From contig DUNO01000054.1 in NCBI GenBank assembly GCA_012839295.1, positions 1-64,000 on the forward strand: 64,000 nucleotides of DNA, given 5' to 3'. The notes beneath the pieces are model-generated. The model was not told where the DNA came from. It worked only from the letters and a program-made list of their open reading frames with translations, and searched no databases. This document shows, piece after piece, positions 1-64,000 of this stretch. Within the stretch, counting starts at the first letter, position 1. Each line of letters opens with the position of its first letter. A program made the position numbers and the translations under genes. This DNA comes from Clostridiales bacterium. Lineage in GTDB: Bacteria > Bacillota > Clostridia > Lachnospirales > Lachnospiraceae.

Positions 1-9
1 ACCGGGCCT

Positions 10-40
10 CCCGTGCTTGCCTGCACTTGGTAAGCATGGG
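10..40. other. Stem-loop at the left edge of the window
   Basis: A 12-bp stem (CCCGTGCTTGCC paired with GGTAAGCATGGG, one G:U pair) encloses a 7-nt loop about 70 bases beyond the stop of the last injection-system gene. No T-tract follows it on the minus strand, so an intrinsic terminator is not supported. It may be a repeat or processing hairpin. Nothing else is visible in bases 1-111. Confidence 0.3.
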
Positions 41-111
41 ATGTTAAAGGCAAGCCCAGGTGGATATACATACACTTAGATTTGCCTCACAACCTAAATC
101 TAACGCCTCCC

Positions 112-1827
112 TCAAGAATGCTCAATATAAATCCCTACGCTACCCGTATCCTCCATCTGCAAATACTGGTTGCAAAGATACAGGTACTCCCTTGACGCAT
201 TATCCTTACGGAATATCTTCAGTACATTTACAAATGCCAGCCTTGCCTCATAGAACTTCTTCGCACAGAAAAGCTCCACCCCATTCTCGAAGGTTTCCTT
301 CGTCTGGAGCTTTAATCTCATGTCCTCCTCCTCGTCCCCATCGAACACATCATAAAGCTTCTCATACTTATCCGCCGCGCTGATGTAGAAAAATCCGAGG
401 AACCTGAAATGATATATCTTATCAAACCTCTTGATCCTGCCCGCTGCCTCCGCCGAAATAAGGATCCTGGCATAATACTTGGGAGCGATCCGCTGCAGGT
501 ATTCCGCAAAGGTAGTATATTCGGATATGGAGATGGTGGACAACCTCTTATCATGCCCTACAATACCGAGCATGACGGGTCCGCTGGTAATCCCGATGCC
601 AATCTCAAGCTTTTGATTTAGCTGAAAGGCCTGGCTCCGGTTCAGGGCATTGAACCTCTGGCAGATGGACACGGCGCTCGCCAGCCCCGCCTCGCCCCCC
701 TCCGTATAGAAGGAGGAAAAGCCGGCATCCTGAAAGGTCTCCACAACTCCATCCCGTTCAATGACATAGGGGAGAGCCGTATTTAAAACCTGATTAATAA
801 ACTCGAACATCTGGTTGCTTTGCATCTTTAAGATAATGTCCTGGAAGCCCACAACCTGGAAGGCCAGCACCGTAAGCCCCACCTTTGCCTGGTTCCCCAG
901 CCGCACATCCGTGATTTTAGATTTATTGAGAATCTCAAATATTTTTGAGGGAACAAATTTATAATAGGCCTCGTTAATTTCCTTCACCTCATTCATATGC
1001 CGTTCAATACTCTTGGACATGCGGTTAAACACAAAGGATATTTCACTGATCTCATCATGCCCCTTAATCTTGATCTGGCTGCCGAATTTTGCATCCGCAA
1101 TCTCCTCCGCATAGGCCTTTAATATCCTTACGGGGCGGATAACGGAGCTTTGTATAATGAGGATCAGCACCAGCATGCACAGGACTACGATGGAGATTAC
1201 CACCGCTGCCATCTCATAAGCCGCAGAGTTAATAAACTGGTCCGCCTCCGTAATAGAGACATCTACCCCGACGAAGGCCACCACCTGCCCCTTGCTGTTA
1301 AAAATGGGTGCATAGGCAGAAGCCAGCTTCTCGTATACCTGCCCCATCATCGTATCCGTAATATCAAAATATTCGCTGGGCAGGCCTGTCTCCATCACTC
1401 TCAGGGCAGAGTCAAAATTATTCCCAAAATGCACCGGAAGCCCCAGATACCCTGACGTGCCGCCCACGCTCGCCTCCTGCTCCGGGGTAATCGCTGCATC
1501 AAAGATATAAATTCCATCTTCCGTATTATAAGGATACATCACGTACAGATAATAGATATCCATCTGATTTTTTATATTATTAATCATTTCCTGCATCCTC
1601 CGGTAATCCTCTGTTTTCTCCAGGGATACGGCAAATCCCTCTATCCGGTCACCATCCAGCATGCTGGCTGTCAGCTTGGCAACGGCGATGGCATTATCGC
1701 TATATTTTTGCATGATATTCACCTTAAAGCTGGATCCCGAGACAAGAACAATTGCAATTGAAATAATTGCACTAAATATCAGGAATATCATGACTAATTT
1801 CAGTCTTAGCCCAAATCTATATTGCAT
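112..1827 (-). CDS. Membrane sensor with HAMP and a degenerate class III nucleotide-cyclase-like domain
   Basis: Seen: a 571-residue protein from an ATG preceded by AGGAGG at 5-nt spacing (a longer reading from 1854 lacks such a site). A first membrane segment (about residues 10-32) is followed by an extracytoplasmic sensor region (about 33-205), a second membrane segment (about 206-228), HAMP (about 229-282), a class III cyclase-like domain (about 315-480) and a helical, TPR-like tail. The position of the first metal-binding Asp reads FQVVGF instead of FxDxxGF. The second Asp is kept (FQDAGF). The transition-state Asn/Arg motif reads TTFAEYLQ. Known: class III cyclases need two Asp plus Asn/Arg. 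Inferred: catalytically weak or dead, perhaps a signal-binding or regulatory module. It is the distal gene of the injection-system cluster, in the same direction, and may report an external signal to the machine. The ligand is unknown. Confidence 0.8.
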   Translation of the reverse strand: MQYRFGLRLKLVMIFLIFSAIISIAIVLVSGSSFKVNIMQKYSDNAIAVAKLTASMLDGDRIEGFAVSLEKTEDYRRMQEMINNIKNQMDIYYLYVMYPYNTEDGIYIFDAAITPEQEASVGGTSGYLGLPVHFGNNFDSALRVMETGLPSEYFDITDTMMGQVYEKLASAYAPIFNSKGQVVAFVGVDVSITEADQFINSAAYEMAAVVISIVVLCMLVLILIIQSSVIRPVRILKAYAEEIADAKFGSQIKIKGHDEISEISFVFNRMSKSIERHMNEVKEINEAYYKFVPSKIFEILNKSKITDVRLGNQAKVGLTVLAFQVVGFQDIILKMQSNQMFEFINQVLNTALPYVIERDGVVETFQDAGFSSFYTEGGEAGLASAVSICQRFNALNRSQAFQLNQKLEIGIGITSGPVMLGIVGHDKRLSTISISEYTTFAEYLQRIAPKYYARILISAEAAGRIKRFDKIYHFRFLGFFYISAADKYEKLYDVFDGDEEEDMRLKLQTKETFENGVELFCAKKFYEARLAFVNVLKIFRKDNASREYLYLCNQYLQMEDTGSVGIYIEHS

Positions 1828-1904
1828 GAGAACCTCCTTTGACCGGTAAAGCATCCATCCTCTGGTGATCCTGCTTTCCGTCGGTGCATTTTGTCCGCCG
1901 TCCC

Positions 1905-2291
1905 CTACGGCACCTGAATATTTGTCGTTCCCGGATTAGTGATCTGAATGATTCCACCCCAGTTACAGATCAGCTTCGAAGAATTGTTAAGTGCCGGCTT
2001 GTTGGCGATCAGGACCGTAGGTGATCCAGGTGCCCAGGGTGCGCTGGTTACCGGTATGCAGGGCATCGGTGTAAGTACCCCGAGTGCTGCCGCTGTGGCA
2101 GAGGCCACCGTCGGGTTTGCCAGGGACTGGCACATGCCAAAGGGCATAATATTCTTCAATGGTATATTGTCCATAATGGTTGCCAGCGGCATGGCAGTCA
2201 CTGCCTTATTCTCCGGTGTCACCATAAATGCCGAGGGTGCCATCCCAAAGGAGCACTGGCACATCGCTCCGCCGCATACTGCAAAGCCCAT
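1905..2291 (-). CDS. PAAR-like spike-tip protein (DUF4280 family)
   Basis: A 128-residue protein starting MGFAVCGGAMCQCSFG, which matches the start of the DUF4280/PAAR-like family. Such proteins form the sharp tip on the gp5/VgrG-like spike of contractile injection systems. Six Cys residues (about positions 6, 11, 13 and three further on, in FGMCQ, MPCIP and LICNW) could bind a metal or form disulfides. It lies 18 nt after the Ig-like gene and is probably cotranscribed with it. No C-terminal toxin extension is attached, so it looks like a bare tip. The family call is made from the N-terminal pattern, length and context. Confidence 0.8.
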   Translation of the reverse strand: MGFAVCGGAMCQCSFGMAPSAFMVTPENKAVTAMPLATIMDNIPLKNIMPFGMCQSLANPTVASATAAALGVLTPMPCIPVTSAPWAPGSPTVLIANKPALNNSSKLICNWGGIIQITNPGTTNIQVP

Positions 2292-2308
2292 AATTTTCTC
2301 CTCCTTAT

Positions 2309-3076
2309 CTATCCTATAAAATCCAATTGATTCATTTTTCCGATTTCAAGTGTTATGGCCTTGGTTACGGTGCTGCTGCCCCACATCTCACACTGGCAGC
2401 CCACATCCTCATCCCCAAGGTTCCATAGGGGGATAAAATATTCCCCCAGCTCATCCGCCTTGGTCATAAAGACCGGAATGATCTTTGTCCCGACCTTCTT
2501 ATAGTCCTTCTCCAAGGCCTTATCCATGATATAAACATTATTTTCCCGGTCCTTCGTCGACTGGACGTGGACCAGCTCCTGACCTTTATTGTTTATGGAA
2601 AGGATTTTTCCGTCCAGGTCGCTTTTCTCCGGGTTAAATATCTGTATTTCTTTTTGGTCCCTATCCCTCTCATAGTCATAGAGCAGGCGGAAGTGTTTCT
2701 GCGTGTGGCTGCAGAGGATCCTGACCTCGCTTCCCGGCTCCGCCCGTCCAAGGAGCGACGTGGTTCCCTGGGGCAGTGGATAGCGGCGGCTCGGCTTTAA
2801 ACGTATTTTTAATACCGGATCCCTTCCGCCCAGGGCTTCCAGGTCAACGAGCCTCCGCTCCGGCGCATACCGGTCACTTTTTACCGTCAGGGCAGCCATC
2901 CTCTGGCTTAGGTTTAAGAACACATAATATCCCTCGGATTTACGCACAGGCCTGGCTGCACCCTCCACAGACACCAGGATGCCGCTATCTTTTAGGACAC
3001 GGCCCGTATAGTCATCCAGCACCAGGACCGCAAGGGATGCCCTTGTCCTGATATGGTCACATACCTTATACTCCAT
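2309..3076 (-). CDS. Ig-like/carboxypeptidase-regulatory-like accessory protein of the injection system
   Basis: 255 residues, with no signal peptide or membrane segment. The N-terminal half (about 12-110) has the alternating pattern of a beta-sandwich: a segment like LAVLVLDDYTGRVL, then GYYVFLNLS and LKIRLKPSRRYPLP. This resembles carboxypeptidase-regulatory or transthyretin-like folds found as structural modules in bacterial surface and tail proteins. The C-terminal half is beta-rich and unrecognised. The start ATG is 7 nt after the stop of the tail-terminator gene, and the AGGAG site lies within the last codons of that gene, so translation is probably coupled. The position between tail terminator and tip suggests a structural accessory protein such as a fibre, collar or adaptor. 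Its function is not known. Confidence 0.55.
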   Translation of the reverse strand: MEYKVCDHIRTRASLAVLVLDDYTGRVLKDSGILVSVEGAARPVRKSEGYYVFLNLSQRMAALTVKSDRYAPERRLVDLEALGGRDPVLKIRLKPSRRYPLPQGTTSLLGRAEPGSEVRILCSHTQKHFRLLYDYERDRDQKEIQIFNPEKSDLDGKILSINNKGQELVHVQSTKDRENNVYIMDKALEKDYKKVGTKIIPVFMTKADELGEYFIPLWNLGDEDVGCQCEMWGSSTVTKAITLEIGKMNQLDFIG

Positions 3077-3082
3077 CCCACA

Positions 3083-3652
3083 TTACTCCTTTACGATAAT
3101 ATCCATATCCACCACTCTCTGTACATCCTTCGTCTTGGAGGATTCCAGCTCTACCGGTGCAACTCTGTAAAACAGTGATAATTTGTAGGCCTTATTTGGC
3201 ACGGACCATACCTTCTGCTTTTCCTCCATGCTCATCTGCAGCAATTCGATATTCAGGGCATAATCATTGTCCTTGGTGATGGGCACATATGTGGACGCAT
3301 CCAGCAGGCTATGGTCTGACAGGATCTGGACCACCCTTCCCAAGAGCTTTTGCTCCTCCGCTGAACGGAACTTGACATCCCCGTTGGAATAGGCCGTAAT
3401 CATATAATACAGGGACAGAAAGGTCGACGGATACTTTTGTGACCTTGAATCCACGTTGACCATGGTGCTGCGCCTGACCTCCTCGCACTCCCTGATGTCA
3501 TATAGATACAGGCCAACCATGATATCCCCCTTGTCCTCCGGGCTGCACAGTCCAATACTTTCCGGATTCAGCACCTCTCCCGGAACCATATGATCCCGGA
3601 GCAATTTCACCAGCGCCGTCCCAACCTCAGAAATCACCGTATAATTCGCCAT
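3083..3652 (-). CDS. DUF4255 tail terminator/cap protein (Afp16/Pvc16-like)
   Basis: 189 residues beginning MANYTVISEVGTALVKLLRDH, with the DUF4255 core IGLCSPEDKGDIMVGLYLYDI and the later YYMITAYS segment before a helical part. In Afp and PVC particles this family caps the end of the tube and sheath and fixes tail length. AGGGAGG precedes the ATG by about 10 nt. It follows the MORN-protein gene after a 152-nt gap that holds a degenerate duplicated sequence. Of all the genes here, this one with the AAA+ ATPase most clearly separates an eCIS-type system from a prophage tail. Confidence 0.88.
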   Translation of the reverse strand: MANYTVISEVGTALVKLLRDHMVPGEVLNPESIGLCSPEDKGDIMVGLYLYDIRECEEVRRSTMVNVDSRSQKYPSTFLSLYYMITAYSNGDVKFRSAEEQKLLGRVVQILSDHSLLDASTYVPITKDNDYALNIELLQMSMEEKQKVWSVPNKAYKLSLFYRVAPVELESSKTKDVQRVVDMDIIVKE

Positions 3653-3743
3653 CGTTTCCTTTCCTCCCTCGCATTATTCCAGATAGGCATATCTCTATTT
3701 CTCTTCCGACCGCATCACCTCAAAGTCTCCGCAGCCCCTTCCA

Positions 3744-3810
3744 TTGCACTGATTTTTTCCACTTATATCAATTTCTTTCGTTGCACTAATCCTTTTCGGC
3801 CATATCAATT
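3744..3810. repeat. Degenerate tandem duplication downstream of the MORN gene
   Basis: Two 30-bp copies (3744-3773 and 3781-3810), each starting TTGCACT and ending ATATCAATT, are separated by 7 bp. The second overlaps the 3' end and TGA stop of the MORN gene. This suggests that a local duplication of the gene end created the present spacer. Confidence 0.5.
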
Positions 3811-5814
3811 CTTCCCATTGTCCTCTGGGGTATGGGAGGCCTGCTCTTTATCCGTCTCCGCGGCCTCTCCTCCGGCCTTGTCCGAAGCGGATGCCTGCGG
3901 TGTCGGCTCCGGGGTCGGTGTGGCCTTCGGCGTCGTCAGTATGCCATTCTTAAACTCGCCCTCCTCCAGCACGCTGCCGGTGGCACCGTCATAGCGGATC
4001 CCTGCCCCGTTATATTTTCCAAGGAGGAAGCTGCCCCGGTAAATGAGGTTCCCGTCCTTGTCATAAAGGCTTCCCTCTCCGTCGTATTGGTTCAACCGGA
4101 AGGCTCCTTCATAGATCATGTACTGGGTCTCCCCGTCATAACGCTTTCCGGCTCCGTAATATTGCCCCTGGTAAAAGCCTCCGTCATAGGCCATGTTTCC
4201 GGTAACAGGATCGAAGGTCTTCCCGGTTCCTGAATAAAACCCGCTCTCATAATTCCCTTCATAGACCAGCTTGCCGGTTCCCGGGTCGTATTCCTTCCCT
4301 GACCCATTCTTTTTTCCCTCCAGGAAGCCTCCTTCATAGAGGAGGGTACCCTCCCAGTCATAGAGCTTCCCGTCTCCTTCATAGAGGCCTTCATGAAAGC
4401 TTCCTTCATAAAGGATCATGTCCTGCTGTCCATAGAGCTTGCCGCTTCCTTCATAGATCCCCTTGTGGAAGCCTCCCTCATAGAGGAGCATGCCCTCATT
4501 GTAGAGCTTTCCATTTCCTTCATAAAGATCCTCCTGAAAATCCCCTTCATAGGTGATATTGCCGTTCCCATCATAAAGGACACCCTTGCCTTCCTTGCTG
4601 CCGTTCTTTGAGCCTCCCTGGTAAGCCAGTCTGCCCTTGGCATCATAGAGCACCCCGTCGCCGCTCATAAGTCCGTCGACCACGCTGCCCTCATAGATAA
4701 TATCCCCTTCGGAATTTAACAGGATGGTGGTCCCATTCCTCAATTCCCCTGCTGCGAATTCACCGGAGGATATTATTTTTCCATCCTTGTACAGCTTTCC
4801 ATCCCCTTCATAGAGCCCCTTGACAAAGCCGCCCTCATAGAGAACCGCTTTCTCCCTGTATAAGATTCCCGTACCTTCAAAGCTGCCATCCACAAAGCCG
4901 CCCCGGTATTGTGCTTCCCCGTCCTTATACAGGATTCCATCCCCGTTATATTTTCCAAGGCCAAAGGTTCCCTGATAGAGAAGCTTTCCCTCTTTATCAT
5001 ATAGGGTGCCCTTGCCCTGATATTTTCCTTGTAAATATTCTCCCCGGTATTTTACCGTACCGTTCCCGTTGTATTCTTCTCCTGTTCCATTATACTGACC
5101 CAGGACGAAGTTCCCTGAATATATGAGGGCTCCCTCCCCTGAGTATAGCTTCCCCAGGCCTTCATATTTACCCTCCAGAAAATTCCCCTCATACTTCTTT
5201 ACTCCATTTTCATAGTAAAGAATCCCTTTGTTGGCATATTGGTTCAACAGGAATTCCCCCTGATAGCAGACCGTGCCGTCCTCATAATATAGCTGGCCAT
5301 TTCCTGAATACATGCCCAGCAAAAAGCCGCCCTGGTACACCAGGTTGCCCTTATAGTCGTACATCTCCCCTTCGCCGTTAATCATCCCGTTCTCTAAGCG
5401 TCCCTTAAAAAGTACCTTCCCTGTCCGTGGGTCGGTTAATCTTACCTTCCCCGTGTAGCCATATTGGCCGGAGGTATTGATCTCAATGGTTTTGGTAAAA
5501 TATCTCGATACAATCACGGGATGGACAAAGCGCAGATATCCCAGGGGAATCAGGATAACCGCAGCCACCAGGATAAATACCAGCTTTTTCATGACATAGT
5601 AATTTCCAAAGGTAAAATAGTCCTTTAGGCTGACCGGCTTCGGATTGGAAAAATCCTTTATCTCCTTTTTCACGTCGATAAGCACCGTGTTCACGATGCT
5701 ATCCGGACTGATTATTTTCTTGATCTGGCGATATCCCTTGACAAATGGAGCCTTCAAGATATTCGTCAGACCCTTGGAGCCTTTTTTTACCATCTTCATC
5801 AAGAAATTCCTCAT
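3805..5814 (-). CDS. Membrane-anchored MORN-repeat protein
   Basis: 669 residues from an ATG preceded by GGGGG; a TTG-initiated reading from 5898 is possible but would run through a conserved hairpin leader. A basic N-terminal cytoplasmic segment is followed by one hydrophobic span (about residues 77-97 of this start, VFILVAAVILIPLGY). Then come about 20-22 MORN-type repeats of roughly 23 residues with the pattern YEGxFxxGxYxGxGxLYxxxG, and a disordered tail rich in Thr/Pro/Glu/Ala. Known: MORN repeats form elongated beta-hairpin solenoids that bind proteins or lipids. Inferred: a long rod or docking platform anchored in the membrane beside the baseplate genes, possibly holding the particle at the cell envelope. 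It could instead be an adhesin. The repeats are well diverged at DNA level, so they are old. Confidence 0.8.
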   Translation of the reverse strand: MRNFLMKMVKKGSKGLTNILKAPFVKGYRQIKKIISPDSIVNTVLIDVKKEIKDFSNPKPVSLKDYFTFGNYYVMKKLVFILVAAVILIPLGYLRFVHPVIVSRYFTKTIEINTSGQYGYTGKVRLTDPRTGKVLFKGRLENGMINGEGEMYDYKGNLVYQGGFLLGMYSGNGQLYYEDGTVCYQGEFLLNQYANKGILYYENGVKKYEGNFLEGKYEGLGKLYSGEGALIYSGNFVLGQYNGTGEEYNGNGTVKYRGEYLQGKYQGKGTLYDKEGKLLYQGTFGLGKYNGDGILYKDGEAQYRGGFVDGSFEGTGILYREKAVLYEGGFVKGLYEGDGKLYKDGKIISSGEFAAGELRNGTTILLNSEGDIIYEGSVVDGLMSGDGVLYDAKGRLAYQGGSKNGSKEGKGVLYDGNGNITYEGDFQEDLYEGNGKLYNEGMLLYEGGFHKGIYEGSGKLYGQQDMILYEGSFHEGLYEGDGKLYDWEGTLLYEGGFLEGKKNGSGKEYDPGTGKLVYEGNYESGFYSGTGKTFDPVTGNMAYDGGFYQGQYYGAGKRYDGETQYMIYEGAFRLNQYDGEGSLYDKDGNLIYRGSFLLGKYNGAGIRYDGATGSVLEEGEFKNGILTTPKATPTPEPTPQASASDKAGGEAAETDKEQASHTPEDNGKN

Positions 5815-5902
5815 GCTTACCCCCGCGCCTTTCACTTTTTGATGACCTGTCCAAAAGCGAATAGGCCTTAATAAATAGTTTGAAATGACTTCTTTCAATC
5901 TT
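5815..5902 (-). promoter_or_regulatory. Conserved hairpin leader, copy A (before the MORN gene)
   Basis: About 85 nt running up to the ATG at 5814. It holds an imperfect hairpin (TGAAAG...TTTCA), the constant string TTTATTAAGGCCTATTC, and a second hairpin in which CTTTTGG pairs with CAAAAAG around GACAGGTCAT, then GTGAAAG and the ribosome-binding region. A near-identical block precedes the gene starting at 27058. The block is tied to the start codon in both cases, which suggests shared post-transcriptional control or a shared origin. Confidence 0.6.
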
Positions 5903-5946
5903 CCCGGCTTGTACTCCCGTTCTCATAACTATAAGTTCCCTCTGGA

Positions 5947-6822
5947 TTACTCCTCAATCCATACGGTTCCAATCTGATTGTAATTGAACACCGTTGCCGT
6001 ATCCACAGGCTGATTGTATATGGTATAGATTAAATAAGCTGCAATTGCTATGAGCAGCAAAGCCGCTACCACAGCCTTCATATACTTAAAAAGGCTTTTT
6101 ATACGGTCCCATAGCCGGAAGAGGAAGGTCCTGGGCTTTATCTTCGCTATCAGGCCGCCACTGACCAGCCTTCCATAGAGCCCGTCATATTCCCTGTAGA
6201 TATCAACGTAGCTCCTGTAGTCCCGGATTCGGAGCCCTTCAATGAACTCCTCAATATCGACGCTGGCCTCCTTTTGCAGCTCATAGTCAAACAGTGCCAA
6301 AAAGACCGGCACCAGCCTCTGCCTGACCTGGGAAATCCCGATGGTCCTATAGTCTGCCAGGCTGGCAAGGCTATACCGGAAGGCAACCTCCAGGGATGGA
6401 GAGACACACAGGCTCTCCTTAGCCAGCGCATCATAGAGGATAAAGTCCGGCATATTCTGCATCAGGATCCTTGACAGCAGTTTCTTCCCAATCTCAAGCC
6501 TCTCCCGCAGGTCACAGCGCTCCCTTTCCAGCTTGTCTACCAGCAGGGGATAATCCTGTTGGAGAAAGACCAGGTGCAGGCAGCCATCCTTGGAAAAGCA
6601 ATCGTAATAGTCCGTGAATTCCCTACTGTTTAACAACTCCATAAAGAAGGGCAGCACCTGATAGGTCAGGGGAAGGTTCTTCAACCGGATGACGCGGTAA
6701 CGCTGATCCGGATCCTTTCCCTCCTGGGGAGTTACCTCTTTGCACAATAGGGCTTCCAACTCCTGGTTCTCCTCCAGCTTATGGATTACATAATAATTAT
6801 GTTTTAATGTGTTGATTACCAT
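5947..6822 (-). CDS. Pseudokinase-like, C-terminally membrane-anchored protein
   Basis: 291 residues with no catalytic motifs recognised. Residues about 20-210 have a layout reminiscent of a shrunken kinase fold: RYRVIRLKNLP, then CLHLVFLQQDYPLL, then GKKLLSRILMQNMPDFILYDAL, then SLEVAFRYSL. There is no VAIK lysine, HRD or DFG. A single hydrophobic segment (about 246-266, AVVAALLLIAIAAYLIYTIY) lies near the C-terminus with a short tail beyond it. Known: the type VII secretion protein EssB/YukC couples a pseudokinase fold to one membrane span. Inferred: a comparable membrane adaptor for the injection system. It lies between the 592-residue baseplate accessory protein and the MORN protein. The fold assignment is tentative; the membrane anchor is clear. 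Confidence 0.55.
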   Translation of the reverse strand: MVINTLKHNYYVIHKLEENQELEALLCKEVTPQEGKDPDQRYRVIRLKNLPLTYQVLPFFMELLNSREFTDYYDCFSKDGCLHLVFLQQDYPLLVDKLERERCDLRERLEIGKKLLSRILMQNMPDFILYDALAKESLCVSPSLEVAFRYSLASLADYRTIGISQVRQRLVPVFLALFDYELQKEASVDIEEFIEGLRIRDYRSYVDIYREYDGLYGRLVSGGLIAKIKPRTFLFRLWDRIKSLFKYMKAVVAALLLIAIAAYLIYTIYNQPVDTATVFNYNQIGTVWIEE

Positions 6823-6863
6823 AACTACCCCCAGTTTCTTAAGCTTATCAGCATGCTATAGGT

Positions 6864-6934
6864 GCGAAGTTTTAGAAATACTTAGGCGGCGTCCTTTGGC
6901 ACCTTAGAACTTCGTAAGCGTGTTTTTTACGCTT
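6864..6934. repeat. Tandem palindromes between the baseplate accessory and pseudokinase genes
   Basis: A first imperfect palindrome (6864-6914) pairs GCGAAGTTTTAGAAATACTTAGGCG with the CACCTTAGAACTTCG side. A second hairpin (6916-6934, AAGCG...CGCTT with a T-rich loop) follows. The first is clearly related to the palindrome at 27214-27274, which also sits just after a stop codon. Possible roles are RNA stabilisation, REP-like repeat, or transcription terminator. Confidence 0.6.
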
Positions 6935-6942
6935 TTCACACT

Positions 6943-8721
6943 TCACACATCCCTGACTACGACAAATGCAGACGCCTTCATCTCCGGATGGTCCATACTT
7001 TCTGCAATCACTTCAAATACCCCCGGCTTATTGGGCGCAGTGTACATTCCATTCTCATCGATGGTTCCGCCGCCCTCTTCCTTGATGCGCCAGGTTACCC
7101 GGCTTTGGGCTTCTTTACCCACCACTGCTTCAAAATAATGGTTCTCGCAGATGAACAGGTTCAACAGGTCAGGCTTGATATTCATCGTATCCTGCTCCCT
7201 TTCATAGACAACCCTGCTGTTATCCTTGACGGCCATCCAGTGGACCTTGACCTGCCGTACACCGGTCAGCTCCAGACATTTCATTCCTATGACAAAGCTG
7301 CCCTTCTGTACATCGGCCCTGGCTGCAAGCTCTGTCCTGACATGGCCCTCGGGTGCGTCAAAAATATCCTGGGCTCCAAATATGATGCTGCTGTCCTCAC
7401 CCAGTCCGGTGGCTTCACCGAGGACGATATTAACGGTTCCAAGTCCCAGCCCATGTACAATCTCCTGGCTGAAAAATCTCTGGCCTACCGTGCCTCCGAT
7501 CCCAAGATCAAGAATGGCAGTTCCCGCAGCTATCTGTCCTTGCATATGCCCTGCCCCGCTGCCCGGCAGCATCTTTCCCGCTCCCGCTTCCTTCTGGATA
7601 ATCCTGCCCCTTCCTTCTTCCTCCTTTAAGAGCAAGCTGGTGATGACAGATGCCAGGGGATTACTCAATATGTACTGCTTGAAGGGCATAGGCTCCACCT
7701 CGTCGATTACATAGCTGGTGCCTGCCTTGATTACAGCAATCCTGGCAAGGTAAATCCCCTGCTGGTAGGAATTCTTTGCAATATCCTCCATGGCGGTCTG
7801 ATAATAATTCTGGATGATGGCCTGGGTAATATCCCCTTCTATAATCCGTACCGTCTGGGAGGACTTAGCCGCAGCCTCTGCCTTCCTGCCTCCGATGGTG
7901 AGGGAGAAGCTGCCTTCCTCCACGCCCACCTGGCCGTCAATATCCCTGACTGCCGTCGCCTTTAAGGGGATAGTCAAGGTGTATGAACCGGCCTTCTCAT
8001 ACTGGCTTTCATCAAATACGATATCCACCGTATCAGGGGCCTTCCCCCCATTGTCCCCGTCCGCTCCCTGCACGCAGGTTAAGCCAAGCTTGTATTTAAA
8101 GGAAAAGGGCTTTGTCTGCCCCAGGTTTTCTACAATGACCTTCATCTGGAAGGGGGCGTTGCTCCCGGCGTATCTTGGAAGGACCTGGCGGACCCGGATC
8201 CTGTTTCCCGAATAAACCACCTTGCTGGATTCATAAAACCGCTCCTCCGAAAGGACATCATTTTGCGGCTCCTCCGTCGATAAATAGAGATGGTAGCCTT
8301 CCGCATACTTATTGTGCTGGGCGCCGTCCGTTCCATTAAAGGTTGAATTTGTTATGCTATGTACCGGCTCCTTTTCTGTCTCCTCATATTCCACGCACAG
8401 ATATAGATGGGAGCCGCTTCTCTCCTGGTCGTTATAATTATCGAAGCCGTCCAGCATGGCAAGCTTCTTCGTCACCGGTGTGTCCAGTACGATTTCCCTT
8501 CCACAAAAATCCAGGGCAAAGCCCTTTTCAATGGACACGGTGCTATCATCCACCGCGATCACATTCATGCCGCAGACCACGCCACAGCCATGGATGAACC
8601 GGTTTATCATTCTCCGTTTATCATTCACATACCTCTGCTCCGTGTCAAAATCATCCACACTGAGCAGCTTTCCATAAAAATACCTGTTCCTCTCGAAGGG
8701 AAAATACTTCATACTTTTCAC
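6943..8721 (-). CDS. Baseplate-associated accessory protein with C-terminal Ig-like (BIG2-type) domain
   Basis: 592 residues from a GTG with AGGTGG 8 nt upstream; a GTG at 8733 and an ATG at 8712 are less well placed. The N-terminus contains RNRYFYGKLLSVDDFDTEQRY followed by HGCGVVCG and GFALDFCGREI, a pattern that recurs next to baseplate genes in bacterial contractile injection systems but has no defined function known to me. The middle part (about 190-290) resembles beta-sandwich modules (YTLTIPLKA). The last 80 residues end in GGTIDENGMYTAPNKPG, typical of bacterial Ig-like group 2 domains. It lies directly after the gpI-like gene. Inferred role: a baseplate-edge protein, receptor-binding or docking. 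It lacks both a signal peptide and a membrane segment. Confidence 0.6.
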   Translation of the reverse strand: MKSMKYFPFERNRYFYGKLLSVDDFDTEQRYVNDKRRMINRFIHGCGVVCGMNVIAVDDSTVSIEKGFALDFCGREIVLDTPVTKKLAMLDGFDNYNDQERSGSHLYLCVEYEETEKEPVHSITNSTFNGTDGAQHNKYAEGYHLYLSTEEPQNDVLSEERFYESSKVVYSGNRIRVRQVLPRYAGSNAPFQMKVIVENLGQTKPFSFKYKLGLTCVQGADGDNGGKAPDTVDIVFDESQYEKAGSYTLTIPLKATAVRDIDGQVGVEEGSFSLTIGGRKAEAAAKSSQTVRIIEGDITQAIIQNYYQTAMEDIAKNSYQQGIYLARIAVIKAGTSYVIDEVEPMPFKQYILSNPLASVITSLLLKEEEGRGRIIQKEAGAGKMLPGSGAGHMQGQIAAGTAILDLGIGGTVGQRFFSQEIVHGLGLGTVNIVLGEATGLGEDSSIIFGAQDIFDAPEGHVRTELAARADVQKGSFVIGMKCLELTGVRQVKVHWMAVKDNSRVVYEREQDTMNIKPDLLNLFICENHYFEAVVGKEAQSRVTWRIKEEGGGTIDENGMYTAPNKPGVFEVIAESMDHPEMKASAFVVVRDV

Positions 8722-8745
8722 TGGCAATTCCACCTTTCGTTATTA

Positions 8746-9876
8746 TTATGCGTTCAAGCGTGTGAAGGACAGGGCTGCCTGCCCATCCAGCACCATATCC
8801 TGGTATTGTCCCAGCACGCTGTTGATCCCCAGATAGGAGTGCCGGCTAAGGAAAATGAAGGGCTCCAGTACGACCACATTACAATCCATATGTGCCGGCT
8901 TTGAATTCTCAATGATCCGGGTTAATATCTTATATTCGCTGTTGCCGCCCACCGCATTCAGGCCGGCGATCACGGTAAAGATGAATTTATTATCACCATA
9001 GAGGGAACCGATCAGCTCCGCCTGCCCTGCGTCCTGCAAAAATGGCTCCAGCTGGTGGTATTCGATGATATAGGGCTGCCTGCCCGTATAAAGGGCAATC
9101 ATACGCTCTATGTATTCTACGGTTCCCCGTATGCTGTAAAGCTCCATCGCATGCTTTACTAAATACCTGAGCCGCTCCCTGGTCCAGAGGTGGCTATCCT
9201 CAATGGACAGCCAGCCGGAGAGCCACCGCAGCAGCTCTTCTTCTACCGCATCCGGGTCAAAATTGGCTGCTACGCCGTCAATCTGCTCCGTCATATCCTG
9301 ATAAATGGTCTGGTAGATTCCCAGGAACCGTTCCACAAAGGAAGCGCTCCCCGGATCCATCTGGTACACTTCCGGCAAATACTCCATCCAGGTATTCTTC
9401 GGGAAAAATATCTTAATACGGTAGATTTCCGGGGAGAGCTGCCCCTGGGCCGTCAAAATAACCTGGAACCAAAGATATCTCCCCTCCACACCAAACAAAA
9501 GCGCATCCTCAGGATCCTGGAGTTCCTGGATTAGAAAGGGGGAAAGCATCTGCCGTTTCCTGTCCGTGTCAATTGTTTTATCCTGTAATAGATCGCCTAT
9601 ATCATAGCCCTTCCCCCCATACTCCAGAAAACGGCTGTCGCTGGCATAAAAACAAAAGCGGACCAAGGCCCGGGCTAAGGAAGCACGCTCCACAAGCAGC
9701 CGGTGCCATTTCGTCTGCTTCTCCCTGCTGTCAAAGAGCCTGGAGAAGAATCTTCCCTCCATCCGGCCTGTATCCTTAATCCTGATGCCTGGGGAGAGAT
9801 ATTCCAGGTTGCTGCCCGAGCCCCTCCTGTAATCCTCTTCCTTGTTAAGCACAAAGTATTTCACCTTTTCCCTCAC
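8746..9876 (-). CDS. Phage tail protein I (gpI)-like baseplate protein
   Basis: 376 residues from a GTG preceded by GGAGG at 6 nt. The signature of P2 gpI-like proteins lies in the middle: EYLPEVYQMD, then FLGIYQTIYQDMTEQID, then LLRWLSGWLSIED, then the conserved SIRGTVEYIERMIALYTG. Such proteins link the baseplate-J wedge to peripheral baseplate parts or fibres. The first 150 residues are a family-specific extension. It sits immediately after the second baseplate-J gene, in the usual order, so it is probably translated from the same message. Confidence 0.78.
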   Translation of the reverse strand: MREKVKYFVLNKEEDYRRGSGSNLEYLSPGIRIKDTGRMEGRFFSRLFDSREKQTKWHRLLVERASLARALVRFCFYASDSRFLEYGGKGYDIGDLLQDKTIDTDRKRQMLSPFLIQELQDPEDALLFGVEGRYLWFQVILTAQGQLSPEIYRIKIFFPKNTWMEYLPEVYQMDPGSASFVERFLGIYQTIYQDMTEQIDGVAANFDPDAVEEELLRWLSGWLSIEDSHLWTRERLRYLVKHAMELYSIRGTVEYIERMIALYTGRQPYIIEYHQLEPFLQDAGQAELIGSLYGDNKFIFTVIAGLNAVGGNSEYKILTRIIENSKPAHMDCNVVVLEPFIFLSRHSYLGINSVLGQYQDMVLDGQAALSFTRLNA

Positions 9877-9894
9877 GGCCTTCCTCCTCCCATC

Positions 9895-12006
9895 CTATTC
9901 CTTTACCGATACCGAAAAATGGGCATCCTTCAAATACACGATCCCGTTGGGGGGCAGAACCAGATCCTGGTTCATGCTCCTTGTAATCCCTTTTCCCTGG
10001 GCATTGACTGACAGGTTCTCCACCCGGGCTACACAGTCTAAAATATCAATAATCCCGTAGATCTCGTTATATAAAACAGTTTTTCCGAATTCCTGCCCTA
10101 TCTTCTTAAAGTAATCCTCCACCGCTGCCTGGACCATCTCCCTGGCATGGAGGTAATGAGGCTTTACCGCAAGCTCCCCGTAGACGGATACCCCGATATA
10201 CTCCGGGGATAAGAGCCTTACCTTGGTTCCTACCAGGCGTTTTTTATCCAGCAGACGCAGGATGTTTTCCTGGTAGGCCCGGTTTAGGACGAGCCTGCGT
10301 TCCCCGCCATAGGGGCTGACGACAATCGTGACGCAATTGGGAGCCGTGGCAGGAATTACCTTCGCCGCCTCTACCATAAGCCCTGGCGTTGATTTTATGA
10401 TTTCCTCATAATCCTCCCTGGTTATGGCACGCTTTACCTGGCGAAATCCCCGTATATAGCGCTTGAAGCAGGCCTCTACGGTTTCCTTGTCACGTCCATG
10501 GCTTACATTGTCCGGATTGGATATCCGGATCCCCTCCTCTCCCAAAAGCCTGTTAATCTGCTGCGCCTTTACATTTCCACGGACCCCAAGGGTAGTGGCA
10601 TATCCTATGATAAGGATATTTCCTTCCGGTACCCTTCCCTTCTGGGCATTTCCAAAATAAACCATTCCCTTCCTGTCATCAAAAACATAGTGGTTATCAG
10701 CTTCCTCCGAGCAGGAGAAGCTTTCTACCTTCTGCCATGGCAGGTAGTAGCCCGGCGCCAGCTCATTTTCCACAAGCAGCTCAAAGCTTTCGTAAAAAAT
10801 ATCCGGATTGTCCAGATCTATGGTCTGGTATGGAAAGCCATCCCCTTCATAGCACCTGGTCAGCACCGCATCCCCCCGGAAGCTGACCACCTTCAAGTTT
10901 AGGACATCCTCTTCCCTATGAAGGAAGGGGTTCTCCATCCTGAGCCTGGTCCGGGCTTCCTCCCTGACCAGCTCATAGCCGGTACAAGGGTAATATCCCT
11001 GGTCCTCCAGGATGTACAGCTCCACCAGCCCATGCAGGGACAAGTAATTATCCAGGATAAGCTCCAGATCCTCCGAAAGTTCCTCTATATCGGTCTCTTC
11101 TGCAGACCTCTTCCCGGCTTTTATCGTACCGGATCTATGTACTATAAAATCCTGATATTCTACAAATGTATCCTTCTGCACGACGGGAAGCATATTCAGG
11201 GAGATCTCCTCCAAGGTAGGGGGAACCTCATAATAACTATCCTCCAGCTTGAATTTTATCAAATATCCATCATCCAATCTCCCCATGCTTTTTCCGAAGC
11301 TCAGGCAGAGCCTGCCGCTTTGGATAAACCCATGGGTTTCATCCCCCACCACCTCACACTGCTCCCAGCCTTCCTGGCTGTAATACCATAGGGAGATCCG
11401 GGCCAGTGGAACCATATCCCCGGTAACAGGATTTCTCCTGATGGGATAATCCTCAAATATTTTAAAATAAATGCTGTGCTCCATCCCTGGTAACAGTGCC
11501 CTGTCAAGCTGCAACAGGAATTCATCCCCTGCTTGGGGATCCTCACCAAACAGGAACAGCCAGTGACTGCCGCTCCGGCGCAGCGCATTTCCTTCTAAAA
11601 TGACCTCCCTGGACTTGGATCTTGAAATACAGGCCTTAATCTGTGCCTCCTCCAGATTCTTTGTCCCCTCCGTCTCAAAGCTGACGCTTCCTGCCATCAG
11701 CTTGCTTCCCTTTGGCAGGACACGGCTCCGGTCTACGCCGGAAGCCTTGACGATGGTTTTCGCAGGCTTCCTGTGGAGCAGCTTCATCCCAAGGAGCTTT
11801 AGATACATCAGGTCATTTTCCTTTCCAACCTGGTTCATGTGGAACTGCTGCATTTCCTTCATCCAGGCAAAGAGCTCCAGAAAGGTTATTCCCGGGTCAT
11901 GCTCATTATAATCCGTCCATCTTGGGTATACACCCGAGATCATTTGCCTGGCTTCTTCAAAAATATCGATAAAATTCTCATCATCCAGATTGATTACCGG
12001 TAACAT
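9895..12006 (-). CDS. Baseplate assembly protein J-like, second copy (gp6/Afp11-12-like)
   Basis: 703 residues. The ATG at 12006 has AGGAGG 6 nt upstream, which favours it over a reading from 12027. The N-terminus contains WTDYNEHDPGITFLELFAW, the hallmark of the eCIS 'putative baseplate assembly protein' family. The C-terminal half is baseplate-J-like: GYATTLGVRGNV, then GHGRDKETVEACFKRYIRG-type residues with SHGRDKETV, then VKRAITREDYEEI and YLHAREMVQAAVEDYF. These proteins form the wedges of the baseplate around the hub. This copy and the 1003-residue protein upstream are related paralogues that probably pair as a heterodimeric wedge. Confidence 0.85.
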   Translation of the reverse strand: MLPVINLDDENFIDIFEEARQMISGVYPRWTDYNEHDPGITFLELFAWMKEMQQFHMNQVGKENDLMYLKLLGMKLLHRKPAKTIVKASGVDRSRVLPKGSKLMAGSVSFETEGTKNLEEAQIKACISRSKSREVILEGNALRRSGSHWLFLFGEDPQAGDEFLLQLDRALLPGMEHSIYFKIFEDYPIRRNPVTGDMVPLARISLWYYSQEGWEQCEVVGDETHGFIQSGRLCLSFGKSMGRLDDGYLIKFKLEDSYYEVPPTLEEISLNMLPVVQKDTFVEYQDFIVHRSGTIKAGKRSAEETDIEELSEDLELILDNYLSLHGLVELYILEDQGYYPCTGYELVREEARTRLRMENPFLHREEDVLNLKVVSFRGDAVLTRCYEGDGFPYQTIDLDNPDIFYESFELLVENELAPGYYLPWQKVESFSCSEEADNHYVFDDRKGMVYFGNAQKGRVPEGNILIIGYATTLGVRGNVKAQQINRLLGEEGIRISNPDNVSHGRDKETVEACFKRYIRGFRQVKRAITREDYEEIIKSTPGLMVEAAKVIPATAPNCVTIVVSPYGGERRLVLNRAYQENILRLLDKKRLVGTKVRLLSPEYIGVSVYGELAVKPHYLHAREMVQAAVEDYFKKIGQEFGKTVLYNEIYGIIDILDCVARVENLSVNAQGKGITRSMNQDLVLPPNGIVYLKDAHFSVSVKE

Positions 12007-12041
12007 GTTACACCTCCTGACGAACATTTGGCCGTAAGGCC

Positions 12042-15000
12042 CTACTCAACGCCGACAATAATCTCATGTGTTCCTGCAATTGGCAGCACGAAGCGCTTTA
12101 CATCCTCACGCTCTAAATCCACCTCCATAAGGCCTGCCGCTCCCCGGACAAAGCCGGTGATCCTCACATTGCGGATATACTGGAGCTCCTTGATATCCTG
12201 AATCGCATTCAGTACCTGGGTATTGTTTGGCAGGGTCCCGATTTCCCAGCCCTGTCCGTTAAAATTCCCCTTGGTAGGGTCGATGAACCGGCATATCTTC
12301 TCCAGAATACGGCCTTTAGCCTCAAAGACCTGGTCGAATTCTTTCACTACAGCCTCTGCATGGACCGAGATCTCGATAAACCTGGGCTCTATCACATGGA
12401 ATTTATTCAGCTCAACCAGGTTACTGCTCATCCTTGGCGTAATGTAATTCACCACCTGTGTCTTGATGGAATCAAAGAATTTGCGCCCTCCGATGTAATC
12501 CTTCTGGAGGAGGACCAGGGTAACCGCCCCGTATTCCTTCTCCCCTGTTCCATTACAATTGGCAATGCATTTGCCCCTCAGTATATTTCTTGACGCTTCC
12601 AGCGCCAAAGCCTCATAATCGCTAGGCATAACCGCCCGGTAGCCGTGCTTCATTGCTGCTGCATTCCGAAGCAGCGCTTCCTGCAGGGTCTCCTGGTCAC
12701 TTCCGCCCGTCGTAATCTCATGGTTTGTCACCCGGTTAATAAAGCCGATGGAGCGGTCAATGGTGTCCACCTGACCGGGATCTACATTTCCCTTCAGGCC
12801 TCCTCCACAGCTGTATTCTACAAGGATAGTATCATCCGGTCCGGAGCTTGGGATCCTACCGTTTCTTCCGTCGGAAAAACGGATGCTGCCATGGATCCGG
12901 TCAAGGATATAATGCCGGTCCTCCGGTCCTGACAGTGCGAAATTCTCAACCTCATTCCAGCAGACCCAGATTTCCTTGATCTGCCCGTCAGCATCATATC
13001 CATACCTTACCTTATATTGTTCCTCCAAGGCTGCCATCTCCCTGTCGGAGAGGGTCTTTCTCTCATTGACCCAAAGGGCTGCCCGGTACACCTGGCCGCC
13101 AAGCAGCTGGAAAACCTGGTTTTCCTTTCTTACCTCCACCTGGAAGGTCTCCGCTTCCATGGTCTCAACTGCTTCTATCTTTGTAGAATTAATATAAATT
13201 CCGCTGATGCAGGGAACTCTTGTTTTCTGCTTCCTGGCACGGTAGGCATTCTCCCCGTCCAGGATCCGTATCCAGTATAATTCCCGCCCAAACAGGGTCT
13301 GCCTCATAAAATCATGGCTGCCCGTCATGGTGATGACCCCGGTCTTTCGCATCTTGTCGGTCTCATCCACAATATTTAAGGCCTGCCAGTGTCCGCCCCC
13401 ATAATATTCATAGACCAGGCGGGGCAGCTTCCCGTTAATCGTCTCCAGCATGGAGAATAAGAGCTTAATGGGACCATCCAGGGGCGGAACTGTAAAGCCG
13501 AGGTACATGGTAAGCTGCTCCTCCTCCAGCCCATAAAATGGCTCTATCTCCTTAAGTCCGCCCTCCAATGCCTTGTGGCTGTAATTCTTTTCCGCCATAT
13601 TGTTGCGCAGGAGCAGCTCCGTCGGTGTCAGACCCTTTTGCATATAATCATAGCGGAAGGAGGGCTTCGTAATCAGGGGCGTAATATAATTGCCTTTCAT
13701 TTTAAAGAGGTTGTTCATCTTTAACACCCTGGCCCTGATGCTGTAGGAGTTGATGGAATTAATCTGGAAGGGGCTGATATTTTGCGGACATTGGAAGGTC
13801 ATGGTGATTGTGGTCCCTAGCTTCCCGTCCCTGCAGCTGAACATGTCTGCATGCTGGTTGTTCAGGTACAGCCGGCTCCAGCCTTCCCCGTTAAAATACT
13901 CCCAGCTGACCTCCTCCACGGTTATGTCAAACTCAACATCCGGCTTAAAATCCGAACGCTTCATAATATATTTCCATTTCACCGGCACCTCTTCCGTCTG
14001 AAACTCCAGGGGTACCTTGACAAACTCCAGCTGGAAGCTTAAGCTAACCATGGCTCCTTTCTTACATAGAACCTCCCTGGACACGAAATAGACCTCCGTG
14101 AACAAGGACGGCCTCTCCCCAAAGGGATAGAACTCCTGGAGCTTCTGGTCAATGCCATTGGCATGGATCAGCTCCGGCATAATTTTGCTTCCATGGGATC
14201 TGACGGTGATATTTTCCATGGAGAAATGCAAAAAGGGCTTCACATCCTTTACCGTCATCCTGATTACGTAGCTTTCCCGGTCACCAAGCCGGGTTGGCTG
14301 GGAGCCAGGCTGGTTCCTCTGCTTGCGGAGCCAGAGCTCATCATTTTCTATTCTTTTCTCATAAAATTCCGTATAGCCTTCCCCTGAAAAATATTCGATC
14401 CTGACCTTCTCCTGATCCAAAAGGGCCTTTTGTACCTGGAAAGGTATCTCTCCTCCCCGTCCAAGCTGGAAGCTCACGACGATCCAAGCCTCACTTTCGA
14501 TCCGCAGGACCGCATCATGGCAGAAATACATCTCATGGGACTGTAAATTCTCTCCCTCTGCATCAAAGATATAGAAGGGCGATGGATTTACCTCAAAGGC
14601 TTCCCTGTCATAGAGATGTACCATCCGGTCCTCCGCCCCATCAGCCACATAGATATGGTCTAAGCTCGCCGGGGTGACATAGACATCATTGACCGTCTCA
14701 AAGATTACGGTTCCCTGCTCCTTATCATCCGCCGATAACCTGGTTCCGCGCCTTACCTCAACCCCGGGAACCTCCTGGTTCACCAGCCCAAAGGTCGCAT
14801 AGCCCTTTGCGGGTATGGCAGGAAGCATATCCGCACCAATCCTCTGAAAGAAGGTGGTCCGGTTTAACTCAGGCACCCGGTTAAAGCGGTTAATGGTATC
14901 CGACATCATATTTGCATAGATTATGGATAAGGCAGTTCCTGCCTCCGGGTTATCCTGGTCATACCTCCATTCAGGAGTATAGGCCAGTGAGGTTTTTTTA

Positions 15001-15053
15001 ATTTTCTCTAAGATATCCTTTTTCGTCCTTTTATCAAGCTCCGGTAGCTTCAC
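12042..15053 (-). CDS. Large baseplate J-like wedge protein (gp6/Afp11-like)
   Basis: 1003 residues from a GTG with GGAGG 7 nt upstream. Features in order: the N-terminal wedge motif around residues 30-60 (YDQDNPEAGTALSIIYANM), a long beta-rich middle part, then the baseplate-J region near residue 770-900 (EYSCGGGLKGNV, then TTGGSDQETLQEALLRN, then RAVMPSDYEALALEASRNI) and a C-terminal VRITGFVRG segment. The length is typical of eCIS wedge proteins. It lies 36 nt upstream of its paralogue and downstream of gp25 across a palindromic spacer. Confidence 0.87.
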   Translation of the reverse strand: MKLPELDKRTKKDILEKIKKTSLAYTPEWRYDQDNPEAGTALSIIYANMMSDTINRFNRVPELNRTTFFQRIGADMLPAIPAKGYATFGLVNQEVPGVEVRRGTRLSADDKEQGTVIFETVNDVYVTPASLDHIYVADGAEDRMVHLYDREAFEVNPSPFYIFDAEGENLQSHEMYFCHDAVLRIESEAWIVVSFQLGRGGEIPFQVQKALLDQEKVRIEYFSGEGYTEFYEKRIENDELWLRKQRNQPGSQPTRLGDRESYVIRMTVKDVKPFLHFSMENITVRSHGSKIMPELIHANGIDQKLQEFYPFGERPSLFTEVYFVSREVLCKKGAMVSLSFQLEFVKVPLEFQTEEVPVKWKYIMKRSDFKPDVEFDITVEEVSWEYFNGEGWSRLYLNNQHADMFSCRDGKLGTTITMTFQCPQNISPFQINSINSYSIRARVLKMNNLFKMKGNYITPLITKPSFRYDYMQKGLTPTELLLRNNMAEKNYSHKALEGGLKEIEPFYGLEEEQLTMYLGFTVPPLDGPIKLLFSMLETINGKLPRLVYEYYGGGHWQALNIVDETDKMRKTGVITMTGSHDFMRQTLFGRELYWIRILDGENAYRARKQKTRVPCISGIYINSTKIEAVETMEAETFQVEVRKENQVFQLLGGQVYRAALWVNERKTLSDREMAALEEQYKVRYGYDADGQIKEIWVCWNEVENFALSGPEDRHYILDRIHGSIRFSDGRNGRIPSSGPDDTILVEYSCGGGLKGNVDPGQVDTIDRSIGFINRVTNHEITTGGSDQETLQEALLRNAAAMKHGYRAVMPSDYEALALEASRNILRGKCIANCNGTGEKEYGAVTLVLLQKDYIGGRKFFDSIKTQVVNYITPRMSSNLVELNKFHVIEPRFIEISVHAEAVVKEFDQVFEAKGRILEKICRFIDPTKGNFNGQGWEIGTLPNNTQVLNAIQDIKELQYIRNVRITGFVRGAAGLMEVDLEREDVKRFVLPIAGTHEIIVGVE

Positions 15054-15094
15054 CTGGCTGCCTCCTCTCTATCTATAGGGTTTGTTTATTCAAA

Positions 15095-15238
15095 TAATTG
15101 CGAAGCTCATAAACTGTAGATATTGTGTACACAGTGAATACTATTTCGGATCGGAAGCTAAGCCCGAAGAAAGCGTTGGAGCGGAGGAATAGTATCCACT
15201 GTACACACAATTGCAAGAACTATATCGTTTCGCAATTG
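15095..15238. repeat. Imperfect 144-bp palindrome between gp25 and the large wedge gene
   Basis: The outer arms (AATTGCGAA ... TTCGCAATT) and inner arms (about 25 bp around TTGTGTACACAGTGAATACTATT) pair with a few mismatches across a roughly 36-nt centre that itself can fold (TTCGG...CCGAA). It fills most of the 15071-15250 gap, in which no gene is seen. The structure resembles a small palindromic mobile or REP-like element. Confidence 0.55.
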
Positions 15239-15250
15239 CCTGTATAGAGT

Positions 15251-15670
15251 TTATTGCTGGATTCCTTCATTGATATAATAAGGGTAGACCATATTGTAAG
15301 GATTATTGGTAATACGGACTACATAGCTGATGCTGATATTTAGCTTGCCCACGGTTTCATCGTCCGCCTTTACCTCTACCTCTACATCCGTAATGCGGGG
15401 CTCCCATAGGATCAGGGCATTTAAGATCTCATTTTGCAGCTGCACGATTGTGGAATAATCCATGGTTTCAAATATATAGTCTGAAATCCCACAGCCAAAG
15501 TCAGGGCGCATCATCCGTTCACCGGGCTTTGTCATCATAATCAGGTAGATGGCTTCCTTCACATCCTCCTCATAGCTGACCGTCTTAATCCGTCCCGTGG
15601 TCTCATCCACCTCTACCGGGAATTTCCAGCCAACCCCAAGAAAATCATTGACCATATCCCTGCCGTCCAT
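15251..15670 (-). CDS. gp25-like baseplate wedge protein (Afp9-like)
   Basis: 139 residues from an ATG with AAGGAGG 8 nt upstream (a TTG at 15676 lies too close to that site). It shows the gp25/W family core: VGWKFPVEV, then EEDVKEAIYLIMMTKPGERMMRPDFGCGI, then ILNALILWEPRITDVEVEV. gp25 proteins connect the inner baseplate with the first sheath ring and trigger contraction. It is separated from the spike gene upstream by a purine-rich minisatellite that contains its leader. Confidence 0.9.
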   Translation of the reverse strand: MDGRDMVNDFLGVGWKFPVEVDETTGRIKTVSYEEDVKEAIYLIMMTKPGERMMRPDFGCGISDYIFETMDYSTIVQLQNEILNALILWEPRITDVEVEVKADDETVGKLNISISYVVRITNNPYNMVYPYYINEGIQQ

Positions 15671-15689
15671 AGACAAAGCCTCCTTTTCT

Positions 15690-15850
15690 AATCATTCTTA
15701 TCCTGCTAATTCTTTTTATCTTTCTGATCCTTTTGATTCTTTTTATCTTTCTGATCCTTTTGATCCTTTTTATCTTTCTGATCCTTCTAATCCTTCTTAT
15801 CCCACTTATCCTTCTGATTCTACTTATCCTTCTGGTTCTACTTATCCACT
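15690..15850 (-). repeat. Purine-rich minisatellite between spike and gp25 genes
   Basis: On the transcribed strand this is a string of 9-nt-related units such as AAGGATCAGAAAGATAAAAAG, nearly all A and G. In one frame it reads Lys-Asp-Gln/Lys triplets broken by TAG codons. In the frame of the spike gene, beyond its TGA-TAA, it reads Ile/Arg/Lys repeats. The last unit leads directly into the gp25 ribosome-binding site. It could act as an unstructured A/G-rich leader or be the remnant of a coding repeat. Confidence 0.7.
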
Positions 15851-15860
15851 GCTTTTCTTA

Positions 15861-16646
15861 TCAGTTTATCTTTACCATGGCACCCTTTAATTCCACGAGT
15901 GCGCTGGCCTGTGACTTAATGTTTCCTGAACTTTTCAGCTCCAGCATGCTGTTGCCCTCCAGCGAAGCATTCTGCCCCTTCAGCTTTATGGCCTGGGTTG
16001 CGCTGATTTCAATATTATCTGCCTCGAGGGAAGCCTTTTTTCCGGTGCCGTCCAGGGTCAGCATATCCTTATCCCCTGCGGAAAAGACCAGTTTTTTCTT
16101 CGCCTTTAAGCGGATCTCCCCATTCTTGCAGTCCATGCTGAGGAGGTTCTCTCCCTTTTCATCCTGGATTGATATTTTCTCTTCCTTATCCTCTAATTGG
16201 ATTGTCAGCTTTTTATTTGTCCGGATCCGGATCTTTTCTGCATCCTTTGTTTCATCAAAAAGGATCTCGTGGCCTCCTTTGGTCCTGATGCATTTAATGG
16301 AATTATCCTTGTTTGCCACTTCCTTTGGTATGGTATCCACATCATTCCACAGGCAGCCCAGGACAACCGGCTTATTAATGTTTCCCAGATTAAAGCCCAG
16401 CACTACCTCCGTATTGATCTCCGGGATAAAATAGTCCCCGTATTCCTTTCCGCAGTATGGCTGCATCACCCTGACCCATTCCGAGGAGGTCTTTCCCTCC
16501 TCCCCGAAGAAGAATTCTACCCTGACCTTTCCGGGGAAGTTTTCATTATAATTCTCTTTCACGACTCCGGTCATAATGCTAAGGCAGCCGGAGCTATGGG
16601 ACCGTCTGCTTCCCTGCTGCTGTACCAATAAATCACTGATATCCAT
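15861..16646 (-). CDS. gp5/VgrG-like spike protein (baseplate assembly protein V)
   Basis: 261 residues. The N-terminal OB-fold (about 20-110) shows GVVKENYNENFPGKVRVEF, then EWVRVMQPYCGKEYGDYFIPEINTEVVLGF and PVVLGCLWND, typical of gp5/gpV. The C-terminal half is a repetitive beta-helix with recurring ILFDE, LTIQLEDK, ISIQDEKG and IRLKAKKKLVF-like strands that should form the trimeric needle under the PAAR-like tip. No lysozyme or toxin domain is attached. Its start overlaps the stop of the hub gene (TAATG), so the two halves of a VgrG-like protein are made in step from separate genes. Confidence 0.9.
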   Translation of the reverse strand: MDISDLLVQQQGSRRSHSSGCLSIMTGVVKENYNENFPGKVRVEFFFGEEGKTSSEWVRVMQPYCGKEYGDYFIPEINTEVVLGFNLGNINKPVVLGCLWNDVDTIPKEVANKDNSIKCIRTKGGHEILFDETKDAEKIRIRTNKKLTIQLEDKEEKISIQDEKGENLLSMDCKNGEIRLKAKKKLVFSAGDKDMLTLDGTGKKASLEADNIEISATQAIKLKGQNASLEGNSMLELKSSGNIKSQASALVELKGAMVKIN

Positions 16647-17716
16647 TACTTAAATCCCCCTATGGTAAAATTCGTCGTAAAGCCGCTTTCACTAAAGCTG
16701 TGGGTCACTGTTTTTAAATAATAGGTTTTATTGACGCTCTCATCCAGCTTCTCTATTTTTAAGTATCTTCCCGGGCAAAGCTCCGGAAGCCCGATGCAGG
16801 TGCCCCCTCCCTGCTGTGAGCTCTTCATCAGCTGCTCCAGCTCATAGGCCGCGATATTTTCCGCCTTTGTAGCATCAATGGTATCCGAGATCTTCAACTC
16901 CCGGACAGGCTTCTTTGATAGGGCTGACGCTGACTTCGTATCGCTTTTTGCATCCTTCTTCGCTGTTACCGGCTTATTGGTCTGCTCGTCATGCCCATAG
17001 ATCTGTATCACCTCATCCACATAGGTGGTATTGCATTGGAAGGAGATCAGCCCGCTGCCTGGGCTTAGGGTTGTGATTTCCTTGTCCGGATCGTGCATTT
17101 TACGAAAATATGCCGTATCCCCAAGGACAAAAAACTCACTGTTGGTCTTGGGGCAAAGCTCCTTTAAGATATATTCCAGGTCGGAATCATTTTGGATGAA
17201 GGGATCCTCCTGCTCTGGTGTGTCCGTCACCTTAACCTTGGACACCTTGCTGTAGATCTCCATGATTTTACTGACCACCGCCGAAGCCTTCTTTAAGTCC
17301 TTATGTGTCACCTCCCGGATATTGCGCCCCATCAGCGCACGGACATCCGTCGCGACTACGGAGATTTTTGGTATTTCACCAAATTCCATATTTAAGTTTG
17401 CCACATATCCCTGGAACACCTTTGTCAGGGAGGAGCCATAGCCCAGCTCCACGGTGAGGACGGCTCCCAGTTTTATGGTGGACTTGACATTCCCATAGAA
17501 GGCAGTGCTTTTCAGGTCATATACATTGATGACCGTAAAATCCACACTGCTCGCATTGTCTAAATCAAGGGTAATGCTAACATCCGTAATCCCTACCTTT
17601 AAGGTGGATGCAATATCACTTGTGCCGACCTTAATTTTCATGGCGGGCACAAGAAAGTTACTGTACGTTTTCGCCAGGGCACTAAAGGTGCTGCTGTCCG
17701 TCAATAAATTCCCCAC
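16646..17716 (-). CDS. gp27/gpD-like baseplate hub protein
   Basis: 356 residues from a GTG with GGAGG 9 nt upstream. The sequence has the late-control-D/gp27 layout: ITDVSITLDLDNASSVDFTV, then LGAVLTVELGYGSSLTKVFQGYV, then VVATDVRALMGRN, then YILKELCPKTNSEFFVLGD, and a final TFSESGFTTNF-like strand (VTHSFSESGFTTNF). It forms the trimeric hub that holds the spike at the end of the tube. It overlaps the spike gene by one base in TAATG. Confidence 0.87.
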   Translation of the reverse strand: MGNLLTDSSTFSALAKTYSNFLVPAMKIKVGTSDIASTLKVGITDVSITLDLDNASSVDFTVINVYDLKSTAFYGNVKSTIKLGAVLTVELGYGSSLTKVFQGYVANLNMEFGEIPKISVVATDVRALMGRNIREVTHKDLKKASAVVSKIMEIYSKVSKVKVTDTPEQEDPFIQNDSDLEYILKELCPKTNSEFFVLGDTAYFRKMHDPDKEITTLSPGSGLISFQCNTTYVDEVIQIYGHDEQTNKPVTAKKDAKSDTKSASALSKKPVRELKISDTIDATKAENIAAYELEQLMKSSQQGGGTCIGLPELCPGRYLKIEKLDESVNKTYYLKTVTHSFSESGFTTNFTIGGFK

Positions 17717-17773
17717 AGGCGTTCTCCTCCCAGTGCTCTGTCCAGGCCGAGCACTACTCTCCCAAGGTACTTC

Positions 17774-18415
17774 CTATATGGCAGGAAGCTTGATGATCTG
17801 TCCCGGCGAAATGTCCAGGGGATTCATAATCCCATTCTCTTTTGCGATGACACGCCACATTTTTGCCGAACCATATTCCTTATATGCAAAATTCCAAAGC
17901 TGTTCCCCTTCGTGGACCGTCCTGAATTTCGTCCTGTCCGGAGATTCAAAGGGTGATTTCCTCTTTGCCTTCGTGATATCAAATACAGACTTGAAGGTGA
18001 CGTCAAGCTTTGCCCGGACCGGCATGCCATCGGATAAAAACATGGTAAAGCTCTGCTTCACATCCGTAATCACTCCCTTAAAGCTTAAGGAGGACCAGGA
18101 AAAGGTCACTACCGGCGGCCGGTGCAAATCGCCCTTGATATAGGTCAGCTCTACAATCTTCTGTGTCTTCTTGGTAACATCCGTCCCGCTTTCGGATAAT
18201 TTTAATACTTCCGGCGGTTCATAGGTATCAAAAATCAGCGTCATATTCAAGGTCTGGGCCGTGCCTGATATGTACTGGGTAATGGGTCCGTCCAGCCCCG
18301 GCACATTCTTATCCGCATAATTGGCACCCTCGGAAATATTGTACTCTGCCGGATTAAACTGCACCTCTATGTTGGTGTTGTCCTCCAGAATCAATTTCGC
18401 CTTGACTAATCCCAT
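17774..18415 (-). CDS. CIS tube-initiator/baseplate protein with LysM domain (Afp7-like)
   Basis: 213 residues. The N-terminal domain (1-150) starts MGLVKAKLILEDNTNIEVQFNPAEYNIS and continues YISGTAQTLNMTLIFDTY, the pattern of the contractile-injection-system tube-associated domain. The C-terminal 50 residues form a LysM-like module (GEQLWNFAYKEYGSAKMWRVIAKENGI...LDISPGQIIKLP). Afp7/gp53-like proteins link hub and wedges, and their LysM may contact peptidoglycan during assembly. AGGAGG precedes the ATG by about 8 nt. It lies between the giant repeat protein and the hub gene. Confidence 0.88.
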   Translation of the reverse strand: MGLVKAKLILEDNTNIEVQFNPAEYNISEGANYADKNVPGLDGPITQYISGTAQTLNMTLIFDTYEPPEVLKLSESGTDVTKKTQKIVELTYIKGDLHRPPVVTFSWSSLSFKGVITDVKQSFTMFLSDGMPVRAKLDVTFKSVFDITKAKRKSPFESPDRTKFRTVHEGEQLWNFAYKEYGSAKMWRVIAKENGIMNPLDISPGQIIKLPAI

Positions 18416-18427
18416 GGCATCAACCTC

Positions 18428-21400
18428 CTACAATCCTTTTCTAAGCCTTGCAACAAATAGTAGCCTTTCTATCTTCTTCATAATATCCCTGGTGACCTGG
18501 TCCATATCAATCCTGGCCTGTGCTCCTTTGTCCGTGGAAAGCTGCCGCTTCATTTCCTCCATGGACTGCTTCTGTGCCTGCATGGTTTCCTTCAGCTTTT
18601 TGAGCTCCTTCTTCTGGAGGCCAAGCTCCTGGGCACTTTCCTTATTTCTCTGGTTGGAATGGTTCATCTGGACCTGCTCTGTCACAATATATTCATTGAC
18701 CAGCTTTCTTACATTCTCCTCCTGGACTGCCCCAGGCTTGCCCTGCTTATGGGTTAGTCCGGCTGCCTGGCGTAACTCCAGCGGTTGCCCAGTAGCTGCA
18801 TCCCTTCCCCCCTGGCTTCCCTGCGGCTTCAAAAGTTCCTGCTGTCCCATAGGATTCTGTTGTCCCATGTGGGTTTGCTGTCCCATGTGATTCTGTTGTC
18901 CTATATAATTCTGCTCTCCTATATGATTCCACTGCTTCAGGGATCCTTCCTGCAGTGTTCTCTTGACCAGCCTTGTTTGGAGCAATATATTCCTCTCCAT
19001 CAGATCCTGGTGGATAATGTCCTTGGCCAAGGTTTTTATAACCGGCCTAAGTCGCCTCGGAAAGGTGTCCTTTTCCTGCTCCAGGCTAAGCTCATTATGT
19101 ACTTTATTTGTTCGCCCCAGAATCCCAAGGCTTTGAATCAGAGCCTGGCCTCGCACACCGTCTGGAGCACTGCTTTGTTCCAGGGTCCTTCCAAGCCTTA
19201 GGATCATCTCCGGTTCCAGCATTTGTTCTTGCCTGTGGGTATTCTCCCGCTCTATACCTCTTACTTGCTCCAGGATTCCTTCTCTCCCTATGAGCTTTAC
19301 CTGTTCCAGGATCATCTCCTTTTCCAGAACCTTTTCCTTCTCCAGGATCCTTTCTTTTTCCAGAATCCTTTCTTTCTCCAGAATCTTTTCTTTCTCCAGG
19401 ATCCTTTCCTTTTCCAGAGCCCTTTCTTTTTCCAGAACCCTTTCTTTTTCCAGAACCCTTTCCTGTTCTCTTGCTTCTTCCTGAATTCTACCCTGTTCTA
19501 TGCCTTTTGCCTGTTCCAGGGTTTTCTCCTGATCTATGAGCCTGGCTTCTTCCAGGGTTCCTTTCTGTCCCTTGTTCCCTTCCCGCTCTGCACTTTTTGC
19601 CCTATCCAGGCTTTTCTCCTGCCTCAGGATCATTTCTGCCTCAGGGATTTTTCTTCCTTCTGTGATGCCCGCTTGTTCCGGCATCCCCTCCGGCTCCATA
19701 GCTCTTGCCCGCGCATGAGCCCGTTCCTGTTCCCAGGTGCTTTCCTTTACCGGAAGATTTTCCTGCTCCAAGATCTCTGCCAGCTCCAGAATCCTTCTTT
19801 GCTCCATGCCACTTTCCCCTGAGCGTCCTTCCTTCCCCTGGCTCTTTTCCATCTCTAAGCCTTGCTGCCTACCTTTGGGCAGTCTGGAATAGGCTTCTTC
19901 TTTTCTATATTGGTAATTCCTGATTTCTTCAACTTCAATTAAATTATTTGATACAAGGGCTTCAAAAAGCGACGGCTCCTTCCTTAACAGAACCTCCATC
20001 AGGCGGATGGTATCCTCCCGGCTCATGGACTTAATCCTGTCCATCATTTTATCCTTTTGGGATAAATGCTCCTCCGGCTTTCCGGTCTCCGGGGCTAAGG
20101 ATCCATCGGTTGCTTCCTGCGGTAGAAGTCCTTCCTGTTTTGCCAGAGCCACAACCTCACTTTGGAACTCCCCGGAACTATTTTTCAGAAAATCAAGAAA
20201 ATCCTCTCTACGGAGGAGTAATCTGCGATCCGTCTCCATCTGTTCCAGAAACTCCTTAAACTCCTCGGCTGAGATCTTCCAGCGATTCAATTTCTCAATG
20301 AATTCCTTTTGCCTGCTGCCCTCAGAAAACACCTGGCCTAATGCATGGAGTAACGTATTCCGGCTGGCCGGATCCAGTATTCCAATCCTTAATTGCATTC
20401 CTAATTCATGCTGCTGTTCTGTGGGTATCCCTAATTGCCCGATGATTGCGGCAAGCTTCTCTTCTCCCTGGAAGGATCCTTCCCTTTTATAAATCAGGTC
20501 AGCCACGAGATTGCTGCGGTCAATATAAATCGCTGTATCCGCTCCCCTGCCTTCTTCCCTCAGCTCCGGTGTTCTTACCTCCGGCTCCAGGGGAAAATTA
20601 TAGCTGCTAAACAACCTCGCATATTCCCCGAAGTCACCCTCATTCCATGCCACATCCTCTATGCCAGTCTTTCTTGCGCCAATATTCTCCACATAATTAC
20701 GATTCCTTAAGGCTTTCTCCTGTTCCACACTTAACCTGATTTGTCCGGGCCGGGCATCTTCTTCTCTATATTGATAATTCCCTGTTTCTTCAACTTCAAT
20801 TAATTTATTTGATATAAGAACTTCAAAAAGAGACGGCTCTTTTTCCAGCAGGAGTTCTATCAGGCGAAGGGTATCTTCACTTCCCATTGACTGGAATCCA
20901 CTCACTATTTTATCCTTTTTTGAGCGATGGGCAGATTCCCCTTGTGTTCCAGCCTCCGAAACTGATGTCCCATCTACCACTTCCCGGGAAAGCAGTCCTT
21001 CCTTCTTTGCCAAGTATGCAAGCTCCCTCTGGAGCTTCCTTGGACTGTCCTTGAGGAACTTAATAAAATCCTCTCTATGAAAAACTATCCTGCTATCCAC
21101 CGCCATCCGTTCCAGAAACTGCTTAAAATCTCCGGTTGAGATCTGCCGGCGGTTTAACTCCTCAATAAAGCCCTTTAACTTTCCGTCCTCGGAAAACACC
21201 TGGCCTAATATATGGAGCAACAGCTTCCGGCTGACAGGATCCAGCATTCCAAGTCCTGATTGCATTCCCAATTCATTCTGCTTCTCTGCGAACATTTCCA
21301 GTTGCCCGATGATTGCAGTAAGCTTCTCCTCCGGCTGGAGGGATCCCTCTCTTTTGTATATCAGATCTGCCACAGGGTGGCTGTAGTCAAAATAAATATC

Positions 21401-22519
21401 CGAAGCAGCTCCATTACCTTTTTTCCCTTGCTCCTGTAATCTTGTATCCTGTGGCCTTAACCCCCGTGATCCTGGATCTTGTAATCCTGCCTCTGGCTCC
21501 AGAAGGAAATGATAGCTACGGAACAGCCTCACATATTCCTCAAATCCATCCTCTACCCGGGGCATGCCGGCTTTTTCTTCTCCTGCCTGGAGATCCACAA
21601 CCATATGTCCGGCAGCCATATTTTTTTCTTCTATATTCCTTGTTTCTGTATTCCTTATTTCTGCATTCTTTGTTTCTGTATTCCCTATTCCCGTATTCCT
21701 TATTTCTGCATTCCTTACTTCTGGATTCTTTGTTTCTGCATTCCTTGTTTCTGTATCTCTTGTTTCTGCATTCCTTGTTTCTGCATTCCTTGTTTCTGCA
21801 TTCCTTGTCTCTGGATTCCTTATTTCTGGATTCCTTGTCTCTGTATTCCTTGTTTCTGCATTCCTTGTTTCTATATTCTTTGTTCCTATATTTTCTATTC
21901 CTATATTTTTTATCTCATAATTTCCATCCTCATAGTTCCCAGGATAGCTTCTTTCTTGAATTTCCCGAATGTTGTCCCTTATCCTATCCTGCCTCTTATG
22001 CAGGCTTACCTCGGATACTTGTTTTACCGCATGCCTTTGCTCCTCGGACAGGAGCTGCCGGTCCGTTGCCTGAAAGCGCTGCATCTGCTCCTCTAATATC
22101 TCCTGGAGCTTTTCCCGGTTTGCCCTATCCTTTGTCTCCCTGACCAGGCGGTAAATATTATTGATATATTGGTACCCCTTGCCGTTTGATTGCTTCAGTT
22201 GGTTTAGGTAGTTCCCAAGAATTTTTCTCATATTAACCAGGTACATCTCCCTGTTGACCGTCTGCCCCTCATATAATTCCTGAAAATTATAGGCCAGCAG
22301 CAGCTTTAAGGAAAGATATACTGGGCTGTTCTCCAGCGTATTTTGCCCCTCTTCATGGTTTAGCTTCAAATAGGTCAGGGCGATTCCGTGAAAAAAATAT
22401 TGTCCTCTTCTATTATATTTTCCAATAATCTGGCCGGCAAAGCCCATATCCGTGTTCATTGCCAGTTCATTACCAGTCTCTTTTATTTGGTTATTCCGAT
22501 TAAGAGGTTTTATCACCAT
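18428..22519 (-). CDS. Giant multi-repeat protein of the injection system (unrecognised; possible ruler or scaffold)
   Basis: 1363 residues with no recognised family. Layout: a conserved-looking helical N-terminus (1-195); about 19 pentapeptides of the type ETRNA/T/P (about 203-299, 15-bp DNA repeats); two copies of a roughly 260-residue helical module (about 326-594 and 629-880, each containing VADLIYKREGS and LIEVEE..NYQYR); a long Glu/Arg/Lys-rich helix that includes eight hexapeptides such as ILEKER (about 1018-1068); five MGQQN/T-like pentapeptides (about 1197-1227); and a coiled-coil C-terminus. No membrane span or signal. It occupies the slot between tube protein 2 and the LysM protein, where a tape-measure or tube-loading function would fit. 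Every repeat unit is a multiple of 3 bp, so copy-number change keeps the frame. A length ruler, an inner-tube cargo or a scaffold are all possible; function is unknown. Confidence 0.75.
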   Translation of the reverse strand: MVIKPLNRNNQIKETGNELAMNTDMGFAGQIIGKYNRRGQYFFHGIALTYLKLNHEEGQNTLENSPVYLSLKLLLAYNFQELYEGQTVNREMYLVNMRKILGNYLNQLKQSNGKGYQYINNIYRLVRETKDRANREKLQEILEEQMQRFQATDRQLLSEEQRHAVKQVSEVSLHKRQDRIRDNIREIQERSYPGNYEDGNYEIKNIGIENIGTKNIETRNAETRNTETRNPEIRNPETRNAETRNAETRNAETRDTETRNAETKNPEVRNAEIRNTGIGNTETKNAEIRNTETRNIEEKNMAAGHMVVDLQAGEEKAGMPRVEDGFEEYVRLFRSYHFLLEPEAGLQDPGSRGLRPQDTRLQEQGKKGNGAASDIYFDYSHPVADLIYKREGSLQPEEKLTAIIGQLEMFAEKQNELGMQSGLGMLDPVSRKLLLHILGQVFSEDGKLKGFIEELNRRQISTGDFKQFLERMAVDSRIVFHREDFIKFLKDSPRKLQRELAYLAKKEGLLSREVVDGTSVSEAGTQGESAHRSKKDKIVSGFQSMGSEDTLRLIELLLEKEPSLFEVLISNKLIEVEETGNYQYREEDARPGQIRLSVEQEKALRNRNYVENIGARKTGIEDVAWNEGDFGEYARLFSSYNFPLEPEVRTPELREEGRGADTAIYIDRSNLVADLIYKREGSFQGEEKLAAIIGQLGIPTEQQHELGMQLRIGILDPASRNTLLHALGQVFSEGSRQKEFIEKLNRWKISAEEFKEFLEQMETDRRLLLRREDFLDFLKNSSGEFQSEVVALAKQEGLLPQEATDGSLAPETGKPEEHLSQKDKMMDRIKSMSREDTIRLMEVLLRKEPSLFEALVSNNLIEVEEIRNYQYRKEEAYSRLPKGRQQGLEMEKSQGKEGRSGESGMEQRRILELAEILEQENLPVKESTWEQERAHARARAMEPEGMPEQAGITEGRKIPEAEMILRQEKSLDRAKSAEREGNKGQKGTLEEARLIDQEKTLEQAKGIEQGRIQEEAREQERVLEKERVLEKERALEKERILEKEKILEKERILEKERILEKEKVLEKEMILEQVKLIGREGILEQVRGIERENTHRQEQMLEPEMILRLGRTLEQSSAPDGVRGQALIQSLGILGRTNKVHNELSLEQEKDTFPRRLRPVIKTLAKDIIHQDLMERNILLQTRLVKRTLQEGSLKQWNHIGEQNYIGQQNHMGQQTHMGQQNPMGQQELLKPQGSQGGRDAATGQPLELRQAAGLTHKQGKPGAVQEENVRKLVNEYIVTEQVQMNHSNQRNKESAQELGLQKKELKKLKETMQAQKQSMEEMKRQLSTDKGAQARIDMDQVTRDIMKKIERLLFVARLRKGL
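19320..19466 (-). repeat. 18-bp repeats encoding (I/V/A)LEKE(R/K) hexapeptides
   Basis: Eight successive 18-bp units inside the giant gene encode VLEKER/ILEKEK-type hexads. The hexad spacing differs from the heptad of ordinary coiled coils and resembles charged single-helix (ER/K) segments. Confidence 0.75.
21625..21915 (-). repeat. 15-bp repeats encoding ETRN(A/T/P) pentapeptides
   Basis: About 19 tandem 15-bp units inside the giant gene, with the consensus GAAACAAGAAATGCA on the coding strand and point differences among copies. They encode a hydrophilic, charged pentapeptide array that is open to slippage without frameshift. Confidence 0.8.
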
Positions 22520-22533
22520 CAAATCACCCGTCC

Positions 22534-23010
22534 CTAAAATAATTGCAGATTAGTACGATCACAGGTCGTATAGCTGACCTCAAAGGTTTCAATTAAGATA
22601 TTTCCGGCATTTGCATCTACATCCCCGACCTCCCATCTGGTCACTACACAGTCACTTACATGATAGGTCTGTACCGGAAAGCTTTTTTCATTCAGCATGA
22701 TCACGGTAATTCCCAGGGGAATCGCGACACCGGGCTTCATCCGGGTCAGAACCGGGCTCCAGGCCTGCAGGCCTCTTTCGAAGCGGATCGTTCTCCTCTC
22801 CTTCTTCGGGACAGCCAGCATCACGGCGCTGTCATTTATGCCGCCCTCCACAAAGGATTCACTGTCAATATCCTGTTCAAAGCCGCTCACCTTTGTAAAG
22901 GAAAGCTTCAGCACCCCAATGAACACCAGGAAGCGGCTGTTCCTTACTAATTTATTATGGTTATCAAATAATTTATTATAACTGTCAAGTAAGTTTCCCA
23001 ATGCGTCCAT
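22534..23010 (-). CDS. Inner tube protein 2 (Afp5/gp19-like)
   Basis: 158 residues with the tube-protein pattern: FLVFIGVLKLSFTKVSGFEQDID, then ESFVEGGINDSAVMLAVPKKER, then FERGLQAWSP, and a C-terminal ILIETFEVSYT strand. It belongs to the T4 gp19-like/Hcp-like tube family. Compared with tube protein 1 it has an extra N-terminal segment of about 20 residues. In Afp-like particles the second tube paralogue usually forms the first ring on the hub. AAGGAG precedes the ATG, and the gene lies 12 nt after the DUF6760-like gene. Confidence 0.85.
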   Translation of the reverse strand: MDALGNLLDSYNKLFDNHNKLVRNSRFLVFIGVLKLSFTKVSGFEQDIDSESFVEGGINDSAVMLAVPKKERRTIRFERGLQAWSPVLTRMKPGVAIPLGITVIMLNEKSFPVQTYHVSDCVVTRWEVGDVDANAGNILIETFEVSYTTCDRTNLQLF

Positions 23011-23021
23011 TGATTCTCTCC

Positions 23022-23195
23022 TTATACGGCAAATACATTTTCCGGTTCATCATTTAAACGGCTGTTGATCTTGGAAATCTCCTTACACCACCGGATCCGG
23101 TCAAAGTGGCTGAGCGCCATAATATCATCATGGCTCCAATGCATATAATATGCGATAAAGGCAGCCTCCTCATAGATCTTTTCTGCCGGATACAA
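23022..23195 (-). CDS. Small DUF6760-like injection-system protein
   Basis: 57 residues from a TTG that follows the upstream TAG by 2 nt, giving LYPAEKIYEEAAFIAYYMHW and ALSHFDRIRWCKEISKIN. This matches the short DUF6760 pattern (YPxxxxxEEVAyiAyhfHWs...L.H.eR.rW..eI..iN) that recurs between the tube genes of eCIS clusters. A longer reading would begin at a TTG at 23249, overlapping the previous gene by 52 nt. Termination-reinitiation from the CxxC protein gene is likely. The function is unknown, perhaps in baseplate or tube assembly. Confidence 0.72.
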   Translation of the reverse strand: MYPAEKIYEEAAFIAYYMHWSHDDIMALSHFDRIRWCKEISKINSRLNDEPENVFAV

Positions 23196-23197
23196 TT

Positions 23198-23569
23198 CTA
23201 TTGTCCGGCTTCCATAAAATTTACCGGTACGCTGATCTCCTTCCCGCAATGGGGGCAGATGCTCTGGTAGTAAGGCGTTTCCATGGTATTAATCCTCTGG
23301 TATAAATCCTGGAGGAAGGCCAGGTCCATGGTGAACAGCTTTTCAATCGTCTTTGTATCCACCGCCGGAAGGGCTCCCAGCTTTGTAACGACGCGGGCCA
23401 GTAAAATAATAGTCAAATATCCGGGATTTTGCTGCACCCTGGGATCCTTCAGCGGCAATATCTCATCACCCGCATTTGCCAGCCTCATGGTTCCCTCCTT
23501 ATGTAATGTTCCCGAATCATCCAGGTATCCCCTGGGTAACTCAAAATGATATTCTGTCTGAAATGCCAT
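23198..23569 (-). CDS. Small tail-assembly-chaperone-like protein with CxxC motif
   Basis: 123 residues: MAFQTEYHFELPRGYLDDSGTLHKEG, then MRLANAGDEI and DPRVQQNPGYLTIILLARVV, and a C-terminal ICPHCGKEISVPV. Proteins of this layout, a beta-rich N-terminus plus one CPHC zinc-ribbon-like half, sit between tube genes in many eCIS loci and resemble tail assembly chaperones. There is only one Cys pair, so metal binding would need dimerisation or a partner. GGAGGGAAAGG lies upstream of the ATG. Next comes the DUF6760-like gene, coupled by a 2-nt gap. Confidence 0.7.
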   Translation of the reverse strand: MAFQTEYHFELPRGYLDDSGTLHKEGTMRLANAGDEILPLKDPRVQQNPGYLTIILLARVVTKLGALPAVDTKTIEKLFTMDLAFLQDLYQRINTMETPYYQSICPHCGKEISVPVNFMEAGQ

Positions 23570-23645
23570 TCCTTTCCCTCCTTGATTAGGTTCTGCCGCT
23601 AATATGGCCCTGTTAACGAAAATATGGCTCTAGGAACAAAGATAA

Positions 23646-23688
23646 GAGCTGCAAAAGGAGCCTAGGAATCATTCTCCTTTTGCAACTC
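23646..23688 (-). terminator. Stem-loop terminator or attenuator after tube gene 1
   Basis: GAGTTGCAAAAGGAG pairs with CTCCTTTTGCAGCTC (15 bp, one mismatch) around a 13-nt loop, beginning 12 nt beyond the tube-1 stop and followed on the transcript by TTATCTTTGTT. It probably reduces read-through from the abundant sheath/tube message into the baseplate genes, or protects its 3' end. Confidence 0.65.
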
Positions 23689-23700
23689 CTGATTATGCCT

Positions 23701-24126
23701 TTATGAAACTCTTGTCATTCCTTCGTGGGCGATTTCCAGGGACTCTACCGCAACCTCGGATGCCGTTGCATTGAAATCCGGTGCCGTATACTTGGTAGGC
23801 CATGCGTTGATAATCTGCCAAGAGGCAGCATCGTCGCCGGTAACGCTGATCAGGGTGATGGTCAGCGTCTTTCTTTGTACATCCCCTTCTACTCCAGCGA
23901 CCATCCATTGATATAGTGCATCGGTGTCGGCAACGCCTTGCTTTAAGGTTATATTGCCATATTTCTTTAGTCCGGGAAGCTTCATCGGTGTCTGGACCAT
24001 ATCACCTTCCCTGTATTCAATCACGTCAATGGATGCATCAAAGCCCGATACTTCTGAGAATCCGCCGGCCTCGATTCCATCAATTTCAACCTTATATCTG
24101 AATTTACCATGTGGGTAACCAGCCAT
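23701..24126 (-). CDS. Inner tube protein 1 (Afp1/gp19-like, Hcp-like)
   Basis: 141 residues with the family pattern KFRYKVEIDGIEAGGFSEVSGFDASIDVIEYREGD, then LPGLKKYGNITLKQGVADT, and a C-terminal VESLEIAHEGM. It should form the stacked hexameric rings of the inner tube. AAAGGAGTG precedes the ATG. It follows the sheath gene by 66 nt and is followed by a strong hairpin. Together with the sheath this should be the most abundant product of the cluster. Confidence 0.92.
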   Translation of the reverse strand: MAGYPHGKFRYKVEIDGIEAGGFSEVSGFDASIDVIEYREGDMVQTPMKLPGLKKYGNITLKQGVADTDALYQWMVAGVEGDVQRKTLTITLISVTGDDAASWQIINAWPTKYTAPDFNATASEVAVESLEIAHEGMTRVS

Positions 24127-24192
24127 GTTTACACTCCTTTCTTACGCTTAGCTATTCTAATCACTCTCAAGTCCGCCGTTTTTTAATTCGGA

Positions 24193-25935
24193 TTAAACCG
24201 CGTCACTTGTCTTCTGAGAAATTCTAAAGATTACGAATTCGGCAGGTTTCACAGGTGCAACGCCAATAATGCATACCAGACGTCCGTTATCAATATCATC
24301 CTGGCTCATCGTATTTCTGCCAATGTTAACAAAGAAAGCCTCAGCTGCCGCATTGCCAGCCAGGTATCCGTTCCTCCATAACCCGGTCAGGAACACGTCA
24401 ATGGTTCTCTTAACACGGACCCAGAGTACCTCGTCATTCGGCTCAAACACAGCCCAGTTCGTATTTGCCTTGATGGATTCCTCAATAAAGATGAAGAGCC
24501 TTCTGACATTTACATACTTCCAGCTCGGATTGCTGGTGCAGCACCTTGCTCCCCAAACCCTGATGCCCTGTCCGGGGAAGGTACGGATTAGGTTTACGCC
24601 CTTCGGATTTAAGATGTCCTGCTCGCCCTTGTTGAACTGGCAGTCCAGACCCACGCAAGCCCTGACCACTTCATTTGCCGGAGCCTTATGTACGCCACGG
24701 GTATTATCGCTCCTTGCATAAATACCTACGATGGAGCCTGACGGAGGAATCGCAAGATTCTTCTTGTCTAACGGGTCAAAGATCTCCAGCCATGGATGGT
24801 ACAGCGCCGCATAATTGGAATCGAAAATATCACGGTGTGCCATGATATCATCTATCTTCTTTGCTGCCTTCGGCATATCAAGGACCGCAAACCTGCTTCC
24901 CAGGTTCTCGCAATGCGCAACCAGCATCAGCTGCACATTAGGATCTGTAATGCCGGGCACCGCCATGATGGATACTGTGTCATTATCCAGGAATGCCTGG
25001 ATTCCGGTACGCTTTCCGGCGCCGTTATCCGTACCGATAAAATCCGATGCGGCAAGGTTAGCCACGGAGCCATTGGAGCCTCCCGTCAGGGAAACTGCCA
25101 GGAAGGAGCTATTGTCCGCCTCATTTCCAATGATCTGGAGGTAAGGGGGAACGATTCCTTCTGCCTCTTTGCCCATATATTCGGCTTTTACCAGGTCGGA
25201 TTTTGACAGCTTCTTTGTTATATAATTTGCTGCCTCAATGTTGAAGGAGAGATTCTCGTACATTTCAACCTGGTCATCAAATTTGACCTCCAGATTGAAT
25301 TCACAAGTAGTAATCACCTTGTTCGGCAATAAATTCTTATCAACAACATTTTCCTCAAATTCATTCTCAAATTCGATGATGTTGTCCTGGCTCTTAACAA
25401 CCTTGTTATAGACTACCGTCGTCCGTTCTGAGAACATAACGACGTCTCCCGGGTTGAAGCCAACAGAGCTCTTCACCATGTATTTCTTGCCGGTCGGAGT
25501 CTCAATCACCTCCAAAATCTGTGTCTTTGCTTTGCTTGCTGCCGTAACCACGGCACGGATACTGTCGCCCCACATACCGGGATTTTTAGCCGTCAGCTGG
25601 ATAACCGGTGCATCTGCCGACGGTGCATATCCCACGGAAGCCTTTGCATTGGTAGGCGCGACGCGGGCTATGAATGCCCTGGAGCCTCCATTTACAAAGA
25701 AATGCTCCACCGCATAAGCTAAGAAACGGTATTCTGCGAATTCATTCTCGGATAAATAACCACCGTACTTCCTCTTAAAATCCGCAAAATTAGTTACCAG
25801 CTGCGGCAGGCCTTCCACCGGCCCCCGTTCTGCAAGGCCGATAAAGCCTGCTGTACTGGTTCCTACACCTTCCATCGGTTTGCCGCCTGACTCGAACTCT
25901 TCCACATAAACGCCTGGTGATAAATATTCTGCCAT
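24193..25935 (-). CDS. Contractile tail sheath protein (Afp2-4-like)
   Basis: 580 residues starting MAEYLSPGVYVEEFESG, with TAGFIGLAERGP shortly after; both are diagnostic of contractile sheath proteins. The C-terminal part contains the conserved NLIRTFPGQGIRVWGARC and WKYVNVRRLFIFIEESI segments and ends with a beta-strand that reaches into the next ring. Only one sheath gene is present, against three in Afp and PVC. The leader of about 120 nt upstream contains a possible activator site. The ATG follows a short upstream frame by 1 nt. Confidence 0.95.
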   Translation of the reverse strand: MAEYLSPGVYVEEFESGGKPMEGVGTSTAGFIGLAERGPVEGLPQLVTNFADFKRKYGGYLSENEFAEYRFLAYAVEHFFVNGGSRAFIARVAPTNAKASVGYAPSADAPVIQLTAKNPGMWGDSIRAVVTAASKAKTQILEVIETPTGKKYMVKSSVGFNPGDVVMFSERTTVVYNKVVKSQDNIIEFENEFEENVVDKNLLPNKVITTCEFNLEVKFDDQVEMYENLSFNIEAANYITKKLSKSDLVKAEYMGKEAEGIVPPYLQIIGNEADNSSFLAVSLTGGSNGSVANLAASDFIGTDNGAGKRTGIQAFLDNDTVSIMAVPGITDPNVQLMLVAHCENLGSRFAVLDMPKAAKKIDDIMAHRDIFDSNYAALYHPWLEIFDPLDKKNLAIPPSGSIVGIYARSDNTRGVHKAPANEVVRACVGLDCQFNKGEQDILNPKGVNLIRTFPGQGIRVWGARCCTSNPSWKYVNVRRLFIFIEESIKANTNWAVFEPNDEVLWVRVKRTIDVFLTGLWRNGYLAGNAAAEAFFVNIGRNTMSQDDIDNGRLVCIIGVAPVKPAEFVIFRISQKTSDAV

Positions 25936-25936
25936 A

Positions 25937-26056
25937 TTATCCCAATTCCTGATGGATCACCTTGTCACTATAGCGTTCCTTTCGCCGGACGTGATCCACG
26001 AAACTGGATACCCCCTTTCTGGATAAGAATTGTTGATGAAAACAAGTACTACTCAT
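25937..26056 (-). CDS. Possible 39-codon upstream ORF in the sheath leader
   Basis: An ATG preceded by GGAAGTGA opens a 39-codon frame (MSSTCFHQQFLSRKG... ending VIHQELG) whose TAA lies one base before the sheath ATG. The product would be small and basic, with no recognised family. The arrangement would suit translational coupling. Against it, the best nearby -10-like hexamer (26070-26075) would start the transcript almost at this ATG, and there are no other copies to test conservation. Treat as tentative. Confidence 0.3.
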   Translation of the reverse strand: MSSTCFHQQFLSRKGVSSFVDHVRRKERYSDKVIHQELG

Positions 26057-26069
26057 TTTTGTCACTTCC

Positions 26070-26104
26070 ATCTTAAATTGTGATTCTTAACAATTTCTTA
26101 ACAA
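26070..26104 (-). promoter_or_regulatory. Direct repeats and -10-like box upstream of the sheath gene
   Basis: TTGTTAAGAA occurs twice (26095-26104 and 26084-26093) with an 11-bp pitch, followed after 8 bp by TAAGAT as a possible -10. Known: SARP regulators bind short direct repeats at 11- or 22-bp pitch whose last copy lies about 8 bp before the -10. Inferred: an activator-dependent promoter for the sheath/tube genes, perhaps served by the SARP-type protein encoded at 29498-32248. Confidence 0.4.
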
Positions 26105-26158
26105 GATGTCTCCTTTTGACATAAAACAAAAGTTTTTTTGCTTTTTTGTAGAATTTTT

Positions 26159-27058
26159 TCATCTTTGCTGTGTTTTCCCCTTTATATCCTCTCCTTTTAT
26201 ATCCTTTTCCTCTCCAGCCTCTCCTTTGCTGCTGATCTTCTCTCCATCTCTTTCTTTGCCATTTCCTTTGCCATTTCCTTTGCCATTTCCTTTACCGTCT
26301 CCCTTACCATTGTCCCCTTCTCCGTCATCCCCATCTTCCCACAGGGGCTCCTGCTGCCATAGGGTGCTCTTTCTTGAAAATTCTACTGCAAGCCGCTTTG
26401 CCTCCTCCTTCATCTTCCCTGCCTGGGCTTCCAGGTTATGGACCAACCCCTGCTCCTCCCTTTCCTTCCAGGCAATCCTTTCCGCTAGCTGCCCGTATTC
26501 CTCCTTCGCCCACCGGTAGCCCTCCGTCTTTCCTTCCTCCAGACAGCCCCTGAGGTATTGCTCCAGCTCCCTTTTGGTTTCCTTCTCCTTTTCGGTGGAG
26601 AGAAAGGGCATAACTGTATCCGCCACAATATTTTCCTTTCCTTCCATGGCAGACTTTAAGCTTTTGATTAAATTTTTCGGACTTTTGGCGAAGTCATCCT
26701 TGTATACCACAGCGCTTACCTTCTCATCATGGCTGTTGGTATAGACCTTATCCGGGTTCTCCCTGACTCTTTTCGCGCTTGACATCCGTAAGGAGGAACG
26801 CTCTCCCCGGAGCAAGCTTCCCGGCGTATCGCTGGTCAGTGACATGGTTACTTCCTGGTTCCGGTTAATGCCCACGGACAGCCTGCCGCCAGAACCCTTC
26901 ATCCTCATAGTTTCCACCGGCCTGCTGCCTTCCCTTTCTTCACTTTCCAACCCAAGATAGCCCTGCACTTCCTTGTCCCTTGCGACCTGCTGCATTTTCA
27001 GGCTCTTCGCCTGCTTCCTCTGCATTCCATAAGCCGCCTCTCTTTTTTCATGCTCCAT
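26159..27058 (-). CDS. Unrecognised hydrophilic protein with C-terminal Gly-Lys-Asn repeats
   Basis: 299 residues from an ATG at 27058 (an alternative start at 27079 lies inside the conserved leader). It is rich in Lys, Glu and Arg, with no signal or membrane segment. The middle part (about 120-235) is helical and includes VSAVVYKDDFAKSPKNLIKSLKSAM and a coiled-coil-like EEYGQLAERIAWKEREEQ stretch. Near the end lies a GKGNGKGNGKG array made of 12-bp units, then a charged tail. It sits between the AAA+ ATPase and the sheath and shares its leader with the MORN gene. It could be a cargo, a chaperone or an assembly factor. Nothing in the sequence identifies an activity. Confidence 0.6.
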   Translation of the reverse strand: MEHEKREAAYGMQRKQAKSLKMQQVARDKEVQGYLGLESEEREGSRPVETMRMKGSGGRLSVGINRNQEVTMSLTSDTPGSLLRGERSSLRMSSAKRVRENPDKVYTNSHDEKVSAVVYKDDFAKSPKNLIKSLKSAMEGKENIVADTVMPFLSTEKEKETKRELEQYLRGCLEEGKTEGYRWAKEEYGQLAERIAWKEREEQGLVHNLEAQAGKMKEEAKRLAVEFSRKSTLWQQEPLWEDGDDGEGDNGKGDGKGNGKGNGKGNGKERDGEKISSKGEAGEEKDIKGEDIKGKTQQR

Positions 27059-27148
27059 ACTTACACCCGTGTCTTTCACTTTTTGATGACCTATCCAAAA
27101 AGTGAATAGGCCTTAATAAAGAGTTTGAAAGCGATTTTCTTTCAAACT
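27059..27148 (-). promoter_or_regulatory. Conserved hairpin leader, copy B (before the Gly/Lys-rich protein gene)
   Basis: Two perfect hairpins (27122-27148, AGTTTGAAAG/CTTTCAAACT; 27075-27106, TTCACTTTTTG/CAAAAAGTGAA) flank the string TTTATTAAGGCCTATTC and end at the ATG. The block is near-identical to copy A at 5815-5902. Compensating changes keep the stems paired here while copy A is slightly eroded. Confidence 0.65.
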
Positions 27149-27156
27149 TCACGTCA

Positions 27157-27274
27157 TGCTGCCGTAGGCAGCACAAACATAAGTGGGAAGAACGCTGTTC
27201 TTGCGTTCTTCCAGTGTGAAGTTTTAGAAATTCTTAGGTGGCGTCTTTTGGCACCTTAGAATTTCTCTTCACAC
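27157..27274. repeat. Series of three palindromes after the AAA+ ATPase gene
   Basis: From the ATPase stop outward: a 61-nt palindrome (27214-27274) with GTGTGAAG/CTTCACAC outer arms and AGAAATTCTTAGGTG/CACCTTAGAATTTCT inner arms; a hairpin GGAAGAACGC/GCGTTCTTCC (27186-27212); and TGCTGCC/GGCAGCA (27157-27173). The first is related to the palindrome at 6864-6914. There is no gene in this 220-nt gap. Confidence 0.7.
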
Positions 27275-27279
27275 TTCCC

Positions 27280-29484
27280 CTATGCAAACATAAAATATTC
27301 CCCAAGCTCTTCCTTCGACAGCTTCCTGCCGCTCTTGCCATACTCCCCCGCCACCGCCTGTACAATATGGCGCATTCCGACAGCAGAAGGCTCCGCAGCC
27401 GCCAAAAACGCCGCCCCAAGGGCGATGTTCTTAATATTGCTGCCAGATAATTCAAATCTCTCCGCAAGAAAGTCATAGTCAATATCCGGGAACAGGGGCA
27501 GCCTTGCCGGGAAGGCCTTCTGCCAGATCTGTCTCCGGTATCCCGCCTCGGGAAAAGGAAAATCAATCAGGAATTTAATCCTCCTCTTAAATGCCTCATC
27601 GATATTTTGCTGAAAGTTCGTTGCAAGGATGACGCAGCCCTTATACTCCTCCATCTTCTGGAGCATGAACGCCGCCTCCATATTGCTGTATTTATCATTG
27701 GAGTCTTTGATCTCCGACCGTTTGCTAAACAGGACGTCCGCCTCGTCAAAGAAGATAATCGCCTGGCTTTTCTTCGCCTCTTCAAATATTTCATTCAGGT
27801 TCTGCTCTGTTTCCCCAATGTACTTGCTGACCACACAGGGCAGCTCAATCTTATACAGCTCAAGGCCAAGCTCCCCCGCAACCACCTGGGCGGCCATCGT
27901 CTTCCCTGTTCCCGGCATTCCTGCAAAAAGCATGGATAGGCCGGTTCCATAGGCGAGCTTTTCCGAATAGCCCCATTCCGTAAAAACCTTATATTTATAC
28001 CTCACCTGGTCACAGGCCCTTTTTAGCATGCTGCGCTGGAGCTCCGGAAGGATCAGATCCTCCCACCGGTAAACCACCCTCACCTTCTGCGCCTTCCTGC
28101 CAAGATTATGTTCTATCTTTTCAAAGCATACCCGTTCCAGGACAGAAACCGGGATATGGCTGTACCCCTCCCAGCGGGACACCTCCTGCGCCTCCTTTAA
28201 AATATTTTCGACCGCTCCCGGGGTCAGCTGGAATTTATTCGCAACCTCGTTCAGCCTCCCCTGGTCCTCCAGGGCATAATCCTTTGCCATCTCCATCCAT
28301 ACATGAAGATTCTCCTCGGGTGATATGCTATCCATCCCCACCGGAAGCACATCCACTCCTTCTGCATCAAAATTAACTTTCTTCGTGCCCTCCATAACCA
28401 GGCATACCAGGGAAAGCTCCTGTCTCACCGCCAGCAGGACATCCTCCACAAGCCTTTTCCTCTGTTCCTCATACAGCGTTTCCCCCGCCTTACAGCAAAT
28501 GCAGAGAATACCCTGGTGGAGGATCGTCTCGGTCAGCACCTCCCTCACCTGGGAAACCATCCTATGTTCTCCCAAGTCCGTGGGATCCCACCTTCCATGT
28601 CCAATATCAGGTGGCCCCAGCCTGTCTTCCCTCCCATCCAAGGCCTCCAGCTCCAGAAATACCACAGCCTGTCGAATCTCCCTTGCAAAATGCAGGACAT
28701 TCAGCCTTTTTCCGATCCCCGGCAGGCCATACAGGTAAAAGACCGTGGTTTTGTCTGCCACGGCATGGGGCAAATACCGGAGCATTTGTTTGTAAGGCTG
28801 CTTTTCCAGATAAAGCTGCGGCAGCTCCCCCTCCGGCAAATGATATGCCCTGGTACCGTAGGGCCGGTAAAATTCCAGCCTTCCCTCCCACAAAAAGCGG
28901 AGCAAAACCGGTTTCCATTCCAATTGCCCTGCCAAAAAATAAATATTCCCGGGCATAAAACCAAAAAAATGCCTCATCAACTTCGAGCTTTCGGAAAAAT
29001 ACGTATGCAGGTCAGCTGCAGCCTTGTCCTGCCCGCTATATAGATTTCTGTACATATCCATCAGCAGTCCGGCCGTTAAGGTATTCTTCTTCCAGTCATT
29101 GTTCATGTAGGCATACAATTTTTCAAAATTCATATTAAGCTGCGCCGTAAACATCATCACAACGCAAAAGCGTTCAAACCCATCCAGTGCAAATACACGG
29201 CAAGCATGTTCAAAGGGAAGGAAGCTTCCCTTTTTTCTGCTGTTTTCCGCCTTCTTTGCCAGCCTCCCTTCCAGCTCCGTTATCAGGGCGCAGTCCGCCC
29301 CTTTCAGGAAATTTTGTACTTCACTGCGCAAAACCGTATCCTGCTGCAAATGCTGCCTTAAGGAGCCCTCTTCGCCAGACTGCTCCTCCCGGCGGAGAAA
29401 ATCCGCCGCGTAGCACCTGCCAAGCAGCACCAATTCCTCCCGATATTCTATGTAATCCCGGTAAAACTCCTCACTATGCTCCAT
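27280..29484 (-). CDS. AAA+ ATPase of the injection system (Afp15/Pvc15-like)
   Basis: 734 residues. A C-terminal AAA+ module has Walker A GMPGTGKT (about residue 521), Walker B IIFFDEAD (about 575), a sensor region LATNFQQNIDEAFKRRI and the FPFPEAGYRRQIW arm. An N-terminal module carries YGLPGIGKRLN (about 250), in which the Walker A Ser/Thr is replaced by Arg, so the first site is probably inactive. Known: Afp15-type ATPases are required for sheath/tube assembly or recycling and are a hallmark of eCIS clusters. The start ATG lies 14 nt after the stop of the regulator gene, in the same operon. Confidence 0.9.
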   Translation of the reverse strand: MEHSEEFYRDYIEYREELVLLGRCYAADFLRREEQSGEEGSLRQHLQQDTVLRSEVQNFLKGADCALITELEGRLAKKAENSRKKGSFLPFEHACRVFALDGFERFCVVMMFTAQLNMNFEKLYAYMNNDWKKNTLTAGLLMDMYRNLYSGQDKAAADLHTYFSESSKLMRHFFGFMPGNIYFLAGQLEWKPVLLRFLWEGRLEFYRPYGTRAYHLPEGELPQLYLEKQPYKQMLRYLPHAVADKTTVFYLYGLPGIGKRLNVLHFAREIRQAVVFLELEALDGREDRLGPPDIGHGRWDPTDLGEHRMVSQVREVLTETILHQGILCICCKAGETLYEEQRKRLVEDVLLAVRQELSLVCLVMEGTKKVNFDAEGVDVLPVGMDSISPEENLHVWMEMAKDYALEDQGRLNEVANKFQLTPGAVENILKEAQEVSRWEGYSHIPVSVLERVCFEKIEHNLGRKAQKVRVVYRWEDLILPELQRSMLKRACDQVRYKYKVFTEWGYSEKLAYGTGLSMLFAGMPGTGKTMAAQVVAGELGLELYKIELPCVVSKYIGETEQNLNEIFEEAKKSQAIIFFDEADVLFSKRSEIKDSNDKYSNMEAAFMLQKMEEYKGCVILATNFQQNIDEAFKRRIKFLIDFPFPEAGYRRQIWQKAFPARLPLFPDIDYDFLAERFELSGSNIKNIALGAAFLAAAEPSAVGMRHIVQAVAGEYGKSGRKLSKEELGEYFMFA

Positions 29485-29497
29485 ATGGCCTCCTCCT

Positions 29498-32248
29498 TTA
29501 GCCTTCCTTGCTCCCGACCAGCTCCCAAAACAGCTCCTTTACATGGCTTCCCAGCTCACTGCCCAGCTCCTCCTGGAATCTCCTGGCAGCTCCTTCATAG
29601 GCTTTCCTTACTGTTTTCATATCTCCCAGGGAGGCGCAGGCTTCCATCAGCAGGGACAGGATTTCCTCGCTGTAGGGATCCAATTCCAGTATTTTATTCA
29701 GGATCGGTATGCTTTCATGGTATTTCTGGTTTTGTATCAGCTCACCCGCAATCTCACGGCCGCAATAAACATAGATCCTCTCCAGCTGCTCCTGGCTGCT
29801 TACGATCCATTCACTGCAGATACTGTTAAAATAGGGGCTATGGTACAGCTCTACGAATTCCTCCAGCCTGCCTATTTCCTGGAAGTTCCTATCCTGTACC
29901 TTCCGGTAAATATCCATTAATTCATTGTAATCCGTATCCATATGGCCGGTTTGGATCCGGTATCCGCCTTTCCTGCCCTGCAGCAAATCCGCCAGCTCAT
30001 TCTCCGTCAGCGTTTTCCTCAGATAGGACAGGGTGGTATGGAACAAAATACAGGCTTTATCGTAGGGTACCTCCGGCCATAAGGCATCTATGACCTTATC
30101 CTTCTGGACAGCCTTCCCCTGGTTCTCAAAGAGATATGCGAAGAGCTCAAAGGTCTTCTTTGTCCTCCACCTGACAGCCTTCTCCTTCTTATCGATATAG
30201 ATGGCACCGCCATGAAAGCATTTCATGTATACCCTGCTGCCTTCCCTCCGGTTTATGGCCAGCTTATAGGTATCCAGGATCAGGCTTAAGTCTTCCCTGA
30301 CCAGCTTAGGCAGGCGGACATGCTCCTGATAGAAATAATTACCTGTCCACGCCGCCAGGCTCCCCGCTTCCTCATCCTTGTTTTGATGGAGCAGCAGAAT
30401 ACATCCGACTACCCGGATAAAGCCTCTCAGGATATTCTCCCCTTCCAAATCCCTAAGGTATGGCTCTGCCAGCGAAAAGGCCGCACTCTCCTCCCCTTTC
30501 AAATATAGGGCATGAATATTACACCAATTGCAATAATCCGTAAGCACCCTGGAGGCCAGGATAACTGCCTCCCCCTCCGGTTCTCCTTCCTGGAGGTGGC
30601 ATTGGCCCTGTTTGTGGACCTTCTCCGCATCCCCACGGATGGCTGCTGCCTCTTTTTCATCCTTTCTTACATAGAGCATGCTGCCATTCCTGATTTCCTC
30701 CGCAACCGCTATAGCCTCCTTTTCCTGGTAAAGCAGCAGATGAAGCTCCATTTTCCTGCTTTGGAGCCTATACCAGTTTATGCCGTATTTGCGTTTCACC
30801 AAAGTAAATGCTTTCTTTGCTTCCTCTAAGCACAGGTCAAGCTCCTGCTGCGCTTCCAAATAATCAATTTTCTTTAGCATGGATTCCACATATTCATTCT
30901 CATTTTCCTCCGCCCAAAATCCACTGCAGGCACATTCTATGAATTCATAAGCCCTTACCCCGTCCTCTAAGGAATAGTAGTAGCCTGACAGGATCCTGTT
31001 CGTTTTAGCCGACAGCTCCACTCCTGCCTCCATCAAAAAATCAATCCACCGGCCCAGGATACGGTTTTCCCCCTGTAGCATCATCTGGCGTCCGGCCTGC
31101 TCAAAGGCTGTCTGCATCAATTCACCGTCATCGCAGGAAATAGCGTATTCCACAGCCTGCTCATAATCCCCTTTATTCAGGCAGTAAACCGACGCTTTTT
31201 TAAATATGTCCAGCTCTGCCTCCCTACTGATCTGGTTTCTTAAATAGTCCTTGAAAATAGAGTGGTAACGGTACACATTTCCCTTCCCCCTCAGCATCAG
31301 CACAAAAACATTCTCCTGCACCAAATAATCCAGGGTACTTTTTGCCGATGCCGTCTTCATGACCGCATTGCACAGATCCACGCTCAAAATATCCAGGACT
31401 GATGTATGGACCAGAAAGGTCTGGATATCATAGGGCAATTTTTTAAATATTTCATACATAACATAATCATAAACCTTGGACTCCCTGCACAGGGCGGTGA
31501 TTTCCTCCTGGTCCAAAGCCCTGCGCTCGTTTTTTAAGGACAGGGCAATGGCAGTTACCCCTGCAGGCCATCCCTCCGTGTAATCTAAGAGAAAGTCTGC
31601 ACATTTGGCCACATCACTTAAGGTCCCTATATTATCTAAAATCCTGATGACCTCACTGCGGTTAAAAGCCAGCCGCCTGTCACCCAGCATGACTGCACCC
31701 CCCTGGAGCAGATAGCGCGCCAAAAATTGGGGGAATGCCCCCTTCGTTGCCAGGAATATCCGGATATTATTAGCCGTATTATTAATTAAAACAGAAAGGA
31801 AATGATAGATTTCCTCATTGTTAATTTCTTGAAAATCATCCAGAAGTATTGAAATGTCCGAATCTGAAAACTGGGACAGACGGATCGCAAATTCATTGGC
31901 CAGCTGCTCCACTAATTCATGGCCGCGCCGGTCCTCCTTATTTTCTTGTAAAAATTTTTCATAGGAAAAATTGAAGTCAGGGAGAATCTTCCCCAGGGAG
32001 CAGGACAAATACTTAATAAAGGTCATGAGATCGTTGTCCAAGGAGCCCAAATGGTACCATGCACATTTATCCTGGGTCATTTCAGCATAATAAGTCAGCA
32101 GCATGGTCTTTCCGAAACCGGCACCGGCATTAAGGATCACAACCTTTTCCGGGTGTTCCCTCAGCTCTTCCCATAATTCCTTCCGTTCAATAAGCCCCCG
32201 GAACCTGACTGGCATTTGAATTTTTGAATCAAGAATTTTCTCACTCAA
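29498..32248 (-). CDS. STAND ATPase with SARP-type (winged helix plus BTAD) C-terminus; probable cluster regulator
   Basis: 916 residues. A MalT-like NTPase region has Walker A NAGAGFGKTMLL (about residues 39-50) and Walker B ISILLDDFQEI (about 130-140), followed by helical TPR-like repeats (about 330-650). The C-terminus has a winged-helix-like part (KKTFELFAYLFENQGKAVQKDKVIDALWPE) and a bacterial transcriptional activator domain (EYHESIPILNKILELDP-like TPRs). Known: such proteins are signal-gated activators of SARP type. There is no LuxR-type HTH. Placement just upstream of the ATPase and below two receiver-like genes makes it the best candidate for controlling the injection system. The inducer is unknown. 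Confidence 0.82.
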   Translation of the reverse strand: MSEKILDSKIQMPVRFRGLIERKELWEELREHPEKVVILNAGAGFGKTMLLTYYAEMTQDKCAWYHLGSLDNDLMTFIKYLSCSLGKILPDFNFSYEKFLQENKEDRRGHELVEQLANEFAIRLSQFSDSDISILLDDFQEINNEEIYHFLSVLINNTANNIRIFLATKGAFPQFLARYLLQGGAVMLGDRRLAFNRSEVIRILDNIGTLSDVAKCADFLLDYTEGWPAGVTAIALSLKNERRALDQEEITALCRESKVYDYVMYEIFKKLPYDIQTFLVHTSVLDILSVDLCNAVMKTASAKSTLDYLVQENVFVLMLRGKGNVYRYHSIFKDYLRNQISREAELDIFKKASVYCLNKGDYEQAVEYAISCDDGELMQTAFEQAGRQMMLQGENRILGRWIDFLMEAGVELSAKTNRILSGYYYSLEDGVRAYEFIECACSGFWAEENENEYVESMLKKIDYLEAQQELDLCLEEAKKAFTLVKRKYGINWYRLQSRKMELHLLLYQEKEAIAVAEEIRNGSMLYVRKDEKEAAAIRGDAEKVHKQGQCHLQEGEPEGEAVILASRVLTDYCNWCNIHALYLKGEESAAFSLAEPYLRDLEGENILRGFIRVVGCILLLHQNKDEEAGSLAAWTGNYFYQEHVRLPKLVREDLSLILDTYKLAINRREGSRVYMKCFHGGAIYIDKKEKAVRWRTKKTFELFAYLFENQGKAVQKDKVIDALWPEVPYDKACILFHTTLSYLRKTLTENELADLLQGRKGGYRIQTGHMDTDYNELMDIYRKVQDRNFQEIGRLEEFVELYHSPYFNSICSEWIVSSQEQLERIYVYCGREIAGELIQNQKYHESIPILNKILELDPYSEEILSLLMEACASLGDMKTVRKAYEGAARRFQEELGSELGSHVKELFWELVGSKEG

Positions 32249-32263
32249 AGGAGTTCTCCTTTC

Positions 32264-32623
32264 TTATCCTTCGCAAAAAGTCCGGTATCTTTGGATCGCC
32301 AGAGGCAGTTCCTTTTCCCCGAAGGGCCGCAGCAGATAGTAACAGCTCCCAAGGCTCCAGGACAGGGTACCATATTCGTTGCTGTCGCTGACCACCACCA
32401 TGGGCACGTCCTTATGGAGTGTGCCAAACTTACGGGCGGCTTCCGCATCATACATCCCAGCGAGTGTAAAGAAGGCTATGTCCATATCCTCCGGCAGGCT
32501 TTCAAAAAAGACTTCCTCCGGGTCGTGCAAAGAAATCGTCACAACTCCCAGCAAAGAGCGCAGGGCCTGTGCCAGCGCATTACCATCCTCCCTGGATCTG
32601 TCAAAAATCAGGATTCTTTCCAT
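32264..32623 (-). CDS. Stand-alone pseudo-receiver domain protein 2
   Basis: 119 residues from an ATG with GGGGAAGGG upstream, overlapping the previous gene by 16 nt. MERILIFDRSREDGNALAQAL begins a CheY-like fold with VPMVVVSDSNEYG as the fourth strand and YYLLRPFGEKELPLAI at the end. The phospho-acceptor Asp position reads FFTLAG (no Asp), and the conserved Lys before Pro is Arg. It is therefore probably not phosphorylated by the usual chemistry and may act as a protein-interaction module for the STAND regulator encoded next. There is no output domain. A reading extending to 32779 has no ribosome-binding site. Confidence 0.7.
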   Translation of the reverse strand: MERILIFDRSREDGNALAQALRSLLGVVTISLHDPEEVFFESLPEDMDIAFFTLAGMYDAEAARKFGTLHKDVPMVVVSDSNEYGTLSWSLGSCYYLLRPFGEKELPLAIQRYRTFCEG

Positions 32624-32988
32624 CCCTTCCCCACCCCCAATCCTACTCTTTGCAGGGCTTCCCGGATGTCCTCCTGCTCCAGCGGGAATAAAATATAGTG
32701 CCGCACCTTCAGGCGGATTCCCTCCATTGCATACTGGGGATGGTTGCTGACCATCACAAGGGGCAAATCCTTGCCCCACTCCGCCGCCTTCTTTGCAGCG
32801 GTCAGCGCCCTTGCATCGTCCACGATAATAAAGACTACCGCAATTTGTTCCGGTGCAGGGTTATAAAGAGGTTCTTCCATACCGTATTGCCGCAGGAGAA
32901 CCGGTGAATCCTCGCCAAGGCAAGCCCGCAGGTTCCCTTCTACATCATCGCGGCGTTTTCTTTGGTATCCAAGGATCGCAATTTCCAT
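32608..32988 (-). CDS. Stand-alone pseudo-receiver domain protein 1
   Basis: 126 residues from an ATG with GGAGGG 7 nt upstream; first gene of the injection-system regulatory operon. MEIAILGYQRKRRDDVEGNL lacks the acidic pair of true receivers. The third strand AVVFIIVDDARAL keeps Asp residues, the fourth strand is LPLVMVSNHPQYAMEGI, and the last is HYILFPLEQEDIREAL with Lys replaced by Phe. It is a CheY-like fold with an eroded active site and no output domain. It overlaps the second pseudo-receiver gene, so a fixed ratio or a heterodimer is likely. Confidence 0.7.
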   Translation of the reverse strand: MEIAILGYQRKRRDDVEGNLRACLGEDSPVLLRQYGMEEPLYNPAPEQIAVVFIIVDDARALTAAKKAAEWGKDLPLVMVSNHPQYAMEGIRLKVRHYILFPLEQEDIREALQRVGLGVGKGWKES

Positions 32989-33040
32989 CCAGGTACCCTC
33001 CTCTCTTTTATATGTTTATATATGTTCATGAAAACAAACC

Positions 33041-33069
33041 GTCCGACCTCGTTTCCTTCGAGATCGGAC
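33041..33069 (-). terminator. Leader hairpin (possible attenuator) before the regulatory operon
   Basis: GTCCGATCTCG pairs with CGAGGTCGGAC (11 bp, one G:U) around a 7-nt loop, followed on the transcript by GTTTGTTTTC. It lies between the promoter at 33076-33104 and the first gene. It could be a weak intrinsic terminator controlling entry into the operon. Confidence 0.5.
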
Positions 33070-33075
33070 ACCCCG

Positions 33076-33104
33076 ATTTTAGCAGTTTTGTCCCCCGGAA
33101 TCAA
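33076..33104 (-). promoter_or_regulatory. Promoter of the injection-system regulatory operon
   Basis: TTGATT (-35), 17-bp spacer, TAAAAT (-10) with TG one base before the -10. Transcription would start near 33070, about 80 nt before the first ATG, and pass through the leader hairpin. Confidence 0.65.
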
Positions 33105-33110
33105 TAAAAG

Positions 33111-33142
33111 GGGTACGAAATGCATTGAAAGGGTACGAAATG
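33111..33142. promoter_or_regulatory. Direct repeats GGGTACGAAATG, possible operator
   Basis: Two identical 12-bp copies (33111-33122 and 33131-33142) with a 20-bp pitch, lying 7 bp upstream of the -35 of the minus-strand promoter and about 75 bp upstream of the plus-strand promoter. The spacing of two helical turns suits a dimeric activator on one DNA face. Candidates are the SARP-type or LytTR regulators encoded on either side. Confidence 0.55.
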
Positions 33143-33217
33143 TAGAAAATCAGTCCGGTTTTTGGCAATTAGGGATTGACAAATTGAATTTTATCGTTCT
33201 CCTTTTTGACCCATTAC

Positions 33218-33246
33218 TTGACATTATTCGATTTAGTGAATATGAT
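33218..33246 (+). promoter_or_regulatory. Near-consensus promoter of the surface-protein/two-component operon
   Basis: TTGACA, 17-bp spacer, TATGAT. The transcript would start near 33253, giving a leader of about 85 nt. Another TTGACA (33176-33181) and a TTGACC nearby have no matching -10. Confidence 0.75.
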
Positions 33247-33337
33247 TAAAGTAACATTTAATGGAATTTTAGGGGATGAATTTATCGAAAAAAGCTGAGG
33301 AACCACAGCAACACAGCAATGAAAGATGGGTGAGAAT

Positions 33338-35782
33338 ATGAACAGACGATTTGTGGCGGCAATAACCGCTTTTATCCTGCTGTCGACAGTCTGCTTCCCA
33401 ATTCAGACGGCTTACGCAGACGATACTGACGTGGAACAAGAGGGAATTTCCATGCTTTCCGGGGAAGAACCCGGAGCGCTGAATTTTGGAGGGGACGAAG
33501 GACAGTCCTTGACCGGGCCGGATACACCAAATCCTGGGCAACCGGAAGCTGAAGCCGGCTTTTTACAGGAAGCCGGAGCTGATACACAGCAGGAACCGGA
33601 GGATATGCAGCAAGAGCCGGAGGATACACAGCAGGAAGCTCCGCCTCTCGAGGTGTACCGCCTCCACATGGACGACACGGACTTACGGCTCCTGACGGTG
33701 GGTCAAGACCCGGAAACGCTCCAGCTTCCTGAAACAGCCTATGCCGTCTACGGCCGTTTTGACGGTGTGGAATGCGAAATACAGTGGCACTATGATACGA
33801 TTGATCCGCTTACACCGGGACGGCAGCTCCTCACGGGGGATATCCTCCTGCCGGAGGGCTATGTATTTGGAGGGGAACCGCTTGTTGCATCTCTTCCTGT
33901 GCTGGTCTATGCCCCCGGGGGAGGCCCGCTGGTAAAGATCGCTTCCTGCATCGTTTCCAACTCCAACATCATTATTCCATTGGGCACAGACAGAGCCGAG
34001 CTCCCCAGGTTTTTTACACTCTTTGAGGATAAGGCTTTCCTGATCACAGAAGCACAGGATATGTTTTTTTGGCCGATAGAGCTGGATTTGGATCGGATCG
34101 ATCCCAGCGTACTAGGTACATACTATCCCTTCCGCTTAGAGCTGCCGGATGCCCTGGATCTGGGCAACCTTGCCTTCTATACCTTAAGCGTTCATGTGGT
34201 GCCCCAGGACAGAGTAGATTTAAGCGCCATAGGGCTTGATATAACCGGCAGCTATCTTATACAGTGGCTGTATCCTGCCCAAGACCCTATCCTGTGGGTA
34301 TCAGTGGATGACGGAGACTGGCACCCTGTTGAAGAATGGCCTGGTGCTGGGATGTATAACATTTACGGGCGTTTTGTATATAGCGGCAGTGGTGTGACCG
34401 GGCTGGAGCTGGATCCTGATAATTTGTCCACCGGGCATTTCTACCAATTTCAGATACAATATGACGGACAGCGGTTTTCCAACGTGCTAAACCTGGATCT
34501 GGTCAACAATACACTGCCCCGCACCGCCAATGATGTGGGAGGCGACCGCAATGGGGGCGACCGGGAGGAAAATCCGCCATTGGGCGGCGGTGGGACGTTT
34601 CCCCCGGCGGACAGTACGGAAAATGAGCCTCCAAAGGAGGAAGCGCCAGGAAATGATGTGGTACCCGGGAATCCGGAAGGCTCGGATAACGGCGGCCAGA
34701 CAATTCCCCCGCCAGCAACAGAAATACCTGATAACACCAGTAACCCTACCCCTGGTCCGGAAAAGCCATCGGAAGGATCCACCTCTTCAAAGCCGGGGGA
34801 GACATCGGGAGGCTCTGCCTCTTTAAAGCCGGAGACGACACCGGAGGGCTCCGTCTCTTTAAAGCCGGAGGTGACACCGGAGAGCTTTGCCTCTTCAAAG
34901 GCAGGAAAGACAACAGAGGGCTCTGCCTCTTCAAAGACAGGGAAGACAACGGAGGGTTCTGTCTCTTTAAAGCCAGAGATGACACCGGGTGGAGCCGCCT
35001 CTTTAAAGCCGGAGGACACACCGGCCGGCAATGCTTCCGGGTCGAAATCGGAGCAGCCTGCGGGCGCTGTTTTTACGCCTGCGCCAAATGCTGCCAGTAC
35101 TGGTGCGGTAAATACTCCCACGCCGCCGGTACAAACGACGCAAACACCAGCCGGTAGAAAGCAGAACCCCTCTCCCACAGCTCCCTCCGAGTATACGGAT
35201 GCACACGGTGTCACCCTGTTCGGAGACCGTCTTTCTGTAATGGCACAGGCAAATCCTGCCTATGTGTCATTTCTGCGGGATGGGCTTCGGGTTTCGGTTC
35301 CTACCTCATACGTGACAGGCCTTGGGCTGACAGCGGCGGACACCTTTACCGTCACCCTGTACCAGCCGGATGGGGACAGCTTTGTCGTGGGTTTCGCAGT
35401 AAACGGCATCCCTCTGACGGAGGAACTGCCGGAAGCCTTTTCCTTTTGCATCCCCTGGAGCGGGGACGCGGTTTCCTGTTCGATACAGGGCATGGATGCC
35501 ATCAACGCCTCCCTTGATAAAACCGCAGGTACAGCCGATTTCTCCCTGCGCTTTCCAGGAACCTATTCTTTGATACGGGAGGATATCCAATCGGTGCCGG
35601 TAATCCAGCAATCCACCGGCACGCCATCCCTTCCTCCAAGCATCACAGGTAAGGAAGCAGAGGACACCAGAGCGCGGGAGCCCTACTCCGATTCCTGGAT
35701 ACCCGCCGTCCTTGCAGGTCTGACCGGGCTTGCGGCGGCCTCCGCTTTCCTTTTTTGGAGGAAGAAAGGGGGCAAACCATGA
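33338..35782 (+). CDS. Secreted Pro/Ser/Thr-repeat surface protein with C-terminal membrane anchor
   Basis: 815 residues from an ATG with GGGTGA upstream (another ATG at 33326). A signal peptide (about 1-28, ending TAYADD) is followed by an acidic QQEPED repeat stretch, two beta-rich regions (about 100-390), a long low-complexity region (about 395-620) built of Ser-Leu-Lys-Pro-Glu-x-Thr-Pro-type units, a further folded domain (about 625-750), and a C-terminal hydrophobic span with a basic tail (AGLTGLAAASAFLFW then RKKGGKP). No LPxTG is seen, so anchoring is in the membrane, not sortase-linked. The stop overlaps the next start (ATGA). It could be a sensory or adhesive partner of the histidine kinase. 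No family was recognised. Confidence 0.8.
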   Translation: MNRRFVAAITAFILLSTVCFPIQTAYADDTDVEQEGISMLSGEEPGALNFGGDEGQSLTGPDTPNPGQPEAEAGFLQEAGADTQQEPEDMQQEPEDTQQEAPPLEVYRLHMDDTDLRLLTVGQDPETLQLPETAYAVYGRFDGVECEIQWHYDTIDPLTPGRQLLTGDILLPEGYVFGGEPLVASLPVLVYAPGGGPLVKIASCIVSNSNIIIPLGTDRAELPRFFTLFEDKAFLITEAQDMFFWPIELDLDRIDPSVLGTYYPFRLELPDALDLGNLAFYTLSVHVVPQDRVDLSAIGLDITGSYLIQWLYPAQDPILWVSVDDGDWHPVEEWPGAGMYNIYGRFVYSGSGVTGLELDPDNLSTGHFYQFQIQYDGQRFSNVLNLDLVNNTLPRTANDVGGDRNGGDREENPPLGGGGTFPPADSTENEPPKEEAPGNDVVPGNPEGSDNGGQTIPPPATEIPDNTSNPTPGPEKPSEGSTSSKPGETSGGSASLKPETTPEGSVSLKPEVTPESFASSKAGKTTEGSASSKTGKTTEGSVSLKPEMTPGGAASLKPEDTPAGNASGSKSEQPAGAVFTPAPNAASTGAVNTPTPPVQTTQTPAGRKQNPSPTAPSEYTDAHGVTLFGDRLSVMAQANPAYVSFLRDGLRVSVPTSYVTGLGLTAADTFTVTLYQPDGDSFVVGFAVNGIPLTEELPEAFSFCIPWSGDAVSCSIQGMDAINASLDKTAGTADFSLRFPGTYSLIREDIQSVPVIQQSTGTPSLPPSITGKEAEDTRAREPYSDSWIPAVLAGLTGLAAASAFLFWRKKGGKP

Positions 35783-37758
35783 AGCCAAAAAAGAGCTGCC
35801 GATATCTTTTTTGGGTAGCTCTTTGGCTCGTCCTATTTCTTTTATCCGCGGCTTCATTTTATCTTCTCCACGAATTCGATAACAAATATACCACCAAGGG
35901 GCCACAGCCAAAAAGCGGCATACTGATGCTGGAGGAAAACACCCTTGCCCAGTATCCCGTCCTCTTTTTGGTCAGCGATTGGGAAATCTACCGGGACAGG
36001 CTGCTCACACCGGAGGATTTTGCTGAAAATCCCCCTCTCCCGGACGAGCTTGTCTTTATCGGCCAATACGGCGGTCTGGAGGGGCGGCTGAAGGAAAATG
36101 CCAGCCCCCGCAGTCCCCATGGCAGTGCTACCTACCGGCTGAATATTGCCTTGCCCGCCGAGGGCAGAAGCTATACGCTGGAGCTGCCAGAGATCTATTC
36201 GGCATATAAGCTTTATATTAATGGTATACTGATGAAGGAAATAGGCAGTCCCGATCCCGGGAGCTACCGGGCGGAGACAGGCATTGCCTCAGTGACGGTG
36301 CAGGCGGCGGTGCGCATGGAAATCCTCATTGCCGTTTCCGATTACAGCCACTTTTACAGCGGCATGGTCTATCCACCGGCTTTTGGGGAGCCTTCTGCTG
36401 TGGCAGGGCTGATGAATCAGCGCCTGATCCTGCGCACCCTGGTATGTGCAGTGTCTCTATGTATTGGCTTTCTGTATCTGCTTTTGGGCGTATTTAGTAG
36501 CGCAGGCCGAAAAAAAGATCCCCGAAGCCCACTGCCCTTTCTCTATGCCTCCCTCTGTCTGGCCTTCACGTTGTACATATGCTATCCGGTGGTCAAAACG
36601 TTATCCCAGGGCGGGCTTAGGCTGTATCATGCCGAAGCCTTCGCTTACTGTGCCATGCTCCTATTAATTTTGTGGATACAGGATAAGCTCACCGGCATAG
36701 ACCGGCGATGGACGGGGATTTCCGCCGCCTTTGGCGTTTTCACCTGTGCCATTGCTCTGGTATTTCCGCTGTTAATGGGGAACAGCTTGAACCTGATGAC
36801 CGCCTATTCCCGCCTGATCGGGGTGTACACCTGGGCATGCGCTATCTATTTGACCGCCGGCGCAGCCTGGTCGCTCTACCGCAGAAAAACCTACAGCAAG
36901 CTGATGCTGACAGGTATGGCCGTGTTCGATGCCGCCCTCGTGATGGACCGCATATATCCCCTATTTGAACCTATCCGCTTTGGCTGGTTTACCGAGCTCG
37001 CCGGCGGCGTCCTGGTGCTGTGCATCGGCATCGCCATGGCGTTTGAAATTGCCGGCCAACTCCGGCTGCAGCAGGCGATGGAGGCAAGAGCCAAAAGCGT
37101 CACCAAAATGCTGGAGGTGCAGCGGGCCTATTACCCCATCCTGCTGGAAAAAGAACAGGAAGCAAGAGCCGCCCGCCATGATCTGCGCCATCACATCATC
37201 ATGCTTCGGGAGCTGCTCGAAAACGGGGATATGACAAAGCTTAAAGCTTATCTTGAAGCCTACAGCGACAAACGGATTCTAACCGTGTCCATGTCCTACT
37301 GCCGCCACTACGTCACGGATATGCTCCTACGGATGTATGCGGGTCTTGCCGCAGAACAGGACATACCCTTCCGGGTGGAGGCAAAGCTGCCTGAGACACT
37401 ATCAGTAGACGATGTGGACTTGTGTGTCGTCCTATCCAACCTCTTGGAAAATGCACTGGAAGCCTCGGCGCTTATACCTGCCCACCAGCGCAATATTCTT
37501 GTGCGGATCGGGTGCAAACACGGATGGCTGGTGCTTTTGATAGAAAACGAATTTGACGGTCAGGTAAAGACAGAAAACGGACACTTTTTCTCCCGCAAGC
37601 AAAAAAACCGGGAAGGTATCGGACTCGCTTCGGTGGGGATCGTGGCTAGCCGCTACGGCGGCAACGTCCATTTCTATCCCGAGGGAAATACTTTTTACAG
37701 CGAGGTGTTTCTCCCCGAGCAGCAGAATATACAAAATACAAAGGAGGCAAAATCATGA
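35779..37758 (+). CDS. Sensor histidine kinase with 7TM receptor region and GHKL catalytic domain
   Basis: 659 residues from an ATG that overlaps the upstream stop, with AAAGGGGG as ribosome-binding site. One N-terminal membrane span, then an extracytoplasmic jelly-roll-like domain (about 50-215; SATYRLNIALPAEGRSYTLELPEIYSAYKLYINGILM resembles 7TMR-DISM extracellular modules), then seven hydrophobic spans (about 220-435), a helix with the likely phospho-His in ARHDLRHHIIML, an N-box NLLENALEAS and a G-box GIGLASV. The catalytic part is of the AgrC/HPK10 GHKL type, which pairs with LytTR regulators. That matches the next gene, whose ATG overlaps its stop. Confidence 0.87.
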   Translation: MKPKKSCRYLFWVALWLVLFLLSAASFYLLHEFDNKYTTKGPQPKSGILMLEENTLAQYPVLFLVSDWEIYRDRLLTPEDFAENPPLPDELVFIGQYGGLEGRLKENASPRSPHGSATYRLNIALPAEGRSYTLELPEIYSAYKLYINGILMKEIGSPDPGSYRAETGIASVTVQAAVRMEILIAVSDYSHFYSGMVYPPAFGEPSAVAGLMNQRLILRTLVCAVSLCIGFLYLLLGVFSSAGRKKDPRSPLPFLYASLCLAFTLYICYPVVKTLSQGGLRLYHAEAFAYCAMLLLILWIQDKLTGIDRRWTGISAAFGVFTCAIALVFPLLMGNSLNLMTAYSRLIGVYTWACAIYLTAGAAWSLYRRKTYSKLMLTGMAVFDAALVMDRIYPLFEPIRFGWFTELAGGVLVLCIGIAMAFEIAGQLRLQQAMEARAKSVTKMLEVQRAYYPILLEKEQEARAARHDLRHHIIMLRELLENGDMTKLKAYLEAYSDKRILTVSMSYCRHYVTDMLLRMYAGLAAEQDIPFRVEAKLPETLSVDDVDLCVVLSNLLENALEASALIPAHQRNILVRIGCKHGWLVLLIENEFDGQVKTENGHFFSRKQKNREGIGLASVGIVASRYGGNVHFYPEGNTFYSEVFLPEQQNIQNTKEAKS

Positions 37759-38471
37759 AAATTGCAATCTGCGAGGATAGAAAGGAAGATGCAAAAAAGC
37801 TGCAAATACTCCTTGGGCGTTACCTGCAGACACAGGGCTTTGCTGCAGAGGTAGACTTTTTCGAAAGCGGAGAAGCCCTCCTGTCCAACTTCAAACCAGG
37901 CAAGTACAGGATCATTTTCATGGACATCTTCATGACCCCAGGCGGACTGACAGGCATGGACACCGCCCAAAAAATCCACGCCTCTGACGAGGAAGCCGCC
38001 ATCATCTTCACCACCACCAGCGAAGACTTTGGTATTGCAGGCTATGACGTGGCAGTCTACTACATCGTCAAGCCGGTAACCGAAACCGACTTTCTACGAG
38101 CCATGAAAAAATGCCAAAAACAGATGGAACGCTATTGCAAAGCCCTAGAAATCATGGTAAACCGCCAACTAATCCCCCTCCGCCTCCACGACATCATCTA
38201 TGTAGAAGCCCAAAGAAAAAACTGCATCTTCATAACCACCCAAGGAGAGCTCCGCTCAAATATGGTATTTGATACACTAACAGCCACCCTATCTGAACTC
38301 CCCTTCCTCCGCTGCCACCGCAGCTACATCGTCAACCTCACCCACATACAAAACATACAAGAAATGGATTTCATCACCACCACCTCCCATAAAATCCCCA
38401 TCAGCAGAAGCTTCCTCCCAAAAGTACAAAACCAATTCCAACAGTTCCTAAAAAATGAACTAAAAAACTAA
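37755..38471 (+). CDS. LytTR-family response regulator
   Basis: 238 residues: a receiver domain with acidic pair CEDRKED, phospho-acceptor Asp in IIFMDIFM (about residue 57) and Lys in YYIVKPVTE (about 112), then a LytTR DNA-binding domain (about 135-235; IPLRLHDIIYVEAQRKNCIF and FLRCHRSYIVNLTHI). LytTR proteins bind pairs of direct repeats and act as activators. Possible targets include its own promoter and the divergent injection-system promoter. The 3' third of the gene has a marked C/A excess over G/T on the coding strand, unlike the upstream genes of the operon. Confidence 0.9.
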   Translation: MKIAICEDRKEDAKKLQILLGRYLQTQGFAAEVDFFESGEALLSNFKPGKYRIIFMDIFMTPGGLTGMDTAQKIHASDEEAAIIFTTTSEDFGIAGYDVAVYYIVKPVTETDFLRAMKKCQKQMERYCKALEIMVNRQLIPLRLHDIIYVEAQRKNCIFITTQGELRSNMVFDTLTATLSELPFLRCHRSYIVNLTHIQNIQEMDFITTTSHKIPISRSFLPKVQNQFQQFLKNELKN

Positions 38472-38502
38472 AAAGCAGCTACCTAAGTCCATAACCTATC
38501 GC

Positions 38503-38683
38503 GGTCAGGGAGCCAGAGTACACAGGCACCGAAATGTATTTCATTTGCCGTTACATTCGAAGAAAAATGTCCGCTATAGGAATACATGCTTCTCTTCGCA
38601 TGTATTCCTATAGCGGACATTTTTCTTCGGATGTAGAGGCAATGAAATCCATTTCGGTACCTGTGTACTCTGGCTCCCTGACC
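38503..38683. repeat. 181-bp near-perfect palindrome between convergent genes
   Basis: The left arm 38503-38589 (87 nt) and right arm 38598-38683 (86 nt) are inverted copies with only a handful of differences, around an 8-nt loop TTCTCTTC. The outer ends are GGTCAGGGAGCCAGAG, and the innermost 30 bp are perfect. It separates the plus-strand regulator operon from pnp and could stop transcription from both sides. It also looks like a non-autonomous palindromic element. Confidence 0.85.
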
Positions 38684-38711
38684 TCACCACCTACATCTTA
38701 ATTATATCTTT

Positions 38712-40802
38712 TTACTGCTGCACATCCTTCATACTAAAGCTAATCCTACCCATCTTATCCTGCCCTAAGCATACCACCTTCACCACATCACCAAGAGTAA
38801 GCACATCCTCCACATGCTCCACCCTCTGCCGTGAAATCTTCGAGATATGAACCATACCTTCCTTACCAGGCGCAAATTCAATAAATGCCCCGAAATCCTT
38901 AATGCTTACAACCTTACCGGTATAGATCTGTCCCTCTTCAAATTCAGTCACAATCATCTGGATAATATCAACTGCCTTCTGTATGCTCTCCTTGTCAACG
39001 CCGCATACAGAAACTGCACCGTCGTCGGTAATATCAATCTTAACACCAGTCTGGTCAATAATCGCATTGATCGTCTTACCTCTCTGTCCAACAACCTCAC
39101 CGATCTTAGAAGGATCGATCTTGATCTGGACAATCTTCGGTGAATAAGGTCCGACCTCCGGTCTTGGCTCAGAGATTACCGGAGCCATAACCTCATCTAA
39201 AATATAGGTTCTGGCTTTTTTTGTCTGGTAAATAGCCTTTTCAATAATTTCCCTTGTCAGTCCATGGATCTTAATGTCCATCTGGATTGCAGTGATGCCC
39301 TTATGGGTACCTGCCACCTTGAAATCCATGTCCCCGAAGAAGTCCTCCAATCCCTGGATATCTGTTAAAAGAATATAATCATCATCCGTATCACCGGTTA
39401 CAAGCCCTACGGAAATACCGGCAACCATAGCCTTAATCGGTACACCTGCTGCCATTAAGGACAGGGTGGAAGCACAGATACTGCCCTGTGAGGTGGAACC
39501 GTTGGATTCCAGCACCTCAGATACGGTACGGATTGCATAAGGGAATTCCTCCTCGGAAGGAAGCACAGGCACAAGTGCCTTCTCTGCCAAAGCTCCATGT
39601 CCAATCTCGCGTCTTCCCGGTCCCCTGGAAGGCCTTGTCTCACCAACGGAATAGGAAGGGAAATTATAATGGTGCATATATCTCTTGCTGGTATCATTTT
39701 CATCAATACCGTCAAGCCTCTGGATCTCAGCCAATGCTCCCAGGGTAGTAATTGTAAGCACCTGGGTCTGTCCACGGGTGAACATGCCTGATCCATGGGT
39801 TCTTGGCAATACATCAATCTCAGCGGCAAGCTTGCGGATCTGATCTATCTTTCTGCCGTCAGGACGCTTCTGGTCCTTTAAGATCATCTTGCGGACCGTC
39901 TTCTTCTGGAATTTATAAATCGCTTCGCCAAGCAAAGGAATCCACTCCGGATGCTCCTCTTCATAGCGGGCAACTAATTTGTCCGTGATCTGCCTGATGT
40001 TTTCTTCCCTGACCTGCTTCTCGTCTGTAAATACGGCTTCTTCCATCGCCTGCGGCGTAATGAAATTAACCATATCCTCATAAAGGTCGGCGGGCGTATC
40101 ACATACGATATAGGAATGCTTTGGCTTACCTACTTCAGCTACGATTGTATCAATGAATTCAATAATCTGCTGGTTTACTGCGTGTGCGGCAAAGATAGCC
40201 TCAATCATCTTATCCTCCGGAACCTCTTCTGCTCCGGCCTCGATCATGATTACTTTATCCCTGGTAGAGGCTACCGTAAGGGCTAAGGTGGACTGCTCCC
40301 TCTCTGCTGAGGTAGGGTTAAATACCAGCTTACCATCTACCATACCGACCATAGTGGATGCGGTAGGTCCCTCAAATGGAATATCAGAAATAGAGGCTGC
40401 AATTGCAGAGCCAAGCATGGCTGTTACCTCCGGGGAACAATCCTGGTCAACACATAATACCAGGTTATTCAGGGTAACATCATTTCTGTAATCCTTGGGG
40501 AATAAAGGTCTCATGGGACGGTCAATGACACGGGAGGTAAGCACCGCATTCTCGGATGCCTTTCCTTCCCTCTTAATGAAGCCTCCGGGAATCTTGCCCA
40601 CGGCATATAGCTTTTCTTCATACTCTACACTTAATGGGAAGAAATCAATCCCTTCCCTCGGCTTATCGGAAGCTGTTGCTGTTGATAATACAACGGTATC
40701 ACCATAGTGCATTAAGGCTGCACCATTTGCCTGGGCTGCTACCCTGCCAATTTCGACGGTCAGAGTCCTGCCCGCCAATTCCATAGAAAAACTTTTGTAC
40801 AT
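38712..40802 (-). CDS. pnp: Polyribonucleotide nucleotidyltransferase (PNPase)
   Basis: 696 residues from the ATG of MYKSFSMELAGRTLTVEIGRVA, which has AAGGAG upstream (an extension to 40871 has none). Two RNase PH domains, the second with the conserved RPDGRKIDQIR and HGSGMFTRGQTQVL, the KH domain (KIGEVVGQRGKTINAI) and the S1 domain (YTGKVVSIKDFGAFIEF...GMVHISKI). It performs phosphorolytic 3'-5' RNA decay and is part of the degradosome. In relatives it follows rpsO directly; here a 10-kb transport region separates them, and pnp has its own promoter and structured leader. Confidence 0.97.
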   Translation of the reverse strand: MYKSFSMELAGRTLTVEIGRVAAQANGAALMHYGDTVVLSTATASDKPREGIDFFPLSVEYEEKLYAVGKIPGGFIKREGKASENAVLTSRVIDRPMRPLFPKDYRNDVTLNNLVLCVDQDCSPEVTAMLGSAIAASISDIPFEGPTASTMVGMVDGKLVFNPTSAEREQSTLALTVASTRDKVIMIEAGAEEVPEDKMIEAIFAAHAVNQQIIEFIDTIVAEVGKPKHSYIVCDTPADLYEDMVNFITPQAMEEAVFTDEKQVREENIRQITDKLVARYEEEHPEWIPLLGEAIYKFQKKTVRKMILKDQKRPDGRKIDQIRKLAAEIDVLPRTHGSGMFTRGQTQVLTITTLGALAEIQRLDGIDENDTSKRYMHHYNFPSYSVGETRPSRGPGRREIGHGALAEKALVPVLPSEEEFPYAIRTVSEVLESNGSTSQGSICASTLSLMAAGVPIKAMVAGISVGLVTGDTDDDYILLTDIQGLEDFFGDMDFKVAGTHKGITAIQMDIKIHGLTREIIEKAIYQTKKARTYILDEVMAPVISEPRPEVGPYSPKIVQIKIDPSKIGEVVGQRGKTINAIIDQTGVKIDITDDGAVSVCGVDKESIQKAVDIIQMIVTEFEEGQIYTGKVVSIKDFGAFIEFAPGKEGMVHISKISRQRVEHVEDVLTLGDVVKVVCLGQDKMGRISFSMKDVQQ

Positions 40803-40894
40803 ATATTCTAATCTCCTTTTCTCTTTGGACAAGGGAACCGGATCCTTTACAAAGGTATTGAAAGAACCCACAATTGGACCCCATGTCCTTTACT

Positions 40895-40988
40895 AGAGTC
40901 GGAGGAACCGAAACAACTGAAAAACCTACCGGTGCCTTTCCTGCCCGATAACCTTTTCAGAAGTCTCGGGTTGTCCTCCCGCCACTCT
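40895..40988 (-). promoter_or_regulatory. Structured leader of pnp
   Basis: AGAGTGGCGGGAGGA near the transcript start pairs with TCCTCCGACTCT about 80 nt later, closing a long imperfect stem-loop between promoter and gene. Known: pnp is autoregulated in other bacteria through cleavage of a 5' leader hairpin. A similar role here is inferred. Confidence 0.5.
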
Positions 40989-40996
40989 GATTTTAT

Positions 40997-41005
40997 ATTA
41001 TACCA
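40997..41005 (-). promoter_or_regulatory. Extended -10 promoter of pnp
   Basis: TGGTATAAT: consensus TATAAT with TG one base before it. No good -35 at 17 bp (TTGTAG lies 20 bp upstream), which fits an extended -10 promoter. Confidence 0.6.
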
Positions 41006-41125
41006 TTATTATTACCAATATGCTACAATTATTTTCATAGAAATAACTCTTGTGTAAACATTTGTGAAAATTTAAAATTTACCAACCAATTAGGCCGGGA
41101 ACATGCGCCCGCCGGGCTCACAACA

Positions 41126-41156
41126 AAGCTGCACGGGAAATCCTTCCGCGCAGCTT
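41126..41156 (-). terminator. Terminator-like hairpin after the sugar permease operon
   Basis: AAGCTGCGCGG pairs with CCCGTGCAGCTT around an 8-nt loop, about 60 nt beyond the permease stop, followed by TGTTGTG. The T-tract is weak. Confidence 0.5.
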
Positions 41157-41218
41157 CATCTTTTTCCATCATGTAACTTCTATGCCAATACTCCCCATAT
41201 CAACCATAGTACATGTTT

Positions 41219-42238
41219 TTAACCCACTTTTACCTTCCTGGAAGCCAAAACACTCTGCAGGATTATGAAAAATGCCAACAAAACCGCAATTGTGATCTTC
41301 GTCCACCAGGAAGACAGGGTTCCCTGGAAGGTAATAAAGGTTTCAATGGTTCCTTTAATCAGGACACCAAGTAAGCTGCCAAAGACATTGCCGACACCTC
41401 CGGTTAACAGGGCACCTCCAATGACGGAGGAAGCGATCGCTTCCATCTCAAAGCCCTTAGCCTGCTCCACAAAGCCTGCACAGGTATTTAAGCTGAATAA
41501 AAAGCCCGCAAAGGTTCCTAATACCCCATTAATAGCATATACTTTCAGTTTGGTCCGGCGGATGTTGACCCCCATCATGAGTGCGGATTGTTCATTGCCT
41601 CCCACCGCGTAAACGGAACGTCCAAACTTCGTGTATTTTAGGACCACAAAGAACAGGACCAGGGTAAGCAATGCCAAAAGCACACTTGGATAGAGGTAGG
41701 GATAGACCATTACCCCCTTTCTGTTCATTGCCCCGCCAAAGGGAAAATATATCTTCGCATTTGCCCATTTTAAGAACAGCCCGTTTTTTATGCTGATCAT
41801 ATCGGTGCTGATTACCGCCGTCATACCTCTTGCGAAGAATAAGCCTGCCAGGGTTACAATAAAGGGCTGGATCTTCAGGTAGGCAATGAGCCAGCCTTGT
41901 ACCAAGCCGTACACCAGACCCACGGCCAATACAATGGCCAAGGCGGGAACAGCCCCCATTCCCTTGATTTCCATCATCCAGGCCAGAAGCATGCAGGTCA
42001 TGGCAATGACTGATCCAACGGAGATATCGATGCCTCCGGTGATAATCACCATCGTCATGCCCGTTGCCGCTACGATTAACCCCGCATTACTGATAAACAA
42101 ATTCAGAAACACCTGGAGCTTCCCAAAATTCTTATCCTGGAACACTACCATGCCGGCCAGGTACATCACAATGAAAAGACCGATTGTAATAAGCAAAAGG
42201 AATTGCTTGCTATCCATTTTTTTTATTCTGAAATTCAT
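41219..42238 (-). CDS. yjfF: Sugar ABC transporter permease, YjfF-like
   Basis: 339 residues with 8-10 hydrophobic segments and the RbsC-family EAA-like and GGIDISVGSVIAMT motifs. The C-terminal FQGTLSSWWTKI is shared with E. coli YjfF, one of the two permeases of the galactofuranose importer. The start overlaps the stop of the partner permease (TAATG). It is the last gene of a four-gene importer operon. The sugar itself cannot be read from sequence; galactofuranose is the family precedent. Confidence 0.82.
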   Translation of the reverse strand: MNFRIKKMDSKQFLLLITIGLFIVMYLAGMVVFQDKNFGKLQVFLNLFISNAGLIVAATGMTMVIITGGIDISVGSVIAMTCMLLAWMMEIKGMGAVPALAIVLAVGLVYGLVQGWLIAYLKIQPFIVTLAGLFFARGMTAVISTDMISIKNGLFLKWANAKIYFPFGGAMNRKGVMVYPYLYPSVLLALLTLVLFFVVLKYTKFGRSVYAVGGNEQSALMMGVNIRRTKLKVYAINGVLGTFAGFLFSLNTCAGFVEQAKGFEMEAIASSVIGGALLTGGVGNVFGSLLGVLIKGTIETFITFQGTLSSWWTKITIAVLLAFFIILQSVLASRKVKVG

Positions 42239-43302
42239 TATGCCACCTCTTTTCCGGTCTGTGTAACCTGGGATCTTCCTCTTAGGTTCCTAAGCATCCT
42301 CTTTAGCTCCGAGGATTGTAATGCAACGATAAGAATGACTACAATTGCCTTATAAACATACAGCTGGTCTGCCGAAACCTTCATCGCATACAGAGTGGTG
42401 GTCAGGGCCTGGATCGTGACGGCACCGATCACGCTGCCAAGCAGGGAGAATTTGCCGCCTCCCAGGCTGTTTCCGCCCAACGCCACCGCTAAAATAGCAT
42501 CCAATTCAATATTAAGTCCCGCATTATTGGCGTCGATGGAATAAACGCGGGATGTAATTATCATTCCTGCAATTCCGGAGCACAGCCCGCAGAAGGTATA
42601 GGTAAGGAATTTAATCATCGTAGAATTAAGGCCTACCAGCCTGGCGGCCCTGGAATTGATGCCGACAGTTTGGACATACAGCCCCAGTGCCGTCTTCTTA
42701 AGTAAAAGCATCGTTACCAGGATACAGAGGATTGCGACAAAAACAGGCGTCGGCAAGGGTATTCCCGGAATAAAGCCTCCCAGCTGTTTAAAATGGTCTA
42801 CCCTGAGATATAGGATCTGGCCTTTGGTAATCAATTGTGCAATTCCCCGGCCTGCCGTATACAGGATCAGGGTTGCAACCATCGGCTGGATCCTCATCTT
42901 AGCCACCAGAAAACCGTTCCAGGCTCCCAGCAAGGCTCCCACCCCGATTGCAGCAAGGACACCAAGAAGATAAGGTGCATGGTAAAAGTCCGTGCTGGTC
43001 TGTCCGCCGCCAAGGATAAAGATGGCTACCGCTCCTGATACAGCACTGACTGCTCCCACTGAAATGTCCGTTCCACCGGAGGCCGCCACAACCAGCGTCA
43101 TACCAATTGATAAGATCACCAGCTCGCTGGAGCGGTTAATGATGTCTACGATATAACCGTAGAACACTCCGTTTTTTATCGTTATTTCAAAGAAGCTGGG
43201 TGTTTTAATGATATTTACCAGCAATACAATCGCCAGACATAGAAGGGGGAGAAATAACCGGTATCCCGTTATTTTTATAATTACATTTTTAATCCTACTC
43301 AT
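42238..43302 (-). CDS. ytfT: Sugar ABC transporter permease, YtfT-like
   Basis: 354 residues, RbsC-family multi-spanning permease with GGTDISVGAVSAVSG and the SLGGGKFSLLGSVIGAV segment. It overlaps the ATPase gene upstream by 8 nt and the second permease downstream by 1 nt. With YjfF-like it forms the heteromeric membrane channel of the importer. Confidence 0.82.
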   Translation of the reverse strand: MSRIKNVIIKITGYRLFLPLLCLAIVLLVNIIKTPSFFEITIKNGVFYGYIVDIINRSSELVILSIGMTLVVAASGGTDISVGAVSAVSGAVAIFILGGGQTSTDFYHAPYLLGVLAAIGVGALLGAWNGFLVAKMRIQPMVATLILYTAGRGIAQLITKGQILYLRVDHFKQLGGFIPGIPLPTPVFVAILCILVTMLLLKKTALGLYVQTVGINSRAARLVGLNSTMIKFLTYTFCGLCSGIAGMIITSRVYSIDANNAGLNIELDAILAVALGGNSLGGGKFSLLGSVIGAVTIQALTTTLYAMKVSADQLYVYKAIVVILIVALQSSELKRMLRNLRGRSQVTQTGKEVA

Positions 43303-44824
43303 TTACAGCACCTCCCGCGATTGCCCTCATAATGCTATCCTGACCCAATTGCTCCTCCTGAAGCTCGCCTACCATGCACCTGTCACGCAGCACCACCATT
43401 CTGCTGCAGGTCCGGAGCATTTCTTCAATTTCTGAGGATATGAACATGACTGCCATCCCCTCCTGCGCCAGCTGGACCACAAGCTTCTGGATCTCTGCCT
43501 TGGTACCGACATCAATGCCCCTGGTCGGTTCATCCAGTATTAGGAAGTCCGGATTATTCAACAGCCACCTTCCCAGGATTACCTTCTGCTGGTTTCCTCC
43601 GCTCAGCTGCCTGATAGGAACCTCACGGTCTGAGGTTTTTATTTTTAAAAGCCCAATATATTTGTCAGTAAATTCTTCCTGTTCCTTCCTGCTAAGTAAC
43701 CGGAACATGCCCCGTTTTGCCTGGAGGGCGATAATGATATTCTCCCGCACCGAGAGGTCTGCAATGATCCCCTCTTCCTTCCTATTCTCAGGCAAATATC
43801 CCATTCCGGCCTTCATGGCATCAATCGGCGCCCCAAACAGCACCTTTTTTCCCTTTACCTGCAATTCACCTGTATCCGCCCGGTCCGCACCATAGATCGT
43901 CCGTGCCAGCTCGGAACGCCCGGATCCCAATAAACCGGTCAATCCGATTACTTCGCCCTTATGTATATCCAGGTCAAAGGGCTTAATTGTTCCGCTGTGG
44001 CTCAGCTGCTTCGCCGAAATCAGCACTTCGCCGGAAGCGGCGGCCTGATTCCCACTGCTCTTTTTAATCGATGCCAGATCATCAAAATCCTTGCCCATCA
44101 TCTTGGCAACCAACTGGACCCTGGGCAGCTTCCCTACCTCGAATTCTCCTACCAGACTGCCATTGCGAAGTACCGTGATCCTGTCGCAGACCTCATATAC
44201 CTGCTCCAGGAAATGGGTGACAAAGATTATTCCGACTCCCTTTGACTTCAGATGCCTCATCAGCTGAAATAATTTTTCCACCTCGTTATCATCGAGAGAG
44301 GAGGTCGGCTCATCAAGGATCAGGACCCTTGCCGACATATCAACAGCCCTTGCAATCGCTATCATCTGCTGAATTGCCAGGGAGTAGTTCTCCAGTGCCA
44401 TTGCAACATCTATATCGATATCCAAATTCATAAGAAGTTCTTTGGATTTTTTATTCATTGTTTTCCAGTCAATCATACCCCTTTTCATCGGTTCCCTGCC
44501 AATAAACAGGTTTTCTGCCACCGTAAGGTTCGGGCATAGATTCACTTCCTGATACACGGTACTGATCCCATTTTCCTGCGCTTCGTGGGGGGATTTATTA
44601 ATGATTGGTTCCTTTTTATCGATTACCCTGATCTCACCGGCTTCAAATTCCTCAACACCGGTAAGCACCTTTATTAGCGTAGATTTACCGGCACCATTTT
44701 CGCCCATTAATGCATGTATTTCCCCTGCACGCAGCGTAAAGTCTACATTTGACAGGGCAACCACGCCGGGGAAATTTTTGCTGATATGCCTCATCGTCAA
44801 TACAACCTTATTTTCACATTCCAT
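43295..44824 (-). CDS. ytfR: Sugar ABC transporter ATP-binding protein, YtfR/RbsA-like
   Basis: 509 residues with two ABC domains. The first has Walker A GENGAGKSTL (about residue 39), a signature-like NYSLAIQQMIAIARA and Walker B VLILDEPTSSL. The second has an atypical P-loop GLLGSGRSELART (Lys replaced by Arg, typical of this family), signature LSGGNQQKVILGRWL and Walker B FLILDEPTRGID. It energises import. Expression from the binding-protein promoter would have to cross a hairpin and a 36-bp repeat array that lie upstream of it. Confidence 0.9.
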   Translation of the reverse strand: MECENKVVLTMRHISKNFPGVVALSNVDFTLRAGEIHALMGENGAGKSTLIKVLTGVEEFEAGEIRVIDKKEPIINKSPHEAQENGISTVYQEVNLCPNLTVAENLFIGREPMKRGMIDWKTMNKKSKELLMNLDIDIDVAMALENYSLAIQQMIAIARAVDMSARVLILDEPTSSLDDNEVEKLFQLMRHLKSKGVGIIFVTHFLEQVYEVCDRITVLRNGSLVGEFEVGKLPRVQLVAKMMGKDFDDLASIKKSSGNQAAASGEVLISAKQLSHSGTIKPFDLDIHKGEVIGLTGLLGSGRSELARTIYGADRADTGELQVKGKKVLFGAPIDAMKAGMGYLPENRKEEGIIADLSVRENIIIALQAKRGMFRLLSRKEQEEFTDKYIGLLKIKTSDREVPIRQLSGGNQQKVILGRWLLNNPDFLILDEPTRGIDVGTKAEIQKLVVQLAQEGMAVMFISSEIEEMLRTCSRMVVLRDRCMVGELQEEQLGQDSIMRAIAGGAVNE

Positions 44825-44880
44825 GTGGACTCCATCCTTTCACTGACCTTTCTTATCCGGGGCAAGCCGAAGCAGTAAAC

Positions 44881-45096
44881 CGCTCCAATAAAGCTGCTTT
44901 ATTTGCCATAAACAAACTGCTGCAATAAGCTGATTGCCTTGTCATGAACAAACTGCTGCAATAAGCCGATTGCCTTGTCATGAACAAACTGCTGTAATAA
45001 GCTGATTGCCTTGCCATGAACAAACTGCAACAATAAGCCGATTGCCTTGCCATGAACAAACTGCTACAATAAACTGATCCCTTGCCATGAATAAGA
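44881..45096. repeat. Six tandem 36-bp repeats between binding-protein and ATPase genes
   Basis: Units start at 44881 (degenerate), 44917, 44953, 44989, 45025 and 45061 (diverged at its end), with consensus CTGCTGCAATAAGC(T/C)GAT then TGCCTTG(T/C)CATGAACAAA. There are no spacers between units and no adjacent cas genes, so it is not a CRISPR. A 12-residue repeat can be read on the minus strand but without a ribosome-binding site. Possible roles are an mRNA stability or decay signal, or a replication-slippage array. Confidence 0.85.
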
Positions 45097-45097
45097 A

Positions 45098-45153
45098 TGG
45101 GTGTGTACGCGGGGTTTTATGTATGCTCATTAAGCCCCAGCGTAACACACCCA
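45098..45153 (-). terminator. Hairpin after the sugar-binding-protein gene
   Basis: TGGGTGTGTTACGCTGGGG pairs with CCCCGCGTACACACCCA around a roughly 20-nt loop, 22 nt after the stop, followed by TTCTTATTC. Such hairpins let the binding protein be made in excess over the membrane parts of an importer. Confidence 0.6.
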
Positions 45154-45175
45154 TAAACCATACTTATCCGTTAAA

Positions 45176-46243
45176 TTAATATGCGCGTGTAGGTTTAATC
45201 TCTGCTGCTGTTTCAGCCGGGAATACGCCCTCATCTACATATTGAAGCTTATCCACTGTTTCGCCAGCCTCCAGCTTCTGGATAATCTCAGCCACACGTG
45301 GTCCGTGTAAAGGATTGCATTCAATTGATACGTTCATATCCCCTGCGATCATTGCGTCAAAGGCTGCTGCCACTGCGTCAAAGGATACAATGATGATGTC
45401 TCCGTCCGGCCCGCAGGTCTTACCGGCTGCCTTGATCGCATCGATGGCACCAAATGCCATATTATCATTCTCAGCAATTACAACATCAATATCATCATAG
45501 GATTTTAAGAAGGACTCCATAACCTCCTGTCCTCTGGACTGGGTGAATTCACCGGTCTGCTTCTCCAGCATGGTCCAGTTTGGATATGCTGCCATCTTCT
45601 CAGCAAAGCCGTCGGTACGTCCGATTTGGGCGGAGGATCCGATGGTGCCCTGCAGGGTTACGATATTAATCTGCTCATCTGCCCTGCCCTTGCTCTCCAA
45701 ATAATCTGCCAGCCATTCTACTGCATTATAGCCTTCCTGCAAGAAGTTTGAGCCAACCCATGCGGTGAACAGGCTGTCATCCGATACATCAATCATACGG
45801 TCTACGATAATAACCGGGATACCAGCTTCCTTAGCTTCCTGTAACACCGTATCCCAACCGGTCTCTGTAACCGGCGCTATCACAATATAATCTACGTCCT
45901 GCTGGATAAAATTACGGACTGCCTTAATCTGGTTCTCCTGCTTCTGCTGGGCATCATCAAAAATCAGCTGGTATCCGTTCCCCTCCACGAAGGTTGCTTT
46001 CATTGATTCCGTATTAGCGGTACGCCAGTCAGATTCAGCGCCAACCTGTGAGAAGCCTACTACTACCAGTCCATCACCTGCCGCATCTGCTCCATCCGTT
46101 GTACCGGAAGCTTCCCCGCCGCTTTCCTTGCTCCCTCCTGTGTCCTGGCCCACTGTACTCTTTGTACCATTACCGCAGGCTGCCAGGGAAATTACCAGCA
46201 TAATTACGGCAAGCAATGCAACTAACCTTTTAAAACTCTTCAT
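45176..46243 (-). CDS. ytfQ: Sugar-binding lipoprotein of the ABC importer, YtfQ-like
   Basis: 355 residues from an ATG with AGGAGG 9 nt upstream (longer readings have none). Lipoprotein signal with lipobox LAAC, a Gly/Ser-rich linker, then a type I periplasmic-binding fold. GFSQVGAESDWR, QQKQENQIKAVRNF and IAPVTETGWD closely follow E. coli YtfQ, the galactofuranose-binding protein. It is the first gene of the importer operon and lies downstream of a YesM/YesN two-component system that probably controls it. Confidence 0.85.
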   Translation of the reverse strand: MKSFKRLVALLAVIMLVISLAACGNGTKSTVGQDTGGSKESGGEASGTTDGADAAGDGLVVVGFSQVGAESDWRTANTESMKATFVEGNGYQLIFDDAQQKQENQIKAVRNFIQQDVDYIVIAPVTETGWDTVLQEAKEAGIPVIIVDRMIDVSDDSLFTAWVGSNFLQEGYNAVEWLADYLESKGRADEQINIVTLQGTIGSSAQIGRTDGFAEKMAAYPNWTMLEKQTGEFTQSRGQEVMESFLKSYDDIDVVIAENDNMAFGAIDAIKAAGKTCGPDGDIIIVSFDAVAAAFDAMIAGDMNVSIECNPLHGPRVAEIIQKLEAGETVDKLQYVDEGVFPAETAAEIKPTRAY

Positions 46244-46489
46244 AATCCATATCCTCCTAAAATATTTTTTTGGTGCATATGCATACAAGCGTATACAGGC
46301 ACCTGCTATGCCTGCAAGCAGCTGCAGGGGCTTGTATCCTGTACCTTCTGCGATTGCTGTTTGCGTAATCATCATATAAAATTTTTATTTTCCAAACAAT
46401 GCAGATTCTATGGAATATAGTTCAAATTTTTATTTCCGGTACTCTGGGATTACATTATTTTTTTGCAGGGGTTTATTTTTTATAGGTGC

Positions 46490-48001
46490 CTATATTTTCA
46501 CAGGCACAGGGCCGGATATCCCCGGGCGGGAATTGGCCTGGGGCTGCTCCAAATAGGGCAGGCACACCTCCACCAGGGTTCCTTCCCCATATCGGCTTTG
46601 GAGCCTTAAGCCATATTCCTCCCCGAACTTTAGCTGGATCCGCTCATTTACATTATACAGTCCATAGAAATCATTTTTTGTGCTTTTCTTATTGTTCATG
46701 CCCTCGATGACCTCCTTCAGCCGCCCTTCATCCATGCCGATGCCATTATCCTCAACGGTCAGGATACATTTCCCGTCCTCAAGCCTGCCCCTCACAATAA
46801 TCCTTCCCTTGCCCCTTTTATTTTTGGTTCCGTGGTAGAGTGCATTTTCGATCAGGGGCTGGAGGGTTATTTTAGGGATCAGGCAGTTATTGATGCTATC
46901 GGGGATATGTACTTCATAGTCCAGGATATCCTGGTAGCGCACCTGCTGTATTTTAAGATAACAGGTAAAGTGCTGGGTTTCTTCCTGGACCGTGATAATA
47001 TCCTTCCCCTGGTTTAAGGAGGACCTGAAAAAACCGGAAAGAGCCCCGACGGTCGCCACTACGTCTTTTTGCCTTCCGGCTTCTGCCAGCCATACGATGG
47101 TGTCCAGGGTATTATATAGGAAATGGGGGTTAATCTGGATCTGCAGCAGCTCCAGCTCCGCTTCCCTTAGATTTTTCTGTTCTATTTTTACCTCTTCAAA
47201 TAAATCGCTGATCCGCTGTATCATAAGGTTCAACGAATCACTTAAGCTCTTAACCTCCGCCCCGTTCTTGATCCGGGAACGTACCGTAAGGTCCCCCTTG
47301 GAAACCTGCTCCGTAACCCTCCCCAGGTATCTTATGGGCTTGATAATGCTCCGTGGGATGGCATAGGAAATCACCGCAGTGATCCCCAGCAGGATTGCCA
47401 TCAGCAGTACGCTTCCCCTGATCATCTGTAAAAAGGCCTGGTTCATCTCATTGCGGTAGTTTTCAATTTCCTTTGTTTCATAATACAGATATTCCAGTAT
47501 CGTATCCTGGATCAGGGAGGTAACCACCTGGACGTCATTTTCCCAGATCTTCATATTCTTGCCGTACATATTCCCGACCTCTACATTTTTCCGTATCATC
47601 TCTGAATATTTTTCCAGGTTATTCAGGTATTTTTCGATCAGGGCAATGCGGGGGCGGGTATTTTTGGTGTATTTGGTTCCCTTGCTGTCCTTAATTTTCC
47701 GGATAATTGCCTTGGCTTCTTCAATCTCACTGATGGGGTCAGCCTCCTCATAGGTCTGGCTTCCAATAATGATAAAATATACCTTATCGTCAAACTCCTT
47801 CTTGAAATCAAGGCTAAAGGCGCTGGCCGCTGAAGTATTGTAGACCAGCTTATCATACCGGTTATTGTAATCAGCCAGATACACAACCCACAGGGCTGCG
47901 AAAATCAGGATCGGGATCACCATGACAAAATAAGAAAGCCGTATCTTGGTTGCCAGGCTGGAGTCCAGATAAATTCTTTTCAGTTTTTTCCTTAGCTTCA
48001 C
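46490..48001 (-). CDS. YesM/LytS-type sensor histidine kinase
   Basis: 503 residues from a GTG that overlaps the regulator stop (GTGA). Two membrane spans (about 22-44 and 195-217) flank an extracytoplasmic helical domain. HAMP (about 218-270) is followed by the His_kinase motif LLQIQINPHFLYNTLDTIVWLA with the phospho-His, and a GHKL ATPase part (LIENALYHG, DNGIGM, GLYNVNERI). YesM-type kinases usually sense sugars or polysaccharide breakdown and pair with AraC-type regulators. The neighbouring importer is the likely target. Confidence 0.92.
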   Translation of the reverse strand: MKLRKKLKRIYLDSSLATKIRLSYFVMVIPILIFAALWVVYLADYNNRYDKLVYNTSAASAFSLDFKKEFDDKVYFIIIGSQTYEEADPISEIEEAKAIIRKIKDSKGTKYTKNTRPRIALIEKYLNNLEKYSEMIRKNVEVGNMYGKNMKIWENDVQVVTSLIQDTILEYLYYETKEIENYRNEMNQAFLQMIRGSVLLMAILLGITAVISYAIPRSIIKPIRYLGRVTEQVSKGDLTVRSRIKNGAEVKSLSDSLNLMIQRISDLFEEVKIEQKNLREAELELLQIQINPHFLYNTLDTIVWLAEAGRQKDVVATVGALSGFFRSSLNQGKDIITVQEETQHFTCYLKIQQVRYQDILDYEVHIPDSINNCLIPKITLQPLIENALYHGTKNKRGKGRIIVRGRLEDGKCILTVEDNGIGMDEGRLKEVIEGMNNKKSTKNDFYGLYNVNERIQLKFGEEYGLRLQSRYGEGTLVEVCLPYLEQPQANSRPGISGPVPVKI

Positions 48002-49638
48002 GAAGGCTCCTCCTCACCGCGGCTTTTACTTGTCCTAAATTGCAATGGGGTACACCCCTGGGTCTTTTTGAACAAATAAGAAAAATAATGGGGATCCTTA
48101 TATCCTACCAGGGTACCAATCTCGCTGCTGCGTTTATTGGTGCAGACCAAAAGCTCCTTCGCCTTATCCATCCGGAGGTCCGTCAGGTATTTTACAAAGG
48201 TCTGTCCCGTCTCCTGGCTGAATACGGAGCTTAGGTAGCTTGGGCTGATATTAACATAGGAGGCCGCTGAATTCAGCGACAGCTCCTCCGCCTGGTAGTT
48301 CTTATGGATGTACTCCTTGGTTTCCTCCACGATATTGCTGAATTTCCTGGTCGCCGCTTCATTCCGGCAGGTAATTGCCCGGGTAAACAGCTCCTTAATG
48401 CAGGAAATAGTTTTATCATAATCCGCCACGATATGGTTCATCTGCTGGGGAGCCTGGAACAGCTCCTCCGTTTTAACGCAATTGTCCTTTCCCAGCCTTT
48501 CGATGAATTTCACCGCGATAAAATACATGTCCATTAAAATATATTGCCGGAAAATCAGCGATTTTTTAGCCGCCTTCCCGTAATTCCCCAGATATTCCTC
48601 AACAAAATAATTTACTTCCCCCAGCTCCCCATTCCTGAGGAATTTTTCAGCCGCCTCCTTATCCAGATACTGGGTATCGACCATATCTGCCCAGGGATTG
48701 TCCTCCTGGTGCTTTAAGCCATTCATTTTTTCAGCCTCGAAAAATTGGCTCTGGTTTGCAATAAACCGGTAAGCAAATGCCCTGCTGGCCTCCTCAAAGG
48801 ACAGATAAAGCTCACTCAGCCGGTTAACACAGCTGCCAATCCCCCCAAAATAGGTTAAATTCCCGTACTTGCAGATGAGCTGCTCCAGCTCTGCTATGTA
48901 AATGTCCTGTTGGCGCTTAAGCTCCTTCATGGTGTCCGCCTTCAGGATAATTGCATAGCCCTCAAGGCTGCGGTCAAACCACAGGATATCATGCTCTTCA
49001 AAATATGCTGCCAGCTCCTCCGACAGGCTCACCAGGGTTTTTGAAAAATATCCATCCCTATGGTTTTTGCTGGTAGCCTTAAACAGGATGATATTATAAT
49101 AGCCGGCATATAAATTGATGCCGAGCTGTCTGCCCTTATCAAGGATATCCGAGAGGGAAAGGCTGCTATTGATCATCTCATGGAAGAAGTTGCGCTTACC
49201 CTGCACCTCATTTTCCTGCATCTCCCTTCGGAATTTCATGAGATTTTCCTTCTCCTCCCTTTCCGCCATAATCTTCTGGGCTACCCTTTTAACAGCCTTT
49301 AACAGCTCCTCCGCATTGATGGGCTTTAACAGATAGTCCTCAATCCCGATATTAATGGCCTCTTTTGCGTACTCAAATTCACCATAGCCGCTCAGGATGA
49401 TAATCTTCACCTCAGGGTCATCCCTTTTTACCAGCCTGCTCAGCTCCAGCCCGTTCATAAAGGGCATCTTAATATCCGTAATAATGATATCCGGTTTTTT
49501 CTGGCGGATCTGGTTAATTGCCAGCTCCCCATCGCTGGCCTCCCCGCAAAAAATAAAACCATGCTCGCTCCATGCAATATTATTTTTAATTCCTTCTCTT
49601 ACAACAACTTCATCCTCAACCAGAAATACTTTTAGCAT
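47998..49638 (-). CDS. YesN-type AraC-family response regulator
   Basis: 546 residues from the ATG of MLKVFLVEDEVVVREG with AAAGGGG upstream. A receiver domain with Asp in DIIITDIKMPFMNG and Lys in YLLKPINAEEL, a long helical linker domain, and two AraC-type helix-turn-helix motifs at the C-terminus (SLNSAASYVNISPSYLSSVF; SEIGTLVGYKDPHYFSYLFKK). Partner of the YesM-type kinase encoded by the overlapping next gene. It probably activates the ytfQ-like promoter about 3 kb downstream. Confidence 0.93.
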   Translation of the reverse strand: MLKVFLVEDEVVVREGIKNNIAWSEHGFIFCGEASDGELAINQIRQKKPDIIITDIKMPFMNGLELSRLVKRDDPEVKIIILSGYGEFEYAKEAINIGIEDYLLKPINAEELLKAVKRVAQKIMAEREEKENLMKFRREMQENEVQGKRNFFHEMINSSLSLSDILDKGRQLGINLYAGYYNIILFKATSKNHRDGYFSKTLVSLSEELAAYFEEHDILWFDRSLEGYAIILKADTMKELKRQQDIYIAELEQLICKYGNLTYFGGIGSCVNRLSELYLSFEEASRAFAYRFIANQSQFFEAEKMNGLKHQEDNPWADMVDTQYLDKEAAEKFLRNGELGEVNYFVEEYLGNYGKAAKKSLIFRQYILMDMYFIAVKFIERLGKDNCVKTEELFQAPQQMNHIVADYDKTISCIKELFTRAITCRNEAATRKFSNIVEETKEYIHKNYQAEELSLNSAASYVNISPSYLSSVFSQETGQTFVKYLTDLRMDKAKELLVCTNKRSSEIGTLVGYKDPHYFSYLFKKTQGCTPLQFRTSKSRGEEEPS

Positions 49639-49692
49639 CCTGTTTACCCCTTTGTGAATCGCTCTATGATTTCTATATTTTATCATTTCCAT

Positions 49693-49850
49693 ACCTTAAA
49701 AAAAATACAATATTACCTGAACTTTACTTTTTTTTCATGTAAATCAAAAGTTATTGAAATAAATCACTTTCCCTGGTTTGTTTTTTTTAGGTTTTATTTC
49801 ATTTTTTTATGGTCAGGTGTTATTTTTTATATTTTTTATAAAATAGATAA
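49693..49850. other. AT-rich spacer before the two-component system
   Basis: A very AT-rich stretch with runs of T and A. A weak extended -10 (TGATAAAAT on the minus strand) lies about 45 nt before the regulator start. No gene is seen. Confidence 0.35.
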
Positions 49851-49890
49851 AAGCTGCTCCGTCACTTAATTCCATGTGGCGAAACAGCTT
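49851..49890 (-). terminator. Intrinsic terminator of the MATE gene
   Basis: AAGCTG..TCGCCAC pairs with GTG.CGGAGCAGCTT, followed on the transcript by TTTATCTATTTTAT, about 25 nt after the stop. Confidence 0.75.
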
Positions 49891-49914
49891 CTATCAATAA
49901 TCCTTAATTTAATA

Positions 49915-51315
49915 TTAATCTGCTACAATATTCTTAAGCCATTTTTTCTGGCGGTAACGCAGATAGCCCAATACCAGCTTATAGATCTCTTCGATCAGGA
50001 TCATGGCGTAGACGATATAAATCGGCAGCTGGAACACCAGGCCGCCCAGGACCGCCATCGGGATTCCGATGAGCCATACTCCACTGACATCCAGGAAAAG
50101 TGACGCCCTGGTATCCCCTCCGCTTCGCAGGATCGCTACGATAATCAGGCAGTTTACCATCCTGGCCGGCATATAGATTGCAAATACTGCCAGGCTCAGC
50201 CGGATATATCCAGCAACCAGCTCCGATACCTGGAAGATTCCGATGATATATTCCCTGCAAAGCAGTGTTATCACAGCCCCAACTACGGACAAGACCAGCT
50301 GCAATATCATATAGTTTTTCGCATACTCCTCCGCTTTCTTAAACTTATCCGCCCCCATTTCATTTCCAAGCACAACGGCGGCAGCGTTACAGATTCCAAA
50401 AAAGAATACCAGGATCACCTGCTCCACGGTATTCGTAATGGTAATGGCAGCCGTGGCGGCATCACCCATACGTCCATATACCAGGGAGTACATGGTCACA
50501 CCCAGCCCCCACATGAACTCGTTGGCAATAACCGGCGAGGCCGTCAGAAGAAACTTTTGGAGGAATGGCTTATTTAAAAAGGCTACTCCGCCTTCTGCCT
50601 GCCTATCGTACTTGCTGTGGATAAAATCCCCAACGCCATCATCCCCGGCTTTTTTGCTATGTACGGCGATCAGTAAGGAAGCGCATTCCACGATCCTGGC
50701 AACCAGCGTAGCCAGCGCAGCACCGGCAACTCCCATCTTAGGAAGTCCAAAATTACCATAAATAAGACCATAGTTTAATGTAACATTCACTCCGATCGAG
50801 ACCATTGTAATGATAACCGGCAGACGAACATAGTGCATACTCCGCAAAACCGCCGTATAGGTATTTGAAATTGCTGTCAGTGGATAGCTTAATGCAATCA
50901 CCGCAAGGTAAGAGGCTCCGATTACAATCATATCACTTTGGGGCGTGAATATCCTCATGACATATCCCGGGAACAAAAGCCCCGGTATTACAAAGAGGAA
51001 GGAGGCGCTGACGCCTATCATTAAGCCCAGCCGCAATACCCTTTTAATATTAACCATCTCCCGCCTTCCAAAATACTGGGCTGACAATATGCTCGAACCG
51101 CTGCATACCCCAAACATCAGAAGCGAGAAAACAAAAAACACTTTATTTGCAAGACCTACTGCCGCAACAGAGGTTTCTCCCAATTGCCCGATCATTAAGG
51201 TGTCAACCAGGTTCAACACATTGTTCAGCAGGTTCTGTAATGCCACCGGTATCATGATCGCCAAAGTTTTCTTAAGAAAACTGGTATCCCGCAGCATTCT
51301 TTTAATCTGATCCAT
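49915..51315 (-). CDS. MATE-family multidrug/cation antiporter
   Basis: 466 residues with 12 hydrophobic segments in two halves. The N-terminus (TLAIMIPVALQNLLNNVLNLVDTLMIGQLGETSVAAVGLANKV) carries the standard MATE pattern, and the second half repeats it (PVIANEFMWGLGVTMYSLVYGRMGDAATAA). It probably exports a cationic compound or drug using Na+ or H+. AGGGGGG lies upstream of the ATG. It is monocistronic, lies between rpsO and the sugar-regulation genes, and has its own terminator. Confidence 0.92.
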   Translation of the reverse strand: MDQIKRMLRDTSFLKKTLAIMIPVALQNLLNNVLNLVDTLMIGQLGETSVAAVGLANKVFFVFSLLMFGVCSGSSILSAQYFGRREMVNIKRVLRLGLMIGVSASFLFVIPGLLFPGYVMRIFTPQSDMIVIGASYLAVIALSYPLTAISNTYTAVLRSMHYVRLPVIITMVSIGVNVTLNYGLIYGNFGLPKMGVAGAALATLVARIVECASLLIAVHSKKAGDDGVGDFIHSKYDRQAEGGVAFLNKPFLQKFLLTASPVIANEFMWGLGVTMYSLVYGRMGDAATAAITITNTVEQVILVFFFGICNAAAVVLGNEMGADKFKKAEEYAKNYMILQLVLSVVGAVITLLCREYIIGIFQVSELVAGYIRLSLAVFAIYMPARMVNCLIIVAILRSGGDTRASLFLDVSGVWLIGIPMAVLGGLVFQLPIYIVYAMILIEEIYKLVLGYLRYRQKKWLKNIVAD

Positions 51316-51363
51316 AAAACCCCCCTATTTCCCTAAAATAATCTCATCCAGAATATGAGAAAA

Positions 51364-51403
51364 ACTGTCCCATTATGAGCACCTGGCTGTAAAATGGGAC
51401 AGT
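51364..51403 (-). terminator. Intrinsic terminator of rpsO
   Basis: ACTGTCCCATT/AATGGGACAGT perfect 11-bp stem followed by TTTTTCTC, about 23 nt after the rpsO stop. It ends the message before the MATE gene. Confidence 0.85.
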
Positions 51404-51425
51404 CCTAAATTCCTTAAGATATTTA

Positions 51426-51692
51426 CTATTTTCTTAAACCTAAACGCTCGATTAACTTACGGTATCCATCGATGTCAGTCTTCTTTAAGTATTCAAGTAA
51501 ACCTCTTCTTTGTCCAACCATCTTAAGAAGACCTCTTCTGGAATGATGATCCTTCTTATTGTTCTTTAAATGCTCCGTTAACTCGGTAATTCTCTCTGTT
51601 AAAAGTGCAATCTGAACCTCTGGAGATCCTGTATCCTCTGGTGTTCTTCCAAAATTTTTGATGATTTCCTGTTTCTTTTCCTTGCTAATCAT
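51426..51692 (-). CDS. rpsO: 30S ribosomal protein S15
   Basis: 88 residues, the usual length, from the ATG of [31 protein letters not shown] with AAGGAG 10 nt upstream. It contains the family signature [26 protein letters not shown]. It binds 16S rRNA early in 30S assembly. A promoter and leader of about 160 nt precede it. In related genomes pnp follows directly; here it does not. Confidence 0.97.
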
Positions 51693-51853
51693 GTTAACAA
51701 TTCTCCTTTCATTTTTAAAGCGCCTGATACTAAGAAGAAGGTCGGAGTGTCCTTGCTCTGGGCATCGGCTCACTTAAGTGGTCGTACTATCCTTGTACTT
51801 AGCATGCTTTATGCCAAGTATCATCAAGTACCTTTGGTATCGTACCATATTCT
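51693..51853 (-). promoter_or_regulatory. Leader of rpsO, possible S15 autoregulatory region
   Basis: About 160 untranslated nt between the predicted transcript start and the ATG contain several short inverted pairs (for example GGTAC...GTACG and CTTAAGTGAG). Known: S15 represses its own synthesis through leader RNA in several phyla, with unrelated structures. The role here is inferred from length and position only. Confidence 0.35.
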
Positions 51854-51859
51854 TAAATT

Positions 51860-51889
51860 ATTGTAAACTCTTTTTTCTTAGAAAGTCAA
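51860..51889 (-). promoter_or_regulatory. Promoter of rpsO
   Basis: TTGACT, 18-bp spacer, TACAAT. Confidence 0.7.
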
Positions 51890-51971
51890 GGTTTTCAACT
51901 ATTTTTCAGTTATTTCCCAATCGCTTTACTGCTTCTGTCCCTATTTGCATCCCATTGCCGATACCAGCCTG

Positions 51972-53573
51972 CTATCTTCCCGTAAATTCTGCTTTATCGA
52001 TCAGGTTGCCATTCAGCAGGAAGAGCAATATGGTAAACAGGATGCAAAAGCCGGTATAGGGCAGGGTCACCAGGAATGCCAATGCATCCGGCAATAAAAA
52101 TGCGGCGGCTATTGAGACACCAATCGAGGGTGCCAGGATCAGCAGCAGGATACCAAAACAGAAAAACATCTGCACCAGCTTATTTGGCTGGTCGCCAAGC
52201 ACTCTCTGATAAAGGATCGTCAATGCCGTAAATACCGCGCCGGAGGCAGCATAGGCGGCAGCAAAAAACACTCCCGTCAAAGGGTTCATGCCCCTGACTA
52301 CCACATACACTAAAAAGATCAGCACTCCGTCCACGCAGGGCTTAAGCAAAGAGGTGGCAGAGGCTGCAATCACCTTCTTAATAGAAGATTCCGGTATCAG
52401 GTAGATATAGGGCTTTGTAAGCTCTTCCTTTAGCTTGCCCATAATTGAAACAAAGTATTGTATATAAGCGGCCAGACCCAATATCAGGTAGTCCATTCCC
52501 TGGGGTAACTGCTCCTTCTTAAAATAATATCCTGCGGCACCGGCACCTACCACCAGGAACAGGGTATAGCCGTCAAGGAATATAAATCTGCTTTTCCGTC
52601 TCATCTCAAGGAGGTGCTTATACATTAAGGTGGAGGCACCGCTTCCTTTACCAATGCCATGCTCCTGTTCCTTTACCTTAATCTTTTTGCCGCCCTGCCT
52701 GGCTACCCTGCGGCCTTCCTTTGCCGCCTGCAGTGTCTGGTAAGTAGTCTCTGTGGAGACCAGCACATCCTCATAATAATCCGCCTTGCCCGAGGTTAAA
52801 ACAAGGATCATGACGGCTCCCAGGCAGGTAAACAGCCCGAGGGAAAGGAGGATTTCAAACAGGGAATTATTTACGACACCCATAAAAAACATGGTTCCCC
52901 AACCGGCTATGGGGATATAGCCAAAGCCAGAGGAGCTGACCACACGCAGGGCGGCTTCCCAGGCTCCTACTCCATACCGCTGATACACATAGACAACGGA
53001 CAGCAATATACCTGCATAAGCAAGATATACCAGGGTCTTTACAAGCCTTTTACGCTTTTCATTGCCATTTGAGAATATATAGATCCCAATTGCAAGTAGC
53101 TGTCCAAATACCACTACCAGAACAAAGACAATGAATAAAGAGAGGATTTCCTTCATCCCGTAGCCAAAGTTATTCCTTAGGTTTGCAATCTGGTAAAAGA
53201 TAAAAATACCGCCCAGCAAGGATTTGCCCAAGGTACTGATTAATCCGTAGAGAAGGATTTTCTTTGATGAAACTGGTGATACGAACAACAGTCCCACGTC
53301 TGGCATTGTAAACAGGCTGGAGCCGGTTGACAGGCCGCTGTAGACAAAGGTATATAATAAGAATAATGCAACCCCGCCAATAATCAGCAGCAAAATTCTT
53401 TCATCCGCATAATCCATGCCTGTCCCTTCCACTCCTGCGAATACCAAGAATACCAGGGATCCAACAATCATCAGGAAAACAAAGAGATACAATATCAGCA
53501 TACCCGGCTTTTTCTTCAAGCTTAGGAGCTGGTTTTTAAACCTGGTTACAAGTAAATAGACAATCGCCTTCAT
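51972..53573 (-). CDS. ABC exporter membrane protein
   Basis: 533 residues with about 12 hydrophobic segments and a cytoplasmic loop near residue 285-310 (KEGRRVARQGGKKIKVKEQEHGIGKG). The N-terminus (VTRFKNQLLSLKKKPGML) and the GLLFVSPVSSKKILLYGL segment are typical of the putative ABC exporter family found beside single-domain ATPases in Clostridia. The ATG follows the ATPase stop by 3 nt. The substrate is unknown. Confidence 0.78.
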   Translation of the reverse strand: MKAIVYLLVTRFKNQLLSLKKKPGMLILYLFVFLMIVGSLVFLVFAGVEGTGMDYADERILLLIIGGVALFLLYTFVYSGLSTGSSLFTMPDVGLLFVSPVSSKKILLYGLISTLGKSLLGGIFIFYQIANLRNNFGYGMKEILSLFIVFVLVVVFGQLLAIGIYIFSNGNEKRKRLVKTLVYLAYAGILLSVVYVYQRYGVGAWEAALRVVSSSGFGYIPIAGWGTMFFMGVVNNSLFEILLSLGLFTCLGAVMILVLTSGKADYYEDVLVSTETTYQTLQAAKEGRRVARQGGKKIKVKEQEHGIGKGSGASTLMYKHLLEMRRKSRFIFLDGYTLFLVVGAGAAGYYFKKEQLPQGMDYLILGLAAYIQYFVSIMGKLKEELTKPYIYLIPESSIKKVIAASATSLLKPCVDGVLIFLVYVVVRGMNPLTGVFFAAAYAASGAVFTALTILYQRVLGDQPNKLVQMFFCFGILLLILAPSIGVSIAAAFLLPDALAFLVTLPYTGFCILFTILLFLLNGNLIDKAEFTGR

Positions 53574-53576
53574 TGC

Positions 53577-54299
53577 TTATTCCTCTCCTTCCGTCTGCCG
53601 CTTATCCCCTTCGGTAATGTTAAAGAACAAGGCTTCCAGATCCTCCCCGGAGCCTTCGATATCCTGCCTGGTTCTCCTGGCAGCAATCCTTCCACCCATC
53701 ATGATATTCGCGCTGTCCCAAAATTCGTCAATACTGTCCAGCATATGGGTACTGATCAGTATGGCAGCCCCTTCCTTTTTCTTCTCCAGAATCATGCTTT
53801 TTAATTCCTTAATTGCATGGGGATCCAGACCCACCATGGGCTCATCAAATAATATCACCTTCGGCTCCGTCAAAAGGCCGCAGCAGATGCTGACCTTCTG
53901 CTGCATCCCCTTTGAAAGCTCACTGCCAAGCTTCTTCTTTTTATCCTCAAGCTCGAGCCTTTGCAGCAGCACATTGGCCCTTTCCTTCCAATTCTTCAGG
54001 GAATAGGCCCGTGCGATGAATTCCATGTGCTCCCAGACCGTAAGCATATCGTACAGGGCAGGCATTTCCGGTATATAGCCCAAATCCCGCTTGGCCTGTA
54101 AGGACTTATTTTCATGCCCGTTGATCATTATTTGTCCGTCAAACTTTAACAGCCCGGCAACCGATTTAATGATTGTTGATTTTCCGGCTCCATTTGGGCC
54201 AAGCAAAACAGAAATCTCTCCGGCTTTGATTTCAAAGCTTACAGCATCATTTGCTACGAACTTTCCATATCTCTTCGTTACATTATTCACAATTAACAT
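53577..54299 (-). CDS. ABC exporter ATP-binding protein
   Basis: 240 residues from the ATG of MLIVNNVTKRYGKFVAND. Walker A LGPNGAGKSTII (about residue 38), signature LSKGMQQKVSICCGL, Walker B VILFDEPMVGLD and H-loop STHMLDSID. It is a single ABC domain that pairs with the following membrane protein. The pair is inserted between ribF and rpsO and is isolated from ribF by a terminator and a cluster of hairpins. Confidence 0.88.
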   Translation of the reverse strand: MLIVNNVTKRYGKFVANDAVSFEIKAGEISVLLGPNGAGKSTIIKSVAGLLKFDGQIMINGHENKSLQAKRDLGYIPEMPALYDMLTVWEHMEFIARAYSLKNWKERANVLLQRLELEDKKKKLGSELSKGMQQKVSICCGLLTEPKVILFDEPMVGLDPHAIKELKSMILEKKKEGAAILISTHMLDSIDEFWDSANIMMGGRIAARRTRQDIEGSGEDLEALFFNITEGDKRQTEGEE

Positions 54300-54454
54300 G
54301 CTTCTTTCACTCCATCTCCTTAAGATTCTCACAGTAGTTCTATTTGGTAAGCCTTTGCTTAAGAAAGGGCTTACTAAATAGATGATCAAAGCCAGTATAC
54401 AGCATATGCCCGTCCTTTGGAATACACGTCCCGGTATTTTAATCGTTTTATAAT

Positions 54455-54591
54455 GTAAGTTATTAGAAGTTGCTCTTTAACTTCTAATAAAAGGTGCGGT
54501 CTTTTCGCACCGTCATCTCGATTATCGGAACATGTATTTGGTTCCGATAATATAAGTTATTAGAAGTTGCTCTTTAACTTCTCATAACTTA
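54455..54591. repeat. Four tandem hairpins with a 30-bp direct repeat
   Basis: Two identical 30-bp copies of a self-complementary sequence (54455-54484 and 54553-54582, TAAGTTATTAGAAGTTGC...AACTTCT) flank GGTGCG/CGCACC (54493-54511) and TTATCGGAAC/GTTCCGATAA (54522-54550). They lie in the ribF-exporter gap where no gene is visible. Similar in style to the palindromes at 6864 and 27214. Confidence 0.75.
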
Positions 54592-54605
54592 TTATAATTA
54601 TTTAG

Positions 54606-54637
54606 CAAAAACGGAGGTACAAACCAATTGTCCTCCG
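54606..54637 (-). terminator. Intrinsic terminator after ribF
   Basis: CGGAGG/CCTCCG stem with 14-nt loop and TTTTTG tail on the transcript, about 110 nt after the ribF stop. It closes the rimP-to-ribF operon. Confidence 0.75.
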
Positions 54638-54748
54638 GAATTTATGCCAATATTATTATTTTTGTCTATTTCATCTCTATTCAATCATAAATACTGCCTG
54701 AATTACCGCCTGAATCCGCCCAGCTTCCTGTGCTGTTACCAAACCAGA

Positions 54749-55678
54749 TCATTTTTTAACCTTAAAAAATCTCTGTACAAGGATGAGATCTTCCCTCATT
54801 CTTGTAATCAGCTCCTCCAGGGAACCAAATTTCAGCTCCGGGCGGATATACTCGTAGAACTCGACCTCCAGCAGCTCCCCGTACAGATCACCGTCGAAAT
54901 CAAAAATATAGGTCTCCACACCAATATATTCCTCTTCCCCCACCGTCGGCTTATAGCCTATGTTGGTCGCTCCCAGGTAAGGTACACCCTTGATGATGGT
55001 CTTAGTGGCATATACGCCACAAGGGGGCAGCAATTTTGATGAGGATGGGATCAGGTTCACCGTCGGCATTCCAATGGTCCTCCCCAGCTTCCTTCCATGG
55101 GCCACCTCACCGCGGATGGAATAGGGTTGTCCCAGCATTGCATTTGCGGCCTCCAGGTTTCCCTCCTTCAGGACCCGGCGGATTGCTGAGCTGCTGATAA
55201 TGTCACCCTTCCATTTCTTCTTCTCACAGGAAACCACCTTATAGCCGTAGGTTTCTTCATACTGCTTTAATAAGGCCACATCCCCCCGCCGTTCAAAGCC
55301 AAAGCGGAAATCATTTCCCACGATGATGACCTTTGCATCCAGCTTGTCAATCAGGATTTCCTTAATAAACTCCTCCGGCGTCATGGATCTTGTCTCCTCC
55401 GTGAAGGGGTAGGATATCAGGGCATCAATGCCGCACCGGTTCAGCTGGAATAATTTTTCCTCTTCCGTATAAATCAGTTCAAATTCTTTATCAGAAAATA
55501 AGTTCTCCGGGTGCAGCAAAAAGCTGAACATAACTGCCTTATACCCCTGTTCCTTATATGAAACCGCCAGGTTAATGAGCTGCTTATGCCCCAGATGAAG
55601 TCCATCAAACTTCCCCAGGGTAACCGCTGTATTTTTAAATTTAAAGTTTGTACTGCCTGCTATATACTCCATAGCCAT
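54749..55678 (-). CDS. ribF: Bifunctional riboflavin kinase/FAD synthetase
   Basis: 309 residues. The N-terminal FAD synthetase part has TLGKFDGLHLGHKQLI (HxGH-like motif) and IVGNDFRFGFERRGD. The C-terminal riboflavin kinase part has GRTIGMPTVNLIPSS and GVYATKTII. GGAGG lies 5 nt before the ATG. The position after truB is the standard one in Clostridia. Confidence 0.95.
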   Translation of the reverse strand: MAMEYIAGSTNFKFKNTAVTLGKFDGLHLGHKQLINLAVSYKEQGYKAVMFSFLLHPENLFSDKEFELIYTEEEKLFQLNRCGIDALISYPFTEETRSMTPEEFIKEILIDKLDAKVIIVGNDFRFGFERRGDVALLKQYEETYGYKVVSCEKKKWKGDIISSSAIRRVLKEGNLEAANAMLGQPYSIRGEVAHGRKLGRTIGMPTVNLIPSSSKLLPPCGVYATKTIIKGVPYLGATNIGYKPTVGEEEYIGVETYIFDFDGDLYGELLEVEFYEYIRPELKFGSLEELITRMREDLILVQRFFKVKK

Positions 55679-55741
55679 CTAAGCCTCCTTTGAAAAGGCC
55701 CAAGCCTCCTTTGGGGGCTTTCCTCCATCTTCTGGTTCTTA

Positions 55742-56737
55742 TTATGACAAAAACATCTTAACCGGCCGATACAGCCCTGCTTCCTGGTCAAACCGGTATA
55801 TTCCAACAAAATTGCCATCCGCATCATACACTCTTGCAAAAGCCGTTGCTACGCTATCCTCCGGTGCCATAGTATCGTTTGTTGCCACAATATCATCAGT
55901 TGGCATGCTATTGTCCTCTGTCACAGTATCATCGGTTGCTGCGTTACTATCCACTGGCATCCTTTGGCTCTTGCAAAATGGATTCCCATTGTAAATCAGT
56001 TTGTGGTATTCCCTGTCCACTACTACTTTATCATAATCCCGGAACATTTCCTCCACCGGTATGATATAAGGAGCAAGCGCTTCCTCACGGGCCAGGGCTT
56101 CAATTTCAGACAGCCTTAGGGCGTTCTCCAGCTTAAACTGGCCGACAGCAGTGCGGACAAGGCTCTTCATCGTTCCGCCACAGCCTAAGGCCTCCCCGAT
56201 GTCATGGAGAAGGGTTCTGATGTAGGTACCCTTACTGCAATCCACGGACATGGTAACCTCATGCTCTGCCCCGGAATACCCGAGAATCCGGATGTCCCGG
56301 ATAACCACCCTCCTGCGCTCCCGCTCGATTTCCTTTCCCTGCCTTGCAAGCTCATATAGCCTCTTCCCGTCCACCTTTATGGCGGAGTACATAGGCGGAA
56401 GCTGCATGTATTCTCCGATATAGCCTTTAACCACCGCTTCGATCTGACCATAACCGGCGGTTACAGGAGCTTCCTTCAGGACAGTTCCCGTCATATCCTG
56501 GGTATCCGTGGTGATCCCAAGCTTTAATACCGCTTCGTAGGTCTTGTCCGTGTCAGTAATCATATCCACAAGCTTTGTCCCTTTTCCCATGCAAACAGGA
56601 AGTACCCCTACCGCATCAGGATCCAGGGTACCGGTGTGTCCGATTTTCTTCATTTTCAGGATACCCCTCATTTTAGCTACAACGTCATGGGAGGTATAGC
56701 CCTTTTCTTTGTATACGTTAATAATTCCGTTAACCAA
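55742..56737 (-). CDS. truB: tRNA pseudouridine(55) synthase, with an acidic insertion
   Basis: 331 residues from a TTG with GGAG 9 nt upstream. The catalytic Asp39 lies in GHTGTLDPDAVG; KGTYIRTLLHDIG follows. Between NGNPFCKSQ and FARVYDADGNFVGIY, residues about 264-298 form a low-complexity Asp/Thr/Ala/Val-rich stretch of related units (DDTVTEDNS, DDIVATNDT, EDSVAT) that is not usual in TruB, just before the C-terminal PUA-like part. It modifies U55 of tRNAs and sits in the conserved nusA-infB operon. Confidence 0.94.
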   Translation of the reverse strand: MVNGIINVYKEKGYTSHDVVAKMRGILKMKKIGHTGTLDPDAVGVLPVCMGKGTKLVDMITDTDKTYEAVLKLGITTDTQDMTGTVLKEAPVTAGYGQIEAVVKGYIGEYMQLPPMYSAIKVDGKRLYELARQGKEIERERRRVVIRDIRILGYSGAEHEVTMSVDCSKGTYIRTLLHDIGEALGCGGTMKSLVRTAVGQFKLENALRLSEIEALAREEALAPYIIPVEEMFRDYDKVVVDREYHKLIYNGNPFCKSQRMPVDSNAATDDTVTEDNSMPTDDIVATNDTMAPEDSVATAFARVYDADGNFVGIYRFDQEAGLYRPVKMFLS

Positions 56738-56784
56738 TTGCCTGCACTCCTTAGAAAACCTGTCCTATACCTGCCTGCTCCCTG

Positions 56785-57765
56785 TTATCCCTTCAGGATG
56801 CCAAGATCCCGGAGCTGGGCCTCAATATGTAGTGTAAGGTTATTAACCACATCATGGGCGGAGCCCCTCATTGTACAGCCAGCCGCCCGGATATGTCCGC
56901 CTCCGCCGAAATAGCAGGCTATCTTACTTACATTTACCTCACCATTGGCCCTCATGCTGACTTTGTATTCGTGGAAATCCGTTTCATAGATAAAAATAGC
57001 GACCTCTGTCCCCTTGGTGACCCGGAGCTGGTCAATAATGCCGTCCAGGTCCGCATGGGTAGCGCCGTAAAAATCCAGCATTTTTTTGCTGACGGCGGCA
57101 AATACCACCTTGCCTTCCAGCACAAGGATGCTCTCCATGAGGCAGCGTCCAAGAACCTGGTTCTGCAGGTATGTCTTTGCATAGAAGGATTCATCAATCA
57201 GTGAGGAAAAATCAATTCCCTTGCTGATTAACCTGCCTGCAGTAACCATCGTCCTTTCGCTGGTATTGCTGTGCTTGAATACGCCTGTATCATGGATAAT
57301 CCCAACATATAAGGCTTCCGCTATTTCCTTTGTAACCAGCTCCTCCTCCATCAGGCTAAAGAGCACCTCGCAGGTGGAGGAAGCCTCCGGAACCACATGG
57401 TTCACATCAGCAAAATTATTATTGCTGATGTGGTGGTCAATATTGATTCTCTTCTTCGCCGTATCAAAATACTTAATTGCATTTCCCAGGCGGTCAATAC
57501 TACCGCAATCTAAAGAAATAAATAAATCATAGCTTTCCTCAGTATCATAGCTGTGCTTGATTTCCTCTGAGCCGGTCAGGATGTTAAATTCAACACCAAA
57601 ATTTTCGAGATAAGCATCCACCTTCTCAAGCCCCAAGCTTTGCATATTCTGTTTCAGGTATAAATACAGTGCAGTACAGGAACCGACACAGTCGCCGTCC
57701 GGCCTGATGTGACCGGCAATTGCCACCTTCCCTGCTCCGATGAATTCCGCATTAATTTTTTCCAT
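56785..57765 (-). CDS. nrnA: DHH-family oligoribonuclease/pAp phosphatase (NrnA-like)
   Basis: 326 residues. Metal-binding motifs GHIRPDGDCVGS (His19, Asp23, Asp25), SLDCGSIDRLG, NIDHHISNN (the DHH triad) and GIIHDTGVF, then a DHHA1 domain with SMRANGEVNVSKIACYFGGGGHIRAAG. It degrades nano-RNA and can dephosphorylate pAp. It lies between rbfA and truB, as in most Firmicutes. Confidence 0.94.
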   Translation of the reverse strand: MEKINAEFIGAGKVAIAGHIRPDGDCVGSCTALYLYLKQNMQSLGLEKVDAYLENFGVEFNILTGSEEIKHSYDTEESYDLFISLDCGSIDRLGNAIKYFDTAKKRINIDHHISNNNFADVNHVVPEASSTCEVLFSLMEEELVTKEIAEALYVGIIHDTGVFKHSNTSERTMVTAGRLISKGIDFSSLIDESFYAKTYLQNQVLGRCLMESILVLEGKVVFAAVSKKMLDFYGATHADLDGIIDQLRVTKGTEVAIFIYETDFHEYKVSMRANGEVNVSKIACYFGGGGHIRAAGCTMRGSAHDVVNNLTLHIEAQLRDLGILKG

Positions 57766-57794
57766 AAGCTATTCTTCCTTTTCTTTGATTAAGC

Positions 57795-58205
57795 CTAGTG
57801 GTCCCTTTGGTCTCCTTCTTCCATTCCATCTTCCTGGTCTGGCCGGTCCGGTATGTTTTTGTTCACCTCATCGATGAGCTTTGACATATGGACACCGTAT
57901 TCGATTGAATTATCGATTACAAAGGTAAGTTCCGGTGTATTTCTCAAGTTCAGCGATTTCGCCAACTGTCCTCGCATGTAGGCTGCTGCGCTCCTTAATC
58001 CCTGCAGGGTAGCCTTTTTAGACTCCTCATCTCCCAGCACGCTGATAAATACCTTCGCTGTCTTTAAATCCGGTGCAACCTCCACATGAACGACGGAGGT
58101 CATCGGATTAATCCTGGGGTCTTTGATTTCCCTGCTGATTAATGTGCTCAGCTCTTTTTGTACTTCACCGTTAATTCTGGTGTTCTTAATACTGTTTTTC
58201 CTCAT
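57795..58205 (-). CDS. rbfA: Ribosome-binding factor A
   Basis: 136 residues with the KH-type core INGEVQKELSTLISREIKDPRI, then TSVVHVEVAPDLKTAKVFISVLG, then LRNTPELTFVIDNSIEYGVHMSKLIDE. It assists late 30S maturation at the 5' end of 16S rRNA. It sits between infB and nrnA in the usual order. Confidence 0.96.
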   Translation of the reverse strand: MRKNSIKNTRINGEVQKELSTLISREIKDPRINPMTSVVHVEVAPDLKTAKVFISVLGDEESKKATLQGLRSAAAYMRGQLAKSLNLRNTPELTFVIDNSIEYGVHMSKLIDEVNKNIPDRPDQEDGMEEGDQRDH

Positions 58206-58250
58206 ACAATTACCAAGTCCTTTCTATCACGGCAGAAGAACGCTGCAAAA

Positions 58251-61200
58251 CTATCTTGGAACCTCTACCATAATATAGAATTCCACCTTGTCTTCTTCCT
58301 GCAGGTCATTGAATTTTTCAAATACAAGGCCGCATTCGTAACCGGCAGCAACTTCCTTTACATCATCCTGGAACCTCTTTAAGGATGCCAGGTTCCCTTC
58401 AAATATCAACTGGCTATCCCTGTATATTCTAGCCTTGCTTCCTCTGATGATCTTACCGTCGAGCACATAGGAGCCTGCGATAGTACCAATGCCGGAAGCC
58501 TTAAAGGTCATACGAACCTCAGCATGGCCGATGATCTTCTCTTCAAAGATAGGATCCAGCATGCCCTTCATTGCAGCCTCCACATCATTAATCGCATTGT
58601 AGATGACACTGTAGAACTTCACGTCAACCTTTTCACGGTCTGCGGTCTCTTTTGCCGCATTATCCGCCTTTACATTAAAGCCGATGATAATCGCATTGGA
58701 GGTGCTTGCCAGGATAACGTCCGATTCATTGATGGCACCAACGCCGCTATGGATTACCCTTATTGCAACCTCATCATTGCTGAGCTTCATCAGGCTCTGC
58801 TTCATCGCCTCTGTGGAGCCTTGGACGTCAGCCTTGATAATAAGGTTTAATTCCTTAATATTACCGGCCTTGATCTGTGAGAACAGTCCATCCAGGGACA
58901 GCTTAGCCTTTGTATCTGCCAGAAGCCTCTCTTTGCCCTGTGTCAGATATGCATTGGCAATCTGTCTGGCTTCTTTCTCGTTGTTTACCGCAACAAAGAT
59001 CTCACCTGCATCCGGCACTTCATTTAAGCCCAGGATCTCTACCGGCATGGAAGGAGTAGCTTCCTTCACCCTTCTGCCCTTGTCATCCATCATGGCACGT
59101 ACTTTACCAAAGGCCGAACCGACAGCCACATTATCACCGACACGTAAGGTGCCCTTCTGTACCAGGATCGTAGCTACGGGGCCCCTGCCCTTATCAAGCT
59201 CTGCCTCAATTACGATACCTCTTGCATTACGGTCCGGATTAGCCTTAAGCTCAAGTATTTCAGCGGTCAGCAGGATCATCTCGAGAAGCTGTCCGATACC
59301 TTCCTTGGTATGCGCTGATACGGGTACGAAAATCGTATCTCCGCCCCAGTCCTCAGCAATTAATTCATGCTCTGTCAGCTCCTGCTTTACCCTCTCGATA
59401 TTAGCACTTGGCTTATCGATCTTATTGATCGCAACTATGATCTGGACCCCTGCGGCCTTGGCATGGTTGATCGCCTCAACAGTCTGGGGCATGACACCAT
59501 CATCCGCTGCAACTACAAGGATTGCGATATCCGTTGATTTTGCCCCGCGCTTACGCATGGAGGTAAAGGCCTCATGGCCCGGTGTATCTAAGAAGGTAAT
59601 CTTCTCACCATTTACTTCTACGGTATAGGCACCGATATGCTGTGTGATGCCGCCAGCCTCCCTGGAGGTTACGTTTGTCTCCCGGATGGCATCAAGAAGG
59701 GAGGTCTTGCCATGGTCAACGTGACCCATTACGCAGACTACCGGAGGACGTTTTTCCATAGTCTCCTTGTCTTCTTCCTCTTCCTTCAGCAACTCCTCTA
59801 CTTCATTTACCGGAACTTCCTTTTCGGCAATGATGTCATAATCTAAGGCGATCTCCTCCGCTTCTTCGAAGGTAATCTCCTGGTTCAGGGTTACGATTTT
59901 TCCGGATAAGAACAGCTTTTTAATTAATGCGGCAGAGGGCTTCTTCATCTTGTCTGCCAGCTCCTTAATGGTCAATACCTCCGGAATCGTAATTACCTTG
60001 ATCTCTTCCTCAACTACCTGAACCGGCTTAGGCTGGATAAACTGTCCCTTCTTTGGAGCAATTTTTACCTTGATATCATCGATCTCCTCATCATGCCCAA
60101 CCAGGTTTTTCTCTTTATAGTTCTTTTCTTTATTGATTCTATCCCTGTTCCTCTTATTGCTGTTATCATTCTTTGCCGCAACCTTCTGGTCTAAGATCTG
60201 CTGGTCAAAATTCTTGCGCTCGCCTCCGCTCCTGGTTGCAGGGCCTTTCTTGCCCTGGGCGCGTGCGTAGCTCGGCCTGTCATCCTCATCCTTACCCACG
60301 TCTTCATAGCCACGGTTAAAGCCGCCTGGTTTGGGGCCGGTGTTTGGCCTGGAATAACCATTTCCGCCATAGCCTCCCCGGTTTCCCTGCTGTCCGTAGC
60401 CACCCTGGCCCTGGGGACGGTTCCCCTGGTAGCCTTCTCCCTGGGGTCTGCTTCCCTGGTAGCCCTGACCCTGGGGACGGTTCCCCTGATAGCCCTGACC
60501 CTGGGGTCTGTTTCCCTGGTAGCCCTGGCCTTGCGGACGGTTCCCCTGGTAGCCTTCTCCCTGGGGTCTGTTTCCTTGATAGCCCTGACCCTGCGGTCTG
60601 TTTCCCTGGTAACCCTGACCCTGCGGTCTGTTTCCCTGGTAGCCTTCTCCCTGGGGTCTGTTTCCCTGGTAGCCCTGGCCCTGGGGTCTGTTTCCCTGGT
60701 AACCCTGGCCTTGACCACGGTTCCCCTGGTAGCCTTCTCCCTGGGGTCTGTTCCCCTGATAGCCCTGGCCCTGGGGTCTGTTCCCTTGGTAGCCCTGGCC
60801 TGACGGTCTCTGTCCATCCTGTCCGCCGCTTCTTGATCCCTGACCTGCCTGTGCCGGTCTTTGTGCTGTGTGTACTCCCTGATTCCCTTGCCCTGTCTGG
60901 CCTGTTTGGCCTTGTCTCATTACGCTCTGTCCTCCTGCAGGTCTTTGTCCTTGTGCAACTGCTGATTGCGCATTGCTTCCATTATGACCTGTTTCTCCTA
61001 CCGGCCTTTGACCGCCTTGCTGGCCTGCCTGACCTTGTTTGGTTCCTTCTTGTTGTCCAGCCGTGGCTGATCTGGCTCCACCGGTACCTGCCTGCCCGCC
61101 TGCCTGGTCCGGTTTTGCCTGGGCGGCACCTGTGGCCGGCCTTGCTCCTGCCGGCCCGCCTGCCGCTGATGCAGCCGGTCTGTTCGCAGCCGGAGCTGCC

Positions 61201-61529
61201 GTATGGGCTGCCGCATGAACCGACGGCGCCGGCTTTGCAGCAGGCATCTCCTGCTCTGTGGCCGGTGCGGACGGCTTCACAGCATCCGCAGCCTGCTTCT
61301 GCCCCGCCGGCCGCTTATGCTCTGCGGCTGCTCTCGCGGCAGATGCCGCTTTGCGGCTCTGGAGAAAATAATTTTTTACATACTGGACCTCATTCTCCTC
61401 CAGATTGCTGTTATGTGATTTCTTGACACCAAAATTGCCTTCTATAAAATCTAAGATGTCCTTACTTTCAATCGCTCCGCCGAGTTCATTTATTTGATTC
61501 TTTAGTTCGAATACTTTCATTTTTGCCAT
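58251..61529 (-). CDS. infB: Translation initiation factor IF-2 with an expanded repeat linker
   Basis: 1092 residues, longer than usual for the phylum because of the linker. IF2_N domain (1-50), an Ala/Pro/Gln/Gly-rich linker with 13 decapeptide repeats (about 243-372), a second IF2_N-like helical part (about 515-570), the G domain with GHVDHGKT (about 597-604), DTPGHEAF and NKID, then domains III-IV ending MVEVPR. GGAGG lies 10 nt before the ATG; the upstream stop TAG is directly adjacent. It delivers initiator tRNA to the ribosome. Confidence 0.97.
60412..60803 (-). repeat. 13 tandem 30-bp repeats in infB
   Basis: Each unit encodes GYQGNRPQG(Q/E). Glu replaces Gln mostly in every third unit, which suggests past duplication of 90-bp blocks. 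The array is in frame and open to copy-number change without loss of IF-2. Confidence 0.9.
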
Positions 61530-61961
61530 CTACTTACTACCTCCGTTATAATGTCCATGCCCTTCATTCCTCGGAAACTCCCACGAAGGTACCGGCATGG
61601 ACCCGGTCCCCATTCGCTTATCTATTGCATTTCCTTCAACCTTATCTTGCATCACGTTCAGTTGCTTTTCAATTGCATCCGCTAAGCCCTTGTCAAACAC
61701 TGCCAAAGAAGCACGAAACTCTTTACCCATTGCATGACCTAAGTCGTCCTTCACACCAAAAAAATAAATTGGCACATTATAGTAAGTACACATATTGGTA
61801 AACATTTTCTTTGTATTGTCCGACGCATCACCTGCTACAATCACCAAAGCGGCTTTATGTTCTTTTATGGCCTTTTCTGTCATAAATTCACCGCTTACCA
61901 AATTGCGGGACTTTGTCGCTATTCCTATGAGACTATATATCTTCTTTTCTTCCGGACTCAA
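61530..61961 (-). CDS. L7Ae-like ribosomal/RNA-binding protein (YlxQ-like)
   Basis: 143 residues from a TTG with AAGGAG upstream inside the end of ylxR (29-nt overlap). The L7Ae/L30e-like fold spans residues 5-100: KKIYSLIGIATKSRNLVSGE, then KAALVIVAGDASDNTKKMF, then VPIYFFGVKDDLGHAMGKEFRASLAV. Known: YlxQ-type proteins bind kink-turn RNAs. The last 40 residues are an unusual Gly/Asn/His-rich tail. Always found between ylxR and infB. Confidence 0.88.
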   Translation of the reverse strand: MSPEEKKIYSLIGIATKSRNLVSGEFMTEKAIKEHKAALVIVAGDASDNTKKMFTNMCTYYNVPIYFFGVKDDLGHAMGKEFRASLAVFDKGLADAIEKQLNVMQDKVEGNAIDKRMGTGSMPVPSWEFPRNEGHGHYNGGSK

Positions 61962-62220
61962 GCACCCTCATCTCCTTCTCCAGTGTTTCTACCAATTCCT
62001 TCGGGATGCCCACCTTAAGTGACCGCTCCAGACCCTTGGTTTTGATTGCCTTTTGCAAGCATTCACTGCTGCAGCAAAGATAAGCACCCCTGCCGTTTTT
62101 CTTTCCTGTGGAATCTATGACGATCTCATCCTCCGGTGTCTTTAATATGCGGATCATTTCCTTCTTTGCTTTCATTTCACCGCATCCGGTACACATTCTT
62201 AATGGTAATTTTTTAGCCAT
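61933..62220 (-). CDS. ylxR: YlxR-family RNA-binding/regulatory protein (DUF448)
   Basis: 95 residues: LPLRMCTGCGEMKAKKEMIRI, then KKNGRGAYLCCSSECLQKAIK. The paired Cys motifs and the GRGAYLC signature identify YlxR. It lies between nusA and the L7Ae-like gene, as in nearly all Firmicutes. Confidence 0.93.
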   Translation of the reverse strand: MAKKLPLRMCTGCGEMKAKKEMIRILKTPEDEIVIDSTGKKNGRGAYLCCSSECLQKAIKTKGLERSLKVGIPKELVETLEKEMRVLESGRKEDI

Positions 62221-62233
62221 CTATTATCACATC

Positions 62234-63280
62234 CTAATAACCCATGATCTGGGATTCACTTTTAATATCAATCTTATAGCCCGTCAGCTTCGCCGCCAGC
62301 CTTGCATTCTGGCCTTCCTTACCAATGGCAAGGGACAGCTGGTAATCCGGCACGATTACCCGGGCACTCTTTTCCTCCTCATCTACCGTAACGGATATGA
62401 CCTTTGCAGGACTGAGTGAGTTTTCAATCAGCTTTGCCGGATCATCGCTCCAGTTGATAATGTCGATTTTTTCATTTCGAAGCTCATGGACAATGGTATT
62501 TACCCTGGATCCGTTTAAGCCGACACATGCGCCGACTGCGTCAACATCCGGGTTATTGCTCCATACCGCCATCTTTGTCCTGGAACCGGCCTCCCTGGAA
62601 ATGCTCTTAATCTCCACGGTACCGTCCTGGATCTCAGTGACCTCCGCCTCAAACAAACGCTTCACCAGCTCCGGATGGGTCCTGGAAACCGTAATTCTCG
62701 GCCCCTTCGTGGTATCCTTTACTTCCAGCACATACAATTTGATACGGTCAGTGGGACGGAACACTTCCCCTCTCACCTGCTCATTTTCAGTAAGTACCGC
62801 ATCCACCTTGCCCAGGTTAATGCTTACATTATTTCCTACATAGCGCTGTACGATTCCTGTTACGATATCCTTTTCCTTCGCGCTGTACTGGGTAAAGAGA
62901 ACCTTTCTTTCTTCCTCCCGGATCTTCTGGACAACTACCTGCTTTGCCTTCTGCGCCGCAATACGTCCAAAATTCTTAGGAGTAACCTCGACCGGAACGA
63001 TATCCCCAATTTCCTTCCTGACATCCTTCATCTTCGCCTGTGCAAGGCTGATCTGCATAACAGGATCAGTTACCTCCTCCACAACCTCTTTCATGGCAAA
63101 TACATTCACTTCACCGGTTTCCCTGTCGATACTAACCTTAATATTGTCAGCTCTGCCGAAATTATTCTTACAGGCAGCAACCAATGAATTTTCCAATGCC
63201 TCCAATAAAATGTCCTTGCTGATATCCTTTTCTTTTTCAATCTGGTTTAAAGCCTCGATTAATTCTCTGTTCGCGTCCAT
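62234..63280 (-). CDS. nusA: Transcription termination/antitermination factor NusA
   Basis: 348 residues from the ATG of MDANRELIEALNQIEKEKDIS; a TTG at 63292 lies only 2 nt from the AAGGAGG and is less likely. NTD (1-125), S1 domain (about 130-200, DIVTGIVQRYVGNNVSINLG), KH1 with RTKMAVWSNNPDVDAVGACVGLNGSRV and KH2 with DYQLSLAIGKEGQNARLAAKLTG. It binds RNA polymerase and modulates pausing and termination. Confidence 0.96.
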   Translation of the reverse strand: MDANRELIEALNQIEKEKDISKDILLEALENSLVAACKNNFGRADNIKVSIDRETGEVNVFAMKEVVEEVTDPVMQISLAQAKMKDVRKEIGDIVPVEVTPKNFGRIAAQKAKQVVVQKIREEERKVLFTQYSAKEKDIVTGIVQRYVGNNVSINLGKVDAVLTENEQVRGEVFRPTDRIKLYVLEVKDTTKGPRITVSRTHPELVKRLFEAEVTEIQDGTVEIKSISREAGSRTKMAVWSNNPDVDAVGACVGLNGSRVNTIVHELRNEKIDIINWSDDPAKLIENSLSPAKVISVTVDEEEKSARVIVPDYQLSLAIGKEGQNARLAAKLTGYKIDIKSESQIMGY

Positions 63281-63393
63281 TTTCTTTGCCAAATCCTCCT
63301 TTTTAAATAAATTTCAAATTCTACTATGTGTTGACCAGGAGGATTTTTCCTCCCTTTCAATAAATTTCCGATTTTATATCCTATCAATTGCTA

Positions 63394-63861
63394 TTAGAAG
63401 TCAAAGGTGAGGCGTACCGTTGCAATATCCGCCCTCGGAATAACCATAGTTGATCCACCTTCCAGCTCAATTGTTACGGTTTCCTGGTCAAAAGCTGCCA
63501 GCAGGCCGACAAACTCCTTTTTCTTATTCAAGGCCTTATACAGCTTAACCTCCACCTCTTCGCCAAGGCTTTTCTCAAAATGCTTATCCCTCTTTAGCTG
63601 CCTGCCAAGTCCCGGTGAACTGACCTCCAGAATATAGGAATCCGGGATATAATCATGCTTATCCAGCAAATCACTCAAGGCTCTGCTCACCAATTCACAA
63701 TCATCTACCGCAATACCGCCTTCCTTATCGATGTATGCCCTAAGAAACCAGTTACTGCCTTCCTTCACATACTCGATATCATAGAGCTCAAAATTATTGG
63801 CCTTTAGCAGTGGTTCCAAGAGTGCTTCTGTCCTGCGCTCGTATTCTTCATGCTTTGTCAT
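63394..63861 (-). CDS. rimP: Ribosome maturation factor RimP
   Basis: 155 residues: LLEPLLKANNFELYDIEYVKEG in the N-terminal domain, the signature YILEVSSPGLGRQLK, and a C-terminal SH3-like domain ending ADIATVRLTFDF. It is needed for 30S maturation. First gene of the operon seen here. Confidence 0.95.
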   Translation of the reverse strand: MTKHEEYERRTEALLEPLLKANNFELYDIEYVKEGSNWFLRAYIDKEGGIAVDDCELVSRALSDLLDKHDYIPDSYILEVSSPGLGRQLKRDKHFEKSLGEEVEVKLYKALNKKKEFVGLLAAFDQETVTIELEGGSTMVIPRADIATVRLTFDF

Positions 63862-63924
63862 CCAAATCCCTACTTTCCCAAAATCTGATTAATATAGTTA
63901 CACCTGCTCACAAGCAAAGAATAA

Positions 63925-63944
63925 GAGTGGACTTTCGTCCACTC
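63925..63944 (-). promoter_or_regulatory. Leader hairpin of the rimP operon
   Basis: GAGTGGAC/GTCCACTC with a GAAA loop, followed on the transcript by TTATTCTTTG, about 25 nt after the predicted start. Comparable hairpins precede rimP in other Firmicutes; an attenuator or a 5'-end stabiliser is possible. Confidence 0.6.
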
Positions 63945-63975
63945 CCAATTAGTCTTATCATTTAGCATCCAAATC

Positions 63976-63981
63976 ATTATA
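63976..63981 (-). promoter_or_regulatory. -10 box of the rimP operon promoter
   Basis: TATAAT consensus about 115 nt before the rimP ATG. The -35 would lie at or beyond the window edge. Confidence 0.5.
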
Positions 63982-64000
63982 ACAAAGATAACCAATAATT

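What the first reader, a model, noticed from the sequence alone, without database searches (positions are those of the whole stretch)
18428..22519. 1363-residue protein with four nested repeat systems in the tape-measure slot
About 19 pentapeptides (15 bp), two roughly 260-residue modules, eight hexapeptides (18 bp) and five further pentapeptides all lie in one protein between tube 2 and the LysM protein. All units are multiples of 3 bp, so copy number can change in frame. If the protein is a ruler, repeat number would set particle length and could vary between strains. Unlike phage tape measures, it is highly charged and has no hydrophobic segments.
Basis: partly seen in the sequence, partly recalled or inferred. 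Interest (0 to 1): 0.82.

Follow-up and report, generated by a model that had tools for sequence, protein, structure and literature searches.

The report
Hypervariable lumen protein of injection machine
Next to the tube genes of a phage-tail-like injection machine in gut and soil bacteria sits a protein whose tail end is conserved while its length swings from about 115 to 2000 residues, largely through repeats, which makes it a good candidate for the machine's missing ruler, although particle length has not been measured.

Summary
The repeats are real. They lie in one minus-strand ORF (18428-22522, 1364 aa from TTG, 1363 from ATG) inside a contractile injection system (CIS) cluster: sheath, tube, tail-assembly chaperone, tube adaptor, this ORF, LysM/Afp7-type protein, hub, spike. 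One detail is wrong: the third array is hexapeptides. In 115 of 116 related clusters that could be read from sheath to hub, the same slot holds such a gene (and the chaperone); the remaining one lacks both. 113 unique complete proteins, 115-1995 aa, share a C-terminal stretch of about 25 residues, predicted helical; some lineages share an N-terminal motif; the middle is hypervariable. In a 73-gene set tandem arrays cover 8.1% of slot-gene bases against 0.18% of neighbouring CIS genes; units differ between lineages and copy number changes between sister genomes. Ends are under strong purifying selection, the middle weaker. In the libraries scanned, no protein of the cluster matches a tape-measure or plug family. 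Best reading: a hub-docked lumen protein at both the plug (Cis6) and tape-measure positions, its repeat-built spacer acting as ruler. Against a strict ruler: members of 115-195 aa, no detectable length compensation, no heptad signal in this protein.

The parts
18428..22522 (-). Slot protein ORF, 1364 aa (1363 from ATG at 22519)
   Evidence: single copy in the genome apart from a self-hit of its repeats
22349..22450 (-). N-terminal motif, aa 25-58 (DMGFAGQIIGKYNRRGQYFFHGIALTYL...)
   Evidence: leave-cluster-out HMM E 7.5e-4
21629..21892 (-). Pentapeptide array, 15-bp units
   Evidence: TRF score 318; 19 units counted
20711..21583 (-). Module 1, aa 314-604
19841..20680 (-). Module 2, aa 615-894
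19295..19468 (-). Hexapeptide array LEKERI, 18-bp units
   Evidence: TRF scores 185 (18 bp) and 227 (54 bp)
18839..18929 (-). Second hexapeptide array (xMGQQN), five 18-bp units
   Evidence: TRF scores 98 (18 bp) and 112 (36 bp)
18431..18508 (-). C-terminal anchor, aa 1339-1364; G1363 invariant and R1361 nearly invariant in 36 representatives
   Evidence: divergent member, not scored by the family HMM
22534..23010 (-). Tube 2 / tube adaptor (Phage_T4_gp19; weak CIS5-type match below cut-off)
23198..23569 (-). Tail-assembly chaperone (phrog_508, E 5.3e-7)
23701..24126 (-). Inner tube protein
24193..25935 (-). Sheath (phrog_23, E 2.1e-69)
17774..18415 (-). LysM protein with CIS_tube domain (Afp7-type)
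15861..17716 (-). Hub and spike genes (16646-17716 baseplate hub; 15861-16646 VgrG-type)

Best explanation
The ORF encodes a hub-docked protein of the tube lumen in a Bacillota contractile injection system. Its extreme C-terminal helix probably sits on the spike/LysM hub, like the C-terminus of phage and diffocin tape measures or the Cis6 plug, and nucleates tube growth with help of the chaperone encoded upstream. The long repeat-built chain N-terminal to it runs up the lumen and, in long members such as this one, works as the length ruler; in-frame repeat gain and loss re-sets its length over evolution. Shown here: position, co-occurrence with the chaperone, conserved C-terminus, constrained ends with a freer middle, repeat turnover. 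Inferred: docking on the hub, lumen location, ruler function.
For: Gene order sheath, tube, chaperone, tube adaptor, slot, LysM, hub. Of 116 unique clusters readable from sheath to hub on one stretch, 115 have chaperone and slot, 0 have only one, 1 (L073) has neither. C-terminal anchor: HMMs built without the tested sequence cluster find 81 of 101 at E<1e-3 (22 of 32 clusters) and 89 of 101 at E<0.01, against 0 of 1767 other genes at E<1e-3; on 12 later proteins, some of them close to the training set, 9 at E<1e-3 and 11 at E<0.1. AlphaFold of the 182-aa member L063 (overall pLDDT 67.9) gives helices 101-152 and 158-179, the latter the anchor; ten-residue block means there 73-93. Tandem arrays in 41 of 73 slot genes (17758 of 219276 bases) against 18 of 425 neighbouring CIS genes (1011 of 565029). 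Omega in the 6 closest of 11 sister pairs: N-terminus 0.06-0.13, middle 0.34-0.54, C-terminus 0.07-0.28, sheath 0.01-0.05. In 23 genomes of one Paenibacillus genus the sheath is always 577 aa and the tube 144, the slot 1475-1995. In 7 sister pairs 15 of 31 indels of 8 aa or more, 501 of 768 residues, overlap arrays that cover on average 7.6% of the gene. In the libraries scanned no other protein of the cluster hits a tape-measure family; CIS_TMP has no match over cut-off in the genome. Diffocin: TMP C-terminal residues 795-817 anchored on the spike (PMC11329794 section 11).
Against: No particle or length data for any member were seen. Clusters with slot proteins of 115-195 aa (9 of 113 under 200 aa) would imply very short tubes if length alone ruled. 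Net length change in 11 sister pairs is about what random-sign indels give (mean ratio 0.75 against 0.85, SD 0.16; 26% of nulls as low). Heptad-like periodicity is at background in this protein (0.05; control means 0.04-0.09; family median 0.11), and some relatives are Pro- or Gly-rich. The N-terminal motif is not general: 15 of 101 at E<0.1 leave-cluster-out, 1 of 12 in the later set. The C-terminal HMM does not score the window protein itself; it joins through L033 (25% over 176 aa at the N-terminus) and alignment A6. One later protein (L249) lacks the conserved Gly (E 0.22). In an earlier half-split test one true non-slot gene, the L128 tube adaptor, also scored 6.3e-5. No convincing PDB hit.
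Confidence: 0.58

Rival explanations
1. Giant Cis6-type plug without ruler function: only the C-terminal hub-plugging helix matters; the N-terminal extension fills the lumen or merely drifts in length, and tube length is set otherwise, as it must be in Streptomyces CIS where no tape measure gene is recognised.
For: Same slot as cis6 between the tube adaptor and the LysM protein (afp5-6-7 order recalled); Alg6 is a trimer with a C-terminal helix in the tube-exposed spike cavity and no particles form without it (PMC8894135 section 11). Members of 115-195 aa retain the C-terminus (the 144-aa L079 only poorly). No detectable length compensation. Streptomyces particles are uniform at 268 nm with the tape measure gene absent (PMC12237407 passages).
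Against: Omega of 0.34-0.54 in the middle and 0.28 between the window's modules shows some constraint there; co-occurrence with a tail-assembly chaperone suggests a tape-measure-like client. DUF5908, by recall the plug family, has no match over cut-off.
Confidence: 0.24
2. Cargo or effector carried in the lumen (as the TMP-related effectors Tme and Sle1): the variable middle is payload.
For: TMP-related effectors exist in Streptomyces CIS (PMC11126660, PMC13277306 passages); hypervariability is common in effectors (recalled). Two Firmicutes eCIS toxins, EAT8 and EAT12 (PMC8213781 section 12), could not be tied to or separated from this slot.
Against: No enzymatic or toxin family in 36 representatives (Pfam hits at E<0.001 only Collagen and Vts1, one member each), so no DUF4157 either; the conserved part is at the C-terminus, where Tme carries its nuclease; repeats and low complexity fill much of the middle in the four relatives read.
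Confidence: 0.1
3. External fibre or cage protein of the particle rather than a lumen protein.
For: One of 36 representatives has a Pfam Collagen hit and single members have weak PHROGs tail-fibre hits (probably L107, judged from its sequence).
Against: A CIS13-type protein, below the curated cut-off, is encoded elsewhere in the cluster (6943-8733); the hits look like low complexity and each concerns one member.
Confidence: 0.04

Closest known systems
Tape measure proteins of phages and R-type bacteriocins (diffocin CD1366)
   Same: Slot after tube and tail-assembly chaperone; conserved C-terminal stretch of about the size (23 residues) that diffocin's TMP anchors on the spike; repeat gain and loss is known for phage TMPs (PMC3271669 abstract)
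   Different: No family match by sequence, no hydrophobic segments (0 of 73), no consistent heptad signal, repeat units differ between lineages, length 115-1995 aa
Afp14 / Cis14, Pfam CIS_TMP (PF19268)
   Same: Candidate length regulator of a CIS
   Different: No match over cut-off in this genome and none in 36 slot proteins; different gene position (that of afp14 recalled)
Cis6 plug (Alg6/Afp6)
   Same: Same slot between tube adaptor and LysM protein; C-terminal helix; small members exist
   Different: Alg6 is small; 99 of 113 slot proteins are 400 aa or longer; DUF5908 has no match over cut-off
FliK / SctP (YscP) rulers of flagella and injectisomes
   Same: Conserved C-terminal part plus a stretch whose deletions shorten the structure, with disordered or flexible parts (PMC6972891 passages)
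   Different: Unrelated machine, no matching Pfam domain; analogy only
Tme and Sle1, TMP-related CIS effectors of Streptomyces
   Same: Large proteins of Gram-positive CIS compared with tape measures by their authors
   Different: Here no effector domain, no DUF4157, no TM-like segments

Membership tests
Phage/bacteriocin tape measure protein | Gene between tube plus tail-assembly chaperone and the hub genes | tested here: met
   115 of 116 clusters
Phage/bacteriocin tape measure protein | Length of the protein sets tail length | not testable with these tools
   no particle data
Phage/bacteriocin tape measure protein | C-terminal helix anchored on spike | tested here: inconclusive
   stretch conserved and predicted helical in one short member; docking not tested
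Phage/bacteriocin tape measure protein | Largely helical coiled coil | tested here: inconclusive
   periodicity at background in the window protein, raised in part of the family; module model pLDDT 49, unusable
Phage/bacteriocin tape measure protein | Sequence match to a described TMP family | tested here: not met
   none named tape measure in Pfam and PHROGs (window, further single members, 36 representatives) or NCBIfam (8 proteins)
CIS_TMP (PF19268, Afp14 type) | Match over the curated cut-off | tested here: not met
   best E in the genome 0.146, on another contig
Cis6 plug (Alg6/Afp6) | Gene between tube adaptor and LysM protein | tested here: met
   the afp5-6-7 order itself is recalled
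Cis6 plug (Alg6/Afp6) | Small protein | tested here: not met
   median 1076 aa, 14 of 113 under 400 aa
Cis6 plug (Alg6/Afp6) | Match to DUF5908 (that this is the plug family is recalled) | tested here: not met
   (best E 0.046, another contig, below cut-off)
TMP-related effectors (Tme/Sle1) | DUF4157 or effector domain, or TM helices | tested here: not met

The most novel reading that the evidence does not exclude
Plug and tape measure are two ends of one protein family: in this CIS lineage the Cis6-position protein ranges from a 115-residue plug to a 1995-residue plug-plus-ruler, its spacer being rebuilt from different repeats in different lineages, so that tube length is an easily evolvable trait. 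This would also explain why a tape measure seems to be missing from some Gram-positive and haloarchaeal CIS clusters.
Probability: 0.4. Interest if true: 0.8.

Novelty: new variant of a known kind. Interest (0 to 1): 0.66.

Why it matters
Streptomyces and haloarchaeal CIS were reported without a recognisable tape measure (PMC12237407, PMC10066040, PMC11566945 passages), so how their length is fixed is open. This family gives a concrete candidate in Bacillota, with natural length variants (1475-1995 aa within one Paenibacillus genus, sheath constant at 577 aa) on which length control can be tested directly by electron microscopy.

Tried and rejected
Length clamp: tested whether sister-pair indels compensate; not significantly. 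Coiled-coil ruler: hydrophobic periodicity is not raised in the window protein. N-terminal motif as a family-wide signature: fails held-out tests, kept only as a feature of some lineages. Fold search: both AlphaFold models judged too weak (pLDDT 49 and 67.9), so no fold search was made. PDB by sequence: only chance-level hits. NCBIfam accessions that I guessed for CIS6/CIS14 were unrelated families. Weak library hits set aside: HTH_Tnp_Mu_2 below cut-off and phrog_5070, unknown function, E 1.1e-4 over aa 991-1086 around the LEKER repeats for the window protein; penta_MxKDx below cut-off for L053; 16 PHROGs families, one member each. Period divisible by 3 as evidence: dropped, control arrays have it too.

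Rows dropped: of 101 loci including the window's own, 12 had no chaperone in the stretch held (several because the contig ends; L067 and L071 have sheath and tube followed by other genes), 2 ended before the slot, 11 slots were truncated and 3 were duplicates, leaving 73. 28 more made 101 and 12 more 113; L243, L247, L250, L251 and L257 ended too early and L246 duplicates L093. L209 (994 aa, like L208) was not put on the list and L207 has an insertion; both then scored as C-anchor 'decoys' and were removed with the last two genes of 12 truncated loci, taking the decoys from 1793 to 1767. 23 of the 24 sheath-positive Paenibacillus-genus genomes were analysed; G340 was not fetched. The named-genome scan kept the best 80 of 587 confirmed relatives. 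The 115-of-116 count covers only clusters readable from sheath to hub.

Literature: 10 searches in open-licence PMC only; no listing showed a description of this family, which is weak evidence of absence. Papers were seen as passages, except single sections of PMC11329794, PMC8213781 and PMC8894135 (with passages) and the abstract of PMC3271669.
Full report
Observation. The finding is one minus-strand ORF, 18428-22522. Its repeats are far beyond chance: the 15-bp array scores 318, the best of 200 codon shuffles 79. Two modules (aa 314-604, 615-894) are 56% identical over 274 residues with dN/dS 0.28, so both copies seem to be kept as protein. The third array is hexapeptides, not pentapeptides. 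No 19-residue window is hydrophobic enough for a membrane segment.

Surroundings. On the minus strand the cluster reads: regulators (32988-29498; the first two by their look only), AAA ATPase, a 306-aa unknown, sheath, tube, tail-assembly chaperone (phrog_508), tube adaptor, the ORF, LysM/CIS_tube protein, hub, VgrG-type spike, gp25-type protein, two baseplate proteins (TIGR02243), a CIS12-type and a CIS13-type protein (both below cut-off), an unknown, a MORN-repeat protein, two unknowns (3083-3652, 2309-3076) and a PAAR-type protein. The gaps on the two sides of the ORF are 11 and 12 bp. In the libraries scanned no other protein of the cluster resembles a tape measure, and the genome has no CIS_TMP match over cut-off.

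Relatives. The sheath was found in 27 of 299 same-family genomes, the own one included. The ORF's N-terminal 200 aa were found in 1 of 34 genomes of the genus, the own one. A scan of named genomes gave 80 loci (best 80 of 587) in Lachnospiraceae, Oscillospiraceae, Paenibacillus, Brevibacillus, Cohnella, Fusibacter and others. With a Paenibacillus genus (24 of 30 genomes with sheath), a second genus (19 of 38) and an order-wide draw (28 of 392, partly the same genomes) this gave 113 unique complete slot proteins of 115-1995 aa, median 1076. Of 116 unique clusters readable from sheath to hub, 115 have chaperone and slot. L073, from a metagenome-assembled genome, has neither in the 19.6-kb stretch held, while sheath, tube, tube adaptor, LysM, hub and baseplate genes are there. 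One such case is suggestive only. Sheath relatives outside such clusters exist (e.g. L067, L071: sheath and tube followed by other genes).

Architecture. Across 36 representatives mean column identity is 9%; apart from the start Met only the Gly before the C-terminus (G1363 here) is invariant, with R1361 nearly so; in the 101-protein alignment that Gly is in all 101, but L249 of the later set lacks it. Leave-cluster-out HMMs find the C-terminal anchor in 81 of 101 proteins at E<1e-3 and 89 at E<0.01, and 0 of 1767 other genes at E<1e-3; an earlier half-split hit one tube adaptor (L128, 6.3e-5). A later set of 12 gave 9 at E<1e-3, 2 more at E<0.1, one at 0.22. The window protein is a divergent member that the HMM itself does not score. 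An N-terminal motif (FAxxIxxKY...) is clear in several lineages and in the window (E 7.5e-4) but not general. AlphaFold of the short member L063 shows a long helix and then the anchor helix; the module model is unusable.

Evolution. Arrays are found in 41 of 73 slot genes, all 41 among the 61 of 500 aa or more, against 18 of 425 neighbouring CIS genes, about 45-fold more bases. Units differ between lineages. In 23 genomes of one Paenibacillus genus the sheath is 577 aa throughout, the slot 1475-1995. In 7 sister pairs 15 of 31 larger indels, holding 501 of 768 residues, overlap arrays. Ends are strongly conserved and the middle evolves faster in 6 of 6 pairs tested, the 6 closest of 11. Net length is not detectably held constant (11 pairs).

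Mechanism. The diffocin tape measure (817 residues by its numbering, about 139 nm) has its C-terminal residues 795-817 on the spike and its N-termini at the collar (PMC11329794 section 11). The AlgoCIS plug Alg6 is a trimer with a C-terminal helix in the spike cavity, and without it no particles were found (PMC8894135 section 11). The slot protein lies where both would be encoded and has a matching C-terminal stretch. I therefore think it docks on the hub, starts tube growth with the chaperone, and in its long forms measures the tube. By the diffocin scale the window protein would span about 230 nm; this is arithmetic, not data. The short forms suggest that the C-terminal part has a role without the ruler.

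Verdict. A hypervariable family without a library match at a known position; ruler function likely but untested.

Noticed in passing
L073:9583-11223: CIS cluster in which chaperone and slot protein are both absent from the stretch held, and a regulator stands where the window has its 306-aa gene: tube1, 23 bp, tube2, 46 bp, LysM.
   Followed up: yes
L255, L256 (first 5 kb after the sheath start): Slot proteins of only 115 aa with a recognisable C-terminal anchor (E 0.077 and 0.027), in clusters with normal neighbours.
   Followed up: partly
L043:6965-12069 and L106: Slot region split into two ORFs (146+1500 and 155+1473 aa).
   Followed up: no
L116, L117, L257 tube adaptor genes: The tube adaptor itself is very long (787, 836 and 941 aa) in one clade; L116 and L117 also have two LysM proteins.
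   Followed up: no
L207, between chaperone and tube adaptor: Several extra ORFs (92, 392, 727, 186 aa) inserted, perhaps a mobile element.
   Followed up: no
3805-5898: 697-aa MORN-repeat protein with a hydrophobic segment near its start, at the end of the CIS cluster.
   Followed up: no
44877-45091: Six 36-bp tandem copies between two minus-strand transporter genes (43295-44824 and 45176-46375), outside ORFs of 100 aa or more.
   Followed up: no
60403-60801: About thirteen 30-bp repeats in the N-terminal part of a gene that looks like translation initiation factor IF-2 (name recalled).
   Followed up: no
40657-40833: rliD RNA family match on the + strand, antisense to the 5' end of a minus-strand gene that looks like polynucleotide phosphorylase (38712-40871; name recalled).
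   Followed up: no
34757-35024: 36-bp repeats in a surface-protein-like ORF (33326-35782).
   Followed up: no
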